From Malania oleifera (Eukaryota; Streptophyta; Magnoliopsida; Santalales; Ximeniaceae), in the NCBI RefSeq assembly GCF_029873635.1, contig NC_080420.1:31425032-31489031 (forward strand): a stretch of 64,000 nt of DNA. The letters are read 5' to 3'. The notes below the pieces were generated by a model. It had not been told where the DNA came from. It did not search any database and worked only from the letters and a program-made list of their open reading frames with translations. Positions 1 through 64,000 of this stretch are shown here, piece by piece. Every line of letters starts with the position of its first letter. Positions within the stretch are counted from its first letter, which is position 1. Made by a program: the position numbers and the translations under genes.

Positions 1-944
1 TTTGTATTATACAGTATTAGACCCTGATGGATCAGATCAGATTTTAGAGCATGGTAGTGTAGCTATTCAGATCAGAGTGCAATCACATATCTCAGATAGT
101 GTGTGGATTTTATAAGTAGTCGATTGTGCCTTGGGAGAGATTGCAGGCTCCCCAATAGTCTGAGTTGAGGTGGTCGGTCTAACGATAGAGGTTTCAGTTG
201 ACTTATCCTAGTAGGCCAACCAGTGTTAAGTCCCACCTATGTGCCACACAACCCTATCATGAGGTATTAAATCATGACATACAGCCATCTAGGGAAGTTT
301 TCTCAATTATGTATATTTATATAAATTTACATAAAACGGCATATATATACCTATAGATTTTTAAAAGTATGATTAAATACAAAGTTCAGAAACAGTTGTA
401 TTTTTAAGCCACATAGGTGTGAATTATACTGTATTATATTTTACATAGTATCTCAATTTCAGTTGATTAATAGTATATTGTTCATGTACACCTAGTTGCC
501 ACACACTGGTAATAACATATTTCGTCTTAGTGAGAGTTATCTCATCCCAGTAATTTAACATATTTCAGGTGATCCAACTAGATGGGTAGATAAGGCTTGA
601 AGATAGAGAGGACATTTGTACTACCTTGTTTGAAGGGTAAGTGATTTTTTTTTATTTTTTTTTTTTTGGGAATTTCATTATTAGTAGTTTCTAGGAGATC
701 TGGTGGAGGATTTTTGGGAAGATGTGTATGTATAAATGTTATGGGAAAATACTGAATTTTGGTATTGTAATTATGGTTGTATGATTTTAAGTTTTCCGCT
801 GCATAGGTATGTGATCTTATGAACGAGAATTCCTCAGTGCCCACTTTGGGGTCGGGATGTTATAATAGATGTTATCAAGGGTATCAAAGTAATATAGTTT
901 CACCGCTTTAAAAAAAAAATGGTATGAGTTTTCGAGTCGTTACA
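1..944 (+). repeat. Gypsy G1, 5' LTR (3' portion)
   Basis: This is the right-hand part of the 5' LTR of a Ty3/gypsy element; its start lies before the window. The end is fixed by the terminal TTACA at 940-944, followed after three bases by a tRNA-primer binding site. It has the usual gypsy LTR look of AT-rich non-coding sequence, with no open frame worth calling. The matching 3' LTR is not seen, because the element is cut at about 9517, so LTR divergence cannot be used to date it. Confidence 0.75.
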
Positions 945-947
945 GTT

Positions 948-960
948 TGGTATCATAGCC
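948..960 (+). other. G1 primer binding site (tRNA-iMet type)
   Basis: TGGTATCATAGCC lies three bases after the LTR end. The usual plant initiator-Met primer site reads TGGTATCAGAGC, so one base differs. It would prime minus-strand DNA synthesis. Confidence 0.8.
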
Positions 961-1326
961 TAGGTTGCTAGGTTCTGTAGACTCTAGAGTACAGTAGAAA
1001 ACAATACCAGAATATAAGAATGGAATTTTGAGAAAGATAGAAATTGGGATATAATAGAATTTTAGTGAGTTAATATTGGGAAATCAATATGAGAATTTAA
1101 GGTTCTATTCTGTAGTCTGGAAGTAGGAACTTTGGGGTGGTTTCTGTGTTTTTCCTGAGATGACAATTTTAGAAAAACCATAGTAAACTATCATCGGTTT
1201 TTATTTCCCTACGTTAGCTCTAGACCTTAATTCAGCAATAGGTGGTAAGAGGGTATTTTAGTTAGATTAATGTAAAAATATCATTATAAGTTTTGGGCTC
1301 CTAGAATAATTTGGTGTTATTGCCGG

Positions 1327-2362
1327 ATGGACCCTAGAAGTAGTAGTTCTTATGCTAGCGGCGATGATAGTGTAGGGCCTTCTAGCATGGGGGGCAGGGA
1401 TTCAGATGCTGTTTTATGTAATGTAGCTCAACAGTTTATGGCTAATATTGCACGAAACTCCAAGGATCAAGGAGGCTCGTCTGTAGCTCAGGGGTGTATG
1501 ATAGGGAAGTTTACCAAGATAAACCCTTCAGCATTTCCATGACGATCTGATTTCGTAGTTGCTGAAAATTGGGTGCAAGAGATCGAGAAAATACTCACGG
1601 TGCTCTGCTGCATTGATGAGCAGAGGGTCCTCTATGCGATGTATTAGTTGACAGGCGAGGCCGAGAGATGGTGGATGGCTACAAAATTATTAGAGGAGCA
1701 GAGACCCATACCATTAGCTATAACCTAGAGCCAATTCAGGGAAGTATTTTTCGACAGATATTTCTTACCACCATCAAGGAGGCTAAGGTAGTAGAATTTC
1801 TGAATTTGATTACAGGAAATCACACGGTTCAGAAATATGCGGCGAAGTTCATGGAGCTGTCACGTTATGCTCCTTAAATTGTACCATATGAGGCTAAGAA
1901 GTCAAGAATGTTTGAAAAGGGCTTGAAGCAGGAAATCCTTAAAAAGGTGGCAGATCTAAAGGTGCAGGACTTCTCTAAACTTGTAGATAGGACCACAATA
2001 GTAAAGGAGAGTATATCGAAGGATGCTGAAACACAGAGTTAGGGAAGAGGCCCAGGCCACCAGATTTTTAGGCGGGTTCCAGCCGAGGCTCATAGAGAGG
2101 AGACTAGTACAGAGGAGGCCAGAGGCAAATGATGGGACACTGTGGTTTTCAGGGTAAGCAGACCTATCCCATCTATCCTAGATGTGGTCCAAGGCATATG
2201 GGTGAATATAGGATGGGGGAGAACATGTGCTATTAGTGTGGGAGACCTGGCCATATGGCTCGAGCTGACTAGGGACCGCCGATCCACGTACCAGCTCCCA
2301 GATCGTTCCAAGGTGGTTATCAGGCGCCTTGTGGAGGCCAGCAAAGGAATAAAGCTCCGGCG
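1327..2362 (+). pseudogene. gag: G1 gag remnant
   Basis: Capsid/nucleocapsid gene of a chromovirus-type gypsy element, broken by several stops and shifts. Start ATG is at 1327, followed by a Ser-rich N-terminus. The capsid core reads across frames, with a tract AERWW near 1660 and a region around 1740-1860 (SQFREVF, then [14 protein letters not shown]) typical of plant retrotransposon gag. A CCHC zinc knuckle sits at about 2228-2269. It reads C-Y-stop-C-GRPGHMARA-D, so it has an in-frame TAG and its last Cys is replaced by Asp. The protein cannot be made whole. Family identity is inferred from motif order and from pol downstream. Confidence 0.8.
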
Positions 2363-2740
2363 ATGGTTTATGCGCTGACGCCGGGAGACGCTGAGGCTGC
2401 CAGAAATGTTATGACAAGTATTCTTATTACTTTACCATATAAGGCTAATGTTTTGTTTAACTCAAGTGCCACCCAATCTTTCATATCATTGGGATATGTT
2501 AAATTATCTAGGGTTGAGGTACACTTTGTCAGTAGTCACACTGACTGGGTCAGCAGTGAGGTGTAGGAGGGTACTTAAAAACTATCCAGTGGGCATTCAG
2601 GAAAAATTATTACCAACTGATCTCATGGTATTAGACATGCAAGGGTTCGATGTGATATTATGTATGGATTGGCTGGCAGCTAATTACACTAGCATTGATT
2701 TCCATAAAAAAGAAGTGATCTTCAAACCCCCCAAGTGAGT
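2363..2740 (+). pseudogene. pro: G1 aspartic protease remnant
   Basis: Retroviral-type aspartic protease that would cut Gag-Pol. The catalytic motif, normally D-S/T-G, reads LFNSSATQSFIS near 2452-2490, so the catalytic Asp is Asn and the Gly is Ser. The C-terminal part continues in a different frame to a VILGMDWL-like motif (here VILCMDWLAANY) near 2650-2690, the conserved end of the gypsy protease. A frameshift separates the two halves. The missing Asp means the enzyme would be dead even without the frameshift. Confidence 0.8.
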
Positions 2741-2859
2741 AGGAATTCATATTTGTGGGATCACGTGTGCGTGCCTTGCCATAGTTAGTGTTGGCTATTC
2801 AGGCGAGGAGGCTGCTTTAGGGTGGTTGCCCAAGGTATGTTGCGTATATAAAGGAACTG

Positions 2860-3550
2860 TCAAAGGAAGAATTGAAACAAGCTGATATTCCAATAGTGGG
2901 GGAATTTCCAGATGTTTTTCCAGGGAAGTTACCTAGTTTACCACCAGATCGAGAGATTGAATTTTCTATGGATTTACTACCAAGGTCAGCACCGATATCT
3001 TAAGCACCCTATAGGATGGCTCCAGCTGAACTAAAAGAACTGAAAGAATAGTTGTAGGAGTTGTTGCATAAAGGGTTTATCAGGCCTAGCATGTCACCTT
3101 GGGGAGCACCAGTCTTGTTCGTGAAGAAGAAATACGGGGCTATGAGGATGTGCATTGATTATAGAGAGATAAATAAAGTAATAGTCAAGAATAAATATCC
3201 TCTTCCTAGAATTGATGATTTATTTGATCTACTCCAGGGGACCTAGGTCTACTCCAAGATTGACCTTCGGTTAGGATATCACCAGGTGAAAGTTAAAGCA
3301 AAGGATGTTTCAAAGATAGCCTTTCGAACCAGGTATGGGCACTACAAGTTTATGGTAATGTCGTTCGGATTGACTAATGCACTGGTAGTATTTATGGACC
3401 TAATGAATCGGGTGTTCCATCAGTACTTGGACCAGTTCGTTGTGGTATTTATTGATGATATATTGGTCTACTCAAAGAGTTTTGAGGAGCACGAGGATCA
3501 TCTGAGGCTAGTGTTGCAAGTATTAAGGGGAAAAAAAGCTACACACTAAA
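2860..3550 (+). pseudogene. pol: G1 reverse transcriptase remnant
   Basis: Ty3/gypsy reverse transcriptase. Conserved blocks are in order: [20 protein letters not shown] (3076-3135), [32 protein letters not shown], and the catalytic [10 protein letters not shown] near 3448-3480, whose two Asp residues are intact. In-frame stops occur at several places, for example TAG at 3244 where the family has Phe or Trp, and a shift near 3535 inside the fingers/thumb junction. The order PR-RT-RH-INT identifies the gypsy superfamily. Confidence 0.9.
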
Positions 3551-3808
3551 TTCAAGAAATGTGAATTCTGGCTAAGGCAAGTCACCTTTCTTCGGCATGT
3601 AATCTCTGGGGATGGCATATTAGCGGATCCGAGTAAGATAGAAGCAATGGTGAATTGGGTGAGACCAATGAATATTCAGGAGATCAGGAGCTTCCTAGGT
3701 CTGGCAGGGTACTACCGGCGTTTTATGGATGGCTTTTTCAGATTATCGGGTCCACTAACACGACTCACGAGGAAATATTTGAGATTTGAATGGACCAACA
3801 AGTGTGAG
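3551..3808 (+). pseudogene. pol: G1 RT thumb / RNase H, first part
   Basis: Continues the pol reading: KKCEFW-RQV-F, then [11 protein letters not shown], then [15 protein letters not shown] and PLTRLT, ending in RFEWTNKCE. This is the RT-RNase H connection of gypsy elements. The frame is cut after Glu at 3808 by the insertion that starts at 3809. Removing 3809-7652 and one copy of GTGAG gives a continuous codon series into 7658, so the insertion landed in a once continuous pol gene. Confidence 0.85.
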
Positions 3809-4675
3809 TGACTCACTCAAAAAATGAGCAGCTTGGAAGTTATCCCAAGTATAGGAGTTCTGTCGTGTAATATTCAGCCCCAAGGTCAGATCGTCTCCTC
3901 AGGGAATGCGGTTTAATCTCAAATTTTATGTTTTTCCAATCGAAATTAAAAAGTTACTGAACATAGTTCAGATTTGGGTTTTTCAAGATTGTTTGATATT
4001 TCTTTTTAAAAATTAAACAAACACACAAATTAAACCCTAATCCTAGCATGCACTAAATTAAATAACAAGGACAGAAATCCTACGTCTAATCAGCAAACAT
4101 CGAAACACGCATTAAACTTCAAAATAGAAACTAAAGACGATAACTTTAACACGTAATTAAAACACGCAATAATGGAAACCCAATCAAACATATACGCGAA
4201 CGAAAAAAATCGAACCTTTAACAAAATCAAGAACTTGAATCAAGACCAAACTTAAACGCAAACACGGACTCAACAAAAATTTAACGCTTTAACAACTTAA
4301 ACGATAATTGAACATGATAAAAATGAAAACTTCAATAAGGCTAACCCTAAACTAAATCGAGCTTCAACAAAAATTAAATTTTAAAAAGGACAACTAATTT
4401 AATTTCTAAAAACAAAAACAACTTTTTTTTTAATTTTTAATTTTTTATTTTATTCCCTTTTTTTTTTAGAACCAACTCGGACTTAACTTAATTAATTAAA
4501 TAACTCGAATCACTAATTAAATCTACCGCTAAATTTATTTGAGAAAATAAATCAATAAATAAATAAACTGCAATAATAATAATAAAACACCTTAAATAAT
4601 ATTTAAAATCTAAAATTTTTTATAAACTCTAATAAAAATTTAACAATATTCAACTAACAATAAAAAGAAAAGAAA

Positions 4676-4731
<56 letters not shown>

Positions 4732-5244
4732 TGGCTATGGGATATGGTGCTACAGTGGTTCGGGTTTGCAGTGGATGGTGGCAAGAGGTGCAGCAAGAGG
4801 GCTCACGGCAACAAGGTGGTGCGGCAGCAGCTTCAGGGACCAGCAGCAGCAGTGGCTGAGGGGGTCTTCATGGATGGTCTGGAGGCTTTAGCAGCAGAGG
4901 GTCTATGGAGTAGCTCTCGGTTTGCCTCTCTTTAGGGACTAGCAATGACTGAGGAGGTGGCTATCTGGACCTTGACAGCAACAGGCAGCAATGGCATGGT
5001 TAGGGCACTTGCAGCAAGCAACAGGGCATTTGGTGTTTGGGTTTGCTGGCAGCGGCTGGGTTATAGAGGGAGTTAAGGGAAGAGGGAGAAAGGTAGAAGA
5101 TAAGGGAGAGAAGGAGGAGAAGAGGAAAGGGAAGAAGAGGGAAGGAGAGGGAGAGAGAGATAGAGAGAGAGAGAGAGAGCGAGAGAGAGGGGGGAGGGAA
5201 AGGAGAGAGAGAGAATGAGAGGAAGGAGGAGAGAATGAGAGATT

Positions 5245-5276
<32 letters not shown>

Positions 5277-5884
5277 GAGAAGCACGGGCTCGGGGGCCGG
5301 CTATGGCAGATAAAAAAAGAAAAATAAAGTAAGGGAGAGGGAGAGGAAAGAGAAGGGGAGAGAGCCCCAAGGGCTTGCTCGGCTGAGAAAGGAAGAGAAA
5401 ATATAATGGGAGGGGGAGAGAGAACTACCTACGAGAGATCTGGACAAGAAGCCCTGACCCAACCTAACTGCATGGTCAAGTCACATCAAGCTTTTTCTTT
5501 TAAAAAAAAAAAAATTTCTTTTCTTTTATTTATTTTTCTTTTACGAACGAGGCCCTTTTTGACTCTTTTGGAGCCCTTTCTCCTAAAGCTCAAAACATGG
5601 AAGTTGTAAATAATATTCTTCTCTTTCTCTAAAATTTAGAATCATCTCAATCGGAACTTGGATGGAAAAGTTATGTTCGAATTACAAACTGATGCCAGTT
5701 TTAACTCCTAATAATTTTTCTGCGATAAAAAAATGCCAAAATTTCATAAATTACTCAATAAAATCCAAATATTATAATTAGGACACCTTGTTAAAATATT
5801 GAGAGTAATTAGGCATTTAATTAAAAATATCATCCCTAATGCACGAATTAAACTGCCTAATTATGTAGTTTAAGCGCGTAATCA
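3809..5884 (-). repeat. E1 LTR (3' LTR on the minus strand)
   Basis: About 2.08 kb, bounded by TG...CA on the minus strand (TGATTACGCG at 5884, GTGAGTCA at 3809). A G-rich tract directly upstream on the minus strand (5885-5896) fits a polypurine tract. It contains GA/CT-rich blocks at 4681-4727 and 5130-5275. No gene is present; open frames here come from the microsatellites. Confidence 0.7.
4681..4727. repeat. (GA)n microsatellite
   Basis: Uninterrupted GA dinucleotides for about 47 bases inside the E1 LTR. A second, less regular GA/GGA tract lies at 5130-5275. Both give spurious Ser/Leu-rich frames on the minus strand. Confidence 0.95.
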
Positions 5885-7597
5885 CACCCCCCAACTAACG
5901 TTTTGCTAGTCTCTAACAAATAATGTTAATGAATTTCAGGGCGGTACCCACAAATACTAACTCCAACAAACATGAAATTAATACCCATGCAACACAATTA
6001 TACTGTTTCACACATAGGAATATAACTGAATTTCATACAAGCTCGTTCATATTCAATGTACACAACTCCGAAGCATATCACTCATGCAAGTTTCATTGTT
6101 TATATAGCAATTAAGAACAGTATACTCACATGAAGTTAACCAGGGATACAATTTAGAGTTAATGCGGTTATATAAGTTCGAGTATAAACAGGTAAAATCT
6201 CAAGGTGTGTGTGATGTGTGTGACTCATTACACCTATGATGCCAGTGGACACCTACAAAACGGTCATTTTGACTCGGCCTAATTAGTATACCCTCAAAAA
6301 CACTCAAAAGGAATGGGTTCACTCATCATATGTGAGGAGGAGTGTCGCAATCAACCATTCCACATATTGAAAGGAATAAACACTAAGTATATGGAGTGGA
6401 CTAGTCTAGGAAGGATCTAGCCTATCTATGAGGTGTCAGGTCCTTCACCCTAGCATTTTTATCACCTACTTGCCATGCCCAACCGAGACCACCCTAAACC
6501 AACTTATTCACAAACTTGAAGTGAATACATCTAAGGCATTAAACAATTGAAGAATCTTCATACGTGGAGAACATGGTTCGTGTCCTTGACTTTTTTGTGC
6601 TATTTATATGAAGCAGGCATTAGCATTTCATTTCATGTGCATTTCTATTTCTTATTCTTTCTTCTGCTCATTCTTCAATTTCTATTTTTTCTTGGTCAAT
6701 TAAGGCAATCATTACACTTCTTTTGTTGTATTCATACCATCAACGGGAATTAAACTTGAATAGTGGTCCATGAACTAAGTTTATTTCTTGAGGTGGCTCA
6801 GCCTTCACATCTTGAGTAGGCTATAAGACCTAGGTTTCTATCTCCCCATTAGATGTCACCTCTAGGCTAGCAAATCAAAAACAGAGACTAATGTACAAAG
6901 AATCATCCAGAAGAAAAGAGAACTGAGTTTCGTAAACTCTGATTTGATGTTAACACTCAAAAGGACGATAAATACCTCAAGAATGTCTCACAAGGTGTCA
7001 TAGTCGTCACGGGCACTCTCTTAGTGCTCACAAGGAACCCTAAGTGCTACAAGTCACATGAACGTGTATTTTCAGCCTCATGAGATATCATGTAAATACA
7101 AGAGTTTATATAGCCAAATTAACACGAGTATACTACCAATCAATTTTTCATGAAGTTAGAAAATAATATAAAGAGAAACTACACATAAATGACTCAAGTG
7201 TGTAATTTTTAAGTTATATGCAAGTATGGGAAGGGTATAAGTCAGTGTTAATCATGACATAATTCAGTATAATTCCTCAATACTCTTTCTTTCTTTTTTT
7301 CTTTCTTTTTTATTTTTTTTTATTTTTTATTTTTTTTATTAATTAATACAAAACCCAACAAGTAGACATGCATAGTGTCACATGCAAATTCTAACCCCCC
7401 CCCCCCCCAACTAAAGTGGAACATTGTGCGCAATGTGAAAGCATAGGGGAAATAGAAAAAATGTACACAAGAGAAGTAGGGTGTACCTAGGTGAAGTAAT
7501 GGAAAAGAAAAACTGAACTATAGGAAAATGTACCTGAAAACTAACTAAAAATAAAATAAGGTAAAACAAAATAAAAAAAGGGAAAGAATTTCCAATA
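5885..7597 (-). other. E1 internal remnant, non-coding
   Basis: 1.7 kb between the complete LTR and the 55-base LTR stub. No gag/pol motif is seen on either strand. It holds a C-run of 15 (7397-7411; G-run on the minus strand) next to the paired sequence ACATTGTGCGCAATGT, and T-rich tracts around 7285-7340. It probably represents the 3' end of a deleted internal region. Confidence 0.55.
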
Positions 7598-7657
7598 TCA
7601 GCCTTAATGCACGAATTAAAACGTCTAATTACGTAGTTTAAGCACGTAATTAGTGAG

Positions 7658-8125
7658 CTAAGCTTCCAGGAATTGAAGCGGCGACTGGTCACTACACCAA
7701 TATTATCTGTTCCATCTAGAGATGATGGATTTGTTATATACAGTGACGCATCCCAGAAGGGACTCAAGTGTTTGTTAATACAGCACGGAAAGGTTATTTC
7801 TTGCGCTTTTTGATAGCTTAAAGAGTATGAAAGGAACTACCCAATGCATAATTTAGAGTTAGCTGATATGGTGAATGCTCTAAAGATCTGGGGGCATTAT
7901 CTTTCTGGTAGGAGATGTGAGATCTTCACTGACCATAAAAGTTTGAAATATTTCTTCACTAAGAAAGAACTGAATATGAGGCAAAGGAGATGGCTAGAGC
8001 TCATTAAATATTATGATTGTACTATCAGCTACCACCCAGGGAAAGCAAACGTAGTGGCTGATGCTCTAAGCCAAAAATCAGTAGGAGTGGCGTTGTCAGC
8101 AGAGGGAATTCAACATTCGATTTAG
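7658..8125 (+). pseudogene. pol: G1 RNase H, second part
   Basis: Resumes the G1 pol frame after E1: SFQELKRRLVTTPIL, then IYSDASQKG with the first RNase H catalytic Asp intact, then [16 protein letters not shown] (active-site Glu), [11 protein letters not shown] (Asp) and the conserved [14 protein letters not shown]. An in-frame stop pair lies near 7812 (LKEYE context). RNase H would remove the RNA template during reverse transcription. Confidence 0.9.
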
Positions 8126-9517
8126 AGGGATCTGGAGAGGCTCGATGTGGAGCTAGTAGAAGATGATCAATAGACATTTATTGCCAACCTAGTGTTACAG
8201 CCTATCTTGCAAAAAAGGATTAAAGCCACTCAAAAGAATGACACAAAATTGGTAGAGCTGATAGATAAAGTGCAAGATGGATGGGAGGATGAGTTTAGTA
8301 TTTCAGATGATGGAGCTCTGAGGTTCTGTACCAGGTTGTACGTACCTATAGATGCTGAGATTAGGAGGGCTATCCTAGAGGAGGCACATAGATCCCTTTA
8401 CACAATACATCCTAAAGGCACTAAAATATATCAGGAACTTCATGAATCTTTCTGGTGGAGCGGCATAAAGAGGGAGATAGTTGAGTTTGTGGAGCAGTAT
8501 TTGACATGCCAGCAGGTAAAAACTGAGCACCAGAGACTGGCAGGACATTTGCAGCCAATCCACATCTCTGAGTAGAAGTGGGATCATATATCCATGGACT
8601 TCGTTATAGGATTACCACCAGCGCTGCATGGACAGAATGTCATATGGGTGGTCATAGACCGACCAACAACGATTGCTCATTTTCTCCCTATTAAAGTCAA
8701 CTACTCTATGAACAAATTGGCAAAGTTATACATTTAGGAGATAGTTCGACCCCATTGTGTGCTAATATGCATAGTTTCAAACCGAGACCCACGATTTACA
8801 TCGCGGTTCTAGAGGAGTTTACAAAAATCTTTGGGTCTCAGTTATCATTCAGCACAGTCTTTCATCCTCAGACTGATGGGTAGACAGAGAGGACGATCCA
8901 GATACTTAAGGATATGCTACGAGCATGTGTGCTAGATTTCAGGGGTAGTTGGACTTAGTATATGTCATTGGTTGAAGTTACGTATAATAACAGCTACTAT
9001 GCCAACATCAGGACGGCATCATATGAGGCATTATATGGTAAGAGGTGTCATTCTCCACTATACTAGGATAAAATGGGTGAGAGGCGAGTTTTGGGACCAG
9101 AGTTAGTGCAGCAGGCGTATGATAAAGTATGACTTATTAGAGAAAGACTCGGTATAACTTGGAGTCGGCAAAAAAGCTACGCAGATATTCACCACTGGAA
9201 GTTGGAATTTGATGTGGGAGATTAGGTATTTTTTAGAGTAGCACTGCTGAGGGGAGCTATAAAGTTTGGGATGAAAGGTAAGCTGAGCCCTAGGTTTATT
9301 GGCCCATTCGAGATACTTGAAAGAGTAGGTTTAGTCACCTACAAGTTAGTTTTACCACTAGCTCTATGCATGATTCATGACGTATTCCATGTTTTCATGT
9401 TGAGCAAATACGTCCCAGATCCCTCCCACGTGATCAGTTACGAGGAAATAGAGCTTACAAACACTTTATCATATGAGGAAATGCCAGTGCAGATCCTAGA
9501 TAGAAAAGAACAAGAGT
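8126..9517 (+). pseudogene. pol: G1 integrase remnant, truncated
   Basis: Gypsy integrase. The N-terminal HHCC region (EEAHRSLYTIHP...CQQVK) lies at 8378-8520. The core starts with SMDFVIGLPP (first Asp) at 8593 and includes SNRDPRFTS. The C-terminus has the GPF/Y module (RFIGPFEILERVG, about 9292-9333) and the HDVFHVFMLSKYVPD block. At least six stops fall at positions where relatives have Gln or Trp (CAG or TGG to TAG). The frame ends at about 9517, just before the expected C-terminal chromodomain-like tail, where foreign sequence begins. Confidence 0.88.
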
Positions 9518-10400
9518 TGCATAACTTCCTCAAAACCTAACCTAACCCACCTTATACCTAGGCCCATACCCATACCAACTTAGAACCCTAAGCCTAATCT
9601 AGACAACGACCCAAATCCCATTTAAACTCAACCAAGCCAAAATCATCGCCCACATATTAATTAACGATCCCACAATCTAAAATGCCCAACCCCAGCCTAA
9701 CCTAAAGCCCAAGACCTAGGCCCAACTAGGCTTGGCCAAACCTAACTAGCCCAACCAACCTCTAACCTAAACCTAACCCTAACTCGACCAATGTAACTCG
9801 AACAAACCCTAACACAACCCCAACCCCAACTCAACCCAATCTGACCCAAGCTAAACCAACTCTAGTATAGCCTAACATGGGTCAACACCCAAGTCAACCC
9901 CCCTACTTGGCTTGTGAGAAACCCTAGAAACAAAAAACAAAAAGAAAGAAGAAAATAAATTAAAGGAAATGGAGATTAAGATAGAGAGAATAGAAACTAG
10001 AGGTATATGTGAAGGGGCTTCTGATCCATACTTGGATCTGGTGATAAGGGGATAGGCAGAGAACTCAAGGCTAGCTCTCTACCTTTACTAGTTTCGACTC
10101 CACCGACAAAGAAGAAACAAATAAGGGGTTAGGGATTGAGGGATTTGAGAGAAGAAAGAGAGATCGAGAAAGTGAATAGATTGAAAGAAATGAAAGATAT
10201 GGGAAATATAAAAGAAGAGATCAAAAGAAGGAAAAAAAAAAAAGATTTAAGAGAGTAGAGAGTGAAGATAGAGTGGAAGGCTTACTTGATGGGTTGCCGC
10301 CGTGTAAGGAAGGTCGCGGTAGCCTTAAAGCTACTAGTGGTGGTGCATGTGAGAGATCAAAGTGTGAAAAAGGCAGAGTGTTAGAGAGAGAGAAAATAGA

Positions 10401-10450
<50 letters not shown>

Positions 10451-11480
10451 GACGAATATTCGAGAAAGAAAAGAAAAGAAATAAAAATATATATATAAAT
10501 TTGAGTTCAAAAAAAAAATTTATGTGGTCATCCCTGTGTTGCCATGTGTCACCACGGATGGGTGACACATGACAAACCCAGGCGATTTCCCTCCTCCATT
10601 CCCTCTTGAATTAGGTTAACCTAATTTGGTTCAAGTCAACCCAGGTCCTTCTTGTTGACCTAGTCAAATCAGTTGACCCAATTTGACTAAGTTCAACCAC
10701 CTAAATCGCTTCCCCTTTTTTTCTTTATTTAAAATTAATTTTTGAAAATCATTTTTAATTTGTTAAAACTCCAAAAAAGTTTAGGAAAATTAGGGAAAAA
10801 ACAACAATTGGAAAACATTCTTTGAGTCTATTTTGACTCATGCTGTTCAAACAAATGAAAAATAAATAACAATTTCAAAAATAAAAAAAAAATTGAGGAA
10901 ATTCCTTTAAAATCCTTGAAAATTGTAGAAAAATCTTGAAAAATTTTATAAAAATTCTAGAAAATTTCCTCAAAGATTAGGGAATATTGTGGGACCATTT
11001 TTTGCTTAAGTTTGATGCATTTGTATAATCATTTTGCATGTTAAATATTTATGCATCATATTTTGCATGTGTGCGCGTTTGTGTGTCCTCATGATAAAAA
11101 AAAAATAGTAAAAAGGTGTTTCAGACCTTATTGATATTAATTCCAAGGGGGCTTTATATAGTAAAACCTCCTTTTCTGAAAATCTTATTATACTTTCCTA
11201 GAAAGCTCCTTGTTTTGCTTTTTCGTTTAAAATTTTCATCATTTAGTTGATTAAGGGACATTTGAATCAATTTTAGGTAATCCATAATTAATTAGGTATC
11301 GTTAGTAGAACAGATGTGTACGGGATGCTAATACATTCCCCTCACATAATTGTACTATCGAACTCAACGTTGATAAAAGAAAAATGAGACTATTGGTTCC
11401 TTGGCTTTAGAATTAGTTTAGAGACCAATCAACAAGTAGTAATTAGATGAGTTAATTGTACCTAAGTAAATAACACATTA
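9518..11480 (+). repeat. Probable Tat/Ogre-like LTR
   Basis: Sequence foreign to G1 starts at TGCATAACTT (9518). The first 400 bases are dominated by CCTAA/CCCAAC words; then come a TATAAAAG at 10207, a GA microsatellite (10405-10447), a block rich in TTGACC/GGTCAA words (10630-10700) and an AAAATT-rich block (10870-10990). Near the right end, GGGATGCTAATACATTCCC followed by a TAACACATT-AGAATGGAAACTC sequence resembles the LTR-end/primer-site region of Tat/Ogre elements as I remember it. The boundaries and lineage are uncertain. No coding sequence is seen. Confidence 0.45.
10405..10447. repeat. (GA)n microsatellite
   Basis: Pure GA repeat inside the probable Tat-like LTR. It produces spurious Ser/Leu and Arg/Glu open frames on the two strands. 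Confidence 0.95.
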
Positions 11481-14400
11481 GAATGGAAACTCTATCAAAC
11501 CTTCATTAAGACAAATCTCTCACCCCTCGTCATCTCGAGTCGACCACATGTCGATATTAATAAATTTTTTTCCCAAAAAATTATATTTTCTTGTTGGTCT
11601 AATAGATGGGTTAGGTTATGTAATGAAAATCCATATCTTTTTTTTTCATCTCACTTCCATTCCTCCCAATGTTCAAACTCAAAATCACCAACATAGTTCC
11701 AAACTTAGTAAAAATGTCTCGTTGAGGACATGAAAAATTCTTTACTATAATAATAATAATAATAATAATAATACTAATGTGTTTGGTTGGGGAAAAGTGG
11801 AGAGAAAAGAAGAGAACAAAAATTATTTCTCCCACTTCACTTCTCTTGTTTGGTTCAAATAAAGAGTCAAAAACAAGAAAAGAAGAAAAGAAATTGAGAG
11901 AAAGAATATCATACCATACAATTTCTCAATCTAAGTAAAAATCTATATATTCGTGTGCTTATTAATTTACGGACTTAAGGTGACAACTCAACATGTCAAT
12001 ACCAAGAAGAATTGAGCCTTTTATGGAAAGGAAAGAAGATGAGTTTGATGCTTGTTGTATACATCTAGTACATAAAAATGGAATAAAAGCAGGAGTTGAA
12101 TGGATTTTATAATTTGATTTTGCAATACTTACCATTCAAATTTTCATCCCACCCCTTTCCTATTCCATTTCATTCCATAAACCAAATATAATGTTTGGAG
12201 CTTTTATCACTCACACAAAATCTTGTTATAGACTTTAAGGCCCTACTTGGAACTCGGAAAACACAAGGTAAAGAAAATAATGCACGAGGGAATTTAATTT
12301 TTCATATTTGATTAACAAGTAAAATGGGGAAAAAATTAAAATATATTCCAAATTAAGGAGTAAAAAAATTACTTTTACACGTCATTAAAATTCAATTTCT
12401 CTTAATTTGTAATAGTAATAGAATAAATTTTCATTTCCAGTATCATTTGTCATAGAGAGAAAATATAGAAGAAAATGAATCTCCTTCTTACTTTCCTTTC
12501 TTTTCCCAGCAAAAATCCTTGATCTAAACGTACCCTAAGATCCGTCTAGAACTCAAAAACTATTAGGAAAAGGAACAAAAAAATTCACATTTTCTCATTT
12601 GGTTATCAAGAAAGTTAAGTAAGAAAATAATAATAAAATATATATATATATATATATTAAATTAATGAATAAAATTTTGACTTTGCACATCATTAATATT
12701 TGATATTTCCTCATTATCTAATCATATTTATAAAAAATATTGTTTTTAATAGTATTTAAGATAGAAGGTCAAAAAACTGAAAAATGAGTTTTCTCCTTAT
12801 TTTTTATATTCTTTTAAACAGAAAAAAATATACCTGAATTTAAATTTGAGGCCTAAAATGCGGACTCTCACATGCAAGTGAAGTGTACCTGGCTCATAAT
12901 TCATCAAGCTCCTTGCTTGTGAGTGCACCTGTCTCTGCAATCAATAAATATATAACCCAAAAACACAGTTGCAGAGCTGCAAATCAGGCAATAAGAAGGG
13001 ACACATTCCATTGAAACCATGTGGCCGTAAGGTTAGCATTCAAGAGGGGATGGGATGGGATGGGAAGGGATGGATGGATGGACGAGTGTGTTGAGTCACG
13101 TCGATGGATGGACGAATGTGTTCCCCGCTGGATGGACGGCTGCGTTCCCGCTTGAGTCACGTTGTTTGCAAGGGATGACATTGATTCGTGAGGTTAATTA
13201 GAGGAATGATATCGTCCGCTCAAATGTTCCCGGAGAGAGAGGGGATTGAATGACATCGTGCAAGGATGATAGTGTGGCATTGGGGTCAGATGCCGTGTCT
13301 CCATTAGATGCGCATGATTTACGTGGGTGATGGGGAAAGGTGCTGCGTCTCCTCCTCAGCTGCCAATTATTAAGTCGACTGTCCGGGGAAAGCACCGGGC
13401 ATTTAAGCATGAGGAGTTCAATTCCTGGTTGGTGTTTCCGGTCATATCCTCTCAATTTCAGGGTAAAGGGTTTTAGGTGAAGTGTCTTAACCTTCAGTAC
13501 ATCTAACCTTGGTATGATTAAATGGTGATCATATTCAAACTTTAGTATGAACAGCGAGACCTAGGTGAACGCTGCTTCAGGATTTGATGCTGTACCAGGA
13601 GGTCCAAAAGGCTCCTTGGTGGCTCAAATTTCTCGTTTATAAAAAAAAAAAAAAAAAAGTTCAATTGTCAAAAAAATTTTAAAAATTTAAAATTAAAACT
13701 AAAAATACTATCTATTTAGTTAATATTTATGAAACTAGGACAAATTATAACTTAGTTAAAAATACACATTTTCATTTTAAATCAAATAATATTATAAAAA
13801 ATATAATACAATTAAAAAAATATTATAATTATTGTACTTAATCTTTATATCTTCAAATTTTACTTTACAAAAAAAAAAATTATTATACATGATAATTGAA
13901 AAATAGTAAAAATATTTTGTAATTGACTTTATTATAATTTTTAAATTTATATATATATTTATTTATTTTAATTACAATTTATTTATTTAGATGCATAGGA
14001 TTTGAGATTGATGAGGTTCTTGATTGAAAATACGTATGTATGTGGATCCCAAAGGCACCTAGACTGCAGCCTTTCATGGTATAGTGGTACCTGCACTTCT
14101 TGTCGGGAATGGATGGATATGTAGGGAGTGACTCAGGACAGGATATTAATGGATCCGTCTTTGCCCGCCTTCCCTGAAGTAGAATTCGAGCAATGGAAAT
14201 GCAACACCTAACCCATGATAGGACTCCTCCCCATTAGCTAGCCAGCCGTCGGTGGGAGGCAACAATTGAAAACCAGCTATAAACATAAAAAATTGATATT
14301 ATAAATAAATATATTTTTATAATTTATTTTTTTATTGTATAGAAATTAAAATAAAATATAGAAAATAACAAAGATACCTAACAAACCCTAAACTTCTATA

Positions 14401-14773
14401 GATACTATTCTAACTGCAAATTTAAAAATTTATAGGTTGAACAAGTTGGAGGAAAATTGAATTGACAATAGCTCTTTGCATAATAATTTATGAACAATGT
14501 AAAAACGAAAAATTATTTTCTATTTAAAAGTTAATTTTTAACTTTTTTACAAAAGAAAAATGTATAATAAAGATTAAATTTTCTCCAGATTTGCACAATC
14601 TCAAATTCAACACTAGATCGCTTTCAATGTCAATGACAAGAAATTATTTGAAAATAGCCTATAAATATTGAAAACTAATTTGCCTTAAAAGTATCACATG
14701 CATGATAGAATTTTACAACATTTCTAAGATGGGGATTGAGAATGATTGAACCTAATTTTCTCTTTAAACGTTA
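11481..14773. other. Anonymous AT-rich intergenic DNA
   Basis: 3.3 kb without a supportable gene. It contains an AAT-type trinucleotide microsatellite (about 11747-11774), a possible short inverted-repeat element (12237-12538), GGATG/GGATGGAC simple repeats (13045-13160), an A-run of about 18 (13640-13657) ending a 300-base moderately GC-rich segment, and long AT-rich tracts (13680-13990, 14280-14580). No retrotransposon domain is seen in the translated frames. Confidence 0.6.
12237..12538. mobile_element. Possible MITE
   Basis: Left edge TTAAGGCCCTACTTGGAACTCGG, and the reverse complement of the right edge (TTAGGGTACGTTTAGATCAAGG), have the same GGNNNGTTTGG-like design often seen at the ends of plant hAT-type MITEs. 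The match is imperfect and no clear duplication was found. Confidence 0.25.
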
Positions 14774-14781
14774 ATTAGATG

Positions 14782-15615
14782 CAAGGCCGGCTCTTCCATT
14801 AGGTGGCTGAGGTGCTTGCCTAGGGTCCAAAAATTTTGGGGCCTCTAATTTTATTTTTTTTTAATATAATAATATATTTTTCGGATCCCAAATTTTTTTA
14901 ATTAAATAATGTTAACATTATTTATATGATTTAAAAATAATTTGATGAGAATACTAATGATGATACAACACACTCAGTTAAAAAATCTTTTACGATTATT
15001 TTTTTCTTTTACATAATAGATCAAACTATTATTTCACTTGAGAGTAGATTTGAACAATTTCAAACATATGAGAATATTTTTAGTTTTTTTATATGATTTA
15101 AAAATATTAAAATCATTAGATGAGAATAATTTGAAACAAAAATGTTTGACACTTGAGAATATTTTAAAATGTGGAACACATTCAGATATTAATGGTTTTG
15201 ATTTATTTACAAAATTGAGAATTTTAAAAGAAAGTTTAGTAAAAACGAGTACACCAATTGAAACGTTGAACTTACTAAAAATATAGATTGTTTTCCAAAT
15301 GCATTTATTGCTTATAGAATTTTATTAATGATACCTGTGACAATAGCTTTTGCAGAAAAAAGTTTTTCAAAACTTAAATTTATAAAAAATTATTTGCGAT
15401 CAACTATCTCACAAAAAAGATTAAATGGATTAGCTATGTTATCAATATTAAAAGAAATACTTGAAAATCTTGAATATAAAACTTTAATTAGTAATTTGCA
15501 TTTCAAAAAAGTTAGAAAAATTAATTTTTAAATAAAAATAAAAATTAAACAAAATATTAAGGGTCCTTGATTAAATCATTCGCCTAGGGCCCCATATTGT
15601 GAAGAGTCGGCCCTG
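14782..15615 (+). mobile_element. Deleted hAT transposon
   Basis: 834 bp flanked by a perfect 8-bp duplication ATTAGATG (14774-14781 and 15616-15623), the size made by hAT transposases. Terminal inverted repeats are CAAGGCCGGCTCTTC on the left and the complement of GAAGAGTCGGCCCTG on the right (13 of 15 match). A second palindromic word, GCCTAGGG, lies just inside each end. The interior encodes only fragments of the transposase, so the copy is non-autonomous. Confidence 0.88.
15038..15531 (+). pseudogene. hAT transposase C-terminal fragment
   Basis: Two open segments (15038-15285 and 15328-15531) in the same direction. The second reads IPVTIAFAEKSFSKLKFIKN, then YLRS, SQKRLNGLAMLSI and an EILENL end. 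This is the hAT C-terminal dimerisation region in its plant zinc-finger-MYM-like form. A stop and a short gap separate the two segments. The catalytic DDE core and the BED-type DNA-binding domain are absent. It makes the hAT assignment of the surrounding 834-bp element secure. Confidence 0.8.
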
Positions 15616-15623
15616 ATTAGATG

Positions 15624-16129
15624 CTAAATAAGGAAATTTCCTAACCAATACTATGAAAATTGAAATCTGCCACTAGCATATCTACTTGAAATAGATAAAG
15701 TTTTAGAACGTGTACCTTACATCGTGGATTCAATCATTGAAGGTCCAAAAAGTTTTTTACAATGCAAGGTGAATACGCTACCTTCTTCCCTTCCTGTATG
15801 TGCAACTTGATGGAGAACCACAATGAAAATTAGGGTGAGGGTAGGATCTCTCCTTGTTGCTCACATATTAGCATAAGGAAACCCTACCCATCATGGGCTT
15901 CTTATATAAATAAGGCCTACACATATAAAATCCCATGGAGAGGTGCTATCACAATGGACTGGAGGGTCAAATCTCCAAATCACCAACCAAGTGGTGAATT
16001 TGAAATCAAATAAAAATAGGTAATGCATGTGGTGAGAAATGGATCAATACATGGTCCAATAGAATCACCATTAACCTATTTTTATTCTATGTAAGGTTAG
16101 AACATCTATTTAATATATTGCCAGCTCAT
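15624..16129. other. Non-coding, no feature recognised
   Basis: About 500 bases between the hAT element and the reverse Tat-like LTR. It may include the internal start of that element (a GGTGATTCTATTGG-like sequence on the minus strand near 16070 could be a decayed primer site). No open frame of interest. Confidence 0.4.
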
Positions 16130-18552
16130 TTGTCTCTAAGCTATACATGTGTCCAATGAAACTAGTAGTTGCATTATCAAATAAGATTTGGGAGTACAAT
16201 TACACAAAGAGAAGGTACTAGCACCCCTTCGCACTAGTCCAAGAGATAGATGGTACCTAATCGGTGCAAGATTACTTTTGTAATGAACCAATCAAGCCTT
16301 CCATTTTATTCAATTACAAAACATTTAAATATTAGATAGCCCCATAATTGACAGAAAATACTCTCATTTCAAGATCCCCAAAGGCATGTGAAAGACACAA
16401 CCCCCAATGATCCCCACGAGGATTAATTGTTTATTTTGTTTTCTCCATTTTAAATGTCTTATTTACCTAGCCTTTAGATATTGAGGTCTTACACAACACA
16501 AAAACTCCCCTCACCTCTAGTTTCTCAAGGGCATATGTGAAGGCATAATTGCTAGACCAAAGAAAGGTTTATGATTATTAGAAGTTGATTTATTTATATC
16601 AAAACAGCCCACCAATACATACCAAGATAAAGGAGACATGCAAGCAAACAAGCCACTCACATGCAAAATAAATATGCAAAACATACATACAAATATGCAT
16701 ACTAACATACATGGAAATATATATATATGTGTGTGTGTGTGTGAAACATACATGAAAGGTGTGCATCAATATCAAAGAGTCAAATAGAATCACCATTGAG
16801 TAAGCCCAAAGTGATTCTATTAGATTTTCTACCCCTCAAGAGATGATTGAGGACTACATAATCTCATTTTATTGATTTCCTCCTCATAGGGAGAGCACAC
16901 ACACACACAAGCACACATATGCAGAAAATGAACATTTATGCAAACCAACATTAAGCAAAACATCCATTCAATAGTCACCTACAAGTCAAAACACACCAAG
17001 AAATGTCCAAAAACATGCAAGGGAGACCCTCGAATTTTTATCTATTTTTGATATTTTTTGTAATTTTTAAAGTTTTTCTCAATTTTTATTTTTTCTTTTT
17101 GGTGATTTTTAAATTTTTAATTTTTTTATATCATTTTGGTATGAAGTGATTTCTTTCTCTCTATTTCCATGATCTTCTCCTCCCAATTGCAATACCAGTC
17201 ACCATGTTAGGCATGACATTAACAAATGAGTTGATGCCCCACAGTGCTTTTAAGAAATGATCCAAGCTATGAGCCATTAGAGGAGTACTCTTTTGACATA
17301 TGGATTGGTGTTCTACTCCCACTCCTAGATTTTTTCGACAATGAAGAAACCTTCAAGTTCGACATCTTTTTAACGAGGAAATCAAGTGTCATTGAATATT
17401 TTGACTCAATCTCCTTGACTTGTTGAGAACTTTGTAAGGCAAGGGCCTTCAATCTGCTATATATGAGTGAGTGTGCCTAAAAACTTAGAATTATAGGTGG
17501 CATTGGTGTCATCACTTGCAAATCTAAAAGCCACGAAGGGAGTGGTGAAATTATTTTTGGCTTGTTTTTTCACATGGGCTATTAAATCTAATGATGCGAA
17601 ATAGAAAGGAAAAACAGATGAGAGGCAAAATTGTCCCACATGGCATGCTGGAAATTTGAAACAACAAAATTTAATTTTGTATTGAATAAAAGAATGGGTA
17701 CAATTTTGGAAATTTTTACAATGAATTAAAATATTCTCCTATTCAATCTCCTTAAAAGTAGCTCTACTGATTCGAGAATTCAATGAGTGCATTCCAGAAC
17801 AAAGAAACGGTGGATCTTCTGATTGATTAATTAGATGATTTTTATAAGTACGGTTTGCTTGATCTTGGATCTAATTGACAAAATCTATTGATTTGAGGGC
17901 TCAAGAAGCATGCTCATAAAAAAAGATGGTGGATCTTCTGAAGGATCAATTTGATGTTCTGGAGAAGTTGGGTTTGTTTGATCTTGGAACAATTTGACAA
18001 AATTTGTTGATTTTTTAGCTCAAGGTTGTTCCTGAATGAGTTGATAGCAAATTTTTCGGATGATCAATTTGATGATATATGGAAAGAAATTTTATTTTAT
18101 TTTCGATCTCCAATAGAATTTGTTAATTGAGCATACGGTGATGGATCTTTCGAAAAATTAGTTTGATGATCTATAGAAGTTGAGTTTACTTGATCTTTGA
18201 TCAATTTGACAAGATATATTGAATTGATGAAGTTGAAAATTTACTAGAAGATGGATCTATATCCAATCTTTGTGAATGTGAGCCTAATCACGAACAATAG
18301 ATGCCTAGAAGAAGAATCAAGTGCCCATTATTGATTAGAATTTGGGTATTCTTAATTGTAGAGGTTGCCGAAGAATTAAAGTTTGATACTAGATTTTGTG
18401 CTTACCTCTTCTTTTTTCCAAGCCAAGTTCTCACTTTTTTTTTTTCTTTTTTCTTTTTTTTTTCTTTTTTGTCTTCAAGATCTCCTTTTGATAAGCCAAC
18501 CAAGGTTTTTATAGGTCAAGACTAGGGTTGGATTAAATCTCAAGATTTCCCA
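16130..18552 (-). repeat. Probable Tat/Ogre-like LTR, reverse strand
   Basis: On the minus strand the segment near 16190-16290 reads CGAAGGGGTGCTAGTACC followed by a TGTAATTGTACTCCC-like string, matching the end of the plus-strand LTR at 11320-11360 (GATGCTAATACATTCCCC...AATTGTACTATCG). The likely minus-strand start is TGGGAAATCTTGAG at 18552. It contains a degenerate tandem array (17812-18235). Boundaries are approximate and no coding sequence is seen. Confidence 0.4.
17812..18235. repeat. Degenerate ~110-bp tandem repeat, four units
   Basis: Units begin near 17812, 17932, 18050 and 18142. Each carries GGATCTTCTGA..GATCAATTTGATG, then GAAGTTGGGTTTGCTTGATCTTGG-like sequence and AATTTGACAAAATNTATTGATTT. 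Units differ by many substitutions. Confidence 0.65.
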
Positions 18553-19694
18553 TGTGTTGCTATGTGTCCTTATTGTGAATGAACTCAGAATTGCACAGCA
18601 GAAATTAAACGCAACAACTAATGAAGAACAAATATGGAACACATACACGCAGTATATCTTAAAGCAAGAAAAACAACACAAAGATTTACGTGGTTCGACA
18701 ATAACTATATCCATGGGAGCAATTGACAAAGTTTCACTATGTAATTGTCAAAAAACATACTACCAGCCCCGAACCTGCCAGGTGGGGCCCGGGGTGTGAG
18801 GAGACCATTCACCATCTTTGATACCATTCACGCAGTGAAATAATTAAACAATCACAATAGAAATACCAGAGTACTATATACTATATATCCAAAAAGTGTA
18901 TATATTTGTCCATATTCTTCTTATTACATAACCAACATTTAAAAACATAATTATACATATATCAGTTCTTACAACCACTCACAACTTACCAAAATTCTAA
19001 ACCCTATCCCAGAGCTTTCTAAGCTCGATCACCTGAAGGACCTGAAAAGTCAATAATTCGCCGGGGTGAGACACCTCTCAGTAAGGAAGAATAAACTATA
19101 ATAGTGTGTGGCAAATGAGTTTCAATATATATAAAATATAGTCGTTTCTTAATCCACCACAATAGAGAATGCACATCCATATCCACACACACATACATAA
19201 ATATTTACCGGCGAAAGTTCTCGTGGATAGGGAAGATTATACGCCCATACATGTACCTTCCCTTTGCTATGATACCATTTGTAACCATACCCTTTAATCT
19301 AGGTGTGGCTACAACTGATACTGATCAAGGCACTCACCTTACTCAGTAAGCATTAGAGCGAAGAGTTTTACTTTACCATAAATATTTATACATTTAAGTT
19401 CACATACTAGTATTCACACATGTCCACATCAATCATCCCACATAGTCTGCATACATATACACCACAGTTCATCTACACAGGATACAATACAAGCTACACA
19501 TCCACACAAAATACCCATCCACACAAAATACCCATCCACACAGGATACCACACGTATACTTTACACACCCAATATTAATTATACCATAGAGATGCACGTA
19601 TACATATGCATCACAAGACATCCACATAGGAACAGTACATTCCATTGATCTCCATATGCAGCTCACACAGGACAACTGCATACCACATAGTACG

Positions 19695-19935
19695 TAGCCC
19701 ACATAGGGTTACTGCATACAACCTAGTACGTGGCCCACATAAGGCTACTGCATACTACCCAGCACGTGGCCCACGTAGGGCTACTGCGTAACTCTCAGTA
19801 TGTGGCCCATATTGGGCAACTGTGTACCTCTCAATACATGGCCCACATAGGGAAATTGTGTACAACCCAGTACATGGCCCATATAGGGCTACTACGTACT
19901 CACTGTACGTGGCCCACGTAAGGCAGTTACATATT
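19695..19935. repeat. 36-bp tandem repeat, about seven units
   Basis: The word TGGCCCACATAGGGCTACTG recurs with starts at 19695, 19731, 19767, 19803, 19839, 19875 and 19910, a period of 36 (last step 35). Because 36 is a multiple of three, a repeat-encoded open frame arises (19730-19921) that is not a gene. A second array of ~25-bp AAGCAGTATTCACAA-like units follows at 19970-20115. Confidence 0.9.
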
Positions 19936-20427
19936 TCACTATACGTTTAGGTTTACAACAGATCGTATTCACCCAAATAGGCAGTATTTACAACCAAGCA
20001 GAAACCATAACCAGGCGGTATTCTCAATCAAGCAGTATCCATAAACAAGCAGTACTTACAAACAAACAGTTTCCATGAGCAGACAGTATTCTCAATTGAA
20101 CAATATTCACAACCATTTAATTATAAAGGGTTATTCTCATGCCACACGGTTTTTCCCCAAATATTCAAAACCATCATTTTTCAAATGCCTAAATCGTTCA
20201 AAAAATCATACTATAAATATACGGCTTTTATACTCAAAACTAATCGGTTTAAAATTAATAAAAACTAGTATAACTTACTCCCCTTACTTGTTTTTCCGAA
20301 AATGACCCAAAAAGAACGGAAATATCGAAACCCTAGCTCTACTCAAATTTGCCAAGGATTGATGACCTATGTGCCAGGAAGAGGGAGAAGGAATCATGGA
20401 GCACCCAGAAGCTACCAAGAGGCTTAA

Positions 20428-20430
<3 letters not shown>

Positions 20431-20486
<56 letters not shown>

Positions 20487-20496
20487 GAGAGATTTG

Positions 20497-20526
<30 letters not shown>
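20431..20526. repeat. (GA)n microsatellite in solo LTR
   Basis: Long GA tract with a short break at 20482-20508. On the minus strand it is a CT tract starting 33 bases after the TATA box, i.e. at the expected transcription start. Confidence 0.95.
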
Positions 20527-20527
<1 letters not shown>

Positions 20528-20558
20528 ATGATTTCTCTAAAAAAAATGACCAAAGATA

Positions 20559-20566
20559 TATTTATA
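20559..20566 (-). promoter_or_regulatory. TATA box of gypsy solo LTR
   Basis: TATAAATA on the minus strand, 33 bases upstream of the CT tract and downstream of two CCGTCGATGG-type palindromic words (20591-20600 and 20672-20684). Confidence 0.6.
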
Positions 20567-20763
20567 GGCAAGTTGTCCCTGCAGAAAATCATCGACGGAA
20601 AACCTGAGCTAGAGCCGTTTCTAAAGGAAATAGGCGAAGGTTTTGTTTGGGGCTCCCCAAACCATCGACGGTTTTGTCCTATCCTTCATCGATTTCTTAT
20701 TTTTCCTTTCCTTTATTTATTTCCCTTTTCTTTTATTTTCTAGGTTCAGGTTATTACACATAC

Positions 20764-21110
20764 AATACAATCACTCTTACAATGATCTTCCACTCTCAAA
20801 ATATACCCAGAATGGTATATTTATAAACACTTCAAAGGTTTCCCTTTGAACACCCAACCAACTTTAACGTTCACATTCAAATTTTGAAAATCTACACTAG
20901 GTTCTCGAGCCAAGTTGTCGACTATTTGAGCTAAATAGTCAATTGTTTCAAACAGAATGTAAATTGTTTGAATTTTGAAGCCAAATCGTCAACTGTTTCA
21001 GCCAAACAGTTGACAGTTTCCCTGCTGCTCCTCATCACATGCGATTTTCCACTATGTATTCTTCCTTGTTTATGCAATCCATCAAGTATAAGAGCCACAA
21101 AAACACAACA
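20764..21110 (-). repeat. Copia T LTR, U3 part
   Basis: On the minus strand the LTR starts TGTTGTGTTTTTGTGGC at 21110, right after a purine tract (complement of ATCTCCACCTT). U3 contains a TATAAATA box (minus, 20818-20825) and, upstream, four copies of an AAACAGTTGACAGTTT-like word (20890-21025). Confidence 0.7.
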
Positions 21111-21149
21111 ATCTCCACCTTGGTGAGTATACGCCCCTTAGGAGAACCT

Positions 21150-21812
21150 GAAAACATAGCTCGTTGCTCCACCTTAACCTTGGAATGTTAGGTTAGGTCT
21201 ATCTCCCTTCTAGCACTTGGTGACATGAAGTAAGTCCAAGCAATGCTTGAACTTTTCCGTAGTAATCAGTTTCGTCGGAATGTCCACTGCATTTTTAGAT
21301 GTGTGAACCTTCTCGAGTACAAGTTTACCTGAAGTAATCAATTCCAAACCCTATGGAACCTTACATCAACATGCTTGGTTCTAGCATGGTACACTTGATT
21401 CTTCACCAAGCAAAGAGCGCTTTTATCGTCACAACCTAGCACAACCCAACCTTACTGTATACCCAGCTCTTTGACCAAACTGGTAAGTCATAAGGCTTCC
21501 TTTGTAGCTTCGGCAACTGCCACGTATTCAGATTCAACTGTAGACAATGCCACCGAGGATTGTACCATGGACCTCCAATATATAAGTCCTCCCACAAAGG
21601 TAAGGACATAACTCATTGTAGACCTTCTATCATCTATAACCCCTATATAATTAGCATCAACAGACCCCACAACTAATGGACTATCTTGTTGCTTGCCGAA
21701 CATGATGCCATAACTAGAAGTATCTCATAAGTATCTGAAAATCCATTTGATGGCTTCCCAATGTTGTTTACCCTGATTAGAAAGAAACTTACTCACCACA
21801 CTTACTGCATGT
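21150..21812 (-). pseudogene. pol: Copia T RNase H, C-terminal
   Basis: Reads on the minus strand as copia RNase H: PDLAHAVSVVSKFL (spanning the CACTA insertion point), QGKQHWEAIKWIF, then SVDANYIGVIDDRRSTMSY, the SVALSTVESEYVAVAEATKEA block (21488-21703 region), and ADDKSALCLVKN-like and HVDVRFH motifs. The first catalytic Asp is present (VDANY). A stop breaks the frame after IFRYL. The frame is continuous up to the CACTA insertion at 21813 and its first codons lie at 28306-28316, which proves the insertion point. Confidence 0.8.
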
Positions 21813-22560
21813 CACTACAAAAAATAAGGTTATTAGTGACGGTTTTAAACCGTCATTAATACTCACAAAACCGTCACTACTAGTTTTAGTGACAGTTCTA
21901 TGAGTATTAGTGACGATTTTCAATTTGTCGCTATACCTGCCGTTACTAATACTTATTAGTAATGAAAATTTCAAACCGTCACTAATAATAGAGTATTAGT
22001 GACAGATTAAAACCGTCACTAATAATAACGTATTAGTGACAATTTTAATCTGTCACTAATGACCGAGGCCCGTCACTATAGATTTTACACCAGATCGATC
22101 AAAAATCGTCACTAATGCTCTATTATTAGTGACGATTTTAAATTCCTCACTAATTCTCTATTATTAGTGACGGTTTAAATTTGTCACTATTGCTCCATTA
22201 TTAGTGACGGTTTATATTCATCAGTATTACTCCATTATTAGTAATGGTTTAAATTCGTCACTATTGCTTCATTATTAGTGACGATTTTATATTCATCACT
22301 GTTACTCCATTATTAGTGACGGTTTTATAATCGTCACTAATACTCATTAGTAATGACGGTTTGAAAAACGTCACTATTGGTCTATTATTAGTGACGGTTT
22401 CAAAATCGTCACTATTTGTCTATTATTAATGATGGTTTTAGGGCCGTCACTATTGCTCTGCAGAACCGTTACTTATGGATTTAGTGATTGTTTTAAACCA
22501 TCACTAAAGACATAGTATTAGTGACGACTTTGAAATCATCACTAATACCTAAATTGCACA
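21813..22560. repeat. CACTA left TIR and subterminal array
   Basis: Begins CACTACAAAAAATAAGG. About twenty inverted or direct copies of a TATTAGTGACGGTTT word follow, many paired so that a copy and its complement sit 10-20 bases apart (e.g. GTGACGGTTTTAAACCGTCA at 21837-21856). Such subterminal motifs are where CACTA transposase subunits bind. Confidence 0.9.
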
Positions 22561-24160
22561 ATTAATAGTGAAGTGTATTTTTTTTCCAATTATTAATTCC
22601 TGTAAAAATCTTATTCAAATTAATTCCTTTAAAAACCATAATTGCAATTCAAATTTAAGTACAAATATATTATACAACTTCAAATTGAAATACAAATATA
22701 TTATACAAATTCAAATTTAAATACACAGCATTATAAAAATTCAAATTTAAATACATTCCATTTGTTCAGATTATAAAAAAAAAAAATGGAAAGCTGCATC
22801 TGAACTGCATGACATCGTCCTGACGTTTCACAGTTACAAACTCTAAAAATTAAGAAAGTTAAAAAAATTAGTATACGATTTTTGAAAATAAATCACTACG
22901 TAGCACATATACAGGCATAAAAAATAAATCACATCAACATCAGATTGTAGAGGATGAAATAATCCACCCCTCAATCAGTACACACCAATACAAAGAATGA
23001 AAAACACAGCAACAATGCAAATTAGGCAACGCATACTAGCACAAAGCAACACTATAGAACTTCAAAGGTTAAGTTCAAAAAGCAGTCACGACTACAGAAT
23101 TCAGTATTCTAGGATGAATCACAGATATACATAGCCTTGAATAACTACAGGCACTTAAGCAGCCGTGCTGACACTCAATAAGCAATCTAGCAAAAGCTAG
23201 AAGCATTTGCAAGCAGTTCTAGGTGATCACATACACACACAACATCATTACAGTATCTTCACTTGACAACCAATTAGAAGAAGAATCAGAAACATTTGTA
23301 AGTTGCCTTATGCTGAGGTAATGCATTGAAGATGTATTTTGGACTGCCACCACAACCTTGAGGCTTTGAAGGACATAATGTGAAATTTAACCATTTAGAT
23401 GGAAGGTATCATGGCTACAATAAGCTTAGTTCTCACATAGGTGAGCCTATATTGCCAAGTAGAAAAAAAATGATATATACTTGGACAATTACACCGTGCC
23501 TATAGCAGTGGAACACGGTGGCTACCAAGCAGCTGCGCATGAAACAATGAGATCAAATTCTTAGATCTAATTCATTCATTGAAACTGAAGGAAGGTGTTG
23601 TAATAAAATGAAAAAAATATGATTAGTTAAGGAAAGTTAAGAAGAAACAAGGCCAAGACCCCTCGATAGTTCTTACCTCCTGAAAAGTGTGGGTCTCTTG
23701 AGAATTTTTAGGAAAAGGAAAAAGTTAGGACGCTCCCTTATTTTGGAATTGTGATCTTCTTGTAACTAGTCTATACTGGAATATTGTTGTAATCTTACAA
23801 TAATAAATGTTTTTATTCAAATTATTGTTTCACCATCTTTTCCTTGTAAACCTCATCTCCATATTATAAGGTAACCATTGTTAGGGAACATTACAAGGAA
23901 AAACTATAACGTGAGATAGGGAAGACCACATTCAGAGATAGGAAACGATTATTACACTATAATAATAGGGAATACCTCTTTCCGTCCGTATCTCTGTGAC
24001 TGTGTTGGGGGGGGGGGGGGTTAAAGCATGTTTTGTACTTATATATCAATTGCTTTCATATGTTTGGAATGAGTTCTTTTTGTTACTATTATTACTACTA
24101 CTATTATTATTGATAGATATATTTATTAAATAGTGACATAATATTTTTAAAAATTTGTAG
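22561..24160. other. CACTA interior, left part, non-coding
   Basis: AT-rich. No transposase domain recognised. Contains a G-run of about 15 (24004-24020), (ATT/ACT)n trinucleotides at 24078-24113, and an intron-like T-rich segment ending in TTTGTAG at 24160, which acts as the splice acceptor of the captured exon. Confidence 0.5.
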
Positions 24161-24745
24161 CTAAGCAAGCTTCCAGTTAAATCATTCAGCTATAAGCCTT
24201 TCGGCAATTCTATAATGGGGCGAGAACTATGCATTGCTGAGTTTGAAGTGAACAAGCCATTGGTTGTTGCCACTAGCCATCTTGAGAGTCCCTGCTTTGG
24301 TCCTCCAAAATGGGATCAGATGTATAGCAAGGAACGTGTAGATCAGGCAAACCTTTCCCTCAACCTTCTTAAGAAAAACCCAAATGTTATTTTTTGTGGT
24401 GACATGAACTGGGATGACAAGTTAGATGAGCATTTTCCTTTGCCTCATGGATGGGTTGATGCCTGGACAGAGCTAAGGCCTAGAGAAAATGGATGGACAC
24501 ATGATACAAAGTCGAACCAGATGTTGTCTGGTAACCGGACACTGCAAAAGCGACTAGATCGTTTTAATTGTAGTCTACGAGATTTCACGTGTAGTGATAT
24601 TGATATGATAGGAATGGAGGAAATTCCAGGTCTATCATACTGCAAAGAGAAAAAAATGAAAACAGAGATGCGGAACTTGGTCCTCCCTGTTTTGCCTAGT
24701 GATCATTATGGCCTACTCTTAACACTTTCTAGCAAGCAATGTTGA
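24161..24745 (+). pseudogene. TDP2: Captured TDP2-like last exon
   Basis: The C-terminal half of a tyrosyl-DNA phosphodiesterase 2-like protein, an endonuclease/exonuclease/phosphatase-fold enzyme that removes trapped topoisomerase II from DNA 5' ends. An AG acceptor (24159-24160) precedes an open frame of 194 codons plus stop, in frame from LSKLPVKSF through the later ATG at 24215. Catalytic motifs visible: ATSHLES (24272-24292), CGDMNWDD (24399-24422) and LPSDHYG (24694-24714), with the metal-binding Asp/Asn and terminal Asp-His intact. The N-terminal catalytic motifs and the zinc-finger/ubiquitin-binding parts encoded by earlier exons are absent. No frame break occurs across the exon, so capture is recent or the sequence is constrained. 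Alone it cannot form an active enzyme. Confidence 0.88.
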
Positions 24746-27485
24746 TTTGATTGAAACTACCCTCAGCAAGTCGATGACTCCCCTTTTGTGCTGGTTACAT
24801 GTTGTCGCACTCGAGAATTAAGATGCAAACCTTTTAAGAATTTCAATTTTTAGATAAAAATACATAAATAAATTACATGTACTTGACAAATCAAAGCCTC
24901 TTCTCTCTCAAAGGCTTGAAGACTTTCTTTCCTTAATCTGTGTCCCTCCCTTCTCCTTCCCCCCCGCTTTGGTTTTTTCTCTTTAGATGGGACTCTCCCT
25001 TGATGTAAGGATCTTATTTTTCATGTTCCTCAAATACAGTGATAGTGAAAATAATGATGCATGCATGGTTGATGGATGTCTTATGACTCTTGTTTATTTA
25101 TTTATTTATATTCTTTTGTTTCTATGTAAAACAACGGCCCAATAACTTTACCAATGCAATGAATGTGGCCACAGGGAAAGTCATTTTTGTGTTATATATA
25201 TATAATCTACTGTTTTTTTTTTTTTTTTTTTTTTTTGTTTCAAAAAATGCAAGTTGATCAGAGAAAGTCCAGCTTGATTTTCCCAAGAAGAAGAATTAAA
25301 GTGGGTTTGGCAATGATGTGAAGAAAAAGTGGTATATTTATCAAAAAATAAACATTTAAAAAAAAAGAAAAGAAAAAGATGGCTCTCGGTGACCCCGTGG
25401 ATTTTATAGACCCATTTCTCACACACCACCTCATACATTAATATGCCACTCTTCGAAGTTGAGCATTAGATCCAGGCTTCCATTTGGACTCTTGTTCTTA
25501 ACAGGATTAATACGAATGGCTTGCAACAACAAAGGAGACCTTATAAAGCTCTCAGTCCAAAGGTTTGAATGTTGTGCCACAACACAAACGAGACTAATGT
25601 TCAGAATATTATTTGATGTCAGGTGGCCAGGTATATGTGCAACATTTTTTCCCTTGTCATGGTGAGGTTTAGGTAGCTTTGACTAATATGTGTGATTTTG
25701 AATTGGTGAATTTTGGGGGTTTTAGGAAGGGTAAAAGAGGGAATATTTTTTTGAACTGCACAAGATTTGCTAACTTATGGATTCTTTGGCTCAAAATGCA
25801 GGCAAGAATTTTCAAAGATTGGAGAAATTTTTAGATTCTCCTTTGGGGGTAAGCTATTTTTTTTGCTTCTTTTTGGGTTCATTCCCTCGGGATTGGGTTT
25901 TGGCTCTCTGATACTCAAAAAAGATATGTTCTCCAATTTCTAAAAATATATAATTAAAGTTGAAAGTTTGAGTACTAAAGTTAAAGTTGGTTTGAAGATT
26001 TCAAAAGACAGTTCAACTCCTAGACTATAGGATATACAGAGAGTCAGGATGTATCATTTTGGCCAGAAATTGAATGAACTGGTAGATGAAGAATATAATT
26101 AAACTCATTTAACTATCAGAAACCCATTATCACTAGAATAATTATGGCAGAATAAACTCAACACAAGCCTCTACTAGTTAAAATTTGTGAGGAATCTAGA
26201 GATCCTTGCACATGTGCGGAAGGTTACATTATGAGGCAGTGCGGCTGCACTAGAGAAGCATAGTTGATGTTGTAAGTTGCCATTATATCTAGTAGTAGTA
26301 GATAATTTCTAGACTTGATTTGTTTGCCTCAGCCATGCATCCACAATCAAATATCCCAAGTACCAAACTAAGAGACCTCAACAACCAATGAATTTATATA
26401 AGAAAAAAGAAGAAGAAATTGCAGCAAACAACACCTAATTTATATAACGCCAAACAACTTGCTCACCCATGCTCCACCCATATAATCGATTTTCTGATGC
26501 ATAGACTAATTCAATAGAAAGTAGTAAACTAAATGGATCATATAAATACAACAAATAAATAGTGCTACAAAGAAGTTTTTTATGTGAACACCTTGAAGCT
26601 ACGTAATCCCTGACCATAATTATCATTCCAAAACCCATTAAGTTATATAGCACATTGTCTGCTTCTTTGAACTGATCACAATCCTGAATTTGAGAATCTA
26701 TTCCCACCGCCCACTCCCAATCTATCTACTGATTCTGCATATCTATTTTCAAGAATTGAAAATTTAGAAAAATTTTAAGGACAAAGAAACTACATGAACA
26801 CAGGACAATTATGACCAGAGCAAACAATATTTAATCAAGCCAGTATGAAATACGAATCAACATATGAAGAGCTGAGTTCAACACCCAAAGTACAGAACAA
26901 GACACAAATTAAGAAATTGTTAGACTTTTATTATTTTCTTTTGTATTTTTTCATTTGTCGCAAATGTGTGCATAACCTTCTTATAATATTTACTTCAGTG
27001 AAAAAAAAAATGTAAATCTTAACCACATTTCTTTTTTTCAACAACTAAATCTTAAGTCATAAACCTGCATTCATTTTGGGAAAAAGAATGTCTAAACCAA
27101 CAACAGAATCCTAATCCCAAATCATAGAACACTATAGTCCAAGAGCAGCCTAAACCTATATAGAGGGAGCTTAATCTTACCATGGAGCAGCTGAAGGCTG
27201 GAGGTGTGGAGTCAAGTTGCCTGTGGAGCTAGGGATGACTGATGCCTGTGGCTGTGGTCCGTGGAGCCTGGAGGAGACGACGACTTGAGCTAGGGATCGT
27301 TTGCACTTCGCAAGCTCACAGCACCGGCAGGCCCGACACGTAGCAGTGCACCAGAGGAGAGGAGAGACAACTCAGGAGAGGAAAGGATTGAGATTTGAGA
27401 GAGTGAGAGCTGAGAGGTCAGAGATGAGGAAAGGGTAAGAGTCGTGGCGTGGGTTAGGGGCCCTTAGGGTTTTTTTGTGTTAAAT
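24746..27485. other. CACTA interior, right part, non-coding
   Basis: Begins with what is probably the 3' UTR and flank of the captured gene, then AT-rich sequence with a T-run (25203-25232). The last part (27180-27440) is GC-rich, with CTGGAGG/GTGGAGC words and GAGAG tracts, and could be the untranslated leader or first exon of the original CACTA transcription unit. No transposase fragment recognised. Confidence 0.45.
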
Positions 27486-27490
27486 AAAAA

Positions 27491-28060
27491 CACTAGTAGT
27501 GACAGTTTCAAAATCGTCACTAATACCCCATTATTAGTCACGGTTCTCCCAAACCGTCACTAATACCCTCAACTATTTCTTTTTTATAATTTTTTAAATA
27601 AAAATACTAGTAGTGACGGTTTCAAAATCGTCACTAATACCCCCTTATTAGTGACAGTTCTCCCAAACAGTCACTAATACCCTTAACTATTTCCTTTTTA
27701 TAATTTTTTAAATAAAAATACTAGTAGTGATGGTTTCAAAACCGTCACTAATACCCCCTTATTAGTGATAGTTCTCCTAAACCTTCTCTAATACTCTTAA
27801 CTATTTCTTTTTTATCATTTTTTAAATCAAAACACTAGTAGTAACGGGTTTAAAACCATCACTAATACCCCCTTATTTGTGATGGTTCTCCTAAACCATC
27901 ACTAATAGCTTTAACTATTTCTTTTTAAAAAAATTTTAAATAAAAATACTAGTAGTGATGGTTTTAAAACCGTCACTAATACCCTTAGCTATTTCTTTTT
28001 AATATTTTTTAAATTAAAATACTAGTAGTGACGGTTTCAAAACCGTCACTAATACCCTGG
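27491..28060. repeat. ~114-bp tandem repeat in CACTA right end
   Basis: The word ACTAGTAGTGACGGTTTCAA starts units at about 27491, 27606, 27719, 27833 and 27947 (steps 115, 113, 114, 114), then 28020 (73, a shortened unit). Each unit holds two complementary TGACGGTTT/AACCGTCA pairs and a TTTTTTATAATTTTTTAAAT spacer. Confidence 0.88.
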
Positions 28061-28316
28061 AATCATCACTAATATTTTCCCACAGAAATTGTTCACCACT
28101 CTATTTTTAGTGACAAAAGTATTAGTGACGGTTTTAAAACCATCACTAATAGTGCTGTATTAGTGACGGCTGCTAAAATCGTCACTAATTCTTGGACTAT
28201 TAGTGATGGTTCTTAAAAACTGTCACTAATACCAACTTTTAGTAATGAAATTTAATTCATCACTAATACTTTCGTCACTAAAAACCAGTTTTTTTTGTAG
28301 TGTGTGCCAAGTCTGG

Positions 28317-29580
28317 TGATATGTTCCTAAAATGCACTATTTTAGTCCCCCATTTACCAATGTTTTGTTCTCAATTTTATTGTATTTATCATTTCTTATC
28401 ATATTTCAGAGTTTTGCATGGTGTGTTCATGTTTCAAGAAAATGAAGCTTAAACTAAGGAGTTAAGGAAAGTAAGGAGCCAAGGAAGCAAATGAGAAGCA
28501 CAAGGCTCAACCAAGTGCTCAATCAAGTCTCCAAAGCCTTGGTCCATCAAAGCAAACAAGACTCTGCTCGACCATTAGGTGCAACTAGTAATCACAAGGG
28601 GCGACCAGGTCACAAAATAAAGACTCCAAAGTGCTAACTAAAGCTGAATTATCGAGGCTCTCGACCAATGGCACGACCAGGGAACAAAGAAGGCATGACC
28701 AGGTTGGCTGAACATCATACTGACTAAAGAATTTCACAAAGTCTCGACCAGGGCATAACTAGGGGAAAGCTAGGGTGCGACTAGGTTAAGAGTTTTCGAG
28801 CCCAGCAAATCTTCTTTGCGAGATTTCTGCCAAAACTTTTTTGATTTGAAATCAATCTGTTGTAAATCCTTTTAGGTATAAAATCAAACTTTGAACATGT
28901 TGTTTAGGGTTCCCCTTTGGCCCCTCTTTGGTTAGTGACAGACCTAGAGTGTCATTGGGTGTCATTTATAGTAGGTTTCAATTCATTGTTTTTTGTTCCC
29001 TCTTGGTGTAGGAAGGCCCAGTGACAAGCCTCGAATCCGATGAGATTCGTAGCATAGATTTACTGCTTTGGTTTACTGCTTTCTTTCAATTTCATGTCTA
29101 GTTCGTATTTGGTTTCTTCGAAGCCCTATGACAACGTTCAAGTTTCGAGTGTTGCCGTCTAGATTAGACTAATTTTGAGTGGGTTCTTCGAGGGCCCGTG
29201 ACAACCTGAGAGCTCTGATTGGATCCATAGAATAGTTGGTTCTCAGTTGTAATCCCGATTGCTAATGACTAGCCTTCGAGCTTTAATTGATGCCATTTTC
29301 AATACTTGTCAATTTACAATGCTTTGATTTTAATTATGCAATTTCAATACCATGCATTTAATTTCTTGCATAGTTAATTCCATTCAATTTACTTGCTATC
29401 ATAGTGTAGTGAACAAACCAAAATTCAATCTTTTTTCCCTTTGTTTAAAGCGTAGTCAACTAAACTAAAATTGGAACACCGTTGCACTAGAGTCCCTAAG
29501 ATTGACACTGAACTTGGGATTAGTTAGGTTATAAATATTATCTTTAGCAGTTAAGGACCCAAAGCTTGGTGAGCCTACCA
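28317..29580 (+). repeat. Athila-type 5' LTR
   Basis: 1264 bp, TG (28317) to CTACCA (29580). U3 has repeated CGACCAGG-type words between 28560 and 28790 (for example GCGACCAGGTCAC near 28600) followed by a TATAAAAT at 28877-28884. U5 contains CCCGTGACAACC-type direct repeats (29015-29210). Confidence 0.75.
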
Positions 29581-29585
29581 AATTT

Positions 29586-29603
29586 TGGCATTGTTGCCGG
29601 GGA
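29586..29603 (+). other. Athila-type primer binding site
   Basis: TGGCATTGTTGCCGGGGA, five bases after the LTR end. It matches the Athila/Tat form TGGCGCCGTTGCC with C-to-T type changes. Confidence 0.75.
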
Positions 29604-29713
29604 CTCAACAGTGATAGTGAGCCAATTCCTAGTGCAATTACTACATATTTTTCTTTTTCTTTATTTTCTTTTGTTTTTATTTTCTTTTATTTGATACTTG
29701 AAGTCTTGATTTT

Positions 29714-30962
29714 GTGTTGAATTTGTATATGTTGGGTTTGCGATCTTTGGATCCCAAGTTAGTGCCTATAGATCCTAAGATTGAGAGATCTCGTAGGTCA
29801 ATTAGGAAGTCTACTTCTAGTCTAGAGTTAGCTAAGTCCTCTGAACCTAAAATCATGGCTAAACCCCGACCTGCTCCCGCTTACCAAAATTCAAAACCTC
29901 TTACTCCCCATTAACCTACAATGAAGGAGAAACCTCTTTAGCCCTTGAGGGACTAGTTCACACCCAATGCACATGTCCTTGTCTTGCATCTGGTTCCAGG
30001 ATGTCAAGGCAGCGCAATTCGAAATCAAGACCTCCACCATCTCGATGCTTCCCAACTTATTTGGGAATTCAACTGAAAATTCAGACAAGCATCTAGATGA
30101 GTTTCTTGAAATTTGTTCCACCATCTGTGTACCTCACTTTGGTGATAATGCCCTCCATCTAAGGCTATTTCCGTTCTCTCTGAAGGACAAAGTCAAATAT
30201 TGGTTGAATTCCTTAGAGCCAAACTCGGTGACCAACAAGCCACTATGCAACATGAATTCCTAAAAAGTACTTTCCCATAGGAAAGAATAACTAGCTTAGG
30301 AAGGCAATCACCAGTTTCTCCCAATTGGATGGGGAACAATTTTTCGAGACAAGGGAACACTTTAGGGACCTTATGCGCAAATGCATATATCACCTAGTTC
30401 CCTAGGTGGCAATCAGTTCAAACCTTCTATGAAGGGTTAGCTGAGCGTGATATAGCCATGGTAGATGCATCATGTGGAGGTAGTTTCCTCACGTAGCACA
30501 AGAATGAGGCTTGAACTCAATTTGAAACACTCGCTGAGAATTATCAGCAGCATACGATTGCTACTCATAGACCGTCCCAACCTTCATCTTCCTAATTTAA
30601 GGGAGTTTATGAGTTAGCTGCTAGCCATGACCTTGCACTCACACTACACACTATTGTGAAGAAACTAGATCAATTATTGTTCTTAGGACAATAACCTCAG
30701 CCTGTGGCGTGTGCAAAGGTGTGTGTCATCTACTTTGATCCCTCTCACACCTACTATAATTGCCCCCATGTGCCTCCCACACCTGAGTTTGTGCAGGAGA
30801 AAGTTAAGGCCACCCATAATTGGTACAACATGCCAACTAATGATTCCTATTCTAACAAGTACAATTATGGGTGGAGTAAACATCCTAATTTCTCTTGGAG
30901 GCCACAAGCTATGGGTTTTCCAGCTCAAAAACCTCAGCAATCACCTAATGCTCCACCTCCTC
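29714..30962 (+). pseudogene. gag: Athila-type gag remnant
   Basis: Large plant gag read across frames. An N-terminal basic/Ser region (29714-29911) precedes the capsid core at 29967-30263: AAQFEIKTSTISMLPNLFG, then NSDKHLDEFLEICSTI and LRLFPFSLKDKVKYWLNSLE, the classic Athila/Ogre capsid block. FYEG and DASCGG motifs follow in other frames near 30430-30485. A knuckle-like CVIYFDPSHTYYNCPH lies at about 30724-30772, where the second Cys of the CCHC is Tyr. Several stops and shifts make it non-functional. It is cut by the 5' LTR of G2. Confidence 0.85.
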
Positions 30963-31299
30963 TACAAGAACCCAACCTGAGAATTTTGACTTAAATAAGT
31001 GAGAAAAAGGGAAGGAATTTAAAAAGGGAAAATTAACAGGGCTCATCGACCAGGCTCTTTTTCTCATTGATGAAGTCCCTTCTACAGCTTGGCGATGAAA
31101 TTCAAAGGTTCGTCGATGAGAGGATGCTGAGAGAATTTTGGAATTCTGAAATATCAGGTTCGTCGACGAGGCAACTCCATCATCAATGAACTCCCTTCTT
31201 ATGCTCGCCGAGGAGGACGTCGTCTCGTCGACGAGGCTGGCTAGGTCAAAGGTTTATAAATATCTAAATCACTTGCTTAATGGAGAAGAAATTAAAGAT

Positions 31300-31333
<34 letters not shown>

Positions 31334-31555
31334 ACTCGAACCAACTCTCTTTCTCTCTCTCTAAGATTCGGGTTATCTGTTACCTGAATCGATGATCCGA
31401 TGTTACCACGTGGATTAGGGGAGGAATCTTTATGGTTATAGCGGATCAGATCTTCATTTTGAGGAATATTGGGTTTTGATCCAAAATTGAGGTAAGGGTC
31501 TGATTTCGTTTTCAATTCGGTAGATTTGTAGTAGGTAGGATTATATTGAAGTTTT
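30963..31555 (+). repeat. G2 5' LTR, first part (U3, TATA, CT tract)
   Basis: Aligns to the 3' LTR from 62043. Contains eight CTCGTCGACGAG-type words (31041-31245), TATAAATA at 31255-31262 and a CT/TA microsatellite at 31301-31332. Cut by copia A at 31556. Confidence 0.88.
31041..31245 (+). promoter_or_regulatory. G2 U3 palindromic motif array
   Basis: Eight spaced variants of CTCGTCGACGAG. One at 31224-31235 is a perfect 12-bp palindrome. The 3' LTR carries the same eight positions (62120-62330) with C/T and G/A differences. The array ends about 10 bases before the TATA box. Confidence 0.6.
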
Positions 31556-32461
31556 TGAAAGCTAAGGTGTTGTCCCAAGAGGGGGATGAATTGAATTTTA
31601 AAGATTTCTTTTAATTTCTATTAAGACTTCTTCTTTTTTAATCAATGTTAGACTTGTTGGTTTAATTTACAAGAACTTAGTTCTTTTAATCCACAATACT
31701 ATTGTTTAACCAAACAAGTAATCAATTAATCAACCAAACCAATCAAGCAAGCACAATATTTAAACCAAACAATCATAAAACATTCAATCAAGATATACAT
31801 TGCAACTTAATAAAAATTCTCAGCTTTTTAACTTTGTGTGCAGCCTTGTTGTTAAAGCAATCCCTTTGATAATGAATTAGCTTTCTTAATAAACACAATA
31901 TTCACACTCTTCCCAAAATTTAGAATTCAAATAAACTCTTAGTTAATTTATCTTCGGAATGTTAACCAAGTAACGTACTCTCGTATGGTTTTCGTAAGGT
32001 ATGGTTTAACCAACGTACTCCCTTTTGCTTTCCATAACCCAAATCAAAATTAGACTTTAAGTTTACTTGATTTCCAAATACGCATAGTATATATGATTAC
32101 CAATTAAACCATCCACGCAATTTAAATGTGCTTAAAATAAAGAGTAAGGGAAAGAGAGAGTGAGACCGGGATTTTTACGAGGTTCGGCTTATACCCAGCC
32201 TACATCCTCGCCTTTGGCAAACCACCAAAGGATTCACTAATACTAGTTCCTTTTTCAGGCGGAATAACACTGTTTACACACTCCTTCAGTAGTCTAAAGC
32301 CCACCTCTCCAAACGATGTACCCTTATTCGGTCATTCCTTCAAATAGGCTAGAGTCCGCCTCTCTAAATGATATCCCTTTGCTTAGCCAATGATCCAAAC
32401 CATCCTTGGAATCGTCAATCAACAAGATACAAATCAAATAGAAGTACAAAGAATTGCTCCT
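31556..32461 (-). repeat. Copia A 3' LTR, outer segment
   Basis: Starts TGAAAGCTAAGG, the minus-strand CA end of the LTR. Colinear with 54700-55600 of the other LTR (CCCAAGAGGGGG block, then GGTTTAATTTACAAGAAC). Interrupted by copia B at 32462. Confidence 0.9.
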
Positions 32462-33433
32462 TGAAATTAAGAATAGCTTCCCAAGAGGGGGGTGAATTGG
32501 GTTCTTTAAAAAATTTTATTCCCTTTTAATACTTACTTGTATTAGTATGACAGCAAGAAAATAAAGTAATCAACTAATAAACACACTACAAGATACTGAT
32601 ATTTAAATAAACAATCCAACCAATTAAAGTAAACAATTTAAACAAGCATGCAAGAGTTTTAGAACTTTTATCAGCTGCCCTGTAGAAGTTTGCAACCTTC
32701 TTTGAATGAAATCGTTGTTTGCACTTCTCTTGATCAAGATTTCCACAGATTAACCAACGTACTCCCGTTTGGGTTTTCGCAAACGGTTAATCAAAAAGTA
32801 CTTTCTAAATATCAAGAGTCTTCCTTTGATTTTAATTTCAAGCCCTGCTATCTGCACTTTAGTACACACAAAAATAGATTATACAGAAAGTAATAAGTAA
32901 AGAAGAAAGAAAGGCACAAAGATTTTATGAGGTTCAACTTCAACACAACCTACGTCCTCACCCTTGGCAAAATACCAAAGGTTTCCACTATAGCAGTTCC
33001 TTTACCGTGCGGGACAACACTGATTACAATCACTGCTTTGTTAAAGCTAGAGCGCACCTTCTCCAAACAATATACCCTCATTTTATCAACAATCCAACAA
33101 CCTGAAATTGTCCAAAATCTACAAGAAAAGCAATAAGAAGATTGTGTACAAAGAACGCTCACACAAAGAGCAAGTTAGTACAATTCAAAACTATGTACTT
33201 CAAAAGATAAATATCAAGAATGAAATACACTTTTGAATCTTAGGAATGGATTTCACCAAACTCCCTTTTCTCCAAATGAGAAATCAGCAATATAACTTCA
33301 GGGATTGATGAACAACAATCTCAAAATCACAGCACTTTCAATTTGCAAGAGATGAACAAGATGAGACTTTGAGAGCAAGAGAGCTTATGAAGAATTTTCA
33401 AAACTTGGTGTGATTTTGCATTAGAAAACCATG

Positions 33434-33441
33434 TATTTATA
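33434..33441 (-). promoter_or_regulatory. TATA box of copia B LTR
   Basis: TATAAATA on the minus strand, identical in the 5' LTR at about 41910-41918. Confidence 0.65.
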
Positions 33442-33564
33442 GGCAATCAGACTTGTTTCCTTGATGTTAAAGTTTCCTTGGAGTGTTTCCCAAGATTTTA
33501 AAAAGTTTGGAGCCCAAGCAACAAATATTTAAAATTTAAAATTTTGAAAATTTTTGCCCGTTAA

Positions 33565-33900
33565 TAGTGTTCAGATGGCTGAACACTTGAGTTCAGTCAT
33601 TTGAAGTTCCTAAGCTAGCTAAAAATAGGAACTAGAAACAGGGTCAGACAACCGAAGATGGGGTTCAGACGACCAAAGAGTCGGGTTTAGACAACCGAGG
33701 TCCAAGTTCAGTCATCTGAACTACTTCTGCCAGTTTCTGTTTCTCACCAGAAAATCTTTAGTCTTCTGAGCTTATTCTTCAGACGTCTGAAGTAATTCTT
33801 CAGTCATTTGAACATGAAGTTCAACCATCTGAACATGAAGTTCAGTCATCTAAGTTGTTACTTCAGGCACCTGATTAGAACTTCAATCATATGAATAGAT
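33565..33900 (-). promoter_or_regulatory. Copia B U3 palindromic motif array
   Basis: At least ten near-palindromes of form TTCAG-N4-CTGAA. Examples are GTTCAGATGGCTGAAC (33569-33584), GTTCAGTCATCTGAAC (33707-33722) and the perfect 16-bp palindrome CTTCAGACGTCTGAAG (33777-33792), which has an ACGT centre as bound by plant bZIP factors. It lies about 125 bases upstream of the TATA box. The same array is in the other LTR (42045-42370). Confidence 0.65.
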
Positions 33901-34347
33901 TGCTTTTTGAATTTTCTATTTCAATAATAAAAAATGGTTTGCTCTCTTTCTTTTATTCTTTATAAAAATTATTCTGAGATTTTTTAAATAGGTCTCAAAG
34001 TCCATATGATCCCCTAAAGAGCTTCAAAATATATTTCAATAGATATTTAAACTTTGAAGTACTCACATTGGATTTCCTAAAACCTTATATGCTAAGCTTG
34101 AGATCATCTACATTCTTTTTGCTTTTGAAGTCCCTTGGATGTTTTCTTGAGCTAGCTTTATCTTCCAATGCATTGATCAGTAATGAGCTATTTTAAGCTT
34201 CTCTTTGGATCACTTGTTAGTTTATCTATCTTGATGGTCCACAATTGATCCTTATTTTCCTGAAACATCAAAACTTAAACATTCCAAGTTAAAATGTCCT
34301 TTGTTTGTTATCACCAAAACTGATTGAAAAGCCTAGTCAAGCCAACA

Positions 34348-34362
34348 ATCTCCCCCTTTTTG
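34348..34362 (-). other. Copia B polypurine tract
   Basis: Minus strand reads CAAAAAGGGGGAGAT directly before the LTR TG. Primes plus-strand DNA synthesis. Confidence 0.85.
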
Positions 34363-34685
34363 ATGTTGACAAACAAGGAGCAAAGATAAAGGTTTCCTTG
34401 AAAAAAATACTCTCCCTTACTATAAGCATCTAATATAGATTAACTAAATAGGAACCATGGCATTTTATCCAAGCAAGTTCATAGTCGGTATATTCTTTGT
34501 TAATTTTCATTTCTCATATTTCATTTTACATTTGACATGTCTATGTATTCTTTTTATCTTTGCTAATAACACAACACTCTCTCCCCCTTTGTCATTATTC
34601 AAAAAGAACAAATAAGTAATAGGAAAGGTATTTTTATAACTAACAACGAAGTTTTTGCATAATAAGAATATTGCATTAGAACCAT

Positions 34686-35841
34686 CATCTTCACTATGAG
34701 GAGAAGAGCTAATATCCATGGGATCACCTCCCTTAGAAGATCTAGCCTGATACTTCTCTATGTGAGTGACGCGCTAATCAAGGGATGTAACTTTTTCTTT
34801 AATATTTTGAAGCCCAGTGCACACTTTAGATGAGAAACTTGAGAAGTCCCTTTGGAATGATAAGAACCATGAAGGTGCATCATGAGAGGACCCTAGATCC
34901 TGTGTGGGAGAGGAGTGAGCTGTTGCTGAGGCTAAAGCTGAGGCTGATGCTAAGGCTGAGGCTGAGGCTGTAGGGGCATGCTGAATCCTACTTGATTTCA
35001 AATACCAGCCCGAGCTACCTTTGTCATACCCTATTTGCTTTAGAGAGGTCTCATTAAAAAGATCATAGTGGGTTCTTTTTATAAAGAATTCAGAGCTATT
35101 TGAGACATGGAGATGAGAGAAAATGAGAGTGAGGACACCTCCATAGGGAAGGACAACTCAGGAGGATTCTAGTTTGGCCCACATCCATCTGATAATTAAG
35201 TTGGCCAAGTCTAGTTTCTTCCCTTTGAGAAGACACCAAAGAACAAAGCACTCAATGTAGGAAAGATGATCAAAAGAGCCTTGCTTGGGTAGGATGTTAG
35301 TTGCAACTATTTTGTGTAAAATTTGGGCTTTTAGACTTAGCTGCTTGTACAAAGGAGGATGCCCAAAATAAATAGGTTCATTTTCCATGATCAATGGGAG
35401 GAAATTTTTAGGGGTAAACCCTTGTTCTATAATCCAGGATTGAGCAAACAGTGGACAGATAAAATCACCTGGAGTAATTTTGAAAATGGGAGACAAAATT
35501 TTGAAATTTAACAAAATTTTATTTCCTTTCACCTCAAAGGAGATAATCCCATTTTCATTAGTCATATTTGCATAAAATATTTTGATAAGATGAGGGAAAA
35601 TGCCTTTTGGTTGTTGGGTAACAAAATCAAACCACCCTATATTTTGGAATAAATGAAGGATATCGAGGAATTCAGTATTTAAGAATGAAACATCCAAAAC
35701 TTTACCAAGAATGGGGTCCATGGTGCCAAGAGACGCACGGTATTGAAGCTTAGCTTGGGGAGCAACAAGCCATTTGTCAAGATTTTGTGCATCTTTCCCA
35801 GATAAAGAACCTCGGTTGGCAGTGTGCTTGATACGAAGCAT
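34686..35841 (-). pseudogene. Copia B accessory gene ORF3
   Basis: Extra gene between pol and the 3' LTR, same strand as pol. Start ATG at 35841 aligns with the start of A's ORF3 (both M-x-R-x-K). Residues 1-227 are open (to 35158). A TGA at 35158 replaces an expected Arg codon (CGA to TGA) inside KLES..LPYGG. Reading continues in frame through LPYGGVL, an Ala/Ser repeat (about 34950-34910), then a heptad-like segment FLSFQRDFSSFSSKVCTGL and on to about 34686. Shared motifs with A: TMDPILGKVLDV / TIDPIFGQVLDV, F-NIGW, PPLYKQL / PPQYKQL, LKGKKLDL, LPYGG. It resembles an uncharacterised plant 'putative transposon protein' domain. Function unknown; no membrane segment supports an envelope role. 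Confidence 0.75.
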
Positions 35842-36021
35842 GTTTGATGAAGATACCTGATTGCAGAAGCCCTAGATTTCATGGAATGATCCTTAGAAGA
35901 GAGGAGCAAGCTTCGGATTGAGTGATTTCTGAGTGAGGATGAGAAGAAATGGAGAGGAAGAGGTTCGGACGAGTTGAGCAACGAACTTCAAAAGACTGAA
36001 ATTAGGGTTTTAAGCTGACAG

Positions 36022-36215
36022 TTATATTTAAATCCCGCGACTTCAGATGACTGAGGATTATCTTCAGTCATCTAAAGATATTTAGGTCTGGAATTTGAAG
36101 AGTCAGTAGCCTCCCAGACATTTGAAGTTCTAGGTTCAGTCATCTGAACTTGTTTGCTATAGTGTCAAGTCGTTAGAAGGTATTAGTTCAGACGACCGAA
36201 GATCAGAAAAATTTT
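36022..36215 (-). promoter_or_regulatory. Internal motif array and TATA-like site before ORF3 (copia B)
   Basis: Between the RNase H end and the ORF3 ATG. TTCAGATGACTGA, CTTCAGTCATCTAAAG, GTTCAGTCATCTGAAC and TTCAGACGACCGAA (36041-36205) repeat the family-specific LTR motif. On the minus strand they are followed by GGGATTTAAATATAA (36036-36022), 181-195 bases upstream of the ATG. Likely an internal promoter; inferred. Confidence 0.5.
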
Positions 36216-36224
36216 GTAATTTCT

Positions 36225-37454
36225 TTTCTAACATACTTCTCTACTATGAATTAAACCAAGTTCTCTCCTAATGAGTATAAATCTTTCTTCACTTAGGGGT
36301 TTTGTAAAAATTTCTGCCCATTTGTCACTTGTATTAATAAATTCAAGAGTTATATCCTCTTTTTGAACATGATCTCTCAAAAAATGATGCCTTATGTCTA
36401 TGTGTTTGGTTCTTGAGTGTGAAATTGGATTTTTGGATATATTTATAGCACTTGTGTTGTCACACTTTATTGGAATTGTCTTATAATCTAGTTTGAAGTC
36501 TTTTAATTATTATTTCATATACAAAATTTGTGTGCAACAACTTCCGGCTGCTACATACTCAGCTTCGGTGGTTGATAAGGTTATGGAGTTTTGTTTCTTT
36601 GAGAACCATGATACTAAGAATTGTCCTAGGAAGTGACATGTGCCACTTGTACTCTTTCTATCAACCTTACATCCGGCATAATCAGCATCAGAATAGCTTA
36701 TCATGTAAAAATCAATATCCTCTGGATTACCATAAACTTAGATCAAGTGTTCCTAGCAGGTACCTAAGTATCCTCTTAACGACTGTTAGATGTGATTCTT
36801 TAGGTGCTGATTGAAACCTTGCACACATACATACACTAAACATAATATCAGGTCTACTAGTAGTTAAATATAATAAACTCCCAATTATTCCTCTATAGTG
36901 TTTCATGTCTTCATCTCTATCAAGGCTTGTTGATGTACTCATAGGGGCTCCTATGGGTTTGCTTTGTTCCATTTCAAACTTTTTAAGCATATATTTAATG
37001 TATTTAGTTTGATTTATAAATGTCCCATTTTTAACTTGTTTAATTTGTAATCCTAGAAAGTAATTTAACTCCCCCATCATACTCATTTCAAATTCTTTTT
37101 GCATACATATGGCGAAGTCTTTACATAGTTCTTCATTTGTAGCTCCGAATATAATATCATCCACATATATTTGAACAATCAACATTTCTTTGTTTTTGGT
37201 TTTGATAAATAAGGTGCTAGCAAAAATTTACTTAGTCTCTCATACCAAGCTCTAGGAGTTTGTTTCAAACCATACAAGGCTTTTGTTAACTTAAATACAT
37301 GTTTTGGATTTTTTGAATTTTCAAAACCTAGAGGTTGCTTAACATACACTTGTTCATTTATATATCCATTTAAGAATGCACTATTTACATCCATTTGGTA
37401 TAATTTAAAATCATTATGGGCTGCATAAGCTAGAAGCATCCTAATTGCTTCCAT
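36225..37454 (-). pseudogene. pol: Copia B reverse transcriptase and RNase H
   Basis: Copia [23 protein letters not shown] (37370s), [17 protein letters not shown], then a small deletion/shift at about 37190-37210, then the catalytic IYVDDIIFGATN (37150s) intact, FLGLQIKQ, SRPDIMFSV. RNase H follows: YSDADYAGCKVDRKSTSG, STTEAEYVAA, and after an in-frame TAA the end DNTSAI...HIDIRHHFLRDH...FTKPLSEERF (to about 36225). An upstream RT segment (37455-37723) is readable but full of stops. Breaks: the RT shift, a stop at 36727, and TAA at 36510. Confidence 0.9.
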
Positions 37455-37723
37455 TATAGCTACTGGTGCAAAGGTTTCATTGAAATCAATACCTTCTTCT
37501 TGATTATATCCTTATGCTACTAGTCTAGCTTTATTTCTTATAACTACCCCATTTTCATCCTTTTTTATTTCTAAACACCCATTTAGTTCCTATGATTGAT
37601 TTATCTTTAGGTTTAGGTATAAAATTCCCACACTTGACTTCTTTCAAATTGATTTAGTTTCTCCTACATAGTTATAATCCAAGAATCATCTTTTAAGGCT
37701 TCTTCAATGTTCTTGGGTTCATC

Positions 37724-38716
37724 TTAAGAAAAAAAAGAATAATGGTTGCAAATTTTTTTCAATGAGGCTCTAGTGGTTATTCCTTTTGATGTTTCACCAA
37801 GAATTTGTTCTTTTAGGTGACTCTTAGCATATCTCCATTCTTTAGGTAGTTCTAGATTTTCTATGATGTTTTCATTTGAAGTTTTATTATTGCTTTCTTC
37901 TTTTATTTCAATATTATCTTCCTTTTGTGGAATATCTTCTTTTTCATCAATTTTAACTTTATTGTCATAATTATTTGACTCATCAAATGTTATGTGTATT
38001 GATTCAATAATAGTAAGAGTTCTTCTATTATAAACCCTATAGGCTTTGCTATTTGTAGAGTAGCCTAAGAAGATACCTTCATCAGATTTTGCATCAAACT
38101 TTCCTAAATTATCTTTAGTGATAAGGATAAAACATTTGCATCTGAATACATGAAAGTAGGAGATATTAGGTTTTCTACCTTTCCGTAGTTCATACGGTGT
38201 TTTGTCTATACTTGATCTTATAGATACTCTATTTACAATATAACAAGCTATATTCACAGCTTCTGCCCAAAAGTATTTAGGTAGGTTATTTTCGTTTATC
38301 ATTGTTCTTGCCATTTCTTGTAGAGTTCTATTTTTTCTTTCTACTACTCCATTTTGTTGTGGAGTCATAGGTGCTGAAACATTATGATTTGTTCCATATT
38401 CATTACAGAATTTATCAACCTCTTTGTTTCTAAACTCCCTACCTTGATCACTTCTAAAGCTTGTTGCATTATAGCCCTTTTCATTTTGTAATTTCTTGCT
38501 TAAGGTGATTAGCATGTCACAGGCTTCATATTTGTTTGCTAAGAATAATACCCAAGTAATTCTTGAATAGTCATCTACTATTACAAAAGCATACTGTTTA
38601 CCTCTTAGGCTTAAGGGTCTAGTTGGACCAAATAAGTCTAGGTGTAATAGTTCTATGGGTCTTTTAGTAGATATGTACTTTTTCTTTTTGAAACTTGTTT
38701 TAACTTGCTTTCCCTT
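37724..38716 (-). pseudogene. pol: Copia B integrase
   Basis: About 330 codons open in one frame, from KGKQVKTSFKKK to the C-terminus. The D,D,E catalytic triad is visible and intact: HLDLFGP (first Asp), FRSDQGREF (second Asp), PQQNGVVERKNRTL (Glu). Further copia hallmarks are FWAEAVNIACYIVNR, TPYEL, GKFDAKSDEGIFLGYS and YRVYNRRT. A TAA at 38717 (Gln position, CAA to TAA) separates it from the GAG-pre-integrase segment. It would insert the cDNA making 5-bp duplications, as seen around B. Confidence 0.92.
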
Positions 38717-39281
38717 TTAGCATGCATCACACATCTTGCCTTTTATGAATTTGGTATTTGGTAATCCTTTTACAAGATTTTTCTTTGATAATTTGGATAA
38801 TAGGTCCATGCTAGCATGTCCTAGTTTCATATGCCATAGCCAACTTATTTCATTCATTGCTGCCAAACAAGTTACGTTCTGATTTACTAAGTTCTCAAGA
38901 TTTTTACAATAAACATTATTTATCCTATGAGCTATAAACAAGGTTTCATTGTTCTTAGGATTTTGGATAACACATTTTTCTTTCTTAAAGATTATTTCGA
39001 GTCCTTTGTCACTTAATTGGCTAATGTTTAAAAGGTTGTGTTTTAATCCTTCTACTAATAGAACATTGTCAATGGTGAGAGAAGGTACTTTAAAAAATTT
39101 TTCCAATGTCGATAATTTTACCTTTGACATTGTCGCCAAAGGTGACATATCCTCCATCCTTTTGTCTTAGAGAGGTAAACTTGGTCGTATCGCCAGTCAT
39201 GTGACTTGAACACCCGTTGTCCAAGTACCACTTAGTGGGCAATCGAACATTACGTGACCTTTCATCTTGCGCATATAGCAA
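38717..39281 (-). pseudogene. pol: Copia B protease and GAG-pre-integrase
   Basis: Protease motif WYLDNGCSSHMTGD (about 39230-39190): the usual D-S-G is D-N-G. A shift near 39130-39150 leads into the second frame, with GLKHNLLNISQLSDKG and the zinc-binding pre-integrase block LWHMKLGHASMDLLSKL...CDAC. The zinc His/Cys residues look intact. The protease is fused abnormally close to the second gag zinc knuckle (see the gag entry). Confidence 0.88.
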
Positions 39282-39787
39282 GTGGTGTGTTCATGTTTGT
39301 TGTTTGAAGAGGTGCTAGCATAGTGCTTGGCTTCCTCGACGAAGTATCCCATGTATAATTTTTTATTCTCTTTATTAGTTTTACCATTATAACATATCCC
39401 TTCTTTATTTCCATGTAGCCTTTGCTGTCCAATCATCTTTTCAAAATTTTCTTTACCTTTGGTAAAGTTATATATAATCTTCTCCTTATCTTCTACTGAT
39501 TTCTTAAGTTGATTTACTTCTAAATCCTTTTTATTTAAATTATCTTCATGAGTTTTGCCTAACTTTTGAGTTACTTTATTTATTTCCTCTTCTAACTTTT
39601 TAATACAAGAGTCTTTTTCTTTTTCAATGGTTTTGAATGATTCAAGTTGCTTCAATAGTTCTTTATTTTGATCTTTCAAAGTTATATTTCTCTTGGAAAT
39701 TTTTATGAATCTTTTATGCTGAGAAAACAACTCAGCTTGTAATTCCTTGTAGGAAGACATACTATCACACGACTCATCACAAGACAC
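39197..39787 (-). pseudogene. gag: Copia B gag C-terminal coiled coil and knuckle 2
   Basis: In frame with the main gag after a single TAA (39797-39799). A long Lys/Glu coiled coil (KNITLKDQNKELLKQLESF onward) is followed by FTKGKENFEKMIGQQR, then a zinc knuckle that reads CYMRKMKGHVMFDC, so the second Cys is Arg. Directly after C-P the sequence jumps to the protease region. In copia A about 30 more residues, including PKKVWVP, follow the knuckle, so B has a deletion here that also shifts the frame. Confidence 0.82.
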
Positions 39788-39796
39788 ATTGTAAGA

Positions 39797-40897
39797 TTAT
39801 GTTGAAGAGTAGTAGGAATTTATCTTTTCTTCATTCGCCATGAAGCATATATTTTCCATCTTTTGTCCGCTTGATTCGTTTTTTGTCTCGCTGGAGCTTG
39901 AGTCATCCCAAGTGACCTTCATAGCTTCCTTATTTTTCTTTTTGTCTTTCTTGAGTAACGGATAGTCCAGTTTGATATGCCCTGGTTTCTTGCAATGAGA
40001 GCATATTGGAGGTTCATTCTTACTTTTACTTTCTTTCCTATTTGTCTCTCCTTTTTCAGGTTTCTTTTTATTGAACTTTCTAGGAAATCTTTTATTCCTT
40101 CTATAGAACTTACCTAGTCTCTTAGTTATGAATGCTAATTCATCTTGATCTAAGTCACTTGTTTCTCTTTCCTCTTCACTAGAGCCATGGCTAGACGCTT
40201 TTAGTGCAATGGATCTTTTATACTTTGGTTCAGGATTCCTTTCTTTTAAGGCCTTTTCATAGGTAAGAAGTGAACCTATGATTTCATCTAAAGAGGTGGT
40301 CTTAAGGTTTCTACCTTCAGTGATAGTTGTAGCCTTTGGTTCCCATATGGAGGGAAGGCCTCTTAGAATTTTTCTGATCATTTCGTAGGTAGTATAAGTT
40401 TTTCCTAAGGCACTTAAGGAATTTATTATGTGGGTAAATCTGGCGTACATACTTGATATTGTTTCATCAGAATTCATCTTGAATGCTTCATATTCACTTG
40501 TTAACATGTCTATCCTATTGTCTCTAACATCAATTGTACCTTCATATGTTACTTCTAATTTGTCCCAAATTTCCTTTGCCGTTTTGTAGGCCATGACCCT
40601 ATTAAATTCATTAGCATCTAATGCACAGTCTAATGCATTTATAGCGCTTGAATTGATTTGAAGCATTTTATAATCTGAATCGGTCATGTCCTTCTTTTCT
40701 TTTGGAATCTGTTTTCCATCAACTATTTTAGTGGGAATAAGGTTTCCATCCATAACTACTTCTTTTGCTTTCCAATCCATGTGTTGGAGATATATTTGCA
40801 TTCTCTTTTTCCAAAAGGTATAATTATGTCTACAAAATATTGGTGGACGGGTTAAGGATTGGCCTTCACCAAAGGGTGCTACTCCTATATTTGTCAT
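39797..40897 (-). CDS. gag: Copia B gag main ORF
   Basis: 366 codons open from ATG at 40897, about 60 bases after the LTR/PBS. The N-terminal block GVAPFGEGQSLTRPPIFCR and NYTFWKKRMQIYLQHMD is the start of SIRE-type gag (UBN2-like capsid domain). The capsid core continues with AKEIWDKLEVTYEGT, MLTSEYEAFKMNSDETISSM and RILRGLPSIWEPKAT, and ends DELAFITKRLGKFYRRNK. A first zinc knuckle reads CSHCKKPGHIKLDY, with the last Cys changed to Tyr. The protein would pack RNA in cytoplasmic particles. The TAA at the end truncates it before the coiled coil. Confidence 0.85.
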   Translation of the reverse strand: MTNIGVAPFGEGQSLTRPPIFCRHNYTFWKKRMQIYLQHMDWKAKEVVMDGNLIPTKIVDGKQIPKEKKDMTDSDYKMLQINSSAINALDCALDANEFNRVMAYKTAKEIWDKLEVTYEGTIDVRDNRIDMLTSEYEAFKMNSDETISSMYARFTHIINSLSALGKTYTTYEMIRKILRGLPSIWEPKATTITEGRNLKTTSLDEIIGSLLTYEKALKERNPEPKYKRSIALKASSHGSSEEERETSDLDQDELAFITKRLGKFYRRNKRFPRKFNKKKPEKGETNRKESKSKNEPPICSHCKKPGHIKLDYPLLKKDKKKNKEAMKVTWDDSSSSETKNESSGQKMENICFMANEEKINSYYSST

Positions 40898-40940
40898 ATG
40901 ATTTTTTTTATAGTTTCTTGTTAGGAATTTCTATAACTAG

Positions 40941-40953
40941 GCTCTGGTACCAA
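40941..40953 (-). other. Copia B primer binding site
   Basis: Minus strand TTGGTACCAGAGC; the usual initiator-Met site TGGTATCAGAGC with one T-to-C difference. Confidence 0.85.
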
Positions 40954-40954
40954 T

Positions 40955-42803
40955 TAAAATTAGGAATAGCTTCCCAAGAGGGGGGTGAATTAGGTTCTTT
41001 AAAAAATTTTATTCCCTTTTTAATACTTACTTTTATTAGTATGACAACAAGAAAATAAAGTAATCAACTAATAACACACTACAAGATATTGATATTTAAA
41101 TAAACAATCCAACCAATTAAAGTAAACAATTTAAACAAACATGCAAGAGTTTTAGAACTTTTATCAGCTGCTCTGTAGAAGCTTGCAACCTTCTTTGAAT
41201 GAAATCTCTTGATCAAGATTTCCGTAGATTAACCAACGTACTCCCTTTTGAGTTTCCGCAAATGGTTAATCAAAACGTACTTTCTAAATATCAAGAGTCT
41301 TCCTTTGATTTTAATTTCAAGCCCTGCTATCTGCACTTTAGTACACACAAAAATAGATTGTACAGAAAGTAATAAGTAAAGAAGAAAGAAAGACACAAAG
41401 TTTTTACGAGGTTCGGCTTCAACACAGCCTAGGTCCTCGCCCTTGGCAAAATGCCAAAGGGTTCCACTATAGCAATTCCTTTATCATGTGGAACAACACT
41501 ATTACAATCACTCCTTTGTTAAGGCTAGAGCTCGCCTTCTCTAAACAACATACCCTCCTTTGGTCAACGATCCAATAATCTGGAATCATTCAAAATCTAC
41601 AAGAAAAATAATAAGAAGATTGTGTACAAAGAACGCTCACACAAAGAGCAAGTTAGTACAATTCAAAACTATGTACTTCAAAAGATAAATATCAAGAATG
41701 AAATACACTTTTGAATCTTAGGAATGGATTTCACCAAACTCCCTTTTCTCCAAATGAGAAATCAGCAATATAACTTCAGGGATTGATGAACAACAATCTC
41801 AAAATCACAGCACTTTCAATTTGCAAGAGATGAACAAGATGAGACTTTGAGAGCAAGAGAGCTTATGAAGAATTTTCAAAACTTGGTGTGCTTTTGCATT
41901 AGAAAACCATGTATTTATAGGCAATCAGACTTGTTTCCTTGATGTTAAAGTTTCCTTGGAGTGTTTCCCAAGATTTAAAAAGTTTGGAGCCCAAGCAACA
42001 AATATTTAAAATTTAAAATTTTGAAAATTTTTGCCCGTTAATAGTGTTCAGATGGCTAAACACTCGAGTTCAGTCATTTGAAGTTCCTAATCTAGCTAAA
42101 AAATATGAATTAGACACGGGGTCATACGATTGAAGATGGGGTTCAGACGACTGAAGAGTCGGGTTCAAACGACCGAGGTCCAAGTTCAGTCATCTAAACT
42201 GCTTCTGCCAGTTTCTGTTTCTCACCAGAAAATCTTCAGTCGTCTGAGCTTATTCTTCAGACATCTAAAGTAATTCTTCAGTCATCTGAACATGAAATTC
42301 AGTCATCTGAAGTTGTTACTTTAGGCATCTGATTAGAACTTCAGTCATCTGATTAGAACTTCAGTCATCTGAACAAATTGCTTTCTAAATTTTATTATTT
42401 CTCTTTCTTTTATTCTTTATAAAACTTATTCCGGGGTTTTTTAAATAGGTCACTAAGTCCATATCATCCCCTAAAGAGCTTCAAAATATATTTCAATAGA
42501 TATTTAAACTTTGAAGTATTCACATTGGATTTCCTAAAACCTTATATGCTAAGCTTGAGATCATCTACATTCTTTTTGCTTTTGAAGTCCCTTGGATGTT
42601 TGCTTGAGCTAGCCTTATCTTCCAATGCTTTGATCAATAATGAGCTATTTTAAGCTTCTCTTTGGATCACTTGTTAGTTTATCTATCTTGATGGTCCATA
42701 GTTGATCCTTGTTTTCCTAAAACATCAAAACTTAAACATTCCAAGTTAAAATGTCCTTTGTTTATTATCACCAAAAATGATTGAAAGCCTAGTCAAGCCA
42801 ACA
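40955..42803 (-). repeat. Copia B 5' LTR
   Basis: 1849 bp, colinear with 32462-34347. A ~255-base block (41641-41895) differs from its partner by about one base, whereas the motif array (42045-42200) differs at roughly 1 in 9 positions by eye. Confidence 0.93.
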
Positions 42804-42808
42804 CTCCT

Positions 42809-42941
42809 CAAAGAGCTGATTAGTATAGATTAAAAACTATATACTTCAATAAAATTCACAATATGAAATTCAGATTGAAGCTCTAGAAGTATTTCACCGT
42901 ATGATTCTTTCAATGAATGAAATAATTAGTAGTTGTAGCAC
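42809..42941 (-). repeat. Copia A 3' LTR, middle segment
   Basis: Resumes A's LTR after B (AAAGAGCTGATTAGTA...), colinear with 55605-55732 in the other LTR. Cut at 42942 by element C. Confidence 0.9.
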
Positions 42942-43167
42942 TGTAAAGACCCGAAAAATTAAAATGATTAAAATAATTAGAAAAAAATAATAAATAAAAG
43001 GAATGACGTGGGAAAAATAAAAAATAATAATTATAAATAATAATAACATAATAATAAAATTAAAGAAATTAAATTAAATTAAGATAAATTAAATAATTAG
43101 TTATTAAATTAAATATTTTTACATTGGATTTAAAAAAAAAAACTAATTAGAATGATATATATAAGTT

Positions 43168-43206
<39 letters not shown>

Positions 43207-45490
43207 AAAAGAAGAAGGAAGAACAAGAAAGAAGAAGAAGAAGAAGAAGAAGAAGAAGGAGTCAGAGCACGCCCCACCCCCCTTAGTTTTTCCTGCATGC
43301 CTGCGCATCCATCTCCGCCTCTTTCTCTCATTCTCTCAATTTCTTTATAAGTTTGCGGCAAATCGAGAAACGGAAGGTGTCATTGGATTTCTGGTTACAC
43401 TGTCGATATTTCTACTGAAGCAGATTTTTCATGCAAACAGCTTAGGCACTACTCCTGAGGAAAGGTAATTTTTCCCCATTTTCTCAATTTTGCTTTAAAT
43501 CTGCTGTTAAATTGGCGATCAGGTACCACCACATGGTCCTAGTCACGATTGTCGTCATTTTGACGTGGATAAATTTCCAATTGGGGTTTTCTAGGCCTTA
43601 CTCCAAAGCGAGAGTAGGATTTGGGAAATTTGGAAATTTGGGTATATTTGTGGGTATTACTATTTATTTAGGAATTATGGCCCTAGGAAATATTTAAATA
43701 ATATTTTATTCAGGAATAATTTATTAGAGTTAAGAATTTTTGATTCAGGGTCTAGGTGAGCACCGTAGGCATCTTTTTGAGGTCTCTGTTGGCATAGTTC
43801 AAGAAATCAGGTAAGGGAAAAAATATATATTAAATCAGAATTTTTATGAATTTAATAGAAAAATAAATTATGTTATATGTACGTGTATATGCTTCAATAT
43901 GGGTAAAATGCCAACTGTTTAAATTATATTTTTTTGAGTTTAGGGCTGTTTATTAGATATGTATATGTGAAAATGAACTGATGAAAGTGGAAAAATATTT
44001 TCAGAGTATTTATATAAGAAATGAAAGGTATTTTTAGTATATAAACATTAAATGTTGGTTAGCTTATTTTACAGGCAATGTATGAATTTTACCGTTAAAC
44101 TGTGTGGCATGAGATTTTGTGCAAATATATGTTAAATGTATGAGATGCAGGTTAAGTAAGTAAAGAAATGAGAATAAAATGTGATATGGACAATGTTTCC
44201 TGTGTATGTTAAATGCAACCATGTAAATGTAAGACAACTAAAAGACAGCCATGTTAGCAGATCTAGCTCATTTCTATGTGGACTAACTGATGATAGCAAA
44301 AAGGAGTTGTGTTAGATTTTAGCGCATTTCTATGTGAACTAACTGATGATGGCTAAAAAGCGGCTGTAGTACAAAGGAATGAAATGAAAATGTTATGAAA
44401 TGAAATGACAAGGAATGACAATGCAATGAAATGAAATGTGAAATGTGAATGATACAAATGGAAAAGAGTCACTTAAAGTGAAACACAAGAAAATGTTAAG
44501 TTATGAATATGAAAGAATGTGAATGATTGAATAACGATGGAAAAAATGATGTATTATGATATTAGAAGTACTTATGCACGTAGAATGTGCTACGATTTGA
44601 GCGGGGCGTACTCTTCACCTGAGGGCTTGCTGAGAAATGCGAATACACTAGTAGCTTCAGATGTGGCAGTAGCTGCATAACGTACTAGGGTAGAGGGAAC
44701 CTACTTATATAGGCGAGTAGTTTTACCTATCCTTAGGGCCTTTGCCGGTAAGCTATTGCTGAACGACGTGAGTACGAGATCAAGTTAACACTTGAGGGCT
44801 TACTGAGTAAGGTGAGTGCTCCAGTATGCTTCAATAGTGACCTTCGGGTTACCTAAGTATCAGAGCAGAGGGGTGCTACTTGTATAGGTGGGTAATCACC
44901 CTTATCCTTGGGTAATCTCGTGGGTAAAATATGTTGCATGTGTTTGAATAGGATCAAAAAATGGTTTCAGAAATTATGTTAAGATTTGCAAATGTTAAAT
45001 ATTGTGTTGATTATAAACTCATGTTGGTCACACAATGTTTTAATATATTTTTTCTTCCCTTACTGAGATGTGTCTCACCCGAATATGAAATTATCTTTTT
45101 CAGGATTTTCTCGAGATCGAGCTTTGAGAGCTCGAGATTTTTATAACATTATTGGGAAATAGAAAAAGAAAAGGGTATATTTCTATATTAATTTTGAGAT
45201 GTATATGTTATGTTTTATGTTTTGTATTGTAAGTCTTCTAGATATTATGAAAAGTTGTGAAACATACTGGTATTATGAACAATAAATAATGTTCGGAGAT
45301 ATGTATATATTTGAATACGGGTGGATGATTAATTTATTATGGTTGGTAGATGGATTTATAAAACTCTGGTATTATATAATTGGGAGATTATATTTATGTT
45401 CTCCACTGCGTATGATATGGATTATGGATTTTCAGGGATTTTATCAGGTATAACGCGTCAGACCCTGGTTTAGGGGTTTGGGGTTTTACA
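42942..45490 (+). repeat. Gypsy C 5' LTR
   Basis: 2549 bp. Contains AT-rich tracts, (TA)n at 43175-43202 followed by a GAA microsatellite (43227-43258), a ~65-bp tandem duplication around 44262-44350 (TTTCTATGTG-ACTAACTGATGAT) and the gypsy string CTTACTGAGATGTGTCTCACC (45058-45079). Confidence 0.88.
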
Positions 45491-45493
45491 TTG

Positions 45494-45506
45494 TGGTATC
45501 AGAGCA
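45494..45506 (+). other. Gypsy C primer binding site
   Basis: TGGTATCAGAGCA, three bases after the LTR; initiator-Met type. Confidence 0.88.
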
Positions 45507-45796
45507 ATGTCTAGCCGGAAGTGTGATTAATTTCACATCGTCTGGATATGGAAATGTTAGTGTATTAGCTAAGAGATGATTTATACCAGAGTATAGGAAA
45601 CAGTTAGGATAAGGATGTTAAATGGATGGGTTAGGTTAGGTGTTGAGAAGTAGGTATGGTGTAGGGAAGTATAGGATTTTGTCTTATAGCTTGGAGGCGG
45701 AAATCCTTTTGCGGACTTTTTTGATTTTCTGATTCATTCAAAAGTTTCTGAAAACCACGATAAATCCATTGACGATGATGTTTCTTAACCGTGAGA

Positions 45797-47235
45797 CTGG
45801 AGAAAGGTAATTTTTCCTCATTTTCACAATTTTGCTTTAAATCTGCTGTTAAATTGGTGATCGGGTACCACCACGTGGTCCTAGTTGCGATTGCTGTCAT
45901 TATGACGTAGATAAATTTCCAATTGGGGTTTTCTAAGCCTTACTCCAAAGTGAGAGTGTGATTTGGGAAATTTGGCAATTTGGGTATATTTGTGGGTATT
46001 ACTATTTATTTAGAAATTATGGCCCTAGGAAATATTTAAATAATATTTTATTCAGGAATAATTTATTGGAACTAGGAATTTTTTATTCAGGGTCCGGGTG
46101 AGTGCCGCAGATATTTTTTTTGGGGTCCCTGTTGGTGTAGTTCAAGAAACCAAGTAAGAGGAAAAATATATATTAAATTAGAATTTTTATGAATTTAGTG
46201 AAAAAATAAATTGTGTTATATATACGTGTATATGTTTCAGTATGGGTAAAATGTCAACTGTTTAAATTATATTTTTTCGAGTTTAGGGCTATTTATTAAA
46301 TATGTATATGTGAAAATGGACTCATGAAAGTAAAAAAATATTTTCAGAGTATTTATGTAAGAAATGAAAGATATTTTTAGTATATAAACATTAAATGTTG
46401 GTTGGCTTATTTTACAGGCAATGTATGAATTTTACTGCTAAACTGTGTTGCATGAGATTCTGTGCAAATATATGTTAAATGTACGAGATGCAGGTTAAGT
46501 AAGTAAAGCAATGAGAATAAAATGTGATATGGACAATGTTTCCTGTGTATGTTAAATGCAACCATGTAAATGTAAGACAACTAAAAGACAGTCATGTTAG
46601 CAGATCTAGCTCATTTCTATGTGGACTAACTGATGACAGCAAAAAGGAGTTGTGTTAGATTTTAGCGCATTTCTATGTGAACTAACTGATGATGGCTAAA
46701 GAGCGGCTGTAGTACAAAGGAATGAAATGAAAACGTTATGAAATGAAATGACAAGGAATGACAATGCAATGAAATGAAATGTGAAATGTGAATGATACAA
46801 ATGGAAAAGAGTCACTTAAAGTGAAATACAAGGAAATGTTAAGTTATGAATATGAAAGAATGTGAATGATTGAATAATGATGGAAAAAATGATGTATTAT
46901 GATATTAGAAGTACTTATGCACGTAGAATATGCTACGATTTGGGCGGGGCGTACTCTTCACCTAAGGGCTTGCTGAGAAAGGCGAATACACTAGTAGCTT
47001 TAGATGTGGCAGTAGCTGCATAACGTACTAGGGCAAAGGGAACCTACTTGTATGGGCGGGTAGATTTCCCTATCCTTAGGGCCTTTGCCGGTAAGCTATT
47101 GTTGAACGGCGTGAGTACGAGATCAAGTTAACACTTTAGGGCTTACTGAGTAAGGTGAGTGCTCTGGTATGCTTCAATAGTGACCTTCGGGTTACCTAAG
47201 TATCAGAGCAGAGGGATGCTACTTGTATGGGCGGG
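45797..47235 (+). repeat. Gypsy C 3' LTR, first segment (5'-truncated)
   Basis: Aligns to 43457 onward of the 5' LTR. The deletion joint near 45796 joins leader sequence to the middle of the LTR. Ends at solo LTR D. Confidence 0.85.
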
Positions 47236-48991
47236 TGTTGCCTAATAAGACTTACAATTCTTATTTTGATGATAACAAATCAAATGATATGTTTAGTATG
47301 TTTCGAGTAAAAGATTTTCAGGAAAATAACAAAAGTCAAGTGCATAAGGATGTTTATGGATTATAAAGAGCATAAAGAACAAAGTTATACTATGAAAAGC
47401 TCAAAGGAAAGATTGCAACCACAAAGATGATGGAAAAACAAGACTAAAGACTAAAAGAATTATTTTTTTTTCAAGGATATTCTAAATGCAAGTACTTCAA
47501 AGTTAATCTCAAGTATAAAGTGGTTTGAAGTTCATAGAAATTCAAAAATATTTTTTTTTATATATACTCTAAAGAAAATTTTTTAAATCAATAAAAAGAA
47601 AGGGTTTAAGAAAAGAAAACTTTTTGAAATAATAAAGGGTCAGGCGACTGCCACATTAAGAAAATGGTTTTTCAAAAAGTCAGTAGCTAGACAGGCGACT
47701 GCTTAACCTGCTAGGCGCCTACGTGAACAAGCCAGGCGACTGCCTTGGTTCTAGCAGGCGACTGCCAGCATTATGTGTTGAGAGTTTGCTCTATGACAGG
47801 TGACTGCCACTCAAACGTTGGCATTAAATCTCTCAATCGGAAGATTTTTTAAACCATGTTTTTGGACATATTTATTTCAAAATACCTGGAAATGATTTTT
47901 AGGAATCTTTGGGAGTAATGGATGGCTTCTAAAACATATATAAATAGTTCTAATCTTCAAAAGTTTTAACATTGATGCAATATTCAAAGGTTTTTGAAAT
48001 TAAGTAATCTTTGAAAGTTTTCAGATCTAGCAATCTTCAAAAGTTTTCAGATCCAACAATTTTCAAAGGTTTTTAGATCAAGCAATTTTTATAAAGGTTT
48101 TTATATCAACCGATCTTCAAGTATTCAAAATTCTCAAAGTATCTAAAACTCTCTTAAGCTTAAATTTCTGATCTACTATTGATTTATATTTTGAAGCAAA
48201 GCTTTCAAAAATCAAAATCTTTCATTTTCTTTGAAAAATTATTTGGTAATTCATACTAAGTATTGAGCTTCAAATTTCTTATATTTGAATTACCTTGGAG
48301 TATAAGTGTGCTGATCATTGTACTAATTTACTCTGTTGTGAGAGTTTTCTTTTGTACATAAAATTTCTTTATCATCATTCTCAAATGATTCAGAGCTGTT
48401 GAATCGTTGGACCAAACAAGAGATTGTTGTTTGGAGAGGCGGGCTCTAGCCTGACAGAAGGAGTGGTTGTAAATAGGTGTCGTTCTACTAGGTAACGGAA
48501 CTGATATAGTGGAATCCTTTGGTGTTTTGCCAAAGGCGAGGACGTAGGCTGTGTTGAAGCCAAACCTCGTAAAAATCTTGTGTCTTTCTCTCTGCTTCAC
48601 TTACTATTGTTGTATGATTTAAAAGTGCAAGTTACAAGTTCTTAAGTGAGAAAAAAACAAAGGTACTTGATATTTAGAAAGTACATTTTGATTAATCGTT
48701 TGCGGAAACCCAAAAAGGGAGTACGTTGGTTAATCTGCGGAAATCTTGATCAAGTAAAGTGCATACCAAGAGTTTATAGGGAAATCAACAAAAGCTCTAA
48801 TATTCTTGGTTGAGTGATTGAATTATCTTGATTTCATTAATTGACTTGTGAATTTAAATTTCAGTTTTTTTAAGTGTGGTTATTGTTTATACATCTTGTT
48901 TTCTGGGTAATTAAAATCAAAGGCTTAAAAATTATTAAAATTTAAAAGAATCCAATTCACCCCCCCTCTTGGGAAGCTATTCCTCATTTTA
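47236..48991 (+). mobile_element. Solo LTR D (SIRE-type copia)
   Basis: 1756 bp between GCGGG (47231-47235) and GTGGG (48992-48996). Starts TGTTGCCTAATAAG, ends CCCCCCCTCTTGGGAAGC then TATTCCTCATTTTA. Homologous to the LTRs of A and B in both termini (TTTTGATGATAACAAA start; CACCCCCCTCTTGGGAAGCTATTC end), opposite orientation. TATAAATA at 47939-47946, with a CAGGCGACTGCC array upstream. No internal domain, so it is a recombination product. Confidence 0.9.
47636..47820 (+). promoter_or_regulatory. LTR D motif array
   Basis: About six copies of CAGGCGACTGCC and one TAGGCGCCTA palindrome, some 120 bases upstream of the TATA box. Same position as the B and A arrays but with a different word. Confidence 0.6.
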
Positions 48992-48996
48992 GTGGG

Positions 48997-49594
48997 TAAT
49001 CACCCCTATCCTTGGGTTATCTCGTGGGTAAAATATCTTGCATGTGTTTGAATAGGATCAGAAAATGGTTTCAGAAATTATGTTAAGATTTGCAAATGTT
49101 AAATATTAGATTGATTATAAACTCATGTTGGTCACACACTGTTTTAATATATTGTTTCTTCCCTTACTGAGATATGTCTCACCCGAATATGAAATTATCT
49201 TTTTTAGGATTTTCTCGAGATTGAGCTTTGAGAGCTCGAGATTTTTATAGCATTATTGGGAAATAGAAAAAGAAAAGGGTATATTTCTATGTTAATTTTG
49301 AGATGTATATGTTATCTTTTAAGTTTTGTATTTTAAGTCTTCTTGATATTATGAAAGGTTGTGAAACATACTGGTATTATGAATACTGAATAATGTTTGG
49401 AGATATGTATATATTTGAATACAGGTGGATGATTAACTTATTATGGTTGGTAGATGGATTTAGAAAACTCTGGTATTATATAATTTGGAGAGTATATTTA
49501 TGTTCTCCACTGCGTATGATATGGATTATGGATTATCAAGGATTTTATCAGGTATAACGCACCGGATCCAGGTTTAAGGGTTTAGGGCGTTACA
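48997..49594 (+). repeat. Gypsy C 3' LTR, second segment
   Basis: Resumes TAATCACCCCTATCCTTGGG, colinear with 44894-45490, ending GGGCGTTACA. Confidence 0.88.
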
Positions 49595-49599
49595 AGCAG

Positions 49600-50682
49600 A
49601 ATATCAGTGAGTCGAATTAGCAATAACTCAGTATGCTTTGTGCAATTTGAGAGCAAGAGAAAGTCTTGAGAATTTGAGAGCAATTGAGAGAGATTTTGAA
49701 TGCTGTGTTGAATTCTTGGTATTGAATCAATGTAACTTGGGTGTATTTATATATGTAAAAGAGTATCTAACTTGTTAGGGTCCAAGATTTAAATAAATTT
49801 GAGCCCTAAAAAATTTTAAAATTTCAAAATATGACCGTTGTGTTTTTCAAAATTACCACGTGACAGTTGACTGTTAGAACTCTGGCAGTCAGCTGTCAGT
49901 GTATTTCACGTTTAAAATGTACAATCAGAAAGGTGGCAATCGCCTTTCAATAGGCAATCAAGCACCTGTCACTGAGCAACTGAATTTTTTAAAATGGCCA
50001 GAAGGGTGACAAACGATTGGCAGAACACACTCAGTCATCTCAATTTACACTGATAGTCGCCTATCAACACTGGACAGTTGACTGTCATGCTTATGTTTTC
50101 TTTCTTAAGGTTCTTTGACATGGCAGTTGACTGTCCATTGCCAGTTAGTCGCCTGTCAACCAGTTGTTTCTTATTTTAAAACATTTTTTATCTCTCTCTT
50201 CTTTGTTTATTTAATCTTGGAATATTAATTTGTTTTATTTTGTAAAATATGCTCCAAGACTTTAAACTAAGGTCTCTAAGTCTCTTTGCCTAATAAGCTT
50301 CAAAATGAAATATCATGCTTGAATCATATTTGAAGTACTTACAAAGCTTTTTCTAGAAACTAATTTGACTCCTCTTTGCTTTGAGTTCACTTTGTCCCTG
50401 ATGTTTGATCTTTCAAACTTCTTTGAGCTTTCATTATGAATCATTTTCTTTGATATAAGGCCTTCCATGTTCCTTGATCCTTGTGAGCTTTCAAGATATG
50501 TCATTTGAGGTCTAAGCTTCATTTGATCTGAATTTTGAACATGAGCTTTTGGAATTTGTCCCTTTTATCATCTGAAATCATTTTTTCCTTCATTAACTGA
50601 AATAACACTACTTTGAAGCAGGTTAGATAGCTTTACTTTGTTATCATCAAAATCAAGAGTCGTAAGCCTATCTAGGCCAACA
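49600..50682 (-). repeat. Copia A 3' LTR, U3 segment
   Basis: Inner part of the LTR. TATAAATA on the minus strand at 49744-49751. Array of GGCAGTTGACTGTC / GGCAGTCGCCTGTC-type words at 49858-50160. Ends ...GGCCAACA at 50682. Confidence 0.88.
49858..50160 (-). promoter_or_regulatory. Copia A U3 motif array
   Basis: Roughly ten words of type GACAGTTGACTGTC, many containing TTGACT, which is a W-box core for WRKY factors. Upstream of the TATA box. The same array in the other LTR is at 55990-56295. Confidence 0.6.
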
Positions 50683-50697
50683 GTCTCCCCCTTTTTT
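50683..50697 (-). other. Copia A polypurine tract
   Basis: Minus strand AAAAAAGGGGGAGAC directly before the LTR. Confidence 0.85.
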
Positions 50698-51000
50698 ATG
50701 ATGACAAATAAGCAACAAAGATAAAAAAAAAATACTCCCCCTTTCGATAATCATAAATCTTCAAAGTTAATGTACAATTAGTATCGCATTAAGGCACAAG
50801 TTCAGAATGCACAATTTCAGATATTTCATAAAAAATAGTGTAGAAACATAGTTCAACAACATAAACATACTACTTTGCACATACTACTTTGTGCACACAC
50901 ATTCTCCCCCTTTTGACATCAACAAAAAGGCATAATACAACCATAAGCGGAGTATGTGTAGCAGACAAACATCAAAAATTTTAAACATCATAAAAGAAAC

Positions 51001-52268
51001 TTAATCAAGTATCAGAAGCTGTATCACTATCTGCAGCAACTGTTTTTCCTTTAGATTTCTGTGATGCTTCTTCTTCTTCTTCTTCAGCAGAGCCTTCATC
51101 TGATTTTTCTTGTGAACCTTCATCTGATGATTTTTGTGAGCCATCATCATTTTCGTCACTCTCTTTATTGGAATCAAAATCATTTGGTGCTGAACTAGTG
51201 ACACGTTGCTCTATTTTGTCAAGACGTTTATCCAGTGAAGAGTACTTAGCATCAACATTGGATATTTTGTCTTGAAGAGAAGTAAAACCAGCCCTCATGT
51301 TAGAAATGAAGCTGGAATAATGCTAATAGAAGGGAAGAAACCATGCAGGCATATCATCTTCTTCAGGAGCTAGATTAGGTTCTTCTGGCTCCGGTCGTAT
51401 AGGCCTATTTCCCCTATACATCCATCCCTCAGTGTATTTCTTGTAACCCATCCTTTTTAGAGTAGTGGAGGAAAAGACATTATAATGGGTACATTTCACT
51501 ATCTTGGAGGATGGAGTGAGAACTTGGAAGTGAGCAAAGACTAAAGAAAGTATGCCACCATATGGAAGTCCAATTCTAGGAGATTCTAGCTTCATGGCCA
51601 TCCACTTTAGTATGAGGCTTGTTAAATCCAATTTCTTGCCTTTTAGTATGCACCACATGATAAAAAATTGAAGAAAGAAATAAGATCATAGGATCCTACT
51701 CTAGGAAGAATATTATAAGCAACAATTTTGTGAAGGATTTGAGCTTATAAATTAAGCTGCTTATATTGTGGAGGATTTCCAAAATAAACAGGTTGATCAT
51801 TCATTACAAGAGGCAAAAATTCTTGTGGAGTAAATCCCTACTCCATTTTCCATTTTTTTTTTCAATGGGATCGCACTCAAAATCATCATGTTTTATACGG
51901 AGTATTTTTCTTAGCAATGGTGGAGTAAAGGTAATCTTTTGGCCTAACACTTTGGTAGAAAAACCAACATCTTTCTTTACCAAGTTAGAGTAAAAGAGTT
52001 TGATCTGATCAGGATAATATCCTTTAACTTGGTGTAGGATAAACTTGTCCCATCCTATGTTTTTAAATAGCTCAAGAATCTTAGGGAAATTAGCTTCAAA
52101 GAAAGCAACATCTAGTACCTGACCAAAAATTGGATCAATAGTGGAGATGTGATTTCGGTAAAAAGTTTTTACTTGAGTGGAGATCAACCATTTTTCTATT
52201 TCCTCGTTGCTAACTGGTCGTGAAGAAGATGCTTTGTCTTTGTTCCCTACTGTTTTAGTTCTTGGCAT
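51001..52268 (-). pseudogene. Copia A accessory gene ORF3
   Basis: Homologue of B's ORF3. Open from ATG 52268 to 51804 (154 codons: PVSNEEIEKWLIST, TIDPIFGQVLDVAFF, FKNIGW, IKLFYSNL). A frameshift follows, then PPQYKQL, LKGKKLDLTSLILKWMAM, LPYGGILSLVFAHFQVL and GYKKYTEGWMYRG to 51323. An in-frame stop precedes a clear heptad coiled coil (AGFTSLQDKISNVDAKYSSL, then DKRLDKIEQRV) and a Ser/Asp/Glu-rich tail ending at about 51005. The N-terminal globular domain, coiled coil and polar tail suggest an oligomeric soluble protein. No signal peptide or membrane segment is seen. Function unknown; it survives although all of pol is lost. Confidence 0.75.
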
Positions 52269-52420
52269 GTTGATGAAGCAAAAATCCGAAGAACCCTAGG
52301 TGAAGAGGATTTAGGGTTTGATGGAATGAAGTTGGAAGAGGTTTGGAGAAGAAAAGCTTAGTGGAGAGATGGAGAGAAACTTGTTTAGTGAAGGTTAGAC
52401 GAGTGGACAGGTGTCTGAGA

Positions 52421-52575
52421 CTTTAAAAAGGAGTGTTTTTTCTCGTTAAGTGAGCTTGAATCGCCGCGAGACAGTTGTCTATCTTCAAGGTGACACTCGG
52501 CTGTCGATTGTCTTTCCAAATAGACAGTAGCCTGACAAGCACCTGCCTGGTTTCTTGGCAGTCGTCTGCCCTATA
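52421..52575 (-). promoter_or_regulatory. Internal motif array and TATA-like site before ORF3 (copia A)
   Basis: GAGACAGTTGTCT, GGTGACACTCGGCTGTCG, AGACAGTAGCCTGACAAGC and TTGGCAGTCGTCTGCC (52457-52572) are A-type LTR motifs. CTTTTTAAAG (minus, 52430-52421) follows, 153-162 bases before the ATG. The layout matches the B spacer although the motif is A's own. Confidence 0.5.
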
Positions 52576-52874
52576 GGGAATTTCCTTCTCTCTCTTAGTT
52601 GACTTTACATATATGTAACATTCCCAATTCTCGTCTGTTACCAATTGAAAACTAAGATGCTTATGTAATAAGCTCAATTTGATATTTTCTTAAGTTAAAC
52701 TTTGTAAAAATTATCCTAAGATGTTTGCCAACAATGCCACTATGAATTTGTTATAATAAGCTCTTAAACTCATTTTTAAGTTTTTATATTTCAACTAGTT
52801 CGTTTGTTGATTATGAATTAAGTTACTTTCTCAATTTTTAAAAGGGGAATGATTTAATCCATGGAGTTTTTTAT
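52576..52874 (-). other. Copia A deletion joint region
   Basis: 300 bases between the end of gag and the ORF3 upstream array. No protease, integrase, RT or RNase H sequence is recognised. The pol deletion falls here. Confidence 0.6.
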
Positions 52875-54643
52875 TTATGAACTAGCCTTTCGTCTTGGTA
52901 CCCATACTTTCTTGGGTCTGGTTGGTTTAATGAAGGATGCTTCCTTAATTCTCCATACTTGTTTACTTTTCACACCTTTTCTTTTAAATGGACATTCAAA
53001 CTTTATATGTCCCTTTTTCTTACATTGATAGCATATAGTGTTAGTGTAAGCATTAGAGGATGTGCTAACATAATCTTTGGAGGCTTTCGAAAAATAACCC
53101 ATGTAAAGATTCTTTTTCTTTTTATTTTCAACCCCATTAAATCCAATACCTTCCTTATTTAAGGTCATCCTTTGTGAACCTATCATTTTGTCAAAGTTTT
53201 CCTTTCCTTTTGTGAAGTTATAAATGATCTTTTCTTTGTCTTCAATTTGAATTTTGAGAACATTTATCTCTATATATTTCTTGTCATCGACCTTCTTTTG
53301 TGATTTCTCTAATTCTTGAGACCATTTTCTGATTTTATGCTCTAGTTCATAAATATACGTATCTTTCTCATATTCCATAGAGGATAGGGATTGAAGGTCT
53401 TCTATCATTTTTTTCATTCTTACTTTCTAATTTCTTGATTTTCAAGTCTTTTTCTTTTTCAGCAAGATTTTTAGCTTCTAATTCTTTTATTGTAGCATCA
53501 TACTTATTTTCTATTTCTTTATGTTTTGAATCTTTATCATTTTCAGCAATCTTTATTGATTCTAACTATTTCATCATTCCTTCATTCTTGTTTTTCAGTG
53601 ATGTGTTTTGTTTAATTACTTTGATTAGCATCTTATGTATTTTAAATAAATCATTTTGTAGTTCATTATAAGATGGCATACACTCATCATTGGATTCATT
53701 TGATGAATCACTACAAGAATTATCTAAGGATTTGGATGAGGAGCTTTCCTCATCGTCCCAAGCCATAAAGTAAGTATAAGCAACCTCTTTGTCACTTGAT
53801 TCATATTCTGAACTACTTGTACTATCCCAAGTAGTGGCTTTCATGGCCTTGTTTTTTTCTTCTTAGACTAATGGACATTCTGCTTTTATATGTCCAACTT
53901 TGTTGCAATTATAACACGTAGGAGTTTTATTCTTTGATTTCTTGCTAATATCTTCTTCTTCTGATTCGAAGTCTTGGTTTCTTCTTTTAAATTTGTTCTT
54001 CCTTCTAAGGATTTTTGCAAGTTTCTTAGATATGAAGGCTAGTTCATCTTCATCCATTTCTTCTTCACTACTTGAGTTTTCTTTTAAGGCTTTAAAGGCT
54101 ATTGATTTTTGGGCTTTGGTTTTTCCACTCCTTTCATTCATTGCCATTTCCTAAGGCATTTAGGGAATTTATTATATGAGTGAACCTAGTATACATGCTA
54201 GTTATAGATTCATTTGGGTTCATCTTAAAAGCTTCATATTCGCTTGTAAGCATATCAATTCCTATTATCCCTAACATCTATAGTGCCTTCGTAAATGACT
54301 TCTAGCTTGTCCCATATTTCCTTAACCAATTTGCAAACCATTACTCTATTAAATTCATAGCATCTAAAGTGCAATACAAGGCATTTATGGCACTTGAGTT
54401 TATTTGAAGCATTTTGTAGTCTATATCGGTCAACTCCTTTTTCTCTTTAGGAATTTGTTTTCCATCTACTATCTTAGTAGGAATTAGATGTCCATCCATA
54501 ACTACTTCCCAAGCTTTCTAATCCATGTGTTGGAGATAGATTTGCATTATCTTTTTCCAAAATGTATAGTTATGTCCACAAAAGATTGGAGGTCTAATTG
54601 AGGATTGTCCCTCTCCAAAGGGAGCTACACCTAAATGAGCCAT
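52875..54643 (-). pseudogene. gag: Copia A gag remnant
   Basis: Start ATG at 54643 with GVAPFGEGQSSIRPPIFCG and NYTFWKKIMQIYLQHMD, homologous to B. Many stops and shifts cross the capsid region (54160-54600). The later part is open in pieces: DELAFISKKLAKILRRKNK with an intact knuckle CYNCNKVGHIKAEC (53863-54147 segment); a Ser/Asp-rich stretch (53566-53844); a coiled coil (53200-53417); and a second intact knuckle CYQCKKKGHIKFEC (about 53035-52990), ending PKKVWVPRRKASS. Two CCHC knuckles separated by a coiled coil are shared with B. Confidence 0.85.
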
Positions 54644-54685
54644 TAGGATATTTTTATAACTACTAATTAAGATATGTTATAACCC

Positions 54686-54697
54686 CGCTCTGATACC
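54686..54697 (-). other. Copia A primer binding site
   Basis: Minus strand TGGTATCAGAGC, an exact initiator-Met site, two bases from the LTR end. Confidence 0.9.
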
Positions 54698-54699
54698 AA

Positions 54700-56815
54700 T
54701 TGAAAACTAAGGTGTAGTCCCAAGAGGGGGGTGAATTGGATTTTGAAGATTTCTTTTAATTCCTATGAAGGCTTCTTCTTTTTTAATCAATGTTAGACTT
54801 GTTGGTTTAATTTACAAGAACTTAGTACTTTTAATCCACAATACTATTGCTTAACCAAACAAGTAATCAATTAATCAACCAAACCAATCAATCAAGCACA
54901 ATATTCATACCAAACAATCATAAAACATTCAATCAAGTTATACGTTGCAACTAAATAAAATTCTCAGCTTTTTAACTTTGTGTGCAACCTTGTTGTTAAA
55001 GCAATCCCTTTGATAATGAATTAGCTTTCTCAATCAATACAATATTCACACTCTTCCCAAAATTTAGAATTCAAATAAACTCTTAGTTAATTTATCTTTG
55101 GGATGTTAACCAAGTAATGTACTCCCGTATGGTTTCCGTAAGGTATGGTTTAACCAACGTATTCCTTTTCAGTTTCCTCAACCCAAATCAAAATTAGACT
55201 TTAAGTTTACTTGATTTACAAATATGTGAAGTATATATGATTACCAATTAAACCATCCACGCAATTTAAATGTGCTGAAAATAAAGAATAAGGGAAAGAG
55301 AGAGTGAGACTAAGATTTTTACGAGGTTCAGTTTATACCCAGCCTATGTCCTCTCTTTTGGCAAACCACCAAATGATTCACTAATACCAGTTCCTTTGTC
55401 AAGTGGAACAACACCATTTACACACTCCTTCAGTAGGCTAAATCCTGCCTCTCCAAACGGCGTACTTTCGTTCGGTCACTCCTTCAAATAGGCTAGAGCC
55501 CGCCTCTCTAAACGATATCCCCTCGCTTAGCCAACGATCCAAACAATCCTTAGAATCTTCAATCTACAAGACACAAATCAAATAGATGTACAAAGAATTG
55601 CTCCTTAAAGAGCTGATTAGTACAGATCAAAAACTATATACTTCAATAAAATTCACAATATGAAATTCGGATTGAAGCTCTAGACGTATTTCACTATATG
55701 ATTCTTTCAATAAATGAAAGAATTAGTAGTTGTAGCATAATATCAGTGAGTAGAATAAGCAAGACCTCAGTATGCTTTGAACAATTTGAGAGCAATTGAG
55801 AGAGATTTTGAATGCTGTATTGAATTCTTGGTATTGAATCAATGTAACTTGGGTGTATTTATAGATGTAGAAGGGTATCTAACTTGTTCCCCAAGTTTAC
55901 TTGGAGTAAGGTCCAAGATTTAAATAAATTTGAGCCCTAAGAAATTTTAAAATTTCCAAATATTACCATTGTGTTTTTCAAAATTACCGTGTGACAGTTG
56001 ACTATTAGAACTCTGGCAGTCAACTACGAATGTATTTCACATTTAAAATGCACAACCAGAAAGGTGGCAGTCACCTGTCAATAGGCAGTCAGGCACCTGT
56101 CATTGAACAACTGAATTTTTTAAAACGGCAAGAAGGGTGACAAATGATTGGCAGAACACACGCAGTCGTCTCAATTTACACTAACACTTGCCTGTCAACA
56201 CTAGATAGTTGACTACATTGCTTCTATCTTCTTTCTTAAGGTTCTTTAACATGGCAGTGGACTGTCCATTGCCAGTCAGTCACCTGTCAACCAGTTGTTT
56301 CTTGCTTTAAAACATTTTTTATCTCTCTCTTCTTTGTTTATTTAATCTTGGAATATTAATTTGTTTTACTTTGAAAAATATGTTCCAAGACTTTAAACTA
56401 AGGTCTCCAAGTCTCTTTGCCTAATGAGCTTCAAAATGAAAAATCATACTTGAATGATATTTGAAGTACTTACAAAGCTTTTTCTAGAAATTGTTTTGAC
56501 ACCTCTTTGCTTTGAGTTTACTTTATCGCTGATGTTTGATCTTTCAAACTTCTTTGAGCTTTCATTATGGATCCTTTTTTTTTTTTTTATAAGGCCTTCC
56601 ATGTTCATTGATCCTTGTGAGCTTTCAAGATATGTCATTTGAGGTCTAAGCTTCATTTGATCTGAATTTTGACATGAGCTTTCGAAATTTGTCCCTTTTA
56701 TCATCAGAAATCCTTTTTGCCTTCATTAAATGACATAACAATGCTTTGAAGCAGGTTAGATAGCCTTACTTTGTTATCATCAAAATCAAGAATCATAAAC
56801 CTAGCTAGGCCAGCA
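54700..56815 (-). repeat. Copia A 5' LTR, uninterrupted
   Basis: 2116 bp, TGCTGGCCTAGC (56815) to TTAGTTTTCA (54700) on the minus strand. The split 3' LTR adds up to almost the same length once B and C are removed. Confidence 0.93.
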
Positions 56816-58213
56816 ATTATGTTCTTCAATTTTTAGGTTTTGGAAACTCAGTTCGCTGTTTAGGAGCTATATAGTTCGTGTTTCGATTTTCGAGGAAAGG
56901 TAAGGGGTTTTTGTTTATATCAATTAATTTTGAAATTTGAATCGGTAAAACTGTGGTTTACAATTATACGAATGTTTTCACTACTTATTTGGTAAAATCG
57001 TTAGGGTGAAATTACGGGATTTTCGAGTTTACAGTTTTAGGAAAATTAAGGTTTCGGGTATCATCTTTGTTTCTGTTGAAAAATTATATATTAGTATAAA
57101 TGGTAATATAGAGATGACCGTACCTTTGGTTATGTTAAACTGCATTTTCAAATTATCTGTACAGGATTATTCGTATACCTAAATAAGTGTGGAATGAGCT
57201 TATATATTAAATGATATGTTTTGTGTAAAAGCGTGCGAATTAACTACCGTAGGCTGTGAATGATGTATTTTGTTATAAATGTGTGTTGATTAACTACCGT
57301 AGGCTATGAGTAATTGAAATAAGATATAAGAACATAAGTTCCAAATTGTTCCAGGTTTTGTGAAAATGTTGAGTCGGGATAAAACTGAAGGCCTAGAACA
57401 ATTGAAGCATGCTGGTTAACAACCAAAGGCTAGGATATGAGGTGTGCTGAAATAATAAAGTAGGCGGCTGAGTCAATTAACTACCATAAGCTCAGATATC
57501 CGGCTTGAGGTCGAGGGTGTGCAATACCACCTATGATTCAGGTTGGTCACCGAAGGGTATGAGTTTGTACCACATTTGCACCGATTGAACGATGTGGGGC
57601 TTAGGCTACGCTAGGTTACTGGGGGCGCCATGTCATGCAGCCAACTTTGGCCGAAGAGTGTGATGACACTAAATCGAGGTGTTTTGTGAGATGTATATTG
57701 GAACTGTATTTTGAAAATATTGGATATGTGAAATTTTTATGTTTTATTGTTAAAATAACACTCATGTATCCACACACTGATATAACCTGTTTCTCCCTTA
57801 CTGCGAGGTGTCTCACCCCTATCATACAAATTTTTTTCAAGTCCTTCGAGTAGCCGACCCTAGCGTTCTAGCGTTTTAGGAACGTGGGTGTTGGTTAGCA
57901 CTGTCTAGGTACTAGTGTAAGTACTAAACTATGGTCGGGGTGTCATTTTGAGTTATGTGGATACCTGGGGATTATGTTTTGTATTCTGGGACTAGATCCT
58001 AATATTGTATAGACTCTGGTATGGTTTTTTGAATGTATTTGGTTGAATTTTCCGCTGCTTATATAATGTGCATGTGATGATGGATAGGGTATATGTGAAC
58101 CCTATGGAATCGAACCCTTATATTGTGTAGTATCATGGATGTTATATGATGCAGGGATGGGTTAGGTTACTAAATCACACTCTGGGTCCCATTTTTGAGT
58201 TGGGGGCGTAACA
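56816..58213 (+). repeat. G2 5' LTR, second part
   Basis: Resumes at ATTATGTTCTTCAATTTTTAGG, colinear with 62605 onward. Ends GGGGGCGTAACA. Contains a ~65-bp tandem duplication (TTAACTACCGTAGGCT, 57239-57310) and CTTACTGCGAGGTGTCTCACCCC (57797-57819). Confidence 0.9.
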
Positions 58214-58216
58214 GCT

Positions 58217-58228
58217 TGGTATCAGAGC
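58217..58228 (+). other. G2 primer binding site
   Basis: TGGTATCAGAGC, three bases after the LTR. Confidence 0.9.
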
Positions 58229-58486
58229 TAACGAGATTGTTAGGTCTTGTAGACTTGGTTAGGTATGATTATGTGTACATACCAGAGTATAAGATGTAGG
58301 AAATGGGTAGAGTAGGTTCAGGGTTGTCTTGTAGCTAGACAGGGACTCATTGATGGTGTTTTGTGTTTTTCTTAGAATAACGATTTCAGTAAAATCACGA
58401 CAAACCATTGATGGTTTCGTGTTTGTGCCATAGGGTAGACCTAGACCTAAGAGTCTAGAAGTTAACATGATTATTCTGCAAATTTT

Positions 58487-58834
58487 TTGAAACTGTGTGG
58501 GGTTGAAACCCAAGTGATGTATGAAGGGTTGTCTGTGGCTACACCGTCTAGGAGTGTGGTGATCTATAGAAAAATGTTAAAAGACTGCCTAGTGGTAATT
58601 CAAGGAAGGTCACTACTGGTGAATCTGGTAGTATACGACATGTACAGGTTCAATGTTATACTGGGGATGGATTGGTTATCTTCCAGCTTTGTTGTCATTA
58701 ACTGTCGTAGGAAAGTGGTGGTGTTCAGACCTCCTGGGGAGCAGGAAGATGAGTTCGTAGGATTGTGTTTGTGTTCAACGCCACAGATTCTGTCGGTTAT
58801 GCAGGCGAGAAGGTTACTCTTGGACGGTTGTTAG
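58487..58834 (+). pseudogene. pro: G2 protease C-terminal remnant
   Basis: Only the C-terminal half of the gypsy protease: VNLVVYDMYRFNVILGMDWLS and the INC-RRKVVVFRPPG strand. The catalytic D-S-G and the whole gag gene are missing. The leader (58229-58486) runs straight into mid-protease, so about 1.2-1.4 kb was deleted compared with G1. Confidence 0.8.
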
Positions 58835-58849
58835 GGGTACCTAGCTTGT

Positions 58850-59560
58850 GTGAAGGAACCACCTCGGGATGATTTGAAACTTGAAGATATCCGAGTGGTT
58901 AATGAATTTTTGGATGTAGTCCCGAAAGACTTACCCGATTTACCTCCTGATTGGGAGGTGGAGTTCTCTATTGAATTGCCATCAAGCAAGGCACCGATTT
59001 CTAAAGCTCCATATTGGATGGCTCCAGTTGAACTTAGAGATTTGAAGGAGCAATTGGAGGAACTACTGGATAAGGGCTTTATTAGACCTAGTGTTTCGCC
59101 CTGGGGAGCTCTAGTATTGTTCGTGAAGAAGAAGGACGAGTCAACGAGAATGTGCATTGATTATCGTGAGATCAACAAGGTAATAGTGAAGAACTAACCC
59201 ATTGTCTGGTATAGATGATCTGTTTGACTAGCTGCAAGGAATGCAAGTCATTTCGAAGATTGACCTGTGGTTAAGGTATCTTTAGGTGAATGTTAGGACT
59301 GAGGATGTTGCGAAGACTGCTTTCTGAACCAGATATAGTCACTACGAGTTCCTGGTCATTCCATTTGGGTTGACTAAAACTACTGCGGTATTTATGGACC
59401 TAATGAACAATGTTTTGCATGAATACCTGGACCAGTTCGTAGTGGTATCATCAGTGATATTCTAGTATATTCTAAGAGCTCGGAAGAGCACAAAAACCAT
59501 TTGAGGTTGGTACTTCGAATACTACCGAAAAAGAAGATGTATGCCAAGTTAAAGAAATGT
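58850..59560 (+). pseudogene. pol: G2 reverse transcriptase remnant
   Basis: First 115 codons open: [70 protein letters not shown]. Then shifts and stops. The catalytic box at about 59440-59470 has lost a base and reads I-S-D instead of F-I-D-D. Not functional. Confidence 0.88.
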
Positions 59561-60240
59561 GAGTTCTAGTTGAGGCAAGTCGCATTTCTAGGCTATGTTG
59601 TGTCGAGAGGTGGTATCTCAGTTGATCCAGGTAAGATAGATGCAGTGGTTGACTCGGTGAAACTGAAGAGCATGCAAGATGTTCGAAGTTTCCTAGGACT
59701 AGCTGGGTTTTATTGGCTGTTCGTGGAGGGATTCTCTAAGTTATCTAGCCCTCTGACACGGTTGATGAGGAAGGATGTGAGATTTGATTGGACTGACAAT
59801 TGCGAATAGAGTTTTCAGCAGTTGAAACACCGATTGATCACTGCTTTGGTTTTAACCATCCCATCTGAGGTAGGTGGTTTTGTGATTTACAGCAAAGCAT
59901 CTCTAAAGGGTTTGGGATGTGTACTGATGCAATAAGGGAAAGTAATTGCTTATGGTACTTGACATCTCAAGGAATACAAGAAGAACTACCTCACACATGA
60001 TCTTGAACTGGCGGCAATGGTGTATGCGCTGAAGATCTGGAGACACTACTTGTACGGTGAACAGTGTGAGATCTTCACATACCACAAAAGCCTCAAATAC
60101 CTTTTCACATAGAAGGAGTTGAATATAAGGCAAAGGAGGTTGCTAGAACTAATCAAGGACTACGATTGTACCATTAGCTATCATCCGGGGAAAGCTAATG
60201 TGGTAGCTGATGCATTGAGTCGAAAGTCAGAGCACGCGTC
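59561..60240 (+). pseudogene. pol: G2 RNase H remnant
   Basis: [33 protein letters not shown], then VIYSKASLKG, where the catalytic Asp is Lys (near 59890), [17 protein letters not shown], and [17 protein letters not shown] at 60178-60230. Stops fall at Trp/Gln positions (NCE-stop-SFQ near 59808; FT-stop-KEL near 60111). Confidence 0.88.
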
Positions 60241-61731
60241 AATATCTGCAATAGTAGGTCAGCATCATATCAGACGGGATCTGGAGAGTCTTGGCGTGGA
60301 GTTGGTGGATGGTAATCATTAGGCTTTCATTGCTAGCTTGGTGATATAGTCGACATTATTAGAGAGGATTAAAGCTGCGCAGGCTAATGATGAAGAGTTA
60401 GTCAAGGTTGTAGAGAAGGTGTGGCAGAGGTTGGCTGCGGATTTTAACATCTCTGAGGGAGGTGTATTGAGGTTTGGAACTAGGCTGTGTGTTCCAACTA
60501 ACGACGGGATAAGAAGGATGATTCTGGAGGAGGCACATTATTCTTTGTATATGGTACATTCAGGTCACACGAAGATGTATCGGGATTTACACAAATCATT
60601 CTGGTGAAGTGGCATGAAAAGGGAGATTGCTCCATTTGTGGGGCAATGTCTAACGTGGCAGTAGGTAAAGGCTGAACATCAGAGGTTGGCAGGGCCGTTG
60701 CAACCATTGAGCATTCCGAAGTGGAAATGGGAGCACATCTCCATGGACTTTATCACCGAATTACCACCAACATTTCACAAGCAGAATGCAATCTGGGTGA
60801 TCGTGGATAGGTTGACTAAATCGGCTCACTTTGTACTGATGAAAGTTATCTACTCCTTGGGTAGGCTAGCAAATCTATACGTGCAGGAAATTGTCAGAAT
60901 GTACAGGATACCGGTATCCATAGTTTCAGATCGAGACCCAAGATTCACTTCTTAATTCTAGAAGAGCTTATAGGAAGCACTGGGGATAAAGCTTACTTTT
61001 AGTATAGCGTTCCACCCCCAGACTAACAAATAGTCAGAGAAGATGATATAGATCTTGGAGGACATGTTTCAGGCTTGCGTGTTAGATTTCGGTGGTAGTT
61101 GGATTAAGTTTCTACCGTTAGTGAAATTTTCCTATAACAATAACTTCCAAGCTAGTATCAAGATGGCACCGTTCGAAGCATTGTATGGTCAGAAGTGTTG
61201 GTCTCCTCTATACTGGAATGAGGTCGTAGAGCGGCAGATATTGGGTCTCGAACTATACAGCAGGCTTCTAAGAAGGTTAGGTTAATCAGGGATAAAATTA
61301 AATCAGCTCAGAGTCAGCAGAAGAGTTACGCGGATGTTCGCTTTCGTGGGTTGGAATTCGAGGTGGGGGGGGGGAAGATATTCCTAAGAATCGCTTCAAT
61401 GAAAGGGGTGATGAGATTTGAGAAGAAAGGCAAGTTGAGCCTGAGGTATATTAGACCATTTGAGGTACTTGAATGAGTGGATCCAATAGCCTACAAGATT
61501 GCACCACCTCCAATGCTCTCTAGGATCCATGATGTGTCCCATGTATCTATGTTGAGGAGATACGTTCCGGATCTGTCGCATGTGATTAGTTATGAATCTT
61601 TAGAGATTAGGGATGCTTTGGTGTATGAGGAGATACCGTTAATGAAAGTGTTGTGGAAGAATCACACGGTTGTGAAGGCTTCTTGGGAATTAGAGACAAA
61701 AATACTATGGAAATATCCACATTTGTTCTGA
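60241..61731 (+). pseudogene. pol: G2 integrase with chromodomain-type tail
   Basis: HHCC region EEAHYSLYMVHSGHTK (60530-60578). Core SMDFITELPP (60740), VDRLTKSAHF, SDRDPRFTS (60927-60955), and YNNNFQASIKMAPFEALYG (61134-61190). The C-terminus in a later frame has IHDVSHVSMLRRYVPDLSHV and the tail LMKVLWKNHTVVKASWELET...YPHLF (61640-61731), the CR-type chromodomain-like end of Tekay/CRM-class gypsy elements. This is the tail lost from G1. A G-run at 61363-61372 coincides with a frameshift. Confidence 0.88.
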
Positions 61732-62027
61732 GGAGTAATGTTTACAGGAATGGTTTGGGTAAGTATGTGATGTATCTGTTGTTTAGAGTATTAGAGTATG
61801 GTTAGTCTCTAGGAGGGTTTTGTGATAAATGCGAACTCCTCGAGACCCTGTGCATGTAACCATGGTATTCCTCCACCATGAGTCCACCATGAGTGAGGGT
61901 ATGTAATAAATTTGCGATGGAGTTGCTATGTGTGTGGCCGTCAGCTCTTCCTGGAGTCGGGTATGCGTTTTGGTTATATTACTGAGTTATCGAGTAAGAG
62001 ATTGCAAATTTCGAGGAAGAAATTTTT

Positions 62028-62042
62028 GTAAGGAGGAAAGGT
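62028..62042 (+). other. G2 polypurine tract
   Basis: GTAAGGAGGAAAGGT directly before the 3' LTR start. The 300 bases between integrase and this tract (61732-62027) hold no gene. Confidence 0.75.
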
Positions 62043-64000
62043 TGTAAGAACTCAACCCGAGAATTTTTAATTAAATAAGGAAGAAAAAGGAAAGGAATTT
62101 AAAAAGGTAAAATCAGCAAGGCTCATCAATAAGGCTCTTTTTTTCTCATCGACGAAGTCCCTTCTATAGCTCGGCGACGAAATTCAATGGTTCATCAATG
62201 AGAGGATGCTGAGAGGATTTAGGAATTCTGAAATCTCAAGCTCGTCGACAAAGCAACTCCATTGTCGATGAACTCCCTTCTTATACTCATCAATGAGCAC
62301 ACCGTCTCGTCGACAAGGTTGGCCAGTTTAAAGGTTTATAAATATCTAAATCACTTGCTTAATGGAGAAGAAATCAAAGATTCTCTCTCTCTATCTCTCT
62401 TTCTCTCTCTCTCTCTCTCTAAGATTCAGGTTATCTGTTACCCGAATCGACGATCCGATGTTACCATATGGATCACGGGAGGAATCTTTACGATTATAGC
62501 AGATCAGATCTTCGTTTCAAGGATTTTCGAGTTTTGATCCAAAATCGAGGTAAGGGTCCAATTTCATTTTCGGTTCAGTAGAATTGTAGGAGGTAGGAAT
62601 ATATTAAAGTTGTGTTCTTCGATTTTTAGGTTTTGGGAACTTGGTTCACTTTTTAGGAGTCATATAGTTCGTGTTTCGATTTTCGGGGAAAGGTAAAAGG
62701 TTTCTGTTTATATCAGTTAATTTTGAAATCTGAATCGATAAAACTGTGATTTACGATTATACGAATGTTTTGATTACTTATTTGGGAAAATATTTAGGGT
62801 GAAATTATAGGATTTTCAAGTTTACAGTTTTTGAAAAATTAGGGTTTTGGGTATCATCTTTGTTTCTGTTGGAAAATTATATATTAGTATAAATGGTAAT
62901 ATAGAGATGACCATACTTTTGGTTATGTTAAACTAAATTTTTGAATTATCTGTATAGGATTATTCGTATACCCAAATAAGTGTGGAATGAGCTTATATAT
63001 TGAATGATATGTTTTGTGGAAAAGCTTGCCAATTAACTACTATAAGCTATGAATGATGTATTTTTTGAAAAAGCGTGTCAATTAACTACCATAGGCTGTG
63101 AGTAATTGAAATGAGATATAGGAACATGAGTTCCAAATTGTTCCAGGTTTTGTGAAAATGTTGAGTCAGGATAAAACCTAAAGCCTAGGACAATCGAAGT
63201 GTTTCGGTTAATAACCAAAGGTTAAGATATGAGTCATGCCGGAATAATACCATAGGTAGCCAAGTCAATTAACAACTGTAGACTCATATATCCGGCTTGA
63301 GGCTAAGGGTGTGCAATACCACCTATGATTCTGGTTGGTCACCGAAGGGTATGAGTTTGTACCATGTTTGCACCAGTTGAACGCTGTGGGGCTTGGGCTA
63401 CGCCAGCTTACCGGGGGCACCATGTCGTGTGGCCGACTTAGACCGAAGAGTGTGACGACACTAAACCAAGGTATTTTGTGAGATGTATGCTGGAACTGTA
63501 TTGTGAAAATACTTGAATTGTGAAATGTTTATGTCTTACTGTTGAAATAACACTCATGTATCCACACACTGATATAACATGTTTCTCCTTTACTGAGAGG
63601 TGTCTCACCACTATCATACAAATTTTTTTTGGGTCCTTTGAGTAGCCGGCCCTAGCGTTTTAGTGTTTCAGAGCGTGGGTGTTGGTTAGCACTATTTTGG
63701 TACTTGTGTAAGTACTAAATCGTGGCCGAGGTGTTATTTTGAGTTATGTGGATACCCGGGGATTATGTTTTGTATTGTGGGACTAGATCCTAATGTTGTA
63801 TAGACTCTGGTATGGTTTTATGAATGTATTAGGTTGAATTTTTCACTACGTATATATTGTGTATGTGATGATGGATAGGGGTATATGTGAACCCTACGGG
63901 GACGGACCCTTATACTGTGTAGTATCATGGATGTTGTATGATATAGGGACAAGTTAGGTTACTAAATCACACCCTAGGTCCCATTTTCGGGTTCGGGGCG
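62043..64000 (+). repeat. G2 3' LTR (cut by window end)
   Basis: Starts TGTAAGAACTCAACCCGAG. U3 array 62120-62330, TATAAATA 62337-62344, CT tract 62380-62420. Only the last few bases of the LTR (GTAACA in the 5' copy) are missing at the window end. Confidence 0.92.

Follow-up and report, generated by a model that had tools for sequence, protein, structure and literature searches.

Why does a spacer inside a copia retrotransposon carry the palindromic word of that element's own LTRs? The question is raised by element A, a Sirevirus-like copia element on the minus strand of a 64,000-nt stretch of Malania oleifera DNA, hereafter the window (GCF_029873635.1, NC_080420.1:31,425,032-31,489,031, + strand; assembly 1.49 Gb). 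The spacer of A comprises the 308 bases before ORF3. The LTR word of A is GRCAGnnnnCTGYC, and that of a second copia element, B, is TTCAGnnnnCTGAA. The initial annotation had proposed that in A and in B the spacer had switched motif with its own LTR, and that the two arrays evolve in concert, either by conversion or by shared selection to match one binding protein.

Self-BLAST and junctions resolve the right half of the window into nested LTR elements. A gypsy-like element, D (+ strand), holds A, the 3' LTR of A is broken into three pieces by B and by another insertion, C, and C itself contains a third related LTR, E (Table 1). In B, integrase comes before reverse transcriptase, which is the copia order. 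Between 50682 and 54700, A retains ORF3, part of gag and both box arrays, with no recognisable pol; a short stretch probably corresponds to the 3' end of pol in related copies, and the remainder of pol was not found in A. The element is probably non-autonomous and derived by deletion. Of 30 A-family loci, 19 have a match to the 3' part of pol no more than 1.5 kb from the spacer, A not among them; the query was the diverged pol of B, and absence in the other 10 A-family loci is not proof of loss.

The rest of the window contains further repeats. Insertion C (42941-49594) has a pair of 2-kb direct repeats, about 94% alike, the second of which is interrupted by LTR E, and no coding domain was recognised in it. 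A tandem array of about four copies of a 114-base unit lies at 27480-28057, and long GA-repeat tracts at 4663-5280, 10375-10456 and 20426-20531. Old gypsy-like remains, 66-69% similar to the interior of D, occupy 2778-9443 and 58780-61595, and such remains include RVP_2 at 58466 and Integrase_H2C2 at 8174. Rfam and tRNA scans of the window gave no match. Viral contigs gave none either, and 26 pattern matches yielded no confirmed relative.

Table 1. Features of elements A, B and E, in window positions.
Feature	Position	Strand	Basis and remarks
A 5' LTR	54700..56815	-	self-BLAST and PBS-like junction at 54700
A 5' LTR box array (GRCAGnnnnCTGYC)	55995..56286	-	upstream of CTATAAATAC near 55862
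A 3' LTR, piece 1	31555..32465	-	91% to 54700-55609; split off by insertion of B
A 3' LTR, piece 2	42804..42940	-	93% to 55601-55737; between B and element C
A 3' LTR, piece 3	49595..50682	-	87% to 55734-56815; box array 49864-50155
A gag fragment with zinc knuckle	52878..53426	-	20.3 bits, cut-off 20.8
A stretch corresponding to pol 3' end of related copies	52600..52640	-	inferred
A spacer box array (main finding)	52408..52570	-	word scan and shuffle tests
A TATA-like CTTTTTAAAG	52421..52430	-	function inferred
A pyrimidine-rich (70%) leader with telobox AAACCCTA (52312-52319)	52269..52406	-	sequence scan
A ORF3, 5' part, open frame	51807..52268	-	weak PF20167 match, 25.7 bits (cut-off 45)
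B 5' LTR	40955..42803	-	box array 42049-42371; TSD AGGAG
B gag and pol	36730..40930	-	order gag, gag_pre-integrs, rve, RVT_2
B spacer box array	35989..36198	-	word identical to B LTR word
B ORF3, 5' part	35161..35841	-	PF20167, E 1.9e-13
B 3' LTR	32462..34347	-	box array 33572-33873 (TTCAGnnnnCTGAA)
E, third related LTR	47237..48991	+	box array 47641-47806 (GNCAGGCGACTGCC)

Each box has the layout arm-CAG-NNNN-CTG-arm. Four words had been read in the A spacer, and all four are present on the + strand (GACAGTTGTCT at 52470-52480, GACACTCGGCTGTC at 52492-52505, GACAGTAGCCTGAC at 52523-52536 and GGCAGTCGTCTGCC at 52557-52570), each occurring once within the window. The TATA-like word CTTTTTAAAG, said to lie 153-162 bases before the ATG, is indeed found there on the minus strand, the A of the ATG being position 52268. 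The A spacer holds three exact cores, where 0.09 are expected (0 of 2000 shuffles), and seven cores within one mismatch, where 1.51 are expected (1 of 2000 shuffles). In the 64 kb, 28 of 29 exact CAGNNNNCTG cores lie in the LTRs of A, B or E or in the spacers of A or B, and one lies elsewhere. Exact cores exceeded dinucleotide shuffles in the five LTR pieces and in the tested spacers, at most 6 of 2000 shuffles giving as many, and no such excess was seen in gag, pol, ORF3 with linkers, C, the gypsy element or the left 30 kb. For the E array, the one-mismatch count alone was not significant (207 of 2000).

It is the outer arm letters that distinguish A from B, in LTR and spacer alike. Arms were typed on boxes within one mismatch, ties being left out. 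The A spacer has seven A-type and no B-type boxes, the B spacer one and seven (Fisher p=0.0014), and the corresponding counts are 17 and 6 for the A LTRs and 0 and 24 for the B LTRs (p=4e-8), both p values being rough because boxes within one array are not independent. From exact cores only, the contrast between spacers is 3:0 versus 0:2 (p=0.10). Within the window, then, the A spacer carries the A-type word and not the B-type word, and the switch of each spacer with its own LTR is borne out by the arm counts.

All but two exact cores are centred on CG, TG or CA, TG and CA being deamination products of CG, and the words as written look like decayed forms of arm-CAG-N-CG-N-CTG-arm. Where core and centre letters vary across 30 A-family spacers, the changes are mostly C>T or G>A, the pattern that decaying methylated CG and CHG sites should leave. 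Within boxes and outside them, C>T decay affects CG and CHG more strongly than CHH. In the same 30 spacers, with non-box sites taken from the first 240 columns, context-matched change at box versus non-box sites was 0.161 versus 0.247 for CG, 0.157 versus 0.233 for CHG and 0.031 versus 0.120 for CHH, which speaks for constraint on the boxes. Without context matching, mean pairwise agreement was 0.813 for boxes and for inter-box DNA, and 0.791 for cores, which speaks against it.

Because the window holds two families only, a survey of SIRE-type elements was run in the genome to which it belongs. Copies were chosen by ORF3 domain or by spacer, and 57 were examined: the 2 of the window, 20 of the A family, 6 of B and 29 PF20167 loci. 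The A-spacer search gave at least 40 further matches, one a short piece, of which only the best candidates were scored, and LTR pieces were taken for 20 of the 29 other A-family spacers. A search for the PF20167 family yielded 8,173 candidates at first look; 150 were scored and 30 fetched, 20 with an extra LTR piece, the others being scored on the locus alone. For B, 6 of the 39 other full-length spacer matches were sampled, as two small pieces each. A search with the G spacer (see below) listed 53 matches. One locus, L076, was left out before the 57 were assembled, its upstream piece being a 99% copy of its own LTR. In L076, 99% LTR-part copies lie 2.43 kb apart (element orientation), one at ~678-1359 and the other at 3108-3540 with its continuation in L098 1-249; the locus appears to be a young LTR-ORF3-LTR derivative that lacks a normal spacer.

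In the 29 fetched A-family spacers, exact-core boxes had A arms 73 times and B arms once. The A LTR was the best match to the downstream piece for 18 of 20 spacers; the first 1.3 kb of the L038 piece match the B LTR, which is probably nested there, and the L040 piece has no LTR match. Five of the six sampled B copies have B words in both pieces, and the LTR piece of one has none. Most PF20167 spacers carry the E-type word GGCAGGCGACTGCC, and new spacer words were found in these loci: F (AAACCGTCGACGGTTT-like), G (TTCGTCGACGAA) and H (ACTCGTCGACGAGT-like). The spacer words recur in the copies' own LTR pieces, in L054 and L055 (F), L063 (G), L061 and L068 (H) and most E copies. As the F, G and H words had been read in spacers before the LTR pieces were obtained, the match in the LTR is a forward test; L055 and L068 were typed afterwards, with words from other copies. 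H-type palindrome arrays also stand before a TATA-like word in LTR-like DNA at L094 1-300 and L061 ~2945-3180, two pieces that are partly alike (66%) and match no other LTR family compared.

Overall, spacer and downstream 3' LTR have the same box type in 40 of the 47 copies typable at both (A 17, E 12, B 6, F 2, H 2, G 1). Label shuffles, which ignore kinship, gave a mean of 12.9 matches and a maximum of 24 in 10000. Ten of the 57 copies were untypable in at least one place, and L065 has no box in spacer or LTR. Among the mismatches, L005, L010 and L012 combine an E spacer with an A LTR; all belong to the A family, with arms one purine step from E. The sampled piece of L009 holds a B LTR, the LTR score of L053 is 1, at noise level, L066 reads as a PPT and LTR start followed by other DNA, and L067 has B-like boxes in a piece that matched none of the compared LTRs. 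A score threshold of 4 (the 95th percentile for host windows of 1900 bases) leaves 42 copies, of which 37 match, or 40 if A and E are counted as one type; at a threshold of 6, 35 of 38 match. L009, L061, L066 and L067 were omitted from clade means of this threshold analysis only.

At the subfamily level, a match between LTR and spacer words is supported by the sequences in six of six types, or five if H is set aside. Type H is weakly supported, since no PPT was seen downstream of ORF3 in L061 and the L068 spacer scores 3 (99% of the null, 2). Two copies stand behind F, one behind G and one or two behind H, the G and H words overlap, and the 17 E copies are near relatives, not independent. In the ORF3 DNA tree, which has low support at several inner nodes, A copies form one clade and E copies another; F falls inside a clade of eight that includes the box-less L051, L052 and L077, and H is split, L061 standing beside the L063 of G and L068 beside L067. 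Co-switching of LTR and spacer is thus supported beyond the two cases of the window, all six types being found among the 40 matches. To present A as an independent second case was nevertheless an overstatement: A and B are related Sireviruses, and words shared within each element have been in print since 2010 (PMC2829016, Table 3).

What changed in these switches, and what stayed? Downstream of the arrays, LTR parts align across types (A-B 74-75%, E-B 73%, A-E 80%, L055-L068 74%, L055-L063 70%), so that the re-lettering of the arrays took place within homologous LTRs. Where the boxes lie, the LTRs of A and B can no longer be aligned. Box spacing is about 21 bp, two helical turns, irrespective of the letters: among 88 adjacent gaps of at most 70 bp (18 arrays, six types), 42 measure 20-22 bp, as compared to 7.5 for random placement (maximum 19 in 2000). 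Other recurrent gaps are 24-25, 41-42 and 45-46 bp. Spacers alone have 13 of 32 gaps at 20-22 bp. The best period of the window arrays is 10.5 bp, and the two window spacers alone are weakly phased, with 3 of 11 gaps at 20-22 bp (equalled by 58 of 1000 random placements) and a phase score attained by 28 of 1000. Such a fixed geometry would be expected if dimeric binders of a single structural class had altered their specificity.

The surroundings of the boxes recall a promoter. LTR arrays precede a TATA box, TATAAATA, by about 130 bases, the word found about 130 bases past the last box being CTATAAATAC in A and B and ATATATAAATAG in E. Both window spacers have boxes, then a TATA-like word, then a pyrimidine-rich leader with a telobox, and such a telobox and leader are present in many copies. 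A telobox lies between boxes and ORF3 in 21 of 29 PF20167 spacers versus 2 of 174 control windows, that is in all 17 E spacers and in 4 of the 12 others (p=0.00014 versus control). TATA-like words occur in 23 of the 29 versus 66 of the 174 controls, again in 17 of 17 E spacers, and in 6 of the 12 others, with no excess over control (p=0.54). In L054, L055, L061, L063 and L068, neither was found in the scanned 250 bases. As judged from sequence, the promoter signal appears clear in E, present in A and B, and patchy elsewhere. The spacer data fit, short of proof, the internal-promoter idea put forward in PMC2829016.

We consider it probable that the spacer serves ORF3 as an internal promoter, and that both arrays are alike because one dimeric, sequence-specific DNA-binding protein must bind both. 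The array of 14-bp palindromes in the spacer would match that of the element's own U3 because the same dimeric factor reads LTR boxes and spacer boxes. Since boxes about 21 bp apart lie on one helix face, the protein probably binds cooperatively. When the specificity of this reader shifts in a lineage, selection would swap the arm letters in both arrays, and during this re-lettering the remaining LTR and the geometry would stay. Binding, dimerisation, spacer-driven transcription, and selection rather than copying as the keeper of the match are what we infer from these patterns.

The arrays could also be alike through copying, units of the U3 array having been moved into the spacer or back, by template switching in reverse transcription or by conversion. 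In favour of this, the spacer and LTR of B have in common a 38-base unit of two boxes (score 37, against at most 29 in shuffles) as well as a purine-rich leader (3/300 with boxes masked, 2/500 with boxes neutral). In L063 (type G), spacer and LTR are 70-73% alike over about 81 bases, with 21/25 spacing, and an ACAGGG-like linker, judged by eye, is present in both arrays. If whole tracts were copied, however, linkers should match, and they mostly do not, so that tract conversion is not supported. With boxes masked, a test that is weak for 7-bp linkers, own LTR/spacer pairs were at shuffle level in 12 of 13 cases (30-244 of 300), L056 exceeding it (3 of 300). With boxes made neutral, values in 14 comparisons were 2/500 for B against its own 5' LTR, 18/500 for L056, 19/500 for A, and 44-331/500 for the remaining 11. 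Outside the boxes there is little or no likeness, the marginal cases being B (leader), L056 and A, and block conversion of LTR/spacer tracts was rejected. An old transfer whose linkers have since decayed may have taken place, but it would still require something keeping the boxes. We regard copying as a minor possibility; old or occasional copying may seed the arrays, and something then keeps the boxes alike. Of the two routes proposed at the outset for evolution in concert, conversion is therefore not supported, and shared selection would fit better.

Selection by the host or the element could act on the palindromes in another way, as RNA hairpins feeding small RNAs or as CG/CHG methylation targets. 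In maize, palindromes in Sirevirus LTRs are hotspots of small-RNA mapping, according to the available text of PMC5311732, the CG and CHG bias of C>T decay points in the same direction, and the fold of the B spacer is far better than those of shuffled sequences (z -4.9). Yet folding of the A spacer is ordinary (z -1.7, 12 of 200 shuffles being as good), ideal boxes are loop-free dyads, which would suit DNA dimers over RNA hairpins, and both the 21-bp phasing and the letter match between arrays would be left unexplained. This makes silencing an improbable cause of the match. Plain common descent with slow drift, each subfamily inheriting two arrays with no ongoing link between them, agrees with the separate ORF3 clades of types A, E and F, but the box regions of the A and B LTRs are unalignable and still each typed subfamily has its word in both places; we hold this to be very improbable. 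A protein that reads both arrays is our preferred explanation.

Palindromes of LTRs are also, by its title, reportedly the subject of an article by Bousios in Genome Research in 2016. In the available text of PMC2829016 (Bousios 2010), palindromic repeats are described in 13 Sireviruses, with copies upstream of ENV in 9 of 13, and Table 3 gives one consensus word per element, common to the LTR and the pre-ENV region. Boxes are placed there in the upper LTR before the TATA box, their CpG content is noted, an internal promoter is envisaged for ENV, and the role of LTR palindromes is deferred to future promoter tests; the available part of PMC3414828 describes the function of the 'envelope-like' gene of Sireviruses as unproven. 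The Malania elements resemble Sireviruses in having palindromic repeats in the LTR and before the gene at the ENV position, a PPT with GGGGGAGA at the 3' LTR, also in the A and B junctions, and a TATA box after the LTR array in A, B and E. A PPT-like site was found downstream of ORF3 in 27 of 30 PF20167 loci, often at several places, and is absent from L051, L061 and L077. The CGG-CCG signature, which the elements seen in PMC2829016 have except Tnd-1, is absent from A, B and E (CAG..CTG); F boxes have CCG..CGG, and G and H boxes CGTCGACG. The rule that the spacer word equals the LTR word is already implicit in what is available of PMC2829016. By difference, several words co-occur in Malania in one host genome, switching in step, and neither the 21-bp spacing nor clade-by-clade matching is mentioned in that text. 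Searches of open-licence literature on Sireviruses brought up no report of within-genome co-switching or of a box-reading protein. What is added here is co-switching in one genome, a fixed 21-bp geometry, and motif/ORF3 pairs with which to test ORF3 as the reader.

Could ORF3 itself be the reader? The ORF3 proteins of A and B are 38% identical. Of six open frames of at least 300 aa, four (L051, L063, L071, L072) have an acidic stretch of 12-18 D/E in 30, and L070 and L080 are without it (5 and 6 D/E in 30). A basic start (L051, L063 and L071, for example) and a coiled coil in L071 were judged by eye, and a simple basic-cluster pattern had no match in the six frames. As to the signal peptide and transmembrane helix of a retroviral-type envelope protein, the best 19-residue hydropathy is 1.1-1.6 in five frames and 2.07 at the C end of L070, the frame of which starts inside the domain; N-terminal hydropathy is low except in L051. 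By its acidic stretch, basic start and coiled coil, ORF3 may resemble a nuclear protein more closely than an envelope protein. An AlphaFold model from a three-row alignment was unusable (pLDDT 39), a search of PDB gave no relative (best E 0.87), and of the protein searches one matched a Malania oleifera protein and two further ones had no match.

To our knowledge, no protein is known for Sirevirus boxes. The nearest working model is VANC/VANDAL, an anti-silencing system in Arabidopsis, taken as an analogy; VANDAL is a DNA transposon, whereas the Malania elements are LTR copia elements. Grande, a gypsy element, provides another partial parallel. VANDAL elements carry short tandem motifs in non-coding parts, with subfamily letters (C- and T-type YAGTATTAY; PMC5735166), and coevolution with the cognate protein has been proposed (PMC5735166, PMC10398659); the available text of these two papers does not call the motif a palindrome. 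Grande gene23 lies as an additional ORF between pol and the 3' LTR, has a promoter of its own (PMC7264820) and, from the title of Gomez-Orte 2013, a nuclear product; unlike ORF3 it is antisense, and PF20167 is not mentioned in the available part of PMC7264820.

By analogy with VANC/VANDAL, ORF3 might be its own reader: a nuclear protein with basic start, coiled coil and acidic tail, which would bind as a dimer to the palindrome of its own subfamily and activate or de-silence its own LTR and internal promoter, protein and both arrays coevolving. The features of ORF3 motivate this idea and do not prove it, and we consider it rather unlikely as it stands. If it were true, the subfamilies of one genome would be cognate motif/protein pairs, and pol-less copies that keep ORF3 and both arrays, such as A, would be parts of that circuit. 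Several re-lettered versions of one layout in a single genome make the role of the palindromes and the role of ORF3 testable. Each subfamily offers a motif, a spacer, an LTR and an ORF3, with which ORF3 can be separated from a host factor as the reader.
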